A stretch of DNA of 38,360 nucleotides from a virus. Position 1 is the stretch's first letter, and each line of letters opens with the position of its first letter. The notes beneath the pieces are model-generated. The model did no database searches and had not been told where the DNA came from. It worked only from the letters and a program-made list of their open reading frames with translations. Below, one piece after another: positions 1 through 38,360 of the stretch. Location of the stretch: positions 1 through 38,360 of IMG/VR virus record IMGVR_UViG_3300027791_000057; one strand, written 5' to 3'. The position numbers were made by a program, and so were the translations under genes.

Positions 1-167
1 TGCCAGTTTGCTCACCTAAAGAAAGATGGAACAAGCCAGATAGCTATGCAGTTATGAAGGATGGGCGCAAAACAGCCGCCCGTGTATTACCTTCTAAAGA
101 AGCGGCGGAAGAATGGTTGTCTTCAAACAACATGGTCAATGGCGTTAAGTGTCAAATAGTTTTGCGT
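1..167. repeat. Terminal direct repeat, left copy (circular contig overlap)
   Basis: Bases 1-167 match 38194-38360 except for one difference (T at 41, C at 38234). The repeat lies inside the exonuclease gene and the difference is silent (GAT/GAC, both Asp). It is best read as the assembly overlap of a circular or circularly permuted molecule. A true short terminal repeat would usually be non-coding or flank the terminase end, and here it cuts an open gene. Confidence 0.9.
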
Positions 168-245
168 AAAGGTGAGGATGTTCGTTGTCAAAACTATTGC
201 CGCGTTAACGAATTTTGTTCACACTTTATGGGCGTAAGTTTCTAA
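1..245 (+). CDS. RecB/Cas4-like Fe-S exonuclease, 3' part (begins at 37551)
   Basis: This is the carboxy-terminal end of the exonuclease, read in the frame that starts at base 3. It holds the cysteine cluster at residues 277, 281 and 287, and C218 comes from the TGC at 9-11. The stop TAA at 243-245 overlaps the next start codon as TAATG. Taken alone this fragment looks like a small orphan ORF from the ATG at 54, but it is not a separate gene. Confidence 0.85.
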   Translation, partial: PVCSPKERWNKPDSYAVMKDGRKTAARVLPSKEAAEEWLSSNNMVNGVKCQIVLRKGEDVRCQNYCRVNEFCSHFMGVSF

Positions 246-451
246 TGACTACTGAACTAGTATCAACACAAGACCCTATGGTTATGGCAATTGTTCGCCG
301 TATGGTTGCACGTTCTGAAGAAGGGATGGCAACTTACGGTGTAACAATGGCAGACGCCAAAAAGGATACTCAAGCGTGGATTAATGACGCTCAAGAAGAA
401 CTATGGGATGCAATAGTTTATCTTGAAAAATTGAAACACGTTTTAAAATAA
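245..451 (+). CDS. Small MazG-like (all-alpha NTP pyrophosphohydrolase-like) protein
   Basis: This 68-residue protein starts at the ATG that overlaps the exonuclease stop (TAATG), implying translational coupling. A longer frame from 215 exists but would overlap the exonuclease by 30 bases for no reason. The sequence has the pattern of small phage MazG-like proteins: SEEGMATYGVTM near residues 23-34, then WINDAQEELWDAIVYLEKLK near 45-64. In this class the E-E-x2-D cluster binds metal and the helices form a four-helix nucleotide-binding bundle. A house-cleaning or nucleotide-pool role is an inference from the family; the protein is shorter than full MazG. Confidence 0.6.
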   Translation: MTTELVSTQDPMVMAIVRRMVARSEEGMATYGVTMADAKKDTQAWINDAQEELWDAIVYLEKLKHVLK

Positions 452-463
452 TTCGACAACACT

Positions 464-502
464 CCCGTTATAGTTTAAACTTTGACTATGAACTATAACG
501 GG
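464..502 (+). promoter_or_regulatory. Perfect 12-bp hairpin ahead of the lysis cassette
   Basis: CCCGTTATAGTT (464-475) is the exact reverse complement of AACTATAACGGG (491-502), with a 15-base loop. The 3' arm includes ACGGG, the likely Shine-Dalgarno of the gene starting at 513, so folding would hide the ribosome site. No U-run follows, so it is not a standard terminator. It could be a translation switch or an RNase III processing site between the recombination genes and the lysis genes. Confidence 0.7.
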
Positions 503-512
503 AATATATGGG

Positions 513-725
513 ATGGCTGACAATAAAATTAGCCATGAGGTGATCTTGCTCAAGCTTGAACAGATCCATACCGTTGTGTCTAAAAATACAGATGACATTG
601 ATAGCTTAAAAAAGCAGATGGCTATGGGTTCAGGTGGTATAAAAGCCGTTTTCGTAATTGGTGGATTCGTAGCCCTAGTTCTAAGTATAGTAAAACTAAT
701 TACAACATTCAAGATAGGAACATAG
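513..725 (+). CDS. Small membrane protein, XhlA/holin-accessory-like
   Basis: This 70-residue protein has a polar coiled-coil-like amino-terminal half (residues 5-37, heptad-like spacing around ILLKLEQIHTVV and DDIDSLKKQ). A single hydrophobic segment follows at about 44-65 (IKAVFVIGGFVALVLSIVKL). This resembles the XhlA/hemolysin-type lysis accessory proteins of phages, which are short with a coiled coil and a carboxy-terminal membrane helix. It opens the lysis cassette, directly after a hairpin that overlaps its ribosome site. The ATG at 513 is chosen; an ATG at 508 runs into an early stop. The function is inferred from size, topology and neighbours. Confidence 0.5.
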   Translation: MADNKISHEVILLKLEQIHTVVSKNTDDIDSLKKQMAMGSGGIKAVFVIGGFVALVLSIVKLITTFKIGT

Positions 726-727
726 GT

Positions 728-1129
728 ATGCTTCCAATCCTTACGTCCATCCTTCCAATGATTAGCACGGTTCTTGATAGGGTTATTCCTGATAAAGAAG
801 CGTCAGCTAAAGCAATACGCGATATAGAAGCTACGCTTATTGAAAATTCTGCACAAATTAATCTTGCTCAACTAGAAATTAATAAGGTTGAAGCTGGTCA
901 CAAATCTATATGGGTAAGCGGGTGGCGTCCTAGTATTGGATGGTGCTGTAGCCTTGGTATATTCTGGGCATACATAGGAAGACCAGTTGCAGACTACGCA
1001 GTTGTTATGTCTGGATCTGATATTATACTACCCGAAATTCCAACGGACGCTTTGATGGAACTGACTTTTGCAATGCTTGGCATGGCTGGACTTAGGACAT
1101 TTGAAAAGCTGAAAAATATTTCAAGGTAG
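728..1129 (+). CDS. Holin of the GTA-type three-helix family
   Basis: This 133-residue protein has an amino-terminal amphipathic part (DKEASAKAIRDIEATL) and the core HKSIWVSGWRPSIGWCC near residues 58-74. Hydrophobic stretches lie around 70-86 and 105-125. The H-x-S-x(3)-GWRP-x2-GW pattern is typical of the holin family with three membrane segments first noted beside gene-transfer agents. The likely role is to make inner-membrane holes that trigger lysis and let the endolysin act. It starts two bases after the previous stop, with AGGA about 10 bases upstream. Confidence 0.75.
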   Translation: MLPILTSILPMISTVLDRVIPDKEASAKAIRDIEATLIENSAQINLAQLEINKVEAGHKSIWVSGWRPSIGWCCSLGIFWAYIGRPVADYAVVMSGSDIILPEIPTDALMELTFAMLGMAGLRTFEKLKNISR

Positions 1130-1140
1130 GGGTAACGTAT

Positions 1141-1347
1141 GTGCAACACGTTTTTCTACTTATAGTTTTATTAGGTGACGCTACAATTAGTAGCGATATG
1201 CACTTTGAAAGCCTTGAACGCTGTAATTGGTTTGCCGCCAATATTGTCAAAAGATATGGCAACTACCCCAATGACGCAAAACATAAATCAACCGCTTATT
1301 GTAGGCCAGTTAAAATAGACCCTAACGTAACGGGGTACTACAAATGA
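1141..1347 (+). CDS. Small secreted or membrane-anchored protein of unknown function
   Basis: This 68-residue protein starts at GTG 1141 behind AGGTAGGGG. The overlapping ATG at 1139 leads to an immediate short frame. It opens with a hydrophobic run (VFLLIVLLG, residues 4-12), like a signal peptide or membrane anchor. A polar domain with two cysteines (C28, C54) follows, as expected for an exported disulfide-bonded protein. Its position between the holin and two membrane proteins makes a lysis role possible, for example spanin-like, but no spanin lipobox is visible. It overlaps the next gene as ATGA. Confidence 0.55.
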   Translation: MQHVFLLIVLLGDATISSDMHFESLERCNWFAANIVKRYGNYPNDAKHKSTAYCRPVKIDPNVTGYYK

Positions 1348-1820
1348 TAGCAGAAACATTAGCTGGAATTGCTCTTTTTAAAGCAAGCGTTGAAGGAATT
1401 AAAAGCGTTATCGGTACTGCCAATGACGTTAGTAGTTTTGCCAAACACATAGACGGTATGTTTACCGCTCAAACTCAAGTAAACAAAGACCGCTATAAAC
1501 GTGGCGGCATCAAAAACTTAAAGGATCAATTTAATATTGGTAGCGTAGCTGAAGAAATGATTGACGCTAAGTTAGTCGAAGAACAAATGCGTGAGATTGC
1601 TACCATGATTGACTTTCGTTTTGGTTTTGGAACTTGGACTTCTATACTAACAGAAAGAGCCAAGCGCATACAGGAAATGAGAGCCGAACAAAAACAAATT
1701 GCTCTGGAAAAGAAACAGAAACAAGATGAAATTATAGAAGTGGTTATGGTTATTGGTGCTGTAATTTTAGTGGGCGCTGTACTTATAGGGGGTGTAACTA
1801 TATGGCTGAAGTTATCCTAG
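1344..1820 (+). CDS. Coiled-coil protein with carboxy-terminal membrane helix
   Basis: This 158-residue protein has a hydrophobic amino terminus (AETLAGIALFKASVEGIKSVIG), a charged middle and a long Lys/Gln/Glu-rich helix at 110-133 (ERAKRIQEMRAEQKQIALEK). A strong membrane segment at about 135-156 (VVMVIGAVILVGAVLIGGV) ends the protein. Marine phages often carry similar proteins beside holins, but I do not know an established function. The ATGA overlap with the gene before and the 19-base overlap with the gene after show tight coupling in the lysis cassette. Candidate roles are a second holin component, a spanin-like linker or an envelope protein. Confidence 0.65.
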   Translation: MIAETLAGIALFKASVEGIKSVIGTANDVSSFAKHIDGMFTAQTQVNKDRYKRGGIKNLKDQFNIGSVAEEMIDAKLVEEQMREIATMIDFRFGFGTWTSILTERAKRIQEMRAEQKQIALEKKQKQDEIIEVVMVIGAVILVGAVLIGGVTIWLKLS

Positions 1821-2014
1821 AAAAAATGCTAAGATGGAGCATCCTACCAAGGTTTATGATGTTAGTATCTACGCTAATGTCATGGCGTTGCGCTGAATGG
1901 TTTATGGAATTACCCGCGCCAATGGCTAGTCAATCCGCTTTTGTCAGCGTAGTCATGGGCGTTATGACAGGAATTTTTGGCATATGGATGGGACACGAAA
2001 GCAGAAACAATTAG
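1802..2014 (+). CDS. Small two-helix membrane protein, holin-like
   Basis: This 70-residue protein has two hydrophobic segments, about 12-31 and 44-63, joined by a short polar stretch (WFMELPAPMASQSAF), and a charged tail (GHESRNN). Size and topology fit a second, class II-like holin or antiholin. Proteins with the 'ProAla..QSAFVSVV.G..TG.F.IWM' look occur in marine phages near lysis genes; this is recalled similarity, not a search result. It is the last gene of the rightward unit, and its stop overlaps the endolysin stop by four bases in convergent orientation. Confidence 0.55.
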   Translation: MAEVILEKMLRWSILPRFMMLVSTLMSWRCAEWFMELPAPMASQSAFVSVVMGVMTGIFGIWMGHESRNN

Positions 2015-2460
2015 AATGTCTCGAAATGTGGGCCATCAATAAACGGGCGCTTACCTTCTCGCCGCCTTACATCTACATAATAATTCATAGCGTCTTCCAT
2101 GCTACTTTCCCAATCACGAATATCGTCTGTGTTCCAAGCCGCGCCCCAACGTAGGGGAACATTGAGTTCTTGCGCGGCCTGTTTCATTGCATCAGCAATA
2201 TTGTCATACAGGTTTAACTCCCAAGATCCTCTAGCCCCAACATAGGCCATAAGATCAACAGCATCACCTGTTAAATGTTTACTGTTCATAGTTTTAGAAG
2301 CGCCAGCCTCATACAATTTAGTTTGTTCTACCAGCGTTCTCATGCCACAGATAACACCAAAGTCTACCTTAGTAAGAGTAATAGCTTTGCGAACTACCGC
2401 AATCAGATCTGGATTAACGCCAGATAATCTATCGTTAGACCGTTTTGATAATTCAAACAT
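2011..2460 (-). CDS. Endolysin, M15-family peptidase
   Basis: This 149-residue protein has the zinc ligands of the VanY/M15 peptidase fold: SKHLTGDAVD gives H62 and D69 (S-x-H-x3-G-x-A-x-D), and DGPHFE near the end gives H145. It most resembles single-domain phage L-alanyl-D-glutamate or D-Ala-D-Ala peptidases that cut the peptide part of peptidoglycan. No signal peptide is visible, so it should need the holins encoded on the opposite strand for release. The Shine-Dalgarno TAAGGACG precedes the ATG. The gene is transcribed with the virion genes rather than with the holins, so lysis timing depends on two converging transcripts. Confidence 0.85.
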   Translation of the reverse strand: MFELSKRSNDRLSGVNPDLIAVVRKAITLTKVDFGVICGMRTLVEQTKLYEAGASKTMNSKHLTGDAVDLMAYVGARGSWELNLYDNIADAMKQAAQELNVPLRWGAAWNTDDIRDWESSMEDAMNYYVDVRRREGKRPFIDGPHFETF

Positions 2461-2469
2461 GAGGCGTCC

Positions 2470-2538
2470 TTACATAACTTTGCGTTTCTTTAACCAAATT
2501 CTAAAATCTATCCACCACATAAACAGTTTGTATTTCAT
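2470..2538 (-). CDS. 22-residue basic, tryptophan-rich micro-protein
   Basis: An open frame of 22 codons starts at an ATG overlapping the stop of the giant fibre-like gene (TAATG) and ends just before the endolysin Shine-Dalgarno. It encodes MKYKLFMWWIDFRIWLKKRK plus VM, with a hydrophobic aromatic face and a basic tail. It exactly fills the gap between two genes in a unit where most genes touch. It could be a small membrane-active peptide or simply a spacer that passes ribosomes to the endolysin gene. Confidence 0.35.
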   Translation of the reverse strand: MKYKLFMWWIDFRIWLKKRKVM

Positions 2539-5500
2539 TAAGCCTGACTTTCTGTCCATGAGATACGGCCTGTTACGTTGAACGGGTTAGTATTAGATAC
2601 AGTTGAAGGGTCTTCCCCTAGCTTGGCAACAACAGTTAGAACATCAGGGCCATCAGGATAGACGTTGTTACCGCCTAAGATTGAGTTTCCTAGTGTAGTA
2701 ATCTCACCAAGTTCCTGTGTTGTAACAACCGCTGAACGTGCGCTTGTACCAGTACCGCCCTGCGCTCTAAAGTTAAATATATCAATGCCACCAGAAATAG
2801 CGTCTTGGTTTGTGTGATAGATTAACTGACTTAGTGAAGGATTTTCCACCCGTGACCAAGCTGTGCTGGTAATCAAACCATTCAATCTAAGTGTGATTGT
2901 ACAGTTGTGAGTTGAAAGGATACCTACCGATTTCAGAATTAACTGCATACGGTTGATAATCTCACGCTCACCTAAGAAGCCAATTGTGTTTGTATCAACA
3001 GAAGGTGCTAGTCGAATACTGATTAGCGGAATGTCATACACCACAGGTACACCAGTTGTTGCAACGGTAACTGTGTAGTTACTTGAACTGTTTGTTTCAT
3101 TAGTAGGTGAACGGTTAATCAGCATTAAGTTTCTGATTTCTTCAGTGTCAGAAGCGTTAGAACTTCCTACCCTTGTACGCAAACTAACCTGATAAGGTTG
3201 CGCTGGCAGACCAAAGTAACCGTAAGGGTTACGGGTTTTTGTGTTGTTGTCTACATGAGTACCTGTGATTGATACGTTTTGCGGAACAGAGTTATACAAG
3301 AAACTAGGCGTTTGAATTTGCAGTGCGCGTCCAAAACCATACCAACGGTTGTTATACCAGTAGTAATGTTCGCCATCGTTTTCAGCGTTAGCCGAAACAG
3401 TAACCGTTGCGCTACCTGTTATCTGTACATCCTGTGAAGACGCTGTAAATTGGTAAGCACTATCCGCATCAAAGCCACCGTCCATAATAACAGACGTACC
3501 CCAATGAGCCAGTGCGGGTACGAATGATGGTGTTCCCGTGTTTTCAATTTCGTATCTTGCTGGTACGTTACCAGACCGCATATACGCTTCATTAAAATGG
3601 TTGTTGTGGATAAACTCATGGCAATAGATAACCTTTCCTTTAGCGTCCTTAAAGCCAAAGCGAACTTTACCTGCGCCGTACCAACTATAATCCATGTAAG
3701 CCATTTGGATTTTATGTGCGCGTAAGAAAAATCCAGACGGGCCTGTACCATCACAAGGATCTAAGTTCCAATCCGCTTGGTTAATCTTAGTGTCAATTAT
3801 CTTAGTGATAACTACACCAGAATTTGTTGAGCCACGATATGAAGGTAGAACACTTATGCTAGTGTCGCTAGAAATTTTAGTAACTAAGTAAGTCTGACCT
3901 TTAACAACAATAGTGTCATTCAAGTTAAGCTGTTTAGAAAACTTAGTGCCAGCACCAGTGATTGTTCCGCTTCTAAATGTTACTGCCGCTTCACCACTTA
4001 TTTGCGTAGTTGAATTACGGCGGCAAGCCTTTAGGTTTTGACCGTCATATTCAAAATACAAACCATTCTGGTCATCAAACAAACCACAACGTAGTGCGCT
4101 GTTTGACCAGCCAGCTACATAAAACTCTGGAATACCACTAGGGCCACTTGATCCACTGCTAGGTGTACCTGCCAGCGTTGCTGTAAATGTGTAGTCATCA
4201 ACGATAGACGCTACTGTAATAGCCCCGTTCCAGTAATTAGTGCTGTCTGTAGTAGTCGCGCCTGACAATACAATGCCAAGACCAGTTGCAAGCCTGTGAG
4301 TATGGCGAGTTGTTATCGTAGCTGTTGTGCCACTGGCAGTGTAGTTATCAATCTGAATGGATGGGCTGAAGTTAACAGCAAACGAAACTTGAATACCCTT
4401 ACCAGATTGGTAACGGAAGTAACGTCTTGTCTGCCTAATCATTCTACTGTCTGGGTTCTTACTTGGTATTAGCTCTACGCCACCATCATAAGGACGGTGA
4501 ATAGCAAACCCGTCAGCCCTCATTAGTAAAGATGTTCCAATACTAAAGTTTGCGCCAACAAGAGTAGCTGTTGAAGCTGTATCAAGTTGCAATGTGCCTG
4601 TACCCGTAACAGCCTTAACTGTGTTTAGGTGAGTTTGGCCTATGTCATTGTAACAAAACGGTCTAACTGTATCACCCGCGTCTGTAATAGACACACGGTT
4701 GCTATTTGATTGTGCTTCTGCCGCTGTATTGTGAAGCGCAAAAGTAGTTGATGTTAGGTTACGGGCATAATAAATCTGACCGTTTGCCGTACCCGCTGGG
4801 GCAGTAGCACTTGCCATCACAATCATGTCTTCAGTAGAAAGAGAATGTGCTGGGCTAGTTGTAAGAATTGAAGTGTTAGTATCAATGCTGGTTACAGTTT
4901 TGATGTAAGTTGTAGGCGGTTGGTAAAACGAAATGGTATCGCCCGTGTTAAAGAAAGATGTAAAGTTTGTATTTTCGCCAGCAACATTAAAAGATCCTGA
5001 GTCAACACTAACAGTACCGCCGCCAATAACTTCGCCTGTAATGCTGTCGGTAGTAAGGTTTTGAATACCCACACCCTGTCCAGTGAAAGCAATATATGTT
5101 CCCGCAACAGCCGCGTTGTCATATGTAGTCGCAAGCCTAATCCAATTCCTACTTACCCGAATAACGTAGTAAGTTGTACCGCTTGCTAATCCAGTAATTA
5201 CCGTGCCAGCCGTTGTATAAACAACCGCTTGTCCTGTTACAAAGTAATGGTCTGGAATACGAATAGCATCTTGCTCAAACCACACGCTCAAGTTTGGCGT
5301 GAAAGAAACAACACGGTCTGGTAACTGACTACTAGCTGTCATGGTGAAAGACGTATCATTTACTACAGAAGCAATCTTGTACACGCCATCTGAAGAACCT
5401 ACCGCAGTTGCGTTAAGGGTCTGTGTGCCTGTGCCTTTAGTGCCTAAATCTATAGCCGTTGTCTTAACGTATGTGCCTGTTCCGCTGTAAGGATATGCAA

Positions 5501-8500
5501 ACCAAATACGAGTACGAACATCATTTAACACGCAACCGTCATAGTTCATGTGCAATGAAAAACTGTTCGCGCTGTTCCTGTAAATGTAATAATAAGCACC
5601 ACTTTGCAAAGGCACTACAGGGCTTGAAGAAACATACTTAACCCTATCGCCAGTTACAAACCCGTGGGCTGTATAACTAATATTGTAGCTACTTGAGTAT
5701 TTGCTGGTATTCTGGGCAACTTCAATAGTGTTACCTGTTTCGCCATCAAACGTACTAGATAGCTGAAACTTATTAGCCGTAGCGTTTGTAACAAAGTAGC
5801 TTGTCCCGCTTACAAGCGGAGCAATTACTGTTCCACTGCCAGCATTGTATGACACACTATCTTTATCGTTCAAGCCATGCGCTGTTGCAGTGATACTGTC
5901 ACCACCAGCTACTACGGTTTTATCAAGGAAATATGTGTATGCGGTAGAAGAACTACTGCCAAGGTTACTAAAGTTAACAGGGCTTGTAGATGTTCTGTAT
6001 TGAAAAGAAAAACGGTTATTGTTAACTTTTGTAATTCTATAATATTCGCCATTACTCATTCCGCCAATTGCGGTTGTGCTGTTGTAATGCTGAACTACGT
6101 CACCAGTTTCCATGCCATGTGAAGGTGACCAAAGTGTATTAGCAGTTGGCTCACGGTTTACCTTAATCATAATGCCAGCGTTAATTGCGCCTGTGTTTAA
6201 AGCAAAAGTAGAACCGCCAAGCTGTGTTGAAAATGACATTGTTAAGCCATCAACACTTACCTGTTTTGGATAATACAGTTGGCCTCCACCAACTTCATAA
6301 TTCATTAAATCGTTACTGCCGTTAAAGACAAACATATTAGTCATAGTGGTATAGCAAGCCATTAATAGCTGGTCTTCACCACTGGTCACATTAATGTTAT
6401 CTGTAAACGTATATGTTTCTTCGCTCGCGTCACGGCTTGCAACGCGGTATCCTTTAACAAAGGCTGACCTTACGCAACCTACGTTTGAACCAGCACTACT
6501 AAGATTAACTTTTGTTGTACTGCCTTCAGTTAGTGTTAGGTAAATATTGTTAGCGTCTACAACACGAACATAATACCAGCGAGTATCTGACATACCACCG
6601 ATAACGCTGTTACCGTAGCCAGAAAAATAAACATAAGGCTTATTATCAACAAGACCGTGCGCCTCTACAAAGGTTATAGTTTCAGTGCTGGTATTAACAG
6701 CAATGTTACTGCCAGAAGCCGTGCCACCTACAAAATAGAAAGCGTCTTCAGGTGTCCAGTTGTTAGGTTGTATTGCGCCTAATGCCCAGCCGCCAGTTTC
6801 ACCAGTAGGCACAACATTATTAACTGTACTAATTAAACTAACATTATGGATAGTTGTTCCAGTGCCACCCATACTTGTAAAGTTTATTTCATTTGTATTG
6901 TTTGGGTTACGGGCAATGCCTTGGAAACGGAAACGATTAGGAAAACTAGCACCAGCCGCTACTAGCTGGAATTGACCATTATCAGTCATTCCAGAAGGTA
7001 TGCTTGTGCTGTCAACATATACTTGGTCACCGTTAGACCATTGACCTTTAGGTAAATAGAAACTGTTTCTGTCACTATCTGTTTGCGGCATCATTGGAAC
7101 GAATACACCGTTAACAGTTCCAGACGTTGCGTTTGTGTTTGAGCCGCCGTTAGTAGTTGAGAACGTAGCCGTAGTCGTGCTTACACCTTTTAGATAATAA
7201 ACTCTTGGTGTGCTATCGCCTTCAAAATAATTGTCTAACGTGCTTGAGTTGGACATAGTATTAAAACCGCCAAGCGTAGTGTACATTGGCATATACGGGG
7301 TAGCGTCTGGGTAGTCTGTGTACGCTTGGTCAAACGTAAAAGTTTCCGTACTTGTGTTAACTGACGTTGCCTTAATAGCGTAAGCTAAACAACTTTTCAT
7401 TGTTCCGCCGTTTGAGCCTTGGCTAGTAAGGTTTGTGCGAGATATAGATGTTGGCCCACCAGTTGTGAGATACAACTTCTTAGCGTCACTGGTAGTACGA
7501 ACCCAATAGTTCCTTTCGGATACACCACCTACGTTACCGTTGCTATCACCAAGCAACCACATAACACCTTCGCCATCAGCAAAGGGATGGTTTTCGTCAA
7601 ATTCAAATTCATTGGTACTGGTGTTAATGTTTACTGTAGCGTCAGCTTGACCGCCAATAATCATAAACATACCGCGTTTAGGTGTCCAGTTATAGGAAAC
7701 CACATTACCAATAGCCCATTTACTTAAATCAAGTGGGCCAGTAGCAGTCATGTTAGTAACAGTTTCTTGTTTTTTGCGCGTGTTTAGCGGGGATACCGCT
7801 GTTGCGTCAAAAGAAATGTTCTTACTTCCAAGGCTGTTGCTCAAGAAAAAGCTAGTGCCAGTGCTAAAGTTTGTCGGGCTTGCTGTTGTTACCGTTAATG
7901 TTGACGGATTAGCCGCGTCTGTAACTACAGAGTTTAAAGCAGACAGTTGAAATTCTGTACCCTGATACACGCTACCGATAAATACCTGTGTATAAGTATC
8001 TAAGATAGAACCAGTTGAGGATTGCGAACTTTTAGCTTTGTATTGGAATGAGGTTGTAGAAGGAATAGCTGTAACAATAAATGCACCGTTTGCAGATACG
8101 CTGTCAGAACCTTGTACAATAATAGGATTGCCTACTGACAAACCGTGTTCCGTAGAAGTTGTAAGAGAAATAATTTCGCTATTGTTAGTCTTTGCCATAG
8201 TAGACAAATCTAAAGAAGCATCACCATTACGGCTATAAAACGTAGGGATGTTCTTAACAAGTTCTAGCGTTTCCCATTTAGTTGACTGTAGACCATACTC
8301 AAAGTCAGTATCAATTAAGTTCTCTGGATTGGATACTCGTATCTTAGATACGGGGTCTGTGTAAGTTTCGTCAGGGGAAAAGGTTTGGCTGTCTGCCTCA
8401 AGAAAAATCTGCAAGCTGTCTGTATCAGACATTGAGGTTGTATCGTGGGCTAGGACTAAAGTTGTTTTTTCAGTGTCAGTATTGATTGAGTAGCTAGTTA

Positions 8501-8651
8501 AACCAAAAGCGGCAGTGTTAAACAGATACATAATAATGTTGTCTGTTATGTTTGAAATCATCAACAGCCGTTCTTGCCCATAAATACCATCAAGAACAAT
8601 GGTCTTTGCTGACGCATCAAACGTATATTTATGGATTAACTTCTTACTCAT
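2538..8651 (-). CDS. Giant tail-fibre-like structural protein with FCCH-like repeats
   Basis: This 2037-residue protein is rich in Ser, Thr, Asn and Gly. The amino-terminal module (KKLIHKYTFDASAKTIVLDG) and the late module (near 1700-1790: DPCDGTGPSG, MAYMDYSWYGAGKVRFGF, YEIEN) resemble the large structural or fibre proteins of marine tailed phages. Between them are many copies of a beta-rich unit with an AHGL/HGFxTGD turn, then xYYV or ANGxY, then a T/S-F-x-L ending. Copies are seen near residues 165, 664, 994, 1269 and 1450, and resemble the FCCH-type domain often found in phage tail proteins. It is likely a receptor-binding or fibre-shaft component attached through the preceding fibre adaptor. 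AGGAGG lies 8 bases before the ATG. Confidence 0.75.
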   Translation of the reverse strand: MSKKLIHKYTFDASAKTIVLDGIYGQERLLMISNITDNIIMYLFNTAAFGLTSYSINTDTEKTTLVLAHDTTSMSDTDSLQIFLEADSQTFSPDETYTDPVSKIRVSNPENLIDTDFEYGLQSTKWETLELVKNIPTFYSRNGDASLDLSTMAKTNNSEIISLTTSTEHGLSVGNPIIVQGSDSVSANGAFIVTAIPSTTSFQYKAKSSQSSTGSILDTYTQVFIGSVYQGTEFQLSALNSVVTDAANPSTLTVTTASPTNFSTGTSFFLSNSLGSKNISFDATAVSPLNTRKKQETVTNMTATGPLDLSKWAIGNVVSYNWTPKRGMFMIIGGQADATVNINTSTNEFEFDENHPFADGEGVMWLLGDSNGNVGGVSERNYWVRTTSDAKKLYLTTGGPTSISRTNLTSQGSNGGTMKSCLAYAIKATSVNTSTETFTFDQAYTDYPDATPYMPMYTTLGGFNTMSNSSTLDNYFEGDSTPRVYYLKGVSTTTATFSTTNGGSNTNATSGTVNGVFVPMMPQTDSDRNSFYLPKGQWSNGDQVYVDSTSIPSGMTDNGQFQLVAAGASFPNRFRFQGIARNPNNTNEINFTSMGGTGTTIHNVSLISTVNNVVPTGETGGWALGAIQPNNWTPEDAFYFVGGTASGSNIAVNTSTETITFVEAHGLVDNKPYVYFSGYGNSVIGGMSDTRWYYVRVVDANNIYLTLTEGSTTKVNLSSAGSNVGCVRSAFVKGYRVASRDASEETYTFTDNINVTSGEDQLLMACYTTMTNMFVFNGSNDLMNYEVGGGQLYYPKQVSVDGLTMSFSTQLGGSTFALNTGAINAGIMIKVNREPTANTLWSPSHGMETGDVVQHYNSTTAIGGMSNGEYYRITKVNNNRFSFQYRTSTSPVNFSNLGSSSSTAYTYFLDKTVVAGGDSITATAHGLNDKDSVSYNAGSGTVIAPLVSGTSYFVTNATANKFQLSSTFDGETGNTIEVAQNTSKYSSSYNISYTAHGFVTGDRVKYVSSSPVVPLQSGAYYYIYRNSANSFSLHMNYDGCVLNDVRTRIWFAYPYSGTGTYVKTTAIDLGTKGTGTQTLNATAVGSSDGVYKIASVVNDTSFTMTASSQLPDRVVSFTPNLSVWFEQDAIRIPDHYFVTGQAVVYTTAGTVITGLASGTTYYVIRVSRNWIRLATTYDNAAVAGTYIAFTGQGVGIQNLTTDSITGEVIGGGTVSVDSGSFNVAGENTNFTSFFNTGDTISFYQPPTTYIKTVTSIDTNTSILTTSPAHSLSTEDMIVMASATAPAGTANGQIYYARNLTSTTFALHNTAAEAQSNSNRVSITDAGDTVRPFCYNDIGQTHLNTVKAVTGTGTLQLDTASTATLVGANFSIGTSLLMRADGFAIHRPYDGGVELIPSKNPDSRMIRQTRRYFRYQSGKGIQVSFAVNFSPSIQIDNYTASGTTATITTRHTHRLATGLGIVLSGATTTDSTNYWNGAITVASIVDDYTFTATLAGTPSSGSSGPSGIPEFYVAGWSNSALRCGLFDDQNGLYFEYDGQNLKACRRNSTTQISGEAAVTFRSGTITGAGTKFSKQLNLNDTIVVKGQTYLVTKISSDTSISVLPSYRGSTNSGVVITKIIDTKINQADWNLDPCDGTGPSGFFLRAHKIQMAYMDYSWYGAGKVRFGFKDAKGKVIYCHEFIHNNHFNEAYMRSGNVPARYEIENTGTPSFVPALAHWGTSVIMDGGFDADSAYQFTASSQDVQITGSATVTVSANAENDGEHYYWYNNRWYGFGRALQIQTPSFLYNSVPQNVSITGTHVDNNTKTRNPYGYFGLPAQPYQVSLRTRVGSSNASDTEEIRNLMLINRSPTNETNSSSNYTVTVATTGVPVVYDIPLISIRLAPSVDTNTIGFLGEREIINRMQLILKSVGILSTHNCTITLRLNGLITSTAWSRVENPSLSQLIYHTNQDAISGGIDIFNFRAQGGTGTSARSAVVTTQELGEITTLGNSILGGNNVYPDGPDVLTVVAKLGEDPSTVSNTNPFNVTGRISWTESQA

Positions 8652-8655
8652 ATTT

Positions 8656-9768
8656 TTATCCTCCTAATGCAATAGCATACACGATAGCGAATGGACTACT
8701 GACTAATAATTTTTCGTCTCCACCAGCGTTGGCAACGCTGAATGTAATGTCTGTGCCAGCTAAGAATTTCTCTGTTAGCACGTTAGCGTTTGTGTCTGAG
8801 GCAGTAACCCTAACTACACCACCACCTGCTGAAGCCGCCGCGCTTACTGCGCTTGCCTGACTTTCTTCCGCTTTAGTTGTAGCAATAACAGCTTTTGCCG
8901 TTGCGGTAGCCGCGTCAGTTGAAGCTGTACTGGCTGAAGCAACAGCTTCGTCACGTTTAGCGATTGCAACATCACGCGCACCTAAAGTCGTGTCTCTTGC
9001 CGCATTACTTGTAACCACGTTTGCCGCAGTTGTAACTACGTCTGCATTGCTTAAAACAACATTAGCCGCCGTAGTGTTTGCGTATCCTTGGGCCGTACCT
9101 GCGTCAACTAGAAGTTCCCATTTGGCTATGTCTGCGTTGCTGGTTAAAGGCAATCCACCGCTAGAAGTGTGAGCCGTTAGGCATAAGAACACGTTAGCAG
9201 TTCCGCTGTCTTTAACTAAATCTCGTTGTGCATATGATGTGTTAGCTGACCAATTGCCTCTGGATTGTCCTAGTTCTTGCGTAGCTTGTAGCTCACCAGT
9301 TGAATCAAAGGCTAAAACGTTACCTGCACGTTGAGCCGCGTTGTCTGTAAACTCTGAAGATCCAATACTATTTGTTCGTGAAAGCTTAATAGATCTACCT
9401 ACTTCTTCAGAAAGTTCCTGAACAAGAGAAATTGCTTTGTCAAACGCGCCTTCTACGCTTTCCGCTGTAAATGGATCGTTTTCAACTAAGTCAAGCGTTT
9501 GAGTTTTAGCAGTAGATCTGCGTAAGAATACTGTATCTGTGTTGAGGGGGGCAGTATTAAAAGTAACGTTTCCGCCACCTGTAATGCCTATATTACTTAT
9601 AGTATAATCTTGACCTGCGCCAAATACCTTAACTGCCTCGACACCCAAAACAGACCGAATGATAACACTCATATCAGGGGCTTCAGTTATACGGAACGTG
9701 TATGGGAATACGGTTTGTGACCCGTCACCTGCATACTGGTTCTTAATAATTAAGGTCGAAATAGTCAT
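8656..9768 (-). CDS. Tail fibre adaptor, T7 gp17 amino-terminal type
   Basis: This 370-residue protein begins with the T7-fibre attachment domain (residues about 1-130: YAGDGSQTVFPYTFRI, then GAFDKAISLVQELSEEVGRSI). A hinge (GNVLAFDSTGELQ) follows, then a long Ala-rich coiled coil at about 225-310 and a short carboxy-terminal beta segment ending in SSPFAIVYAIALGG. It lacks a large distal receptor-binding domain. In this family the amino-terminal part docks onto the tail tube. The next gene starts 4 bases after its stop, and its stop lies within the next Shine-Dalgarno, so adaptor and giant fibre-like protein are probably made together and joined in the virion. Confidence 0.85.
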   Translation of the reverse strand: MTISTLIIKNQYAGDGSQTVFPYTFRITEAPDMSVIIRSVLGVEAVKVFGAGQDYTISNIGITGGGNVTFNTAPLNTDTVFLRRSTAKTQTLDLVENDPFTAESVEGAFDKAISLVQELSEEVGRSIKLSRTNSIGSSEFTDNAAQRAGNVLAFDSTGELQATQELGQSRGNWSANTSYAQRDLVKDSGTANVFLCLTAHTSSGGLPLTSNADIAKWELLVDAGTAQGYANTTAANVVLSNADVVTTAANVVTSNAARDTTLGARDVAIAKRDEAVASASTASTDAATATAKAVIATTKAEESQASAVSAAASAGGGVVRVTASDTNANVLTEKFLAGTDITFSVANAGGDEKLLVSSPFAIVYAIALGG

Positions 9769-9821
9769 ATTTTTACTCCTTTAAACATTTTATCATCAAT
9801 CATCAAAAAAGTCGAGCCATC

Positions 9822-12800
9822 TTATTTTTGACTGTCAATAAACGCTTTTAACATTATAACCTTTTTTACCTTCGTGTCCTCTTCAATAAACGCTTGAATA
9901 AATTGTGAAGCACCAGCTTTTCCAGCTAGGCTTGCAATTAAACTAGTGTCTTGTTTAAGACGGTCTGACCTAAGAGCTAGGGCCATTGTTTGCTTTTCAG
10001 TCAGTTCGTCCACAGTGCCTTCAATCAAATGCTTAATAGCTTCTTGATAATCCAATGTAACATTAGCTTCATCCATTTCGTATGCGGCTAACTGTTCACG
10101 CACTTCTTTCATTTCAGGCTGGTTTCCTATCTTTAGAAACCTGTTAATCATTCTGCCTGTAATAGGAACTTGTAATATTTTCTCTAGCTCACCTGCTATT
10201 TCTTTAGCGTTACCTGTTTTAAACTGATATATTGCTTGCCCACCGTTTGAGTTCCACATGTACTTACCAAGTTCTTTTATTCTTCTGCTACCACCAGCCG
10301 TTTGCTGTGTTTGAGAAAGCGCAGGTGAATTGCGGAAACTGTCTGTTGGGTTTTTGCCTGAAATAATAGCAAAAGAATCAATTACAAAATCAAAAATAGG
10401 GTTCAAAGAAAGACCATTACCGCTAATGTATTCAAACATTCCAGACGCTTTGTTCTTATGACCTAAAGATTCTTCTGTCATGGCGTTGAAAGACTTGACC
10501 AATACGCCGTTTATAACACGCGCAGATTCATCTTGCGGCATCCTGAAATACACTACCCGTCCATCAGGCGTTTTTCCCAAAGGCATTACAATGTAATTTG
10601 TCTTGTCCCATTCGGACACGCCATCAAACAAAGCGGAATACGCAAGCCCCATTAACCCTGCCTGTGCGCCAATTTGGGCTATCTTAGGCATTACAGTATA
10701 AGCAACATACTTTGTGCCAACACTTCTTTTGTTTTTCATAAAGGCGCTACCGTCTGCTCTCCAACCTTGAGCCATAGCGTTTGAGTATATAAACAGGTTG
10801 TTTGTAAGACCGTGTAGTTTTGCTGTTCGTAAGAAATTAGGTGACCCAACTTCGCCTTGGATTTTAAGCATCTGTTGTCCTTCGCTCATGGTAATGTCAC
10901 CCCTTGCGATAGCGTCCTCTAAATACCTTTTACCAGCAATTTTAGGCATACGCTCAAATACACGGGCAATATTACCAAGACCGTTAAAGAACGCGCCAAA
11001 ACTATTGTTCCAAAGCTTTTGAAAAGTTCCGTCTTTTTGGTGTTTAGCAAGCAACAATTCTATTTGCACATCATCAGGTGATAAATTCCGAAGTCTAGCC
11101 ATAGCGCCAGATTGGCCTCTATAGCCATCTTCCATAGAAATTAAAAAACCGTCCTCTTCCATCTTTCTTGTTCGTACAGTGCCTTCTCCAAAAATAGATC
11201 TAGCGGCTTCAGGCATAGCCATAAACAAATACTTTATGTAAGAACGCTGTCCTCCCCTAAGAGGGTCAATAAACCTTGCGCCTTCCATGTTTCTTACTGC
11301 CCTAAACGAATCACGCGCTAAGTTCATAGGCCAAAAAGTTGGGTTGTATTCCGTAAATACTTTTTTAAATGGTGTAGCTGTTAGCTCTAAAATTCTAGAA
11401 ACAGTGTTAAAGCCAGAAGGGTCATGGAAGAAAGCTTCCGCCATATCTTTAACAATATGAACCGTCTTGGTTTTACCTTTGCTAATATAGGTAACTGCCA
11501 TCATTCCCTGCGCTGGGCCTTCGTAAGTGTTTGCACCAGTTCTTTTGGGAAAATGTATAACAGGCTCTAAAATAGCTTTGCCGTTTACATCTTTAAGTTG
11601 GTTAAAGGTTTCCAACCAATCTTTGTTAGCTTTCATCCAATCCACTGTGTCTGAAATAAGCCTTTGTCGCTTTGTTTCCATAATCAGCATTAAATCTTTT
11701 TCGATAGTAGACATAAACGGATTGTCTATATCTTTAAACGTTCCAAACTTTGTGCCTTTAAGGCTTTTGCTAACTGCCGCATTAGGGCCATATTTTTCTA
11801 AACGTTGAACAAGATAATCTGTAACGCTAAAATGTATGTATTCTTGGTTGTTTGCAATTATGTCGATAGTTTTCTGATCGAACATTCCGCTTTCTTTTAT
11901 CAAAGGAAGAATCATTCGTTCTCGAACCGCATAAAACTTCGTTGCGGCTTCTGCTATTTGCGGCTTTGTTTCGTTAAAATGAAGAAGCATATCCTCTACG
12001 CTACGTTCTCCGTTTTCTTTTAGATAAGCTTTCATTTCAGGGGTCATAGACATAGCGCCCAACGGGTTAGCTACGCCTTCGCGTTGTGAACTTTTTGCTA
12101 AGTTGTTTAGATACAAATACACGCCTAGATCTTTTGCGTTGTAGCCAAGGTTTTCTAACGGTTTGATTACCTGAATAACCATTTCTTCATTGTACCGCTT
12201 TAGCATAGCGTGGCGATACCTGTACTTTTCTGCTCTAATAAGTAGGTTTTCAGATTGGCTACTATGATATTTTTGACCGCCATTAGGGCCATGAACGCGC
12301 CTAAACATCCAAGTAAAAGTATCTACAAATTCAATTCCAAGTTTATCAAAGCTTCCTGTTACTTTGCTTTTAAAGTTTAGTATTTCAGAATCTAAAGCAC
12401 TTAGTTTTCTTTCTTGTGACCTATCTATCATGTCATAAACAGACTTAATGCCAGCATGGTTTCTGCCTTTTGGGCCAGCCGCTAGTTCGTTCTGTATGTC
12501 AGACCACATTTTTTGTAGTTCAGGTTTCTTATCCATGTGGTAAGCCCACATTTCATAGGTCTTTGGTGCATTAAGCCTGACCCATTGTGGGCGTAGCAAC
12601 CATGCCATGAGAAAATCAGCCATCAATTCGCGTGGGTTATCTCTGTATTTTGTGTATTTAGAACCCTCTTGACGCTCAAAGGGTTTCCATTTCATTGAAG
12701 CGGCGCGTAATTCGGCAGTAATTATTTGCTTATCTACAAGACCACTTTCCTTAATTGCCTTTTCAAAGTTGCGCTTAAATATAGCTTCTGCGTTTAATAG

Positions 12801-15800
12801 ACCTTTTTCAGACAAGCCTACTTTAACAGACGGGTCTGTTGCGGCTTCGTTGTTAATCCTGTCAGCTAAAGCTTTCAGGTCTTTGTGCATAATTCCTTTA
12901 ACTGCGTCACGAATAACTAGCTTTTTTAAAGGGCCACTCATGCTAACAAAAGCTTCATAAAACTCTTTGTTAATTACTTCTCTAGCATTAGTGGTCTTGA
13001 AAATATCCATAATAGTTTGAGGCGTAATCTCTAAGCCAGTACCCTTAAAGGTAGTAGCTAGGTCTGCGTCTACAACAGGCTCTTGTTTAGCCGCTTCTAT
13101 TTCTGCGGCTTTTCTAAATGCGGCTATTTCTACTTTGCTAAACGGTTTTGCGCCATCGTTCTTCCCGTCAATCCAATCGTTCATAAAGCCTTTCATGCTA
13201 GCTAATGAACCAAGTATATTGCCGCGCTTCATAGTCACGCTGTCTTTGGCAATAAAGTCTAGCATGTGTCCAATTTCGTGGGCCATTGTCATTAAAAAGC
13301 CTTCAGGATCTCTTGCTAAAGCTTCGTTAATTGCAATCTTTGTGTCTTTTGCTTTGCCTTTGTTATTAAATTGGAAATATCCGCGCAATCCTCCCGTCAT
13401 ACCTTCCATAACAGGCACGTTGTCTATGTGCTTACGAACAATATTTACTAGATCCATCATGTCTACACCTTTAGCGGTGTTAAACAATTGTAGAAAAGGC
13501 GTGTCTTTTTCAGTAAAAAGAGGCTTTACTGGCATCTTAGGATCTTTAGGCATTGCCCAATTAGGATCTGTCCTAGATTGTCTTGCTTCATTAGCGCGAT
13601 AAGCGTCTTGTTCTCTACTAAATCCTTCCGCTTGATCCTTTGCGTTGCCTTTAACTTTTTCGCCTTTTAGGCTAGCCATAATGGTATTGGTTTTAGGGTG
13701 TACAAATATAACAGTATCGCCTTGAGCAACAACCTTTGCCCCTGCTTCCCTGCCTATTTCGTTAGTAAAGTTTTTAAGAGCATTATAAGCTTCTAATGGA
13801 ACGGCAATTAATCGTCCCTTAACCTCTACAACCATAGTGTCTATCGTATAACCTAACTCACCATTAGCTTTTATAGTTGCTCTTGGGGTAACTACTGTGG
13901 CGCTACCAGTTTTTAACTTAACGCCTTCGCCTACTGGATTGTTTAAAACTTGCGCTACTGTGTCAGCCTTAGTAACACGCTGTACTACCTTTGCGTTAAC
14001 AGAAGAAAAAGCCTCAATTACTTTGGGGTAATACTTTGAAACTACCGCTACAGTACCGTTTGATACTGCCTCTCCTGTTCTTGTGCCAAGTCTAACAACT
14101 TCTCCCAAGCCAGTTTCAATAGCAACTATTGCTTTTTTAGCATCTGAGATAACACGCTTGGCTGGGTTAATAGCCGTCCAATCCAGTGACACTGTACCGC
14201 GCCCTTGCCCTTTTTCTACCGCTGTTAAATCTGTTCTAGTTGCTTGCACTACGCCATCAGTATCTACTCTAACTGTAAGTTTAGTTTCGTTAGCAGGTCG
14301 AGCGTTAGCTTCATCAACTTTAATTATGCCTTCAGGCGTTTGTACTTTTAAAACGTTTTTTTCACCAACGGCCTCAATGGCTACAACAACACCTTTTTGT
14401 GTTCCTGATACACTAGTCTCAACCACCATATTTGTCTGAAATTGAGTTTTTATAATTGGAACAGCGCCGTTCTTTGCTTCCATTTTTGCAACAACATTAG
14501 CCGCAGTTTCAACTAATAAATCTGGTATTTCACCTCGTAATATTTGTTCACGAAATAATGTGTTAGTTGCCGCTAATTGAGCTACGTCCCTTGGGTGCAA
14601 GGAATACTTAGCGTATATATCGTGCATTACATCATTAACGCTTTTAATGCCTTTGCCACCCATTTTAATAGTTGAGTGTACGCCACCAATTAAAATTGCG
14701 CTGTGTGCAAAGTCTTTCATTGAAGGAATTTGACCTTCTAAAGCTTGAGCCATAATAGTCATTGTTGCTGTTTCGGCAGTGAGCCTAGCAAGCGTACTTT
14801 TTGAAACAGACGAAACAGCCAAACCAGCACCCATAGTAGCTGTACCAATTACAGTGCTTTTAGCCATTACTACGGCGGTTTTTTTATCAAAATAGTTAGT
14901 CAAAAAGTCTTCAATATTATCTACTTCATCGTTCCGTAAAGCTCTTGAATACGCATCGCGGATACCATCAGGTAACGCCATAGCCGCACCACCACAAACT
15001 AAGGGCAATGCAACACCAGCCGCACCTGCCGTACCAACAGTAGCCGAACCTGCTAAGAAACAAGCTCCACCCACTGCCGCATACCAAGGAACATCGTTCA
15101 TAAGCATAGCCATGTCTTGAACAACAGTTTTTGTAAAACTCATGTCCTGATTCATAAATATTTTTCTGTAAGCTTCTTTAGGTTCTTCACCATTAATTAA
15201 CGCTGAGTTAAAAGCTTCAATGCTTCCGTTCATTGACTGTAGGTAACCGTTAGTAAATATGTTTTGGTGGCCTTTTCCGCCAAACAATGAAATTACATAA
15301 TCACCAAAGGGTAAGTCGCTTACTACAGTGTCATGGGCAAAAACCGCAATTTCAGGGGATTCATAATCATACTCACCAACATTTAGTGCATCTAAATATT
15401 TTAGTACCCTAGCGTCTAGTTCAGGATTAAGTTTTCTTACAAGTTTTTCTTTACCGTTTACAACTTCAATTTCATACCTGTCATCACGAAAAATATCAAA
15501 ATATGCTGTAGCGTTTGCCATTGGGTCACGATTTGCAACAGACTTTAAAAGCTCAATAGTGTTAACGTCCTCGCCATTAGCTCTTTTTCTGTCAAACATA
15601 TAAGCCAAAGTTAAAGCGCGTTGCTGGTCAACATCCAATCTTGTCATATCGCCATGAGCGTATAATTGATGCAACCAATCAGGATGCACTTCATTGTTGT
15701 CTGAAATTATCTTGTAATAAGCGTTTGCGGCCTGTCTTGTTTGATCTACTGAAAATTGCCAGTGACCTGTTTTTGTTCCTTTTTCGTTGTAAATTGAACG

Positions 15801-16868
15801 TGAGCTAGTTTCTATCCCTGCAAAAAAACTTACTAATTCATTAATGTGAGCAAGGCCAATTTTGTCTATGCCGTGCTTTGCTCCCATTGCGTTTAGAACT
15901 AACTGCGATTCTTTAAGCGTAGATGAAACAGTGTTCATTGCCTTAACATCAAAATCTAAATCTATTTCTTCATGGTCTTCAGAATTAAAATTAGGAAACC
16001 TTTTCATAAATTCTTTGCGATTATAAACCTTGCCAGCAACTTTATATCTGCCAGTTCTATGACCTGCTCTTAGTGAATTTTCTGCGTGTTCATACAAAGC
16101 TAATTCTGATTGCAATATTACATTTGCATCTGCTGGCGTAACTTCAGGGTAGTTTTCTGCTAACCAATTTTCTCTAATAACATTCTTGCCATCTACAGAA
16201 TAAACCATTTTACCTATAGCCGCCATTTGGGTAGCAATTCGCTGGCGGTCAACTACTGGCACTTCGTCAAGCATAGCTTTAGTTTTTGGCTCTAAAGGGT
16301 TTGCTATTGTTCTTTCATTTAAAATTCTGTCACGGTTTTTGTCAGCGTCAGTTTGTCCTCCTGTCGCAAGGGCCAAAGCGTTTTGAGCCTCAATGCTTAA
16401 AAGGCTTCCGTTATTTGTTCTAGTAATGTCTGCTTTAGTTTCTAATTCGGCTTGTGTTAACAATTCTTCTTCTGTCAAAGCTACAGGCTTAATTGCCTTT
16501 TGTTCTGCGTTTTCTAAAGCAACTGTACCGTTTTCGGTCACTGGAAGATTTGAGTCTATTTCTATTAAAGGATCTACTAGCTGGCTTACGACAGACGCAT
16601 CAGGGTCAACAATAATTTCTTTTTCATTACTTGTAACCGTAACAGCTTTTGGCGGCTCAACTACAAGACCATCGCTGTTAATTCCATCATCTGATACAAG
16701 TGAATTGCTGATAGAAGGTGAGTCTATTACTGTTAGTCCGTATGCCGTATTAATGTCTTGGTGAGTAAAACCAGCCGCAACCATACCAGCGCGTTGTTCT
16801 TCAATAAAACCTATAATAGCTTCATCATCAAAACCAGCTTGCTTCATTTGTAGGGCGGTAATTTCCAT
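9822..16868 (-). CDS. Giant ejection protein (T7 gp16 position) with transglycosylase-like and HEIGH metallopeptidase domains
   Basis: This 2348-residue protein is much longer than the roughly 1300 residues of T7 gp16. At about 345-420 there is a lysozyme/transglycosylase-like stretch: GIETSS with E353, then KTGHWQFS, then a helical DVDQQRALTLAYMF. A Gly/Ala-rich hydrophobic segment lies near 600-630. AHEIGHMLDF at 1196-1205 gives the zinc motif H1197-E-x2-H1201, and RELMADF (E1414) is a candidate third ligand. The rest is long and helical. By analogy with the T7 core, the protein would be ejected ahead of the DNA, thin the peptidoglycan and help form the channel; the protease target is unknown. 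AGGA precedes the ATG. Function is from position plus motifs. Confidence 0.8.
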   Translation of the reverse strand: MEITALQMKQAGFDDEAIIGFIEEQRAGMVAAGFTHQDINTAYGLTVIDSPSISNSLVSDDGINSDGLVVEPPKAVTVTSNEKEIIVDPDASVVSQLVDPLIEIDSNLPVTENGTVALENAEQKAIKPVALTEEELLTQAELETKADITRTNNGSLLSIEAQNALALATGGQTDADKNRDRILNERTIANPLEPKTKAMLDEVPVVDRQRIATQMAAIGKMVYSVDGKNVIRENWLAENYPEVTPADANVILQSELALYEHAENSLRAGHRTGRYKVAGKVYNRKEFMKRFPNFNSEDHEEIDLDFDVKAMNTVSSTLKESQLVLNAMGAKHGIDKIGLAHINELVSFFAGIETSSRSIYNEKGTKTGHWQFSVDQTRQAANAYYKIISDNNEVHPDWLHQLYAHGDMTRLDVDQQRALTLAYMFDRKRANGEDVNTIELLKSVANRDPMANATAYFDIFRDDRYEIEVVNGKEKLVRKLNPELDARVLKYLDALNVGEYDYESPEIAVFAHDTVVSDLPFGDYVISLFGGKGHQNIFTNGYLQSMNGSIEAFNSALINGEEPKEAYRKIFMNQDMSFTKTVVQDMAMLMNDVPWYAAVGGACFLAGSATVGTAGAAGVALPLVCGGAAMALPDGIRDAYSRALRNDEVDNIEDFLTNYFDKKTAVVMAKSTVIGTATMGAGLAVSSVSKSTLARLTAETATMTIMAQALEGQIPSMKDFAHSAILIGGVHSTIKMGGKGIKSVNDVMHDIYAKYSLHPRDVAQLAATNTLFREQILRGEIPDLLVETAANVVAKMEAKNGAVPIIKTQFQTNMVVETSVSGTQKGVVVAIEAVGEKNVLKVQTPEGIIKVDEANARPANETKLTVRVDTDGVVQATRTDLTAVEKGQGRGTVSLDWTAINPAKRVISDAKKAIVAIETGLGEVVRLGTRTGEAVSNGTVAVVSKYYPKVIEAFSSVNAKVVQRVTKADTVAQVLNNPVGEGVKLKTGSATVVTPRATIKANGELGYTIDTMVVEVKGRLIAVPLEAYNALKNFTNEIGREAGAKVVAQGDTVIFVHPKTNTIMASLKGEKVKGNAKDQAEGFSREQDAYRANEARQSRTDPNWAMPKDPKMPVKPLFTEKDTPFLQLFNTAKGVDMMDLVNIVRKHIDNVPVMEGMTGGLRGYFQFNNKGKAKDTKIAINEALARDPEGFLMTMAHEIGHMLDFIAKDSVTMKRGNILGSLASMKGFMNDWIDGKNDGAKPFSKVEIAAFRKAAEIEAAKQEPVVDADLATTFKGTGLEITPQTIMDIFKTTNAREVINKEFYEAFVSMSGPLKKLVIRDAVKGIMHKDLKALADRINNEAATDPSVKVGLSEKGLLNAEAIFKRNFEKAIKESGLVDKQIITAELRAASMKWKPFERQEGSKYTKYRDNPRELMADFLMAWLLRPQWVRLNAPKTYEMWAYHMDKKPELQKMWSDIQNELAAGPKGRNHAGIKSVYDMIDRSQERKLSALDSEILNFKSKVTGSFDKLGIEFVDTFTWMFRRVHGPNGGQKYHSSQSENLLIRAEKYRYRHAMLKRYNEEMVIQVIKPLENLGYNAKDLGVYLYLNNLAKSSQREGVANPLGAMSMTPEMKAYLKENGERSVEDMLLHFNETKPQIAEAATKFYAVRERMILPLIKESGMFDQKTIDIIANNQEYIHFSVTDYLVQRLEKYGPNAAVSKSLKGTKFGTFKDIDNPFMSTIEKDLMLIMETKRQRLISDTVDWMKANKDWLETFNQLKDVNGKAILEPVIHFPKRTGANTYEGPAQGMMAVTYISKGKTKTVHIVKDMAEAFFHDPSGFNTVSRILELTATPFKKVFTEYNPTFWPMNLARDSFRAVRNMEGARFIDPLRGGQRSYIKYLFMAMPEAARSIFGEGTVRTRKMEEDGFLISMEDGYRGQSGAMARLRNLSPDDVQIELLLAKHQKDGTFQKLWNNSFGAFFNGLGNIARVFERMPKIAGKRYLEDAIARGDITMSEGQQMLKIQGEVGSPNFLRTAKLHGLTNNLFIYSNAMAQGWRADGSAFMKNKRSVGTKYVAYTVMPKIAQIGAQAGLMGLAYSALFDGVSEWDKTNYIVMPLGKTPDGRVVYFRMPQDESARVINGVLVKSFNAMTEESLGHKNKASGMFEYISGNGLSLNPIFDFVIDSFAIISGKNPTDSFRNSPALSQTQQTAGGSRRIKELGKYMWNSNGGQAIYQFKTGNAKEIAGELEKILQVPITGRMINRFLKIGNQPEMKEVREQLAAYEMDEANVTLDYQEAIKHLIEGTVDELTEKQTMALALRSDRLKQDTSLIASLAGKAGASQFIQAFIEEDTKVKKVIMLKAFIDSQK

Positions 16869-16880
16869 TAATTTATCCTA

Positions 16881-18884
16881 CTAAGGTATAACAACGTTTA
16901 CAGTTGATTGATTATCTTGATTAGTTAAAGAGTCAGGCAATACGCTAACACCAGTAAGTTTCGCAGTTCTTTCAATCCATTCGCCTATAGTTTCATTTGC
17001 TAGCCTTGTATAATTTTGATTATTAAGAACAGGGGCTTTGCCAACCACCCAATCATTAAAGACAAACTTAAACGTTGGATTTGCCTCAAAAGCGTCAACG
17101 GCAAGTTTTGCAATTTTCCTTGCGGCGTTGTCAGCACCACTACGGTCAACAGCTTCTTTATACCGATTGATTATATCGTTTACTATGTAGTTTGGGCTAT
17201 TTGCATTGACTAACATATTTTCAATTGAGAACCCTTTGTCTTGACCTTTCTTAACGGCAAGAAGCAAATTGTTACTAGCCGCAAATGCAATCCCCTCTCT
17301 AACACTAGATTTTTCTAATAGCTTTGTAATGTCTGAAACGTTACTACCTACAGCCATTCCCTGTAAGCCACCCATTAACCTGTCCATAGCGCCACTATCA
17401 ATGCGTAAAGTTTTTTCAATAGTTGTTCTGGCTGTTGCAATAAGTTCTTGTTCGTATGAATCATCAACCTTTAAAATACTTGTCATTTTGTCTTGAAGTT
17501 TTTGATAACCTGCAATGTCCATTAAGCCGTTAGAAAACCCTACATCAAGAAACCTTGCCATTTGACGATTTTTCACTTGGCCTGAAAATATCATAACATT
17601 AGCAATTTGTTGGAATTTTATTGCTTGAGGTGTTTCCCAAGTTTCAATTCCTCCTTTTGCCGCCGCCGCCGCCGCCGCTTTCTGTTTAGTTTCTAAATTA
17701 ATTAACATAGTGTAAAGATCTTTTTTCTGACCAGACGTCATATTTTCGCTGTTAGCAATTCTGTTCTTTATGAAAGCCATACTTCTAACAGACAATGTCT
17801 TGTCTTGGGTTTTAAAAGTATCATTTTTTTTCTTTCCAAACCCCAAGGCTATTAATTCTACTTGAATTTCATTGTGTTCATCGTTGCCAAGTTGAAAACT
17901 CTCAATCTTAAACATGTCAAGTTGAACTTTGTATTCTGCTCTTGCGTTAACAATAGCCGCTTTTCTCTCTGCGTCATCTACCGTAAGAATTACACCGTCA
18001 GCGTTTACAAATTCATTTTGTCCATCTTCCAAAGCCGATAAAGCTTTTTTCCAATTTGTAACTTCATCGCCGCTAGGATCTGTGACAGTAAACCCTGTAT
18101 CCCCTTGCATCCCATCCTGATTAGAATTTAAAGCATCAATTAACAGCAACTTTTGAGTAACTGCGGATTTTACTTTAGTTTGGGCTTCTGAATAGGCAAC
18201 AGGGCCAATAACGCGGCCCGTCATGCTTGCTGGTTGAACTACTTTGCCAGCGTTATTTTTAATTTCTTCCTGAAATACTGCTGGATTACTAGGTGACCCT
18301 ATTGTTAAATCACTATAGGCGCTTAAAATCGCAGTGCGAGTTTCTGCAAGATCTAGTCGTTGACTAAAAGTTTTCATTTGCTGATTAAAGATATGGGTCG
18401 CATATTTAACTTTAGCGCCCCTAACCTGCTGTATGACATTTAATTGTCCAGCTAATTCTAACTGCGTCAAAGACGCTTCTAAAGCCGCGAACTGAGGTTC
18501 GTTTAAGTCTTTTTTAAATTGTTTGCGTTGGGCCAAAATCTTGTCTTGGTATCCTTTTTCCCAACCACCTGTTATATTTCCATTACCGTCATCTTTTCCA
18601 GCGGCAGTACCCCAATTGTTATTATCTTTATAGGAATCCGCTAACATAGCAATATTGCCTTCAGCCGTTGCTTTGGCAGTGTTAACTGTATTCTGAAAAT
18701 CTATAGCCCGTAGATCATTTTCAATTTGGTTTTTTTGATTAGCATAAGCTTCCACAGACTTCATTAATGTCTGACCAACTTGCGTTAATGCAGACCCACT
18801 TCCACCACTAGGGTTTTGCGAAGCAATTTTAATCTGCGGAACTTTTGCAGAATTATTTGAATATCTGGGTAATTTTATAGCCAT
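16881..18884 (-). CDS. Internal virion (ejection) protein, T7 gp15 position
   Basis: This 667-residue protein is mostly helical, charged and Gln/Asn-rich, with no membrane segment. It sits between the gp14-like and gp16-like genes, where T7 has gp15 (747 residues). The start (AIKLPRYSN) and early VGQTLMKSVEAYANQKNQIENDL look like the amino termini of other short-tailed phage core proteins. Near residue 405 a run of seven alanines is encoded by a GCG trinucleotide repeat (17657-17678), a likely slippage-prone linker. The assignment rests on position, size and style rather than a catalytic motif. Confidence 0.7.
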   Translation of the reverse strand: MAIKLPRYSNNSAKVPQIKIASQNPSGGSGSALTQVGQTLMKSVEAYANQKNQIENDLRAIDFQNTVNTAKATAEGNIAMLADSYKDNNNWGTAAGKDDGNGNITGGWEKGYQDKILAQRKQFKKDLNEPQFAALEASLTQLELAGQLNVIQQVRGAKVKYATHIFNQQMKTFSQRLDLAETRTAILSAYSDLTIGSPSNPAVFQEEIKNNAGKVVQPASMTGRVIGPVAYSEAQTKVKSAVTQKLLLIDALNSNQDGMQGDTGFTVTDPSGDEVTNWKKALSALEDGQNEFVNADGVILTVDDAERKAAIVNARAEYKVQLDMFKIESFQLGNDEHNEIQVELIALGFGKKKNDTFKTQDKTLSVRSMAFIKNRIANSENMTSGQKKDLYTMLINLETKQKAAAAAAAKGGIETWETPQAIKFQQIANVMIFSGQVKNRQMARFLDVGFSNGLMDIAGYQKLQDKMTSILKVDDSYEQELIATARTTIEKTLRIDSGAMDRLMGGLQGMAVGSNVSDITKLLEKSSVREGIAFAASNNLLLAVKKGQDKGFSIENMLVNANSPNYIVNDIINRYKEAVDRSGADNAARKIAKLAVDAFEANPTFKFVFNDWVVGKAPVLNNQNYTRLANETIGEWIERTAKLTGVSVLPDSLTNQDNQSTVNVVIP

Positions 18885-19333
18885 TACGGGTCAGTTCCAT
18901 ATTTTTTATCCATCCACGCCGCGTTCTGGCGTTGAGATGCAATGCTAGTTGCGCCTTGAGCTAACGTACCAACCATAGCAATATTAAGGGCAGTTAGCTT
19001 TCCCTGCTTACTGCTTTCTAAAGAACCCATTGTAAGGTCTACGCCCTTTTGCAACATGAACATATCGTTTTCAAATTCTTCTTGGTCAGCCAAACCTACC
19101 AATAAAGATGAGCCAGAACCTATTGCAACGCCACTAGCACCCGCCCTTGCGCGTTGCTCTGAAAGAAGCTTAGTTTGATTCTTGAAATTCTTTTGCTTTT
19201 GAGCGTGTTGGTTCAACGTAGCTTCATATTTTTTCCAAGCGGTATCAGCCTTAACTTGCTTCTTTTGTTGATTTTGACCCATTATGGTCACGGCGGTTGA
19301 CGCCGCCATCATCACAGGTATCCACCAAGGCAT
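18884..19333 (-). CDS. Internal virion protein, T7 gp14 position
   Basis: This 149-residue protein has a hydrophobic amino terminus (WWIPVMMAASTAVTIMG, residues 3-19). A polar helical middle (KKQVKADTAWKKYEATLNQ) and a Gly/Ser segment (GASGVAIGSGSSLLVGLADQ near 65-85) follow, then a helix. This is the usual pattern of gp14-like core proteins of short-tailed phages, which insert into the outer membrane during ejection. The stop overlaps the next start by one base (TAATG), showing coupling with the gp15-position gene. Confidence 0.75.
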   Translation of the reverse strand: MPWWIPVMMAASTAVTIMGQNQQKKQVKADTAWKKYEATLNQHAQKQKNFKNQTKLLSEQRARAGASGVAIGSGSSLLVGLADQEEFENDMFMLQKGVDLTMGSLESSKQGKLTALNIAMVGTLAQGATSIASQRQNAAWMDKKYGTDP

Positions 19334-19348
19334 TATATTTCCTCCATC

Positions 19349-21814
19349 TTAATCACTTGTATTTAGAGTACCTGAAATTCCAAGAACTGTCATTGGTAAA
19401 GGTTGAGTTTGCTCAATGACGATTTGACCGTCCTTGCCCCAACCTAAATTAGTTACTCTTTTATCTCCTGTAAATTTAGGTATGCTTTGGCTAGTAGGTG
19501 TTGATGAAGTTCTAAATGGCAATTGATCGCCATTAATTGTTACACCAACAGTATCATGTAGCCTTACCATAACTTCATTAAAACGTTTCTTTAGTCCTTG
19601 TGCTGTACCAGCTTTTGAACCAGCTTCAATACGCATTGTTTTTATCTTAGATACATATTTTAAGCCAATTTCTAAACTTTTAGTTCCTGAACTTGAAGAT
19701 ACGCCAGTAATAGTTACCTCGCCGTTAGAAACGGTTTGGTCTGGATAAACAGCATCGCCAATTAATATCTGAACAACTTGACCTTCTAGGTATTCTAAAC
19801 CTGTTATAGTTGAGGAATTGCCATTAATTAAGCCGCTTAAAGCGCAATCCATATGCAACAAAGGATCTAGGTACTCAACAAACTTTCTTTTAACGTTATT
19901 AATTCTGCGCTCAACAACAATCCATGTTTGGTTTTCAGTGTTTTCTGAAATACTTGAAACGGTTAATACTTTAGCAATCTGTCTTATTGCGTGTCCATCG
20001 CCTGTTGCTGTACCAATTTGTACGGTAGTGCCATCTATAGCTTGCTGATAATCTTTAGCCAGCTTTACTTTGTTAGCGTCTTCTACAACTACAAAGTAGG
20101 TATCGTTATTAACAAGACCTTGGATTGTTCCGCCTGTTCCTATGACTACCTCTACTTTGTCACCAGTGCTATAGCCGTGGGATGACAACGTTATGTAGCC
20201 ATCGTTTTCTGAATCAGTAGTGTAGTTTGTTACACTGCCATGATTAAAGTCAAACTGATTGTACCCACCAATAGTGTGCGTATGCCAAGCTATAACGTCT
20301 TCACCACGCTCATATGTCATTCCTAGTAACACGCCATCGTCCCGAACAGCCCAATAAATGCTGTCAGGCTCTTGCGCGTAGTCAACATCAATAATTCCAG
20401 TGCCAGTAATATGCTCTGCTAGCAGGGTCATATCTGGCGCTGTGTAAGCGTCATCTTCAAACCTATATGTAAATTCTCTAATTTTCCTACGCTGTTTTTG
20501 CACAAACAAAACTACGTTACCAATTTGAGTAGGTTGCGTAGTCCATCCACCGTAAGTGGTTTGCTGTGTTATAGAAACGTTATCGGGCTTTAGCGGCTCA
20601 CCTGTTGGGCGTCCTACTTTAAACTCGCCACCAGAAGTGCCTACAATTAAATCACGCGCTGGGGCTAGCCAACGTATTGTGTTAACTCTGTTAGCCGCAA
20701 TGGTATATATAAAAGCATCACCAGCTAAAGAAGTGCCTGTGTCAAAGTCATCATATATTCCTGACTGTGAAGCCCATACAGTTTGAGGATAGTAACTGCT
20801 TCCCCCAAACACCAAACGTTGCTCATAAAAACTTACTGATACTGGGTATCCGCTTCCCCCAGACCATGCTCCTAAATACCAATTTGTACCGTTAGCTCCT
20901 ATAGTTTCCTTAATAGTCCACCTTGCTACAGTAGCAGAATCAATTGACGTAATAACTCCATAGCCAGAAGTAAGCTTTACTTGCCTACCTATGTCTCCTG
21001 AGTGCCATCCTTGAATACCGTTTTCAGTTTTAAAATCAGCGTTATTAGCTGTAAGCGTTCTATTTGTTCCACTAGTAGAATTGCTTGATAAAGTTCTATT
21101 GCCTGTATTTTTGTCTAAGAAAGGCCCATTTTTAAATAATGAATCTTCTATTGTCCAACTGGTATGCCCCGTTCTGGAAAGTTTTTGTGGTGGCAAAGAG
21201 TTATGAACAATATACATTACGTCAGCGGATTGAGTAATCTGCAAATCATAAAGCTTGTCTGCTGTATAAGGGCTAACAATTTCAAACACTTTTTCGGCAA
21301 ACCCGCCGCTAGCGTATGCTGTAAATGAACTGGTATTTGTGCTATCTAATGAAAATGTGTCATCATCTATTCTAGTAATTCTATAACGTGACCCGTTAAT
21401 ATTAGTCATGCCGACAACGCTATTAATATAAATGTCATCGCCCGTAACGTAACCATGAGTGTCTATCGTAACAACAGGTGTACTAGATTGGGTTATGTTT
21501 GTAATGGTCTTGTCAGCTAAAGTAATCTGACCGTTATCTTTATAAAACCGTATGTATAGATTACCAAACTCAAGAATGTATGCTTGCGTTACGTTAAACT
21601 CAAAAGGAATTAACCTAACTGCGTCTTCACTGTTTTTAACTTCAGCAACATATCGCGTCCCATTACGCCGCGTAGCCCCGCCTTGTGGAAACACAACCAT
21701 GTTTTCCATTGTTTCTACGCCGTTAACGTATTTTTTAAAGTCAGTTTGACCTGCAAGCAAAGGAGAAAGCTCCCCTGCCGTAAAATTTGTTTGGAATGGA
21801 TGTACTCTAGCCAT
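19349..21814 (-). CDS. Tail tubular protein B (nozzle, T7 gp12-like)
   Basis: This 821-residue protein is close to the 794 of T7 gp12. It opens with the typical HPFQTNFTAGELSPLLAGQTDF, GVETMENMVVFPQGGATRRNG and YVAEV stretch, followed by the nozzle beta-propeller region. Two FCCH-like inserts are seen: one near residues 113-165 (DTHGYVTGDDIYI, YRITRIDDDTFSL) and one near 545-600 (SSHGYSTGDKVEV, YFVVVEDANKVKLA). Its carboxy terminus (LPFRTSSTP, GWGKDGQIVIEQTQPLPMTVLGI) is also typical. It starts one base after the tail tubular A stop, as in T7 relatives. Confidence 0.93.
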   Translation of the reverse strand: MARVHPFQTNFTAGELSPLLAGQTDFKKYVNGVETMENMVVFPQGGATRRNGTRYVAEVKNSEDAVRLIPFEFNVTQAYILEFGNLYIRFYKDNGQITLADKTITNITQSSTPVVTIDTHGYVTGDDIYINSVVGMTNINGSRYRITRIDDDTFSLDSTNTSSFTAYASGGFAEKVFEIVSPYTADKLYDLQITQSADVMYIVHNSLPPQKLSRTGHTSWTIEDSLFKNGPFLDKNTGNRTLSSNSTSGTNRTLTANNADFKTENGIQGWHSGDIGRQVKLTSGYGVITSIDSATVARWTIKETIGANGTNWYLGAWSGGSGYPVSVSFYEQRLVFGGSSYYPQTVWASQSGIYDDFDTGTSLAGDAFIYTIAANRVNTIRWLAPARDLIVGTSGGEFKVGRPTGEPLKPDNVSITQQTTYGGWTTQPTQIGNVVLFVQKQRRKIREFTYRFEDDAYTAPDMTLLAEHITGTGIIDVDYAQEPDSIYWAVRDDGVLLGMTYERGEDVIAWHTHTIGGYNQFDFNHGSVTNYTTDSENDGYITLSSHGYSTGDKVEVVIGTGGTIQGLVNNDTYFVVVEDANKVKLAKDYQQAIDGTTVQIGTATGDGHAIRQIAKVLTVSSISENTENQTWIVVERRINNVKRKFVEYLDPLLHMDCALSGLINGNSSTITGLEYLEGQVVQILIGDAVYPDQTVSNGEVTITGVSSSSGTKSLEIGLKYVSKIKTMRIEAGSKAGTAQGLKKRFNEVMVRLHDTVGVTINGDQLPFRTSSTPTSQSIPKFTGDKRVTNLGWGKDGQIVIEQTQPLPMTVLGISGTLNTSD

Positions 21815-22393
21815 TTAAATTCTAAAGCTCGTAAACGTGTCTGATTGAAGATCGTCTATAACACCTTCCATGCCATCTACACTACGGGCCTCTGAAAGTT
21901 TCTTTTCATAAAGAGCGTTCATTTTATCTAATAGGGATGTACTACCCGTAACTGGATAGCAAAGGTCTACCGACATTTTGGCAGTTAAGGCGTCTACAAA
22001 TAAGGTATCAAATTGTGCCGCGTCAGTTACACGCGCAACAAACAATATGTTTGCATTTGATTCGTTGGTAACTAAAACTCGCCCGTTTGCTGGGCTATTT
22101 TCTATTTTAAATATATAACTAGCTTCCTCCATTTCCAGAACTCGCAAACAATACGGGTCTGTAGGCAAAGCAAATTGAAACGCAAAGCCGTATGGTGGGG
22201 CGTCACTAAGCCTTGCCAAACTAGCACGGGTTATAGCAAAGTTCCAAGGGTGTGCGCGTAAAACAGCGTCACGGGCGTCATTAAAAAAGCCATTACACAA
22301 TCTAGCTCTAGTAGTATCATCGTTTAAAGACGTAATAGGGTCATCGCCCAATTGCCTTAAAGCATTACTGCATATTGATACTTCTGTAGCCAT
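21815..22393 (-). CDS. Tail tubular protein A (gatekeeper, T7 gp11-like)
   Basis: This 192-residue protein, compared with 196 in T7, has the family signature SICSNALRQLGDDPITSLNDD, then CNGFFNDARDAVLRAHPWNFA and a conserved PPYGFAFQFALPTDPYCLRV segment. It forms the ring between portal and nozzle. It follows a strong terminator-like hairpin that separates it from the decoration and capsid genes, and AGGGA lies upstream of the ATG. Confidence 0.93.
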   Translation of the reverse strand: MATEVSICSNALRQLGDDPITSLNDDTTRARLCNGFFNDARDAVLRAHPWNFAITRASLARLSDAPPYGFAFQFALPTDPYCLRVLEMEEASYIFKIENSPANGRVLVTNESNANILFVARVTDAAQFDTLFVDALTAKMSVDLCYPVTGSTSLLDKMNALYEKKLSEARSVDGMEGVIDDLQSDTFTSFRI

Positions 22394-22414
22394 GTGTCAT
22401 TTCCCTAAATTAAA

Positions 22415-22443
22415 GGGGCAAGGCACTATTAATGCCAAGCCCC
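22415..22443 (-). terminator. Bidirectional terminator-like hairpin between head and tail genes
   Basis: GGGGC-AA-GGCA (22415-22425) pairs with TGCC-AA-GCCCC (22433-22443), leaving a 7-base loop and a symmetric internal loop. On the minus strand it is followed by TTTAATTT. On the plus strand it is followed by TCGTTTTTT. It probably reduces transcription from capsid genes into tail genes, a common dosage control in short-tailed phages. Confidence 0.7.
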
Positions 22444-22454
22444 TCGTTTTTTAC

Positions 22455-22919
22455 TTAGTCAGTGACATACAGGATAGTACATTGAATTGTACCGTTTGCA
22501 GTTGCACCAGCTAGCGTAACGGTTACGGGTACGCCGTTCCCATTAGCACTAATTTCCGTACCACTGCCTAAAGCAATAGTAGCGCAAATGTCTGCTAGGC
22601 CAGCCGAAGCTGTTGCACCTGCCGCCTTATATGCCGCCGCACTAGCAGAAACAGCCGCGTCAGCACTAGAAGTGTGCGCTCCGTAACCTACCGCTAGTGT
22701 AGTTGAAGAACCCAAAGCATCATTAGCAAGTGTGCCAGATACAATGCGCGCTCCGTTTGGTAAATTAAACATTTGAATAACATCACCTGCCGCTAGACTT
22801 GAGGCTTCATAAGAACCAAAAGCAACACGAACACGCCCTGACATTTCATTTGTTTTAACTTTTTCAGACGGATTGTTTACATCCGTTTGAGTTTTTTGAC
22901 TTGAATATACAGTAGCCAT
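22455..22919 (-). CDS. Small Ala/Gly/Ser-rich virion protein, probable head decoration protein
   Basis: This 154-residue protein is low in Cys and Lys and rich in Ala, Ser, Thr and Gly. It opens with a polar tail (MATVYSSQKTQTDVNNPSEK), continues with RVRVAFGSYEASSLAAGDVIQMFNLP and GARIVSG, and has alternating beta-like segments. It lies 12 bases after the capsid gene and before a terminator, so it should be made at capsid-like levels. This fits a capsid decoration or head-completion protein seen next to the capsid in marine short-tailed phages. The function is inferred from position and composition. Confidence 0.65.
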   Translation of the reverse strand: MATVYSSQKTQTDVNNPSEKVKTNEMSGRVRVAFGSYEASSLAAGDVIQMFNLPNGARIVSGTLANDALGSSTTLAVGYGAHTSSADAAVSASAAAYKAAGATASAGLADICATIALGSGTEISANGNGVPVTVTLAGATANGTIQCTILYVTD

Positions 22920-22931
22920 TGCTCAATCTCC

Positions 22932-23792
22932 TTATTCTGTACAAGCAATTTCAATAACTTTTTCGTCTTCTACTCGCGTAGCTCCGATAGTCATTGATAA
23001 AAATACTTGAGTTGCATAATTCTTGTCAGCACGTTCAGTGATTTTCGTTTGAATATCCTGACCTACTGCAAGCCCCATTGCGCTACGGCAAAAAGCTAAT
23101 ACGGAACGATTACCATTAGCGTCTAAAGCCAAGCGTTGTGTACGCATGAATTTAAATCCCATAAAGGTATCAACATCGCCCTGAACAAGGGCTTTGACCG
23201 TATTATAATCTCCTGACGTAATCTGCTCAAGTGCCAAAAGTTGTGACAATTGTTTTGCAGTTACAATCATGTAACGCTCTTCATCGGGGTCAAGATCTGA
23301 AGCATCAAGTTTTTCTTTTGCTTCAATTAACTTAGCAATAGTTAAACCTGCTGATCCGTGTACAATCTTTTGAGCCGAAGGAAGTGCAATTGCTGTGCCG
23401 CCAGAAGTTCCGCCATAAGCAGATCCACTTGCCGCCGCAATAATTGCGTCATCCATAGCGCGTCCCATTGCCCAAGCGCCAGCCATAGCATATTCCGATT
23501 GAGGCGAAATCAACATACGAACTTTATCTTCGTTGTCAATTAAGTCTGCCCAATCGTAATCGTCCATAGTGACTTTACGTCTGGAATGGGGGGTGTCCAT
23601 GCGCGGTGTATCCGCATGGCGTGAAGTACGTTTTTCTGCTGACACTGAACCAATACGCTCAAAGAAGTGTGCTTTACCATTAACTGTTTCCAACTTAACC
23701 GTATCGCGCAATCTCGAACCTTTTTGTTGTGCCAAATGAAACACGTTACTTTTGTATTGTTCGACAAAAGCCGTAGTAATTTGAACTGACAT
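22932..23792 (-). CDS. Major capsid protein
   Basis: This 286-residue protein begins ITTAFVEQYKSNVFHLAQQ, followed by SRLRDTVK, FFERIGSVSAEKR, the charged RHADTP-x-MDTPHSRRKV segment and YDWADLIDNEDKVRM. This order is characteristic of a capsid family common in marine short-tailed phages and presumed to have the HK97 fold. It lies between the scaffold and decoration genes. AGGAGG-type Shine-Dalgarno (TTGGAGGAATCCT) gives a strong start. A long leader with its own candidate promoter suggests extra expression. Confidence 0.9.
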   Translation of the reverse strand: MSVQITTAFVEQYKSNVFHLAQQKGSRLRDTVKLETVNGKAHFFERIGSVSAEKRTSRHADTPRMDTPHSRRKVTMDDYDWADLIDNEDKVRMLISPQSEYAMAGAWAMGRAMDDAIIAAASGSAYGGTSGGTAIALPSAQKIVHGSAGLTIAKLIEAKEKLDASDLDPDEERYMIVTAKQLSQLLALEQITSGDYNTVKALVQGDVDTFMGFKFMRTQRLALDANGNRSVLAFCRSAMGLAVGQDIQTKITERADKNYATQVFLSMTIGATRVEDEKVIEIACTE

Positions 23793-23986
23793 AGGATTCC
23801 TCCAATTGTTTAATGTTAATAAACTATTTCTAGTTTACAAGTTTACGGTTTTTATCCTCGCGGGAAACCTAAAGGTGTTACGCTACCACTCAAGCGGGTT
23901 GTAAAGCTCCATGCTCACAGTTTTGTTGTCCTTTCGGGCAAAACTTGTTAACTCATTGTATCAGAAATTTGACTTTCTGCAATATA
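23793..23986 (-). other. Structured leader of the capsid gene with a nine-codon amber-ended mini-ORF
   Basis: This is a 194-base gap in an otherwise packed unit. In transcript order it holds CAGAAA-GTCAAA-TTTCTG, then a GTTTTG...CAAAAC stem with an inner CC-GAAA-GG, an ATG mini-frame at 23912-23883 (MELYNPLEW, TAG stop), and AAACTA-GAAA-TAGTTT near the capsid start. It probably stabilises or tunes the capsid mRNA. The mini-frame has only a distant AAGGA (about 17 bases upstream), so its translation is doubtful. Confidence 0.45.
23955..23982 (-). promoter_or_regulatory. Candidate promoter ahead of the capsid gene
   Basis: On the minus strand TTGCAG (23982-23977) and TACAAT (23960-23955) are separated by 16 bases. 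The -10 element is good and the -35 moderate. It lies just after the scaffold stop and would boost capsid mRNA. Confidence 0.4.
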
Positions 23987-24814
23987 TTATGCACCAAACA
24001 CTTTTTCATGCAATTGTCGCATACGTTCTACTGTTGCTTTATGCTCTGGGTGTCGGTCATTAAAGTAAGGCCCACTTGGCTTTGACATGACTTCATCAAT
24101 TTCTTGACGAGCATCTAATACAGAAACACGCACACTATTATTTTGTGTGTTTTGCGTCATATCTTCAGTTACTTCTGCACCTAATCGTGCAAATAACTTA
24201 ATAACGGCAGGGTTGTTTCCAGCCTCGCTGTTCATTAATTCCATAATTTCAGGATCGCCATATACCTGCAAAGCACGTTGGGCAGAACGAATTTGTTTAT
24301 CGTAATCAAATCCCCATTCTTTCTTTAATCCCTCTTCAACATCGTTGCGTTGAGCCGCAAGTTGGCTATCACTTCCGTTAAGTTGGTTTTGTATTGAACC
24401 TTGTTGGTATTCAATTAACGCGGCAACTTGTTCGTTGTTTAAACCAATGTTGTGCGCTACATCGCGGAATTGCGTTATATCGTCTTCACGAAAATACGGC
24501 TTCATATCATCGGAAATTTCTATTTCATATTTGTCGGAAGTTTCTGGACGCCCTAGTTTAGTATAAAGTTCTGATCGTTCTTCATCCGTTTTGGGAAGTG
24601 GTATTCGACTTCCTAGAACCTTTTGCTGGTGAACGACAGTTTTAGCTAAACTTTCAATATCTTTAAAGTTGCTTAGTGTTGCGTCATTTCGCAACTCTTC
24701 TGGCAATGATGACTTCCAATCTTGTGCTTGATTATCACTGCCTTCTACAGACCCCATAAGTGTTGATGATTCTGTTGGGGTTACCTGTTCTGGTGTGGTC
24801 ATTTCTTCTGACAT
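23987..24814 (-). CDS. Scaffolding protein
   Basis: This 275-residue acidic, Gln/Glu-rich protein has an apparently disordered amino terminus (TTPEQVTPTESSTLMGSVEG). A helical body follows (LSNFKDIESLAKTVVHQQKVLG, then the LYTKLGRPETSDKYEI segment common in short-tailed phage scaffolds). It ends in a basic helix (HKATVERMRQLHEKVFG), as expected for capsid contact. Its location between portal and capsid genes matches T7 gp9. Good Shine-Dalgarno AAGGAG. Confidence 0.88.
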   Translation of the reverse strand: MSEEMTTPEQVTPTESSTLMGSVEGSDNQAQDWKSSLPEELRNDATLSNFKDIESLAKTVVHQQKVLGSRIPLPKTDEERSELYTKLGRPETSDKYEIEISDDMKPYFREDDITQFRDVAHNIGLNNEQVAALIEYQQGSIQNQLNGSDSQLAAQRNDVEEGLKKEWGFDYDKQIRSAQRALQVYGDPEIMELMNSEAGNNPAVIKLFARLGAEVTEDMTQNTQNNSVRVSVLDARQEIDEVMSKPSGPYFNDRHPEHKATVERMRQLHEKVFGA

Positions 24815-24816
24815 GT

Positions 24817-25029
24817 TTACTCCTTGGTTTCCTTCATTAGATTAATCAGCCTAATGATTACTGATCTTTCGCCTTCGTGAAAGGCGGTCTTATAAGGGTC
24901 GGGATCAAAACTGCTACGGCTATAATAAGCGTTAAGCAAATCTTGCAAGACCCTCGCCCCTTCGTCACTGTCACAGAACGTTGCTCTGTAATCGTTTCTT
25001 AATTGGTCAATGTCTTGGTTATACGGCAT
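24817..25029 (-). CDS. Small Bbp19-like structural protein
   Basis: This 70-residue protein has the pattern ATFCDSDEGARVLQDLLNAYYSRSSF and a later AFHEGERSVIIRLINLMK. This pattern is seen in small proteins encoded between portal and scaffold in many short-tailed phages (Bbp19-like). The function is not established; a head-assembly role is likely from context. I chose the ATG at 25029; a GTG 9 bases upstream (25038) is in frame and possible. It overlaps the portal end by 11 bases. Confidence 0.75.
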   Translation of the reverse strand: MPYNQDIDQLRNDYRATFCDSDEGARVLQDLLNAYYSRSSFDPDPYKTAFHEGERSVIIRLINLMKETKE

Positions 25030-26689
25030 TAGCGTCACCCATTCCCATTTCTTCAGCCGACTGTTGCATCATGTCTTGAACCGCTGGATCGGCCATATTC
25101 TGTGCCGCTTGAGATTCCTGATTTGTTGCCGCCGCTTGTTGTTGAGCCATTTCAGCTTCTTGTTGTGCTTGCTGTTGTGCCGCCCTAGCCTGTCTGCCTT
25201 CTTCAATTTCGTCTGCATCGCGCAAGATGGATTTTGGAACACCCAATAGTTCTGCTCTAAGACGAACTGCCGAATCATGGTTAATATTATCCATTACTGA
25301 GGGGTCAAATTGAGCAACCTGTCCTAGCATTTGGTACAAACGCTCTATTGCCACGCCTTCTTCCATACGCTGTGACCTAGCTAAAGGCCCAACATACTCA
25401 ATATCCATTTGCGTACCCTCTACGGTATCAGGTTCTTTTAACAAAGCTTCAGCCCTGTACATAATTCCAAATACACGTTCAATCAAAGGGTTCAAAAATT
25501 CAGATTGGAAACGCCCTAGTGTTGGCCCTAATAGTCTTTGCATCAATTCATAGCGAACTTGCACTTCTGTTGCAGTCATTTGAGGGCCATCAGCCAATTG
25601 TAACTGGTCAGAATAGAAAGCTTGCCTAATAGCTGTTCTTAATTGGCCTTCTTTCATGTCTGTAATTTGCCAGTTAGTCCCAATAGGCAAAGGTCTAATG
25701 CTGTCTTGCTGTCTAACTACAGTAATACCCGCTGGTGTGGTACGAATCCTACCTACTACTCCATCATCAGTAACTAAAAGAGGTGGGTCAATTGCTTTTG
25801 CCCAAGCTTTTAAACCAATTTCTACTGCTTTGTTGATTGTTCTAATGTCTGGCAGGGCATTATATGACGGGCTTCTTCCAAAAATTTCTCCAGTTGCTTT
25901 ACTCCATCGTGGGACAAGGTACGGAAATTCGTTGTATCCACCCCTGCGAACAACCATTTTGTCTTCTTCGCAGACATGACACGAATGTATGGGAAGTTTT
26001 GTTTTGGATCGTTTTCCTGTGGCACGTTCATAGTCCTTTGTTGGCTCTACTGCGTGAATAAATACAAACTGTTTTTCTGGCTTGTCACGGGCGGCTTCTA
26101 GTATCTTTGGCCCAACCATGTTTTCACCAAATTCTTGAACTGCTTGCCTAGCTGATAATTTATACTTTCGATAAAGAGTATCTACTTTGCCTTTATTGTC
26201 TTCTTGAATGTAATACTCAGAAATATGAAGCGTGTTAAAGTGCAACCCGCCATCCATAAATCCTTTTGCGTCTTCTTCTACAAAAATAGCGCCTGTACCA
26301 ATAGACGTTAAGTCTAAATACATTTCATGCACTTCTGTATTAAAGTTGCTATCGTTAAAGGCGTCATACATACGCCTACCGCAATCTTCTAACCAAACTT
26401 GAGTGTCTTGGCTTTCGTTTAAATCACGATTACGCATTTTCATGCTAAACCAAGGTAAGGAAGGTGACGTTAAAGTGCCTTGCAAAGAAGCCGCTAAAAG
26501 TGTGTTGGCAGTAATCGCTGTACTGTCATACAAGACCTCAGTTCTTTTATCGCCTTTTGAGCGAGTAAAGGTAATGTCAGCTTTTCTAGGCATGACATAA
26601 TCAAGTATTTCTTGCCAATTGTCTTCCCAAGTACCACGGTCTGCCGCCATAGCCGCAACACGTTTTTTTACATAATCAAATTCAGCCAT
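25019..26689 (-). CDS. Portal (head-tail connector) protein
   Basis: This 556-residue protein is close to the 536 of T7 gp8. The amino terminus (RGTWEDNWQEILDYVMPRK) is followed by VLYDSTAITANTLLAASLQG, LTSPSLPWFSM, WLEDCGRRMYDAFNDSNF and YLDLTSIGTGAIFVEED. All are signatures of the short-tailed phage head-tail connector family. The carboxy terminus is a Gln/Ala-rich helix (RQARAAQQQAQQEAEMAQQQ), typical of the tail-proximal barrel. Its start overlaps the preceding small gene stop (TAATG). Confidence 0.93.
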   Translation of the reverse strand: MAEFDYVKKRVAAMAADRGTWEDNWQEILDYVMPRKADITFTRSKGDKRTEVLYDSTAITANTLLAASLQGTLTSPSLPWFSMKMRNRDLNESQDTQVWLEDCGRRMYDAFNDSNFNTEVHEMYLDLTSIGTGAIFVEEDAKGFMDGGLHFNTLHISEYYIQEDNKGKVDTLYRKYKLSARQAVQEFGENMVGPKILEAARDKPEKQFVFIHAVEPTKDYERATGKRSKTKLPIHSCHVCEEDKMVVRRGGYNEFPYLVPRWSKATGEIFGRSPSYNALPDIRTINKAVEIGLKAWAKAIDPPLLVTDDGVVGRIRTTPAGITVVRQQDSIRPLPIGTNWQITDMKEGQLRTAIRQAFYSDQLQLADGPQMTATEVQVRYELMQRLLGPTLGRFQSEFLNPLIERVFGIMYRAEALLKEPDTVEGTQMDIEYVGPLARSQRMEEGVAIERLYQMLGQVAQFDPSVMDNINHDSAVRLRAELLGVPKSILRDADEIEEGRQARAAQQQAQQEAEMAQQQAAATNQESQAAQNMADPAVQDMMQQSAEEMGMGDANAV

Positions 26690-26901
26690 TACTCTAACGT
26701 GCCTCCTAACAATGAAGTGCCTGTATTAGCTTCTTCTTCTACGCCCATACCGCTTGTTAAAATAGTTCCAGCCATGCCTTTTGACTTTCCATCAAGTAGG
26801 CGTTTTTTCTCTTTTTCCAATGCCGCTTCAGCTTTATCTGTTTTTTCTGTAATAGCCGTGTCTACTGGCGGTGGCATTTGAGGTGATGATTTCATACCCA
26901 T
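26689..26901 (-). CDS. Small protein with carboxy-terminal GTILxSxxG...EANT...LLGG motif
   Basis: This 70-residue protein has a Pro-rich start (KSSPQMPPPVDTAITEK), a Lys/Glu helix (KAEAALEKEKKRLLDGK) and the tail GTILTSGMG-VEEEANTGTSLLGG. The tail is shared with the 99-residue protein at 27326-27625. Similar tails occur in small proteins next to the portal gene of marine short-tailed phages; no function is known to me. It is coupled to the portal gene by TAATG, suggesting a virion or assembly role. Confidence 0.6.
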   Translation of the reverse strand: MGMKSSPQMPPPVDTAITEKTDKAEAALEKEKKRLLDGKSKGMAGTILTSGMGVEEEANTGTSLLGGTLE

Positions 26902-27323
26902 CTACATTCTCCCTTTAACATACCATAAAGTGCGGCATCCACATGACCATTGGCAGTTTTCATCATGCTTCTAATTACACCCTCTTTGACGAATCCAGTT
27001 TTGGCTAATAATTTTTCGTTTCGTTCATACCCATTTACACAAGTTGCTGTCATTCTTTCGCATTTGGCTTGCAAAAAACAATACTCAAACATTAATTTGA
27101 TATATCGCCTTTGGCAAACACGCGGATCTTCTATAGCAAGATGGACAAAAATATTATGCCCGTCATAGTCAGAAAACAAAAGAACAGCTAAAATTTTCTC
27201 TTCTTCCTTAAAGGTAATGTAAGAAAAGTCATCGTGGTACGGGCCTAAATAAGCTCTTGGTCGCAACCACGAATAGGCTTCTTTCTTACCTTTATCTGTA
27301 CCTTGTGAAAAAACTTCGATCAT
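26892..27323 (-). CDS. GNAT-type N-acetyltransferase
   Basis: This 143-residue protein has a GNAT-like layout: an early beta region (YITFKEEEKILAVLLFSD), then HLAIEDPRVCQRRYIKLMFEYCF (acetyl-CoA-binding strand-helix region) and TATCVNGYERNEKLLAKTGFVKEGVIR (the N-x(3)-LL-x(3)-GF-x2-EG motif). Such genes occur in the head-gene cluster of several short-tailed phages. The substrate is unknown; host RNA polymerase, virion protein or a small molecule are all possible. It sits between the two genes that share the GTIL tail. Confidence 0.75.
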   Translation of the reverse strand: MIEVFSQGTDKGKKEAYSWLRPRAYLGPYHDDFSYITFKEEEKILAVLLFSDYDGHNIFVHLAIEDPRVCQRRYIKLMFEYCFLQAKCERMTATCVNGYERNEKLLAKTGFVKEGVIRSMMKTANGHVDAALYGMLKGECRWV

Positions 27324-27325
27324 TT

Positions 27326-27625
27326 TTAGTAAGATCCACCAGATGTCTCTTTTAAAGGCTTTTTCTTTTTGACTGACTCAGTAGGTTTTGCTGTGCCGCC
27401 ACCTAATACTGTTTTATTAGTATTAGCTTCTGTTTCGTCACCTTGGGCAGACCCTAGAATAGTGCCGCCTCCATAACTGCTTTTTGTTTTTCCAGCGCCC
27501 ATGCCAGCCGATTTTGTACTTTTTGCTGTTTTAGCAACGGTGGTTTGAGGCGTTACCGCTACGGGGGCGGGGGCGGCTTTTGGCCCACTAAATACCCTTG
27601 AAACTGCTCTTACTATTGCACCCAT
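27326..27625 (-). CDS. Small basic protein with GTILxSxxG...EANT...LGG motif
   Basis: This 99-residue protein has an Ala/Pro/Thr-rich amino half (VRAVSRVFSGPKAAPAPVAV), then GTILGSAQG-DETEANTNKTVLGGG and a Lys-rich end (KKKKPLKETSGGSY). The motif matches the tail of the 70-residue protein two genes on, so the pair share an ancestor or a common binding partner. It lies directly after the large terminase gene, with AAGGAG upstream. I do not recognise a function. Confidence 0.6.
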   Translation of the reverse strand: MGAIVRAVSRVFSGPKAAPAPVAVTPQTTVAKTAKSTKSAGMGAGKTKSSYGGGTILGSAQGDETEANTNKTVLGGGTAKPTESVKKKKPLKETSGGSY

Positions 27626-27636
27626 TATGTGTCTCC

Positions 27637-29052
27637 TTAAAACATGTTAAATTCACTATCAGAAGTTACCTGTGTAGGTTGGTAGTTTTTAACCCTAGCT
27701 TTACGAAGTGATAACACACAATAACGCATTGCGGAAATTACATCGTCATTTATAGGGACAATTTTACCGTCCTTTCTGTGGTACATTCTCATTTCTTCTA
27801 GCAGTTTACCATTATTCTTAAAAATTTTCAATCTATTCGTTTGAAAACGAGTCAACATGTCCTGAATACCTGATTCTACGCTGTTTCCTCCGCTTCCTTC
27901 TTTAGCTCCTTGTGGCGGGGGATTGCTAAAATGATCGTGCGTCATATTAACGCCTTCTATTCTGTATTGCTCAGTTAAGCTTTTTCCAGATCCTTTGTCA
28001 GCTTGCCTTCCATCCATAGGCCAAATGCAGGAAATCCACTGTCCTCTAGCTTTTATTGCAGACGCATGTATTGGCACACTTTCTTGCGACATAGCGTAAG
28101 CGTCATAAATGTATGCGGTATCTGTATCTCTGTCCCATGCCGCCCAAACTGCCGCTGTCGGGTGATTCCACCCAAAATCAATGCCACATAGTCTAGGCCA
28201 ATGGTTAGGAATTTCTATAGGGTCGCAAACAATGTCTTCTTCAGCAATAGGAAAAACAAGACCAGAGCCAAGTTGAGGGATACCTCTTTCTCTCATTTTT
28301 CTTTCGTGGGGTGGCAATGCTGAAAGTATTTGTTCTCGAACCTCTGCCGTCATATGAGGCGCGTCATCCCAACCTGCCTGTATAAGCGCCTGTCCTTTGC
28401 GTAAGTTGTTTACAAACTGCGCTACTGTTTCGGTCATACCGCTTTCTGGGGTAAACGTCATATAAACTATTCCGCCTTTGTCGGCAGTACGAGTTAATGA
28501 CTGTGTATAAATAGGACTAGGTGGTTCTTCATCCAGCCATACAACGTCAACGCTTTCTCCCATCCACTTTTCACGGCCCATTTCGTAAGCTTTAAAAGCA
28601 AGGCGTGACCATCCGCCCGTTACATGTTTAATAACAAGACTGTTCATCGCGTTAGGTACGCCAGCCTTACGCACAGTTTCGCCAATCAAACTTAAAGGTA
28701 TAGACCCTGTTCCCCTAGCTGTTGGATCGTCAGGTTGCCCTACTAATTCGCGTTGGCAAATATCACGGGTTGTTTCGTTTGACGCTCCACCTGCCCACGC
28801 CCGTATAGGGCGAACGAATTTTTTACCTTCCCACCAATCAGGGTACAGACCCGTTAGATGAAAAGCCATTTCCATTGCGCCACAGAAAGACTTGCCAATA
28901 CGGTTACCCGCCATAAGCAATCTTTGTTGTCCCGCTGTGTTGTGAAACTTAACTTGGTAGGCATAAGGCTTATAATCAGCCATGCGGTTAGTTAACTTGC
29001 GCCGTTCTAATTCTTTAGCAATCTCTACTGCCCTTGCTAAATTATCCGTCAT
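27637..29052 (-). CDS. terL: Large terminase subunit
   Basis: This 471-residue packaging motor has a Walker A-like MAGNRIGKS at 47-55 and a Walker B VVWLDEE at 170-176. The RuvC-like nuclease domain begins with LCGIDFGWNHP (D292). The coupling motif is likely in VYMTFTPESG (196-205). It pumps DNA through the portal and cuts concatemers. The gene overlaps the resolvase-like gene by 11 bases, so the two are translated together. It is shorter than T7 gp19 (586) but has both domains. Confidence 0.93.
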   Translation of the reverse strand: MTDNLARAVEIAKELERRKLTNRMADYKPYAYQVKFHNTAGQQRLLMAGNRIGKSFCGAMEMAFHLTGLYPDWWEGKKFVRPIRAWAGGASNETTRDICQRELVGQPDDPTARGTGSIPLSLIGETVRKAGVPNAMNSLVIKHVTGGWSRLAFKAYEMGREKWMGESVDVVWLDEEPPSPIYTQSLTRTADKGGIVYMTFTPESGMTETVAQFVNNLRKGQALIQAGWDDAPHMTAEVREQILSALPPHERKMRERGIPQLGSGLVFPIAEEDIVCDPIEIPNHWPRLCGIDFGWNHPTAAVWAAWDRDTDTAYIYDAYAMSQESVPIHASAIKARGQWISCIWPMDGRQADKGSGKSLTEQYRIEGVNMTHDHFSNPPPQGAKEGSGGNSVESGIQDMLTRFQTNRLKIFKNNGKLLEEMRMYHRKDGKIVPINDDVISAMRYCVLSLRKARVKNYQPTQVTSDSEFNMF

Positions 29053-29341
29053 TCAGGACAGATTCTAAATCGCTAGAGTGTACCATTACCCAAAAACCAG
29101 CCCTGTTCTTTTCGCATAAAGCTATTACAGGTATCTTGCCTTCAGTCTTAGCTATCTTAGCCGTATCGTCCCATAAGGTTACGGCAGTATGTTTTACGCG
29201 CAACTTACACTCTACAAATAGCTTGTCGTGTATAACGTCAGCCCTTGTGATCTTGCCGTTACCCCCAGATAGAGGTGTTCGCTCCCCCCCAAAAAATTTA
29301 GCTACATCACGTTCCCGTTGCTTCCAAGCTTTGTCACCCAT
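29042..29341 (-). CDS. Resolvase-like PD-(D/E)XK nuclease
   Basis: This 99-residue protein has RERDVAKFFGGERTPLSGGNG at 9-29, RADVIHDKLFVECKLR at 33-48 (D35, E44 and K46 form the D-(D/E)-x-K centre) and WDDTAKIAKTEGKIPVIALCEKNR. This matches small Holliday-junction-resolvase-like nucleases of phages. It is the first gene of the terminase and head unit. A role in clearing branched DNA before packaging is an inference from that position. A promoter with two operators and GGAG lies upstream. Confidence 0.75.
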   Translation of the reverse strand: MGDKAWKQRERDVAKFFGGERTPLSGGNGKITRADVIHDKLFVECKLRVKHTAVTLWDDTAKIAKTEGKIPVIALCEKNRAGFWVMVHSSDLESVLNDG

Positions 29342-29369
29342 AATAACTCCTGCATTAAACTATCCGTAC

Positions 29370-29416
29370 ATACTACACCAACATTAACTATAGTTCAATA
29401 GATTAACCACGGTTAA
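29370..29416 (-). promoter_or_regulatory. Sigma70-type promoter with two operator palindromes (resolvase/terminase unit)
   Basis: On the minus strand TTGAAC (29398-29393) and TAGTAT (29375-29370) are 17 bases apart. Operator A (TTAACT-AT-AGTTCA, 29384-29397) covers the -35 region and operator B (TTAACC-AC-GGTTAA, 29403-29416) lies just upstream. Their centres are 19 bases apart. The palindromes match those at the other early promoters, suggesting control by the repressor encoded at 36474-36692. Confidence 0.65.
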
Positions 29417-29820
29417 CACTTAGATATTCCCCCCGCTGTGTACAGGAAAGCATTATATAGTGGCAGGTGCGGCGGCTTGGGGGGTGGGGGGGTCTAAAAG
29501 TGTGCAGTTTCAAGGGCTTACATCTTTTCTCGCCTGTTCCCACGCGCCCACCTGTTCCGCCTTGTGCCGCTGGGGGTCGAGCCTGTTTCATTGTGTCACC
29601 TTATACATGCGCAATGACATGAGGGCTGTTGATTAATAGCAAGACCGTGGCGCTTGGGTTAAGAGGTGCGAGGCTGGGCGTGTGTGTGTGCTGACCCTTT
29701 ATCTTTGAGGTAATGAGTACAGTTATAATGTCAGGGATGCAGGGGATGCAGGGGATGCGAGGGGCTAGAGTCTAAGTGTTACGCTATACGGTAGAAGGTG
29801 ACTGACATGAGTGGATCTGT
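29417..29820. other. GC-rich non-coding block between terS and the resolvase gene
   Basis: No convincing gene is seen in about 400 bases. The block is clearly richer in G and C than its neighbours. It contains a G-tract pair (GGGGGG-T-GGGGGGG around 29479-29492), spaced CCTGTTCC copies (29533, 29551; a related CCTGTTTC near 29582), a TG run (29680-29690) and tandem AGGGGATGC units. A TATAAT at 29724-29729 (plus strand) has no good -35. A packaging (cos/pac) site or replication element next to the terminase genes is the most likely content; an uncharacterised RNA is also possible. Confidence 0.5.
29733..29758. repeat. Three tandem AGGGGATGC-type units
   Basis: The units are AGGGATGC, AGGGGATGC and AGGGGATGC in direct succession, followed by GAGGGG. 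They lie about 60 bases beyond the terS stop. Short tandem motifs beside terminase genes are candidate terminase-binding or pausing sites. Confidence 0.55.
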
Positions 29821-30279
29821 TTAATTGACTAGACCCGCGCCCTTTGGATCTGGCAGGTTAACAGTTGGCTTGTGTTCTATTGCAGGTGCATCTTGTTTGA
29901 TGACAGTCATCAGGTGTTCAAGCTCTACCTGCAACTCTGCATCTGAACGCCTGTTGGTTACATCCTCAACCTTGTGCGTTGTTTGGTAGCCCGTGCGATC
30001 CAGTATTGAATTGATTGCGCCAAGCTGAACGCTGGCAGGTGTTTTATCATCCACAAGCAAGCGCCGTAGTTTCTCAATTGCCATTGGTACAGTTGCGCCC
30101 ATTAACTTGCGCGTTGCCGTGTCAATCTCTGCGCTTAAAGATTGTTTGAGATTGTAGCCCTGCTGTTCGGCAGTGGTTGGAGAATAGCCAGCGGTAATAG
30201 CTGACTGAGTTGCGTTACCTGTCTGACTAAAGTTCGTGACAAAAGCAGATTGTTTATCTGTAAGGGTTTTCTGATACAT
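29821..30279 (-). CDS. terS: Small terminase subunit
   Basis: This 152-residue protein has an amino-terminal DNA-binding region (LTDKQSAFVTNFSQTGNATQ, then SAITAGYSPTTAEQQGYNLKQ) typical of the Terminase_2 group. A helical oligomerisation part follows, with ASVQLGAINSILDRTGYQ near 80-100, and then an acidic helix and a Pro-rich tail. It recognises the packaging site and loads TerL. It is separated from terL by the GC-rich block and the resolvase gene, which is unusual. The start has AGGTT upstream. Confidence 0.9.
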   Translation of the reverse strand: MYQKTLTDKQSAFVTNFSQTGNATQSAITAGYSPTTAEQQGYNLKQSLSAEIDTATRKLMGATVPMAIEKLRRLLVDDKTPASVQLGAINSILDRTGYQTTHKVEDVTNRRSDAELQVELEHLMTVIKQDAPAIEHKPTVNLPDPKGAGLVN

Positions 30280-30357
30280 TTGCTCATTTTAACCTACATG
30301 TTTCAAACCGTCAAAGTGTTTCTATATATAAGGTAAAAGGTATTTTAAAAGTATTTC

Positions 30358-30398
30358 TTGCGTAGATCCTGCAAGCATGTATAATTAACGCAAGTTAA
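30358..30398 (+). promoter_or_regulatory. Promoter and operator of the small-gene operon
   Basis: TTGCGT (30358-30363) and a consensus TATAAT (30380-30385) are 16 bases apart. Operator C (TTAACG-CA-AGTTAA, 30385-30398) begins at the last base of the -10 and covers the expected start point, a classic repression position. A Shine-Dalgarno AAGGAG follows at 30417-30422. Confidence 0.7.
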
Positions 30399-30430
30399 CA
30401 ATAATGTTGACTGTATAAGGAGTACGCAAA

Positions 30431-30739
30431 ATGAAAGCACATTATCAGATAGCCAAGTACGCTATTAAGACAATGGGATATTCTATCTCTGTTGACGATG
30501 GCGATCCAGACGGTGAGTTCGTCTTGGAACGCTCAACAAACATCAAGGCAGTTGTGGAAGCTTGCGAGGGCGTAGATGAAAGTCATATGTTTTTCTTCGA
30601 CAAGGATGGAGCAAAACAGTCATGGGCGTTTATCGTGCTGGGCAATGATGGCGGGGATGAAGTTAGTGACTACGGAGTTATTGACTGGATTGACGCTTTT
30701 TTTAACACACCAATTATGTCGGAGTCTTATCATGGATAA
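30431..30739 (+). CDS. Uncharacterised phage protein, first gene of the small-gene operon
   Basis: This 102-residue acidic protein has the look of a widespread uncharacterised phage family. A start around GYSISVDDG is followed by an LERSTNIKAVVEAC segment, then ESHMFFFDKDGAKQSWAFIVLGNDGGDEVSDYG near 52-84. The motif (R-S-x2-K, later W-x3-V-x-GN-x3-DE-x-SDY) is recognisable from memory, but no function is known to me. It is cytoplasmic by composition. It is the operator-proximal gene, so probably the most strongly expressed early product of this operon. Confidence 0.65.
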   Translation: MKAHYQIAKYAIKTMGYSISVDDGDPDGEFVLERSTNIKAVVEACEGVDESHMFFFDKDGAKQSWAFIVLGNDGGDEVSDYGVIDWIDAFFNTPIMSESYHG

Positions 30740-30911
30740 AGCACTAGAATTGTTGTCTGCAATCACTGGCACAGTTTTCATTCTTGTCGCGCTTTACTAC
30801 TTAGCGCCTCAAGGAATGTATTTATATCTTGGAATGTTAATCGTGGGCGTTCAACTCGTTGGGATGGCCTTTAGATCCGCTTTTAAATCTCGCAACCGTT
30901 ATGACCTTTAA
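30732..30911 (+). CDS. Small two-helix membrane protein
   Basis: This 59-residue protein starts at the ATG inside the end of the previous gene (GGAG at 30721). It has two hydrophobic segments (about 5-22 and 28-46) and a basic carboxy terminus (RSAFKSRNRYDL), which predicts both termini in the cytoplasm. A longer frame from 30576 would overlap the previous gene almost fully and is not used. Function unknown. Confidence 0.6.
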   Translation: MDKALELLSAITGTVFILVALYYLAPQGMYLYLGMLIVGVQLVGMAFRSAFKSRNRYDL

Positions 30912-30918
30912 GGGGGCA

Positions 30919-31128
30919 ATGAAAATGAAAACTTGGGAAATGGAAACACCGCAAGGCGATCACGTTAGATTGTCTTGGAATGAGTCGGCAACGTTTAACC
31001 TTCAAACTGGAATAGGGGGGCAATGGGTCGATTACCATTGCTTTACTGTTTACGGAATTGATAGCGCGTTAGAAGCCTTGTCTGTTGGTTATGACGCAAT
31101 GATAGAACTAGAGGGAGAAACAACATGA
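30919..31128 (+). CDS. Uncharacterised 69-residue protein
   Basis: The start is the ATG at 30919 with AAGGGGG just upstream; a longer frame from 30859 lacks a ribosome site. The small acidic protein (MKMKTWEMETPQGDHVRLSW, later WVDYHCFTVYGIDSALEALS) appears to be an alpha/beta fold with a beta-rich first half. It ends in an ATGA overlap with the next gene. No family recognised. Confidence 0.55.
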   Translation: MKMKTWEMETPQGDHVRLSWNESATFNLQTGIGGQWVDYHCFTVYGIDSALEALSVGYDAMIELEGETT

Positions 31129-31379
31129 AACTTAAAAACCTAGCATCTAACATGGTGCAAACTTCTTTTGATAGCGGGTTAGAAATCCTGTTTTCATATG
31201 ATACACCCGTTGCCGCCAAGTTTCGCGGTGCGGCTTTTAAAACATCTAAAAAGTGGTCTAGCACAACTACCCGCCACGTTAACAAGTGGCTAGCAGGGAA
31301 GGACGCAAGCTTACTGCCTCAGTCTGCTTTTGACCGTGACCTATCCGTTAGACTTCCAGCGGTCTTCTTGAAACCATGA
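31125..31379 (+). CDS. Uncharacterised phage protein with FSYxTPVAA and TTRHxNKWL motifs
   Basis: This 84-residue basic protein has the core ILFSYDTPVAAKFRG (near 21-35) and the later KKWSSTTTRHVNKWLAG (near 42-58). Small proteins with this pair of motifs are common in phages and some plasmids; no biochemical role is known to me. Basic charge and the compact motif suggest nucleic-acid or protein binding, but that is a guess. ATGA overlaps join it to the genes on both sides. Confidence 0.65.
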   Translation: MKLKNLASNMVQTSFDSGLEILFSYDTPVAAKFRGAAFKTSKKWSSTTTRHVNKWLAGKDASLLPQSAFDRDLSVRLPAVFLKP

Positions 31380-31534
31380 TAGCAATTTTAGCTTGGATAA
31401 CTGTAATGACCGCCCTTTTCGTTGGGGCGGTTATTTACGTTGGTGTTAGCCCGTGGGCTGGGATGGCGGTCATGGTTTTATCTTTTATCATCTTTTATGT
31501 TTGGATGGTTTTAACTTATCGGGGTTCAGAATGA
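31376..31534 (+). CDS. Small two-helix membrane protein (52 residues)
   Basis: This short gene is fixed by ATGA overlaps at both ends. It encodes two hydrophobic segments, about 3-23 (ILAWITVMTALFVGAVIYVG) and 28-47 (AGMAVMVLSFIIFYVWMVL), with a short YRGSE tail. It is the second such protein in this operon, alongside the one at 30732. Function unknown; superinfection exclusion or another envelope role is possible but untested. Confidence 0.6.
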   Translation: MIAILAWITVMTALFVGAVIYVGVSPWAGMAVMVLSFIIFYVWMVLTYRGSE

Positions 31535-31821
31535 AAAAGACAGAAAATATTAATGGAACAAGTTTGCGGGGATCTGTTTCGGCAACGTTCCAGCAATTGA
31601 TTGACGCTTTTGGCGTCCCTTCTTGCTGGGGTTGTGACCAGACTACAGACGTTGAATGGCACGTTGTTTTTGATGATCTGGTTGTTGCCACTATCTACAA
31701 TTGGAAAAACGGAAAGTCTTATCTTGGAAGCGAAGGTTTACCAATGTGTGAGATTAAAACTTGGAACGTGGGCGGATTCACTGACCACGCAATAATAAAC
31801 GTAAGGGAGCAACTACAATGA
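31531..31821 (+). CDS. Uncharacterised phage protein with VATIYNWKxGKxYxG motif
   Basis: This 96-residue protein shows NINGTSLRGSVSATFQQLID at 6-25, GVPSCWGCDQTTDVEWHVVFDD near 28-49, and VATIYNWKNGKSYLGSEGLP near 52-71, ending TWNVGGF. This order is that of a frequent but functionally undefined phage family. The first ATG at 31531 overlaps the previous stop; a longer frame from 31453 is not needed. Operon context is the only clue to its role. Confidence 0.65.
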   Translation: MKKTENINGTSLRGSVSATFQQLIDAFGVPSCWGCDQTTDVEWHVVFDDLVVATIYNWKNGKSYLGSEGLPMCEIKTWNVGGFTDHAIINVREQLQ

Positions 31822-32087
31822 AACGCAAAACAGTAAGGAAATTATGGCAAGGCAAATTTGTTTCAATTCGTGATTATGAAATTTCCAGCGCCATTAAATT
31901 AGGTGGGCTGGTGATAGAATATGCGGGCAAGTACATGGAATTAAGCGTTGAGGATCTTGCATCCATCACGCCTAAAGGTCAGGCGCACCAATCTCAATTT
32001 GGTGGCACTTACCAGCTAGCAGATATTACTTGGCAACCGCTTGTCACAGATCCCCGCCAGCCGAAGTTAAAAGGCATAGACCAATGA
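31818..32087 (+). CDS. Uncharacterised 89-residue basic protein
   Basis: The protein begins with a strongly basic stretch (KRKTVRKLWQGKFVSIRDYE). KLGGLVIEYAGKYMELSVEDL then suggests a small beta barrel, with a polar tail after it. It overlaps both neighbours as ATGA. No family recognised; RNA or DNA binding is plausible from charge. Confidence 0.55.
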   Translation: MKRKTVRKLWQGKFVSIRDYEISSAIKLGGLVIEYAGKYMELSVEDLASITPKGQAHQSQFGGTYQLADITWQPLVTDPRQPKLKGIDQ

Positions 32088-32302
32088 TGCGCTGGTCTGA
32101 GCGGGAAAGCGTCACAATCACATTTGACGTTGAGGACGTTTATAAGGTCGCACCTGATTTGCAAGACTTTCAGGCGCGTGAAGTCTTAGCCTACGCACTA
32201 AACACCTACAACAAGCGTAGGGGTCTAAATTACAATGTATTATTTAACACGGTAACGGCACTTTATCCGTCTGCCACAATGGAGAAAAAACATGAAGATT
32301 AA
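32084..32302 (+). CDS. Uncharacterised 72-residue protein
   Basis: The start is the ATG at 32084, overlapping the previous stop; the frame can be extended upstream to 32030 without a ribosome site. The protein alternates acidic strand-like (SVTITFDVEDVYKVAPDLQDF) and helical (REVLAYALNTYNKR) parts. Function unknown. Confidence 0.55.
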   Translation: MMRWSERESVTITFDVEDVYKVAPDLQDFQAREVLAYALNTYNKRRGLNYNVLFNTVTALYPSATMEKKHED

Positions 32303-32648
32303 TAAACTTGACCACGAAGCCACAGACAGCACCCCAAAAGGGTCACTTTTAATATCTGATGGCACTACAATTTTCGCAGTAACTAAGCGAACATCTAACA
32401 GCGGTAATTTTCGGCACATTGCTTTTTATACAATGATGATTGAAGACAGCAATTTTGAGGAAGGCGATTGCCGCATTACCTCTACCAATATGTCAAAGTG
32501 GGTATGCCATATGCTAGGCTTGCCATACAAAGACGAAACTATTGCAGTTGGCGTAAACGGTAATGACGAATTGATTGCGGCTAAAGGTATAGTCGAGCAA
32601 ATCAAAACGCACTTGGAACTAAAGCGGCTAAACATCCAGCTACTTTAG
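32292..32648 (+). CDS. Uncharacterised 118-residue protein, last gene of the small-gene operon
   Basis: The protein has a beta-rich first half (GSLLISDGTTIFAVTKRT, FRHIAFYTMMIED) and a later TSTNMSKWVCHMLGLPYKDETI followed by a helical end. GGAG lies 9 bases before the ATG, inside the previous gene. An intrinsic terminator begins 24 bases after its stop. No family recognised. Confidence 0.6.
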   Translation: MKINKLDHEATDSTPKGSLLISDGTTIFAVTKRTSNSGNFRHIAFYTMMIEDSNFEEGDCRITSTNMSKWVCHMLGLPYKDETIAVGVNGNDELIAAKGIVEQIKTHLELKRLNIQLL

Positions 32649-32671
32649 AACTTACAACACACAAGAAATTG

Positions 32672-32696
32672 GGGGGCTTTTAGCCTCCTTTTTTTT
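32672..32696 (+). terminator. Intrinsic terminator of the small-gene operon
   Basis: GGGGGC (32672-32677), loop TTTTA, GCCTCC (32683-32688; one G-T pair) and then eight T. The converging Ref-like gene stops inside the stem at 32680-32682. Confidence 0.9.
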
Positions 32697-32982
32697 GGCC
32701 TAACAGATCCAGCGTAAACTCTAACAAAGACCTTTGGCTTCCCCACTTGTTCGTAAAGGTAGCAGGGCTGGAATGATAAGCCGCTTCAGAACTACGGTGG
32801 TGCATAGGGCAAAGCGGTATCACTTCATAATTGCTAGACCTTAGACCCATCCCCGTCTGTTCTTTAATATGATGCAATTCCGCTGGGGAATCCTCATAGC
32901 CCATCTTATAGCAAACAACGCACCCCAATCTGGCTACTGCGTCCATGTGCCTACTTTCAGCGGCGGTTCTTCTTTTAGGCAT
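32680..32982 (-). CDS. Ref-like HNH nuclease
   Basis: This 100-residue protein has CVVC (C21, C24), AELHHI (H37, H38) and PLCPMHHRSS (C58, H61, H62), an HNH/beta-beta-alpha-metal layout. It resembles the RecA-dependent nuclease Ref of phage P1 and short relatives found in phage replication modules. A role in recombination on RecA-coated DNA is inferred from the family. It is last in the leftward replication unit and overlaps the gene before it by 8 bases. Confidence 0.75.
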   Translation of the reverse strand: MPKRRTAAESRHMDAVARLGCVVCYKMGYEDSPAELHHIKEQTGMGLRSSNYEVIPLCPMHHRSSEAAYHSSPATFTNKWGSQRSLLEFTLDLLGQKKGG

Positions 32983-33322
32983 AACTTTTCCGTTCTACAG
33001 TCTGGTTTATCATTTTGGTTTTCCAAGTTTCAAAGTTCAATTCAACAACTTTCTTTTCCCATTGCCATTTTGCTTCATTACCTACAGCAATTGAAAGAGC
33101 CGTTATGTGATCTATGTATCTCTGATCTGCCCTAGCCTCACGTTCTTGAGCGGCGGCGGTTTCCATTTTGCCACCTAACAACATTACTTCTTTCATAATG
33201 GTTGCTAACAATATCTTGCGCCCGTGTTCGAGCAAGCACATTTGCGCTTTTGCCTTGGCGTATTCTTCACCAATTGTTCTGACTTGGTGCATTTTCATTT
33301 CTAAAGCATCATTATCAGTCAT
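32975..33322 (-). CDS. Helical protein of unknown function in the replication unit
   Basis: This 115-residue, almost fully helical charged protein has the features RTIGEEYAKAKAQMCLLEHG (15-34), AAAQEREARADQRYIDHI (55-72), then KWQWEKKV and a final FETWKTKMINQ. Proteins with this E-YAKAKA, then AQEREA, then E-x-W-x-T layout are common beside phage recombination and replication genes, but I know no proven activity. It overlaps both the helicase and the Ref-like gene by 8 bases, so production is coupled. Confidence 0.65.
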   Translation of the reverse strand: MTDNDALEMKMHQVRTIGEEYAKAKAQMCLLEHGRKILLATIMKEVMLLGGKMETAAAQEREARADQRYIDHITALSIAVGNEAKWQWEKKVVELNFETWKTKMINQTVERKSYA

Positions 33323-34832
33323 TCATTCGCCCCCCTTGTTTACCTTTATTGAATTTATTGCCCTTGGCCTTCTTAATAGCCAAATGTTTTATGAAATTGG
33401 TAACTTCAACGCCCACAGGCATAGGGTACACCTGTTTATTGTGCGGGAAGTGTCCAAATTTAGCCTTATAAGTATGATCTGCCCACCCTTTTGCAAACTT
33501 TTTAGATATTGCGTAGCTAAGTAACTGTGCATAAAAGTTTGCTTTGTCTTGTGAAGGTGGTTCTCTGTCCTTGCGCTTAACCTCAACCAATCTGCCTTGC
33601 TTTATGTTTAAGGCTTCCTCGCCCTTAGTGGGTATGTTGCCGCAATTAGGACACTCAGGGAAACCTCGCATTGGTTTATAAACAGTTTGGCAGTTGCAAC
33701 AGGTACATGGTTGCTTTTCTATAGGTTCAGGCTCTTTCTTGGGAACAGCTAACTCTTCTGAACTGGTCAATTCCCATTCAGGAGCTTCATCTGGAAAGCC
33801 ATGCTCGTAAACGCAACCACTATGGTCAATTATAAGCGTATCAACCTTACCAGTAAAAGGACGCAACGCCCTACCTACCATCTGCAAATACATTCCGTAA
33901 CTTTTAGTTGGCCTTGCAATGACAACGCATGAAACTTTTGGTTCGTCCCATCCTTCTGTCAAGACCATGCAATTAGACAGAACTTTTATCTCACCTTCAT
34001 GCAATTTTCGCAGAACTTCAACGCGAGACACTTCATCCATTTCACCATCAATATGACCTGCGGCTATTCCGTTATCATTAAATATACCTGCAATAAATTT
34101 ACTGTGAGCAATGCTAGTAGCAAAAACTACAGTAGGGCGGTTTTCGCCATGCTCTACCCAATGGGTAACCAAATCACCTACAAGTTTAGGCTGGTTCATT
34201 CGGGTATTTAAACCACGCTTTTCATAGTCACCCGCTTGCATCTTTAAGCCCTTTAGATCTGGCATACTTGGGGCAATTATTCGGGCAGGTGTTAAGAAAC
34301 CTTTTTCAGTCAATTCTGATATAGATCCACAATTAACTAAAGAATCGTAATAGTTTCCTAGCCCCTTACCATCTGCGCGGCATGGTGTAGCGGTCAAACC
34401 TATAACATAGGCGTCAGGGTATTCTGCTATTAAATCTTGAAAGGTCTTAGAAGCAGAACGATGGGCTTCATCCAGAAAGATAACTTTAGCCTTGGGCTTC
34501 CAAAAGTGTTCGTTATCTTTTCGAGCATGATAAGATTGAACAGACGCCACTTGAACAGACGCCAAATTATTAGGCGTAAAGTCTGCCATAACAACGCCAT
34601 GATTAATCCCAAAATCAGATAGCTTAGACGAACATTGCTTAACAAGTTCTCTTCTGTGAGCCACAAACAACGAAGGGTTAGACTTATCGGCAGACGCCTT
34701 AATCATAGCAGACGCAATAACTGTCTTACCTGCGCCAGTTGGCGCGACTAACAAAACTTTCTTTTTGCCACGCATAAACTCATGGCGTACTGCCTCAATT
34801 GCTAGTTCTTGGTATTCTCTTAGCTGTATCAT
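33315..34832 (-). CDS. DEAD/DEAH superfamily 2 helicase with zinc motif
   Basis: This 505-residue helicase shows Walker A APTGAGKT (30-37), FVAHRREL (Ia), VIFLDEAH (117-124), GLTATP (145-150), VVFATS (235-240), LTEGWDEP (V) and QMVGRALRP (317-325, VI). A cysteine cluster follows (C376, C378, C379, C381, then C394, C397), probably binding zinc. It resembles phage UvsW/Ssl2-like helicases that remodel forks or D-loops. In this genome it is probably the replication or recombination helicase, since no DnaB-type helicase is visible. It starts at the overlap with the primase stop (TAATG). Confidence 0.92.
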   Translation of the reverse strand: MIQLREYQELAIEAVRHEFMRGKKKVLLVAPTGAGKTVIASAMIKASADKSNPSLFVAHRRELVKQCSSKLSDFGINHGVVMADFTPNNLASVQVASVQSYHARKDNEHFWKPKAKVIFLDEAHRSASKTFQDLIAEYPDAYVIGLTATPCRADGKGLGNYYDSLVNCGSISELTEKGFLTPARIIAPSMPDLKGLKMQAGDYEKRGLNTRMNQPKLVGDLVTHWVEHGENRPTVVFATSIAHSKFIAGIFNDNGIAAGHIDGEMDEVSRVEVLRKLHEGEIKVLSNCMVLTEGWDEPKVSCVVIARPTKSYGMYLQMVGRALRPFTGKVDTLIIDHSGCVYEHGFPDEAPEWELTSSEELAVPKKEPEPIEKQPCTCCNCQTVYKPMRGFPECPNCGNIPTKGEEALNIKQGRLVEVKRKDREPPSQDKANFYAQLLSYAISKKFAKGWADHTYKAKFGHFPHNKQVYPMPVGVEVTNFIKHLAIKKAKGNKFNKGKQGGRMND

Positions 34833-35656
34833 TAGTATCTACTCCAAATGTCTCGAACCTGAAACTGAACTTCAGCAACGTTTTCGGGCGGGTTACATGA
34901 GGCGGCGAAAGCCATAGCCTCGCCCATTGCGTAGTCAATTGATTCACCTCGTTTGCGAATAGCCACTAATATTTTAATCAATCTTTCATGGCGTTCACCC
35001 TTACCCATACCGTAACGCAAAGTACCAGTGTACTTGCCCTGATAGGTGGATGGCTTGTAATCTTTGTAGTCTACAACAATTCTGGTAGGTCTTTCTAACT
35101 TCAGACCGTCCCTAATTTCATCCATCTTATAAGGTGACCTAAGTCCCTTTTGGCTGTGTACCTTAATTGGATAAGGCGCTTTCTTATGGTGAAAGAAGCC
35201 AGCAACTCGCATGACACGCGGTAAATCTTTAACCACAGGATCAGAATTGTACTTTTTAGCTAACGCTTCCTGATATAAATTAAAGGTAGGCAAAGGCATA
35301 TCGTCAACCATCCAATAGCAATGGTACTTGCCTTCGCTTGTGTTAACTACAATGTGCGGCTTTAGTTCAAACGTATCAGGCAAAGGCGTACCGTCCAAAT
35401 CAATAAAGACAGCGCGAACCTTTTTAATATGCTTGGTTGTCCTTCCAAGACCATTAGTCTCATTCACTGTAAAGAATACACCTGCGCCTTTGCGGTTTAA
35501 TGCCGAAAGTTCCTCAAAGTGTTCTTCTAACGTGCCATGAAACTGTCTAGTTAATGACCTGTTAATACCTTTATCGCAAAAAGTCTGAAAACTATGACGG
35601 TGACCAAATGCCGCAATGAATTGATGGTAATGGGTAAGGTGGTTATACTTTATCAT
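34832..35656 (-). CDS. Primase-like protein (RepB/PrimPol-type)
   Basis: This 274-residue protein starts at the ATG preceded by AGGTGGGG; an upstream in-frame ATG at 35680 would add eight residues and overlap the previous gene more. Motifs: VFFTVNETNG (60-69), VFIDLDG with D86 and D88 as candidate metal ligands, NTSEGKYHCYWMV (105-117) with the histidine of primases of this type, and LPRVMRVAGFFHHK (145-158). The carboxy-terminal helical part (RHERLIKILVAIRKRGESID) resembles a PriCT-like region. It probably makes primers for host polymerase, as no phage DNA polymerase is present. Confidence 0.8.
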   Translation of the reverse strand: MIKYNHLTHYHQFIAAFGHRHSFQTFCDKGINRSLTRQFHGTLEEHFEELSALNRKGAGVFFTVNETNGLGRTTKHIKKVRAVFIDLDGTPLPDTFELKPHIVVNTSEGKYHCYWMVDDMPLPTFNLYQEALAKKYNSDPVVKDLPRVMRVAGFFHHKKAPYPIKVHSQKGLRSPYKMDEIRDGLKLERPTRIVVDYKDYKPSTYQGKYTGTLRYGMGKGERHERLIKILVAIRKRGESIDYAMGEAMAFAASCNPPENVAEVQFQVRDIWSRY

Positions 35657-36029
35657 TAGTTCCCCACCTAACTTCCGCACCCTTTTTGCCAGCCACAGAA
35701 CGCCTTGCTCTGTGAACTGCCTGTTCTTTGCGTTCCTCTTCTGCCTGTATGCAAAGCAAAAATGTTGTTGCGTCTTTTGTTTTCACCTCTTGGAACAAAT
35801 GGCTAATCTTAGGCCAAATGTTATTGATCTTGTTTTCAGTAACGTTGCACATTTTTGACATTATTTCAAAATCATACGGCACTTTGAAACCACGCCAGCA
35901 ATGACAGTAAAGTAAAAGATACGCACCCTGTTCTTCTAACGTCATACGCATACGGGATGGGTCACTAATCCAATCGCTAGCGTAGAACTGAAACGCTGGT
36001 GACTGTTCGTTTGTTGTGCTGTTTCTCAT
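35643..36029 (-). CDS. DUF1376 (YdaU-like) replication protein
   Basis: This 128-residue protein has the family signature FQFYASDWISDPSRMRMTLE at 13-32, then GAYLLLYCHCW and a winged-helix-like SKMCNVTENKINNIW. The basic tail ends in GAEVRW. DUF1376 proteins are found as first genes of phage and prophage replication modules and are thought to act in initiation. Here it follows an operator-controlled promoter and lies next to repeat clusters that could be its binding sites. AAGGA lies upstream of the ATG. The carboxy terminus overlaps the primase start. Confidence 0.85.
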   Translation of the reverse strand: MRNSTTNEQSPAFQFYASDWISDPSRMRMTLEEQGAYLLLYCHCWRGFKVPYDFEIMSKMCNVTENKINNIWPKISHLFQEVKTKDATTFLLCIQAEEERKEQAVHRARRSVAGKKGAEVRWGTNDKV

Positions 36030-36050
36030 AATTGTGTCCTTATCTCACGA

Positions 36051-36092
36051 TTAACTAAACTTAATGTTACTGTACTTTGGTTAACCTGTCAA
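36051..36092 (-). promoter_or_regulatory. Leftward replication promoter with two operators
   Basis: On the minus strand a consensus TTGACA (36092-36087) and TAACAT (36069-36064) are 17 bases apart. Operator E (TGTACT-TT-GGTTAA, 36071-36084) fills the spacer and operator D (TTAACT-AA-ACTTAA, 36051-36064) covers the start region. Their centres are 20 bases apart, about two helical turns. Repressor binding would block both open-complex formation and escape. Confidence 0.7.
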
Positions 36093-36135
36093 CTTAGTCT
36101 GTTGCTCCCCCCTCTTAATCTTGCTTGAAGATGCA

Positions 36136-36165
36136 GGTGAAGCTGAAGGTGAAGGTGAAGTAGAA
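36136..36165. repeat. Five tandem hexamers (GGTGAA-like)
   Basis: GGTGAA, GCTGAA, GGTGAA, GGTGAA and GTAGAA follow in direct succession just upstream of the leftward replication promoter. This could be a protein-binding array of the origin or a residue of slippage. Confidence 0.5.
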
Positions 36166-36220
36166 GGGTATGTTTGTGCCATTGGCAAAACTGTAGCTAA
36201 AATTAATAAGCGCATGGCTA

Positions 36221-36253
36221 TGCTATGGCATTGCTATACTAATGCTATCAATG
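36221..36253. repeat. Three 11-bp units with TGCTAT cores (iteron-like)
   Basis: TGCTATGGCAT, TGCTATACTAA and TGCTATCAATG run end to end, preceded by a further GCTAT at 36217. The 11-bp spacing puts the cores on one DNA face, as in replication-initiator iterons. It lies beside the replication genes. Confidence 0.45.
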
Positions 36254-36258
36254 GGGAT

Positions 36259-36352
36259 TGGTGGTGTTGGCAAGACTTGAACTCGCATACCTGTTACACC
36301 AAACCTCATTCGAAAGGCTGTAACAGTGTTCTAACCGTTGAACTACAACACC
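36259..36352 (-). tRNA. tRNA gene with abnormal, expanded anticodon arm and encoded CCA
   Basis: On the minus strand a 7-bp acceptor GGTGTTG/CAACACC is followed by TA and a D arm GTTC-AACGGTTA-GAAC. The T arm is GCGAG-TTCAAGT-CTTGC with a normal T loop. A discriminator A and genomic CCA (36261-36259) end the 94-nt gene. The anticodon stem CTGTT/AACAG is intact and even extends to 7 bp (CTGTTAC/GTAACAG). However, 26 nt instead of 7 lie between the 5-bp stem strands, and no standard U33-anticodon register is found. The amino-acid identity cannot be assigned. It may be a tRNA mimic, a decayed tRNA or a gene with an inserted segment. Confidence 0.65.
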
Positions 36353-36393
36353 AAAAAAATAAGGGGATGCTAGGATAAGGAAACCAGCACCCC
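36353..36393 (-). terminator. Terminator after the repressor gene, abutting the tRNA
   Basis: On the minus strand GGGGTGCT (36393-36386) pairs with AGCATCCCC (36371-36363, one bulged base), followed by TTATTTTTTT ending at 36353. The tRNA begins at the next base. Repressor transcripts should mostly end here, so the tRNA would depend on read-through. Confidence 0.65.
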
Positions 36394-36473
36394 CTCAGTC
36401 GGGGAGAAAGACAAGTACACACAATTTTTAGCCTAGATCTCAACCATTGCCCTTATTTTATGGTTGTAGTGAC

Positions 36474-36692
36474 CTACCCCGCGTGTAAGGGGGCAATCTG
36501 TAAATCAGGTCTAAGGTATTCTACCTCGTAATCACCTAGCTTGGCAATCTGAAAAGCACGATATGGCGGTATTACATGCCATTTGCTTACGGCGGGGTGG
36601 CTTATGCCCAGCATACGGCTTAGATTCTTTCCCCCATATCGGGAAACAATTTCTACTCTACGCTCAATAGCCAATTCATAATTATCTAACAT
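36474..36692 (-). CDS. Cro/YdaS-like helix-turn-helix regulator
   Basis: This 72-residue protein has a helix-turn-helix at about 22-41 (KNLSRMLGI-SHPAVSKWHV), followed by IPPYRAFQIAKL and the ending VEYLRPDL. That A-V-S-K-W, I-P-x-x-R-A and L-R-P-D pattern is typical of Cro/YdaS-type phage regulators. It is the only clear transcription factor in the genome. Its own promoter carries two copies of the 14-bp operator and the facing promoter a third, so autoregulation and control of the other units is the natural reading. It lacks a CI-like peptidase or oligomerisation domain, hence is more Cro-like than CI-like. Whether the phage is temperate cannot be told. Confidence 0.85.
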   Translation of the reverse strand: MLDNYELAIERRVEIVSRYGGKNLSRMLGISHPAVSKWHVIPPYRAFQIAKLGDYEVEYLRPDLQIAPLHAG

Positions 36693-36706
36693 GCTTTTGC
36701 CCCTTG

Positions 36707-36748
36707 TTAACTAAACTTTATCTTACCCTCAGACTTAACTATTGTCAA
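36707..36748 (-). promoter_or_regulatory. Repressor promoter with two operators
   Basis: On the minus strand TTGACA (36748-36743) and TAAGAT (36725-36720) are 17 bases apart. Operator F (TTAACT-AT-TGTCAA, 36735-36748) covers the -35 and operator H (TTAACT-AA-ACTTTA, 36707-36720) lies over the start point. This allows negative autoregulation. Confidence 0.7.
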
Positions 36749-36754
36749 CTTTGC

Positions 36755-36782
36755 TTGACATGGGGGTTAACTATGGTAAACT
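36755..36782 (+). promoter_or_regulatory. Rightward early promoter with operator
   Basis: TTGACA (36755-36760) and TAAACT (36777-36782) are 16 bases apart. Operator G (TTAACT-AT-GGTAAA, 36767-36780) covers spacer and -10. The start point should be near 36789, directly ahead of the leader structure. It diverges from the repressor promoter, in a three-operator arrangement like that of lambda. Confidence 0.7.
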
Positions 36783-36790
36783 CTACTAAT

Positions 36791-36886
36791 CGGGGAAGGG
36801 ACTAAAGACAGTTGAGGACTGTTACGCCACAGGCTTTGCCAACGTGCCGCATTAGTGAACTAACTTCCAGTAGGTTTCCTTCCCCG
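36791..36886 (+). ncRNA. Structured 5' leader RNA of the rightward transcript
   Basis: A perfect 9-bp outer stem, CGGGGAAGG (36791-36799) with CCTTCCCCG (36878-36886), encloses three small hairpins. These are ACAGT-TGAGG-ACTGT (36808-36822), CAC-A-GGC-TTT-GCC-AAC-GTG (36828-36846) and TTAG-TGAA-CTAA (36852-36863). The outer stem begins almost at the predicted 5' end of the RNA. It is not recognised as a known riboswitch. An antitermination element like HK022 put, an mRNA-stability element or a new regulatory RNA are options. Confidence 0.55.
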
Positions 36887-36931
36887 TGTTTACTAACAGT
36901 TGAAATTAAATCAGAAAGATGGAGAAAAATT

Positions 36932-37537
36932 ATGAGTATTATGGCAACAGGAATGGGCGGCGAAGGTCGTTTTCCAAACGTAGAAGTAGGCGTACATAAG
37001 GCACGTTGCGTCAAGGTCATTGATCTTGGTACGCAACATAACGAATACCAAGGGGATGTTTCTTGGAAAAGGCAGGTTCTTTTAATATGGGAAGTGCCAA
37101 CAGAAACTAATGGCAATGGTGAGCCGCTGACTATCAGCAAGTTCTACACCTTGTCACTTCACGAAAAATCTAATCTAGGCAATGACCTTGGTTCTTGGCG
37201 TGGACGCCCGTTTACAGACAAAGAACGACAGGGCTTTGATATAAGCGCCTTGTGTGGGCAACCTTGCATGTTGAACGTAATGGAAGGGAAGAATGGCAAG
37301 CCTCGCGTAGCGGCGGTTTTACCAGCGCCAAAAGATAGCCCTGTAGCCCCACAGTTTAATGACAGCGTTGTGTTTTCTATTACTGATTGGCAAGAAAACA
37401 AGCGGGAAGCTTTTAATTTATTGTCTGAGGGTATCAGGAATATTATTCTGAAATCTAAAGAGCTTGAAGAGGACGTAAATTCTTCTGACCAAGCGCCAGC
37501 TTCAGACGATATAGATCTAGGCGATGTGCCATTTTAA
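36932..37537 (+). CDS. DUF669-type ssDNA-binding-like protein with SSB-like tail
   Basis: This 201-residue protein starts at the ATG preceded by GGAG. It has the DUF669 pattern: FPNVEVGVHKARCVKVIDLGTQ near 14-35, KRQVLLIWEVPTE, LTISKFYTLSLHEKSNLGNDL and RGRPFTDKE. The family is linked to phage recombination and is thought to adopt an OB-like ssDNA-binding fold. The acidic, disordered end (SSDQAPASDDIDLGDVPF) closely resembles the carboxy-terminal tail of bacterial SSB that recruits host repair proteins. It lies directly before the exonuclease, forming a two-gene recombination pair. Confidence 0.75.
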   Translation: MSIMATGMGGEGRFPNVEVGVHKARCVKVIDLGTQHNEYQGDVSWKRQVLLIWEVPTETNGNGEPLTISKFYTLSLHEKSNLGNDLGSWRGRPFTDKERQGFDISALCGQPCMLNVMEGKNGKPRVAAVLPAPKDSPVAPQFNDSVVFSITDWQENKREAFNLLSEGIRNIILKSKELEEDVNSSDQAPASDDIDLGDVPF

Positions 37538-37550
37538 TTAGGGGGATGAT

Positions 37551-38360
37551 ATGAAAATTACTAACAACTTAAATTTACCACAGGCAATTGTTAACGCAGT
37601 AACAAATGACCCATACGATTCATCAGGCAGTGACATATCTGTTACTCGCCTTATTGCGCCACCACGAATAAGGGTCTTGGAAGCAAGAAACTGGGATCTT
37701 TTAACAGATGACGTAGGCGATAGGATCTTTAGTTTACTTGGTCAGTCTGTTCACCATGTTATTGAACGGGCTAAAGGTAAGGACGATCTAGCAGAACAGC
37801 GTTTGTTTGTTAAGAATGATGACACTCAAGGCTGGACGCTATCAGGTCAGTTTGATTATCTAACCGCTAAAGATGGTGAGCTAATAGACTTTAAAACTAC
37901 TTCCGCTTGGTCTGCACTAGACGCTTTGTCAAACGGTAAAGATGAATGGGAGCAACAGCTAAACTTATTAGATTATTTAGTAAGGCATAGCCCAGAAGTT
38001 ACGCACGAAGTTCATTCATTGCAGATCTTAGCTATACTAAGAGATTGGTCAAAGCTTAGAGTTATGCAATCAGACAGCTACCCGCGCAAGCAGGTGGTTA
38101 TGATACCAATTCGTAGATGGACGCCAGAAGAACAATCGCAGTATGTCAGGGAGCGGATTAAAGCCCACCAAGACGCTGAAAAAACTACTGAACTGCCAGT
38201 TTGCTCACCTAAAGAAAGATGGAACAAGCCAGACAGCTATGCAGTTATGAAGGATGGGCGCAAAACAGCCGCCCGTGTATTACCTTCTAAAGAAGCGGCG
38301 GAAGAATGGTTGTCTTCAAACAACATGGTCAATGGCGTTAAGTGTCAAATAGTTTTGCGT
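37551..38360 (+). CDS. RecB/Cas4-like PD-(D/E)XK exonuclease with Fe-S cysteines, 5' part (continues at 1-245)
   Basis: Joined across the contig ends the protein has 295 residues. Motifs of the RecB/Cas4/AddB-type nuclease fold appear in order: GQSVHH near 64-69, GQFD with D102, LIDFK with D113 and K115 as the metal-binding core, and QLNLLDY (Q136, Y142) as the QxxxY motif. Cysteines C218, C277, C281 and C287 follow (C-xn-C-x3-C-x5-C), resembling the 4Fe-4S cluster ligands of Cas4/AddB nucleases. The role is probably DNA end processing in phage recombination or replication; polarity cannot be read from sequence. The ATG at 37551 has a good Shine-Dalgarno (GGGGGATGAT) and follows the DUF669 gene by 13 bases. 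There is no sign of a Cas1/Cas2 context, so a CRISPR role is not suggested. Confidence 0.85.
   Translation, partial: MKITNNLNLPQAIVNAVTNDPYDSSGSDISVTRLIAPPRIRVLEARNWDLLTDDVGDRIFSLLGQSVHHVIERAKGKDDLAEQRLFVKNDDTQGWTLSGQFDYLTAKDGELIDFKTTSAWSALDALSNGKDEWEQQLNLLDYLVRHSPEVTHEVHSLQILAILRDWSKLRVMQSDSYPRKQVVMIPIRRWTPEEQSQYVRERIKAHQDAEKTTELPVCSPKERWNKPDSYAVMKDGRKTAARVLPSKEAAEEWLSSNNMVNGVKCQIVLR
38194..38360. repeat. Terminal direct repeat, right copy
   Basis: This is the second copy of the 167-base end repeat and carries the C variant at 38234. Joining the two ends at this repeat restores one uninterrupted 295-codon exonuclease frame, which is strong internal evidence that the sequence is a closed circle in concept. 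Confidence 0.9.

Follow-up and report, generated by a model that had tools for sequence, protein, structure and literature searches.

A conserved operator palindrome and a P22 Cro-like protein suggest a single-regulator programme in an ocean phage family related to SAR11 phages

The Cro protein of phage P22 is a small stand-alone helix-turn-helix (HTH) protein with palindromic operators at divergent promoters, and the P22 operator reads TTAAG-N4-CTTAA. The viral DNA analysed here, IMG/VR record IMGVR_UViG_3300027791_000057 (38,360 nucleotides, hereafter the window), encodes a small HTH protein of the same sequence family beside a divergent promoter region whose operators share the P22 layout with C and G swapped. 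It differs from P22 in that no c2/CI partner was found and in that operators also stand at the replication, small-ORF and structural operons. The arrangement likewise recalls lambda OR/OL in that a divergent promoter region with a Cro-type gene holds as many as three operators, but here the sites extend across five promoter classes, the late operon included, in a phage for which no CI, integrase or relatives in bacterial genomes were found. The small p4 protein of phage phi29 represses the early promoters A2b and A2c and activates A3, a late promoter, for the host polymerase (PMC10899789); the likeness to p4 is one of possible function, late activation in the present phage being hypothetical. 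T7-like temperate phages such as LUZ100 combine a T7-type virion with a regulator (PMC10134795), a combination also seen here. The record is circular, its ends overlapping by 167 bases with one mismatch.

The nearest isolate is Baldr (Pelagibacter phage EXVC032P, OQ414636), which infects SAR11 strain HTCC1062 and whose portal and HTH proteins are 73% and 72% identical to those of the window. In Baldr, operators precede the structural genes and also stand in the divergent region and at the small-ORF cluster; the phage differs in its GC content (about 31% versus 42% in the window) and in an extra gene that precedes the HTH gene, and its regulator is annotated as 'hypothetical protein'. The HTVC010P-type pelagiphages share the T7-like portal family (41-45% identical to the window portal) and, in the two records HTVC010P and HTVC035P, the lack of an annotated RNA polymerase, but in the ten isolates scanned no homologue of the HTH protein was found and the operator set was absent.

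A single 72-residue HTH protein had been predicted next to the divergent promoters, and this was borne out: it is the one regulator gene there, with no CI/Cro pair, and no CI-type or second repressor was found among the window ORFs scanned. Its product matches the Pfam family P22_Cro (PF14549) with an E-value of 1.4e-8 and 34.8 bits, above the curated cut-off of 30.2, and its only convincing relative in the PDB is P22 Cro itself (1RZS, 5e-6 over the helix-turn-helix). All 14 aligned members, which are 66-81% identical to the window protein, share the recognition helix ISHPAVSKW without change, in accord with the invariant operator; in the most distant members of the family helix and sites hardly change either, with V to I in L286 and L290 as the sole substitution. 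We infer that the protein would bind the palindromes as a dimer.

All eight palindromes originally predicted are present, at 29384, 29403, 30385, 36051, 36071, 36707, 36735 and 36767 (Table 1). The consensus first proposed, TTAACY-NN-RGTTAA, placed them correctly, and TTRAC-N4-GTYAA describes them better. At two mismatches or fewer, TTAACYNNRGTTAA occurs 14 times in the whole window against 11.65 expected, which is not above chance, and the case for a regulon thus rests on where the sites lie. Noncoding DNA, which amounts to 2.3 kb or 6% of the window, holds all five matches with at most one mismatch and eight of the 14 with at most two, where a Markov model of noncoding DNA predicts 0.08 and 0.9 (binomial P for noncoding placement 7e-7 and 3e-7 respectively). 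The motif is not equally frequent in coding DNA, which contains 0 and 6 matches at these two thresholds against 0.7 and 9.5 expected. We also scanned the window with a symmetric weight matrix derived from 39 distinct perfect TTRAC-N4-GTYAA sites of ten relatives, the window itself being excluded. Six of the predicted sites were recovered at ranks 1 to 5 and 7 and are solid, whereas 36071 and 36707 (ranks 18 and 16), taken alone, are indistinguishable from background score; for the latter, 36697-36710 scores the same and is an equal alternative.

The ordinary whole-window count and the two sites at background score would be accommodated by chance matches in AT-rich promoter DNA, in which -35 boxes supply half a palindrome. 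The independent matrix ranks, the recurrence of sites at the same positions in many relatives and a reversed-pattern control (see below) render this explanation hardly credible, and for the six strong sites we reject chance or a promoter-consensus artefact on the strength of the independent matrix and that control.

Table 1. Regulatory sites, promoters and associated genes, in window coordinates (operator ranks are from the matrix scan).
Feature	Position	Strand	Basis or remark
72-aa Cro-like HTH regulator gene	36474..36692	-	Pfam P22_Cro match
Strongest operator, holds TTGACA -35 of HTH promoter	36735..36748	.	Rank 1
Operator over -10 of rightward promoter	36767..36780	.	Rank 7; counterpart in relatives
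Weak third operator near HTH promoter start point	36707..36720	.	Rank 16; G001 site at same place
HTH gene promoter TTGACA-17-TAAGAT	36720..36748	-	Promoter scan, E. coli matrix
Rightward promoter TTGACA-16-TAAACT, serves phrog_862 protein and exonuclease genes	36755..36782	+	Promoter scan, E. coli matrix
phrog_862 gene (function unknown), first of rightward operon	36932..37537	+	phrog match
Exonuclease gene (phrog_2139), crosses circle junction	37551..38360	+	phrog match; 167-bp end overlap
Operator at start of replication operon promoter, TTAACTAAACTTAA	36051..36064	.	Rank 4
Weak operator in spacer/-35 of replication operon promoter	36071..36084	.	Rank 18
Replication operon promoter TTGACA-17-TAACAT	36064..36092	-	Promoter scan, E. 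coli matrix
Replication operon: DUF1376/primosomal protein, RepB-type primase, superfamily 2 helicase	33315..36029	-	Profile matches
Operator touching -10 and covering start of small-ORF promoter	30385..30398	.	Rank 2; same geometry in relatives
Small-ORF promoter TTGCGT-16-TATAAT, rightward cluster 30431-32648	30358..30385	+	Promoter scan, E. coli matrix
Operator upstream of structural operon, perfect palindrome	29403..29416	.	Rank 3; kept in relatives
Second structural-operon operator, over candidate -35	29384..29397	.	Rank 5; also G001, L058, L052
Candidate late promoter TTGAAC-17-TAGTAT, 4 bp downstream of operator 29403	29370..29398	-	Assignment uncertain
Late operon: resolvase-like, terminase large subunit, portal, capsid, tail and internal virion genes	2538..29341	-	

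The HTH protein is encoded at no fewer than 88 loci in IMG/VR, of which 80 were taken into the comparison, and one isolate, Baldr, carries it at more than 60% identity. In the relatives, operators again precede the HTH gene (or the operon it belongs to) and the DUF1376 gene, and they recur at two promoters that lie next to the terminase genes at a distance of 6-8 kb. The same positions are occupied in many relatives at 66-84% protein identity, the operator TTAACTAAACTTAA (36051) is identical letter for letter in many of them, and the sites persist where the spacing between them varies among subclades. Ten complete or near-complete HTH-bearing relatives contain 4-5 perfect sites each, 43 in total versus 6 for the reversed pattern, and 37 of the 43 are intergenic on a mechanical ORF map that leaves about 7% of the DNA noncoding. 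Among the ten HTH-less HTVC010P-type isolates no genome has more than one perfect site (4 in total), and the resulting co-occurrence of protein and operators (P = 4.8e-5) ignores relatedness and is not phylogenetically independent, because the HTH-bearing and HTH-less phages belong to different clades. One operator is thus common to four promoter regions, co-occurs with one Cro-like gene and is conserved in place across the family; on these sequence comparisons a conserved regulon is well supported.

The listed host of eight of the ten HTH-less isolates is HTCC1062, as it is for Baldr, and a host factor therefore does not explain the difference in sites. This bears on the idea that the phage exploits a host regulator, such as CtrA or an FNR-type protein, whose sites the palindromes would be. 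The CtrA motif does include TTAAC and FNR-type sites resemble TTGAC-N4-GTCAA, but the four regions hold only TTAA-N6-TTAA and never the N7 spacing of CtrA (TTAA-N7-TTAA), while an FNR-type TTGA is a misfit with the A found at position 3 in 79% of half-sites in the matrix set. Given that spacing and the eight sister phages that lack the sites on Baldr's own host, we consider a host regulator improbable.

When IMG/VR was scanned for paired operators without reference to the protein, at least 80 loci matched, and 26 of the 80 listed carried the HTH gene. About two dozen of the matches listed lie on contigs that look like prophages; they have a comparable palindrome pair and no close HTH relative, and the palindrome is therefore not exclusive to this protein family. 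In two prophage-like contigs with an intact repressor gene, a CI-type protein is encoded 0.5-1.5 kb away.

Promoters were called with an E. coli matrix, a reservation on these calls. Good sigma70-type promoters, as had been proposed for all the sites, were found at 36.75 kb (in both directions), 36.07 kb and 30.38 kb; the 29.4-kb region is ambiguous, with TTGAAC-17-TAGTAT and TTAACC-18-TATAGT as its two candidates. The sites had also been assigned to every early promoter. A shared operator does occur at four promoter regions, but not all are early, since the 29.4-kb region serves the terminase and the late structural operon. Similarly, the three operators claimed for the divergent region amount to two firm sites and one doubtful one (36707), judging from matrix ranks of 1, 7 and 16; several AT-rich relatives have three clear sites there. 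In four of the five promoter classes the sites overlap strong promoter cores. At the HTH promoter, each of the nine genomes examined has its TTGACA -35 inside the strongest site, and at the small-ORF and DUF1376 promoters the site covers the end of the -10 or the start point, all three promoters having good -35 boxes. On inspection of the aligned regions, position 3 of the half-site is G where a site doubles as a TTGACA -35.

The structural operon presents a different geometry. In 13 of 16 operator-1 rows (counted by hand) the operator ends exactly 4 bp before the TTG of a -35-like box, which is followed after 17 bp by a poor -10 (e.g. TATTAG), placing the operator centre near -46. This position would fit an activator better than a simple blocker, and an operator at a fixed gap upstream of a weak -35 is at most suggestive of p4-like dual regulation. 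In the window's subclade a second site (29384 in the window; also in G001, L058 and L052) lies over a candidate late -35, a placement that would suit repression. As the upstream operator suits activation and the 29384-type site repression, the late effect may go in either direction.

The description of the regulon as lambda-like does not extend to a lysogeny switch, for which no CI partner, integrase or prophage relatives were found. The tyrosine integrase family PF00589 is absent from 11 genomes (control positive in 14/14), and none of 84,980 prokaryotic species genomes contains a relative of the HTH or portal protein. These absences weigh against a global repressor that silences every operon, late genes too, while the phage persists without integration (plasmid-like or pseudolysogenic) or to give superinfection immunity, as does the late operator of most relatives, which lies upstream of the candidate -35 and not on it. 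Such a repressor would fit the presence of operators at all operons, the second site over the late -35 in the window's subclade, an early region built like that of temperate phages (P22-Cro-type gene, DUF1376, RepB-type primase) and the tRNA gene. We regard such a latency or superinfection role without integration as possible but unlikely.

The original prediction further paired a T7-type virion with repressor-run transcription. The T7-like virion genes are there, with a T7-type portal (PF12236, 1.7e-139) and tail-tube genes (phrog_394, phrog_376), but the contrast with T7 is weaker than was proposed. No RNA polymerase is annotated in the Baldr, HTVC010P or HTVC035P records, and transcription by the host polymerase is therefore to be expected in this lineage; the PF00940 profile had no match in 11 genomes, but its control was also silent. 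The window phage likely lacks an RNA polymerase of its own. Two ORFs of the structural operon, of 2348 and 667 aa, belong to no clear family.

The best model is probably a lytic timing switch in which a P22-Cro-type protein represses itself and shuts off the early genes, and a lytic role is the likeliest because no lysogeny genes were found. Building on where the observed sites lie, how they are conserved and how they co-occur with the gene, we infer that the 72-aa protein is the phage's own regulator and would act as a dimer on TTRAC-N4-GTYAA at sigma70-type promoters of the host. By occupying the -35, -10 or start point it would repress its own gene together with the rightward recombination, replication and small-ORF operons, and it would also bind upstream of the structural operon. 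Early genes would start at full rate until the accumulating regulator shut off both them and itself, the late operon then being left running or turned on. We put forward more tentatively that this Cro-like protein without CI serves a lytic phage as a dual regulator, repressing itself along with all early operons and activating the structural operon through the operator 4 bp upstream of its weak -35, so that a lysogeny part may have become an early-to-late switch. If the late operon is instead also repressed, a latency switch would make more sense than a timing switch.

Phages akin to the HTVC010P group count among the abundant ones in the sea, and the limited literature searched does not establish how their gene expression is ordered when no polymerase of their own is evident. 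In the present family a single regulator can be named together with the full, conserved set of its target sites, and the idea is testable, since regulator and sites both occur in Baldr, a relative in culture on HTCC1062. We are not aware of any published Cro-only regulon this extensive; the literature searched was limited and yielded no paper under the name Baldr. The presence of one small Cro-like gene and of the same palindrome at all main promoters, that of the virion genes included, suggests that a single regulator runs the infection programme in an ocean phage family related to the SAR11 phages. If the Cro-only reading is true, a part known from lysogeny switches would serve a lytic programme.

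The operator of the replication operon has the imperfect form TTAACTAAACTTAA in the window and in most relatives, and this sequence is identical to the letter even where the identity of the HTH regulator is only about 70%, as if a weaker site were under selection at this position. In the related phage genomes G002, G005, G007 and G008 and in the nearest isolate, Baldr (Pelagibacter phage EXVC032P), a conserved gene separates the HTH gene from the operators; it belongs to the same operon as the HTH gene and encodes a product of about 70 residues (MATILxELIxELxAKxKRIxKEIINxDRSSVIP) that is possibly a partner of the regulator. This gene is absent from the window, G001 and G006.

The terminase small subunit gene is separated from the terminase/structural operon by DNA that holds a conserved tract. 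In minus-strand sense this tract reads CCCCCC-A-CCCCCC followed by TATAATG or TACAATGG; a short hairpin (CCGC-ACA-GCGG) comes next, and the operator directly after it. The tract, which could be a packaging (cos/pac) site, occupies the equivalent place in the IMG/VR loci L009, L012, L030, L032, L045, L059, L085 and L086. Within the structural operon, a large ORF that gave no match in a PHROG search likely encodes an internal virion or tail protein. In the tRNA gene that Rfam predicts, which was not called by ARAGORN, the CCA is encoded and the anticodon/variable region is unusually long.

Positions of the features discussed
Feature	Window position	Strand	Remark
Replication-operon operator	36051-36064		
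Conserved tract	29420-29500	minus	
tRNA gene	36262-36352	minus	Rfam match, 49.4 bits
2348-aa ORF	9822-16868	minus	inside structural operon

Paired TTAACYATNGTTAA sites are found on prophage-like IMG/VR contigs (L112, L118, L145, L108, L157 and similar ones), with a CI-type repressor gene 0.5-1.5 kb from the pair in L118 and L145. The prophage-like contigs apparently use the same palindrome independently.

Follow-up and report, generated by a model that had tools for sequence, protein, structure and literature searches.

The tRNAs encoded by phages are commonly interpreted as aids to translation or as spares against host tRNases, and the C4 RNA of phages P1 and P7 is known for its antisense role. 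C4 is a substrate of RNase P (PMC11143913), and mutations in the anticodon loop allow phage tRNAs to escape anticodon nucleases (van den Berg et al. 2023, PMC10264068). Insertions, anticodon stems, and introns are not mentioned in the main text of the latter study (PMC10264068).

The element described here, located in the genome of a marine phage, resembles ordinary phage tRNAs in being a phage gene with a tRNA body and CCA and in the connection between anticodon loop and host tRNases. For the phage tRNAs of van den Berg et al., decoding through an ordinary arm is assumed, while this element displays an 8-bp stem with a 20-nt head. With C4 it shares being a small phage RNA, but it forms a complete tRNA cloverleaf, matched the tRNA model alone in Rfam, and no antisense target was found for it. 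Archaeal intron-containing pre-tRNAs also have additional nucleotides in the anticodon loop; in contrast to these, the element has neither a bulge-helix-bulge nor a U33 beside a 5-bp stem, and it belongs to a bacterial phage. tmRNA is likewise tRNA-like with a replaced anticodon region; however, neither ARAGORN nor Rfam reported a tmRNA here, and the 19-nt insert is too short to hold a reading frame for a tag. In the open-access literature, we found no description of phage tRNAs with extended anticodon arms.

Structure of the tRNA-like gene

The window, i.e., the whole stretch of DNA analysed, is a complete virus record of 38,360 bases with a podovirus-type gene set, including genes for terminase, head-tail connector, capsid, large structural and tail proteins, helicase, and primase. 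A preliminary description had noted an odd tRNA gene in it, and this observation was confirmed (Table 1). The element scored 49.4 bits with the Rfam tRNA model RF00005 (gathering cut-off 29), and with an E-value of 8.5e-8 for the whole window the match is far above chance. Read from G1 (36352) to A76 (36259) on the minus strand, its layout is GGTGTTG TA GTTCAACGGTTAGAAC A (CTGTTACA GCCTTTCGAATGAGGTTTGG TGTAACAG) GTAT GCGAGTTCAAGTCTTGC CAACACC A CCA, and folding resulted in a cloverleaf with a minimum free energy (MFE) of -32 kcal/mol (z -2.96; 2 of 200 shuffled sequences were equally good). Judged from the sequence, all tertiary partners are in place, namely the Levitt pair A15-U48, G18-U55, G19-C56, U8-A14, and U54-A58. 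Thus, the body is intact as described before, from a cloverleaf above the cut-off to A73 and an encoded CCA. ARAGORN with default settings nevertheless missed the element and reported 0 tRNAs in the window.

The sole abnormal part of the cloverleaf is the anticodon arm, which comprises 36 nt vs. 17 nt in a normal tRNA. Its extended stem had been given as 7 bp, but CTGTTACA and TGTAACAG form 8 bp. The loop of 26 nt reported before is correct if counted past the usual 5 bp, whereas the unpaired part beyond the 8-bp stem has 20 nt; the suggested inner pairing of AGCCT with AGGTT was largely seen in the MFE structure. A class II tRNA with a long variable arm was rejected, since the variable region has just 4 nt and the arm starts at position 27, and a check by eye of other registers giving a 7-nt loop revealed no pairing.

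Table 1. Coordinates of features in the window and of similar elements on other contigs.
Feature	Position	Strand	Evidence or remark
Cro-like repressor gene, upstream of the tRNA-like gene	36474-36692	-	Pfam P22_Cro
Terminator-like hairpin and T7 run, tail of the cro transcript, abutting G1	36353-36397	-	-22.7 kcal/mol, z -4.2
tRNA-like RNA, entire gene with encoded CCA, 94 nt	36259-36352	-	Rfam RF00005, 49.4 bits; fold
Acceptor stem, 5' strand (GGTGTTG)	36346-36352	-	7 pairs with 36263-36269
D arm (GTTCAACGGTTAGAAC)	36328-36343	-	4 pairs; G18 G19, A14, A15, and A21 all present
Extended anticodon stem, 5' strand (CTGTTACA)	36319-36326	-	8 pairs with 36291-36298; 5/8 double-changed yet paired in L004
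20-nt loop (GCCTTTCGAATGAGGTTTGG)	36299-36318	-	inner hairpin CCT/AGG possible
Extended anticodon stem, 3' strand (TGTAACAG)	36291-36298	-	pairs with CTGTTACA
T arm (GCGAGTTCAAGTCTTGC)	36270-36286	-	5 pairs, one G-T; TTCAA loop
Acceptor stem, 3' strand (CAACACC)	36263-36269	-	pairs with 5' strand
Discriminator A73 and encoded CCA	36259-36262	-	sequence
Sigma-70-like promoter of the replication block (TTGACA-17-TAACAT)	36064-36092	-	match to consensus alone
Primosomal-type protein gene, downstream, gene 1 of the replication block	35643-36029	-	DUF1376 (below cut-off), phrog_3992
L319, tRNA-like	563-649	+	anticodon arm 29/29 identical to 23S rRNA; also L320, L330, L333
L391, tRNA body with replaced arm			6+6 pairs, fold z -4.5
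L328, tRNA body with replaced arm			7 pairs, 9-nt loop
L383, L358, L339, L292, L319 group			further virus-contig tRNA bodies with replaced arm
Lactobacillus (pro)phage arrays	L477 2171-3475; L480 1814-2082; L487 854-2779; L343; L484; L488; L469
L478 (Bacteroides phage p00), tRNA-like	1767-1850		unusual anticodon arm; a MuA-like transposase gene lies downstream

Relatives of the phage and paired changes

A search with the helicase yielded the relatives L002, L004, and L005. Across 720 bases around the element, L002 is 99.9% identical to the window, the single change being located in the T loop. The contigs L004 and L005, whose helicase is 80% identical to that of the window, harbor a diverged tRNA-like element in the same location, directly past the T7 run of the cro terminator, with the layout GCTAATG TA TTTTAATGGTAGAAT A (TTTGTAGG TTTTTTTCCGAACA CCTACAAA) AGAT GTGGGTTCAAATCCCGC CATTAGC A CCA. 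The L004 version (fold z -4.0) has an extended anticodon stem of about 8-9 bp and kept the CCA. An assembly error can therefore be dismissed, as a near-identical copy in L002 and a diverged version in L004/L005 lie at the same place, with the arm extended in each.

In a single comparison, covering the two distinct versions of this phage group, 8 of the 15 pairs of the acceptor stem and anticodon arm were changed on both sides between the window and L004 with pairing retained: 3/7 in the acceptor stem (pairs 2, 4, and 5), 3/5 in the ordinary anticodon stem (27, 29, and 30), and 2/3 among the extra pairs (2 and 3). A further double change affected pair 52 of the T arm, and pair D10-25 of the window was lost in L004. 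The double changes among the extra pairs argue that these are maintained like ordinary pairs. In body similarity, the two versions ranked 16 of 691 in a comparison with ordinary phage tRNAs, which makes common descent likely, albeit short of proof; if they were acquired separately, their common place and design would represent convergence.

Using the Rfam model on 113 related virus records, the element was detected solely in the records of L002, L004, and L005, and one distant relative carried three ordinary tRNAs. Thus, more than 100 related phages are without it, among them the close relative L003, in which the cro terminator is present and the tRNA absent. A search for more members with a degenerate T-run pattern returned the known ones alone. 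With its carriers confined to one clade, the element is best described as an accessory gene of that clade. Phage tRNA genes frequently decay, and the gene is missing in most relatives, which would fit a tRNA gene that is decaying and received an insertion by chance. We nevertheless consider such decay very unlikely, because no damage is seen in the body, its tertiary contacts, or the CCA, and double changes preserve the extended stem in L004. Nor is the element degraded in all relatives, as L004/L005 retain the body, CCA, and extended stem.

Neither the window element nor the L004 version shows the 5-bp stem, 7-nt loop, and U33 of a decoding tRNA; the loop position 33 beside a 5-bp stem is occupied by C in the window and by G in L004. 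The 8-bp stem, the 20-nt loop, and the missing U33 disfavor ordinary decoding, and the window RNA, in agreement with the preliminary description, is very probably unable to decode. A tRNA could in principle become functional once a short intron has been spliced out of its anticodon loop: ARAGORN with introns allowed fitted a "tRNA-Pro(tgg), 17-nt intron" to the window element, and archaea have short tRNA introns, many of which were recovered by the pattern scan described below. However, the two versions have no bulge-helix-bulge but an unbroken stem of 8 pairs in the window and 9 pairs in L004, U33 is absent in both, the ARAGORN fits disagree between them (TGG/17 vs. AAC/9), and the phage genes are of bacterial-phage type. 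To our knowledge, splicing of such short tRNA introns is not known in bacteria, and the insertion is too short for self-splicing; a group I intron, which needs a catalytic intron of at least 200 nt, was rejected on the basis of 19 extra nt and no Rfam intron match. We thus regard the intron-like insertion proposed earlier as highly improbable. The attachment-site remnant suggested alongside it is disfavored as well, since a scan against PHROGs identified no integrase among the 30 proteins of the window and the two halves of the tRNA are both complete and base-paired.

Genomic neighbourhood

The tRNA-like gene is located between a cro-like gene and the replication block in a lambda-like gene order of cro, terminator, and replication genes. 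Hairpins were found at the matching place in L003 and L004, and the fold energies of the terminators were -22.7 (window), -19.1 (L004), and -19.3 kcal/mol (L003). In the window version, the T7 run contacts G1 with a spacer of 0 nt. The element had been reported to adjoin a terminator and to have no separate promoter, which proved true and is common to both versions and to many similar elements elsewhere.

Such an arrangement could point to tRNA punctuation, in which the tRNA-like structure would serve as a cut site giving read-through transcripts a uniform 3' end, and any arm that folds would be tolerated. The 0-nt gap between T run and G1 in both versions and the lambda-like order would fit. 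Against this stand the absence of the tRNA-like gene from most relatives and the 8 arm pairs, which would not persist under free variation. Moreover, a promoter of its own appears to serve the replication block, so that the tRNA-like gene would not be required as a leader. We therefore consider punctuation quite unlikely.

Two further conserved stretches were observed in this region. The stretch CTAGGYTAAAARTTGTRTGT, located past the cro stop codon and ahead of the terminator (36400-36450), is conserved in the window, L003, and L004, and thus kept even without the tRNA-like gene; it might serve antitermination or regulation. At 36115-36165, upstream of the genes for replication, there are repeats in which a CTTCACCTTCACCTTCAGCTTCACC-type sequence precedes CAAGAT; they occur at the same place in most relatives and possibly represent an origin.

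Similar elements in other phages

Virus contigs and one genome set were scanned for tRNA D and T arms spaced beyond a normal anticodon arm. In the genome set, archaeal tRNAs, for which short introns are to be expected, predominated over a few bacterial cases, and the virus contigs revealed several unrelated tRNA bodies in which the arm is replaced (Table 1). The L319 group consists of four large phage contigs (67-264 kb) from four metagenomes, each with the element behind a terminator-like hairpin. The 29-nt match of its arm carries a 23S annotation and corresponds to what we take, by sequence and in E. coli numbering, to be helix 89 near the peptidyl-transferase centre. A sense copy of rRNA would be expected of a mimic.

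Lactobacillus (pro)phages harbor arrays of tRNA-like units, in which a near-constant body carries variable inserts of 33-50 nt in place of the anticodon arm. Carriers include Lactobacillus phage Sha1 with three units, which have no annotation in its record, phage zrk29-2, Lactiplantibacillus prophages, and other records. The arrays comprise up to 5 units per about 2 kb, and several adjoin ordinary tRNAs. Between L469 and L488, the loop TTTACACATADAATTACCTCCAAAG is kept and the stem covaries. The inserts are G-poor (11%), and anti-Shine-Dalgarno stretches are slightly more frequent than in shuffled sequences (10 of 1000 as high); the reverse complement of the L469/L488 insert resembles a Shine-Dalgarno sequence with a start codon.

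A stable hairpin ending at most 15 nt from the 5' end was detected in 6 of 10 families, or in 7 of 10 with an A/T-rich hairpin found by folding. The same rule gave 78 of 458 for lone phage tRNAs of the ordinary kind and 11% for random places. This association was noticed after some of the cases had been seen and is a lead rather than a test.

Other unusual phage tRNAs were noticed as well. Elements of the p00 type also occur in L337, L382, L387, L417, and L431, in some records annotated as tRNA-Arg, and several are immediately preceded by a hairpin like CCCGxAAAGACGGG. A large family of class II phage tRNAs (L342, L346, L348, L361, L371, L446, L457, L467, L468, and others) has UAU as its apparent anticodon (codon AUA), and most members share the variable-arm loop CCAGATTA; it was also found on contigs binned as Thermoplasmata and Obscuribacterales. 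L292, L306, L316, and L322 with the variants L293, L314, and L332 have a 5-bp anticodon stem and a loop of 12-13 nt, the L292-type tRNA being part of a large phage tRNA array. Gordonia phage Smoothie (L495, 1-87 and 351-431) carries neighbouring "tRNA Undet" genes, whose anticodon arms fold abnormally.

Search for a target or source of the payload

A tRNA-scaffolded antisense RNA would be released by RNase P and, similar to C4, shut off translation by pairing of its loop with the ribosome binding site of an mRNA of the host or a competitor phage. The Lactobacillus arrays argue for this reading with their near-constant body and variable inserts, and G-poor inserts with anti-Shine-Dalgarno stretches, together with the L469/L488 insert, favor it for these units, for which C4 is the nearest precedent. 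For the window element, the loop is structured, and the longest antisense match to its own phage was 10 nt, which is within the range of shuffled sequences. A duplex scan of the start regions of the window and the L005 phage revealed no gene in common as a target. For two of the Lactobacillus inserts, no exact target was found in 251 Lactobacillaceae genomes and phages; one place matched with 2 mismatches. Altogether, we rate an antisense function of the window element as unlikely.

The payload of the window yielded no match in E. coli genomes and nothing beyond weak matches of 22-24 nt in phage records, and neither it nor the L004 payload matched 16S, 23S, or 5S rRNA, where L319 alone gave a strong match. 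For lack of a convincing match in these sets, we name no decoyed molecule.

Proposed function

The intact body combined with the rebuilt codon-reading arm implies a role other than decoding. Our preferred reading, held tentatively and with somewhat less than even confidence, is that the window element is a functional, non-decoding tRNA-scaffold RNA, which is released by RNase P and displays a payload hairpin, most likely as a decoy. Transcription from the cro promoter would pass the terminator and enter the tRNA-like gene, host RNase P would cleave between the T run and G1, and the usual 3' maturation of tRNAs would leave the encoded CCA, setting free a presumably stable L-shaped RNA. In this product, the 7-nt anticodon loop would be replaced by an 8-bp stem carrying a structured head of 20 nt. 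Since this payload would not fit the ribosomal decoding site, the RNA most likely acts as a binding partner. Our guess is that it acts as a decoy for a host factor attacking or handling an RNA hairpin, e.g., a defence-system RNase cutting tRNA or rRNA.

Of the options offered in the preliminary description, the mimic or decoy survives as the best one, in line with a body and an extended arm that are both maintained at the same place in the diverged relative, and the intron and attachment site are disfavored. The structured head, the sense copy of rRNA in L319, and the missing antisense match together favor a decoy or mimic for the window element. Decoy and antisense uses would be compatible if the tRNA body were a mere carrier, and the payloads found elsewhere, a 23S copy and possible antisense inserts, need not have one common function. 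It is conceivable, if on balance doubtful, that phages use a general carrier, i.e., a cassette of hairpin-terminator and tRNA scaffold with a swappable payload arm, stabilised and processed by the tRNA enzymes of the host and aimed at the host or a competitor. Its payloads would include copies of rRNA helices, anti-Shine-Dalgarno loops, and structured decoy hairpins, with the window element as one member and the Lactobacillus (pro)phages as carriers of whole arrays.

The occurrence of the window architecture in a diverged relative, together with similar arms in unrelated phages, suggests that the tRNA body carries other RNA hairpins. If this is general, phages would have a class of small RNAs that annotation conceals as "tRNA" or "tRNA-Undet" or leaves unlabelled. 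The wider class, if real, would be of more interest than the gene of the window alone, and the idea is testable in isolated phages such as Lactobacillus phage Sha1. Such RNAs could show which hairpins are attacked by host defences.
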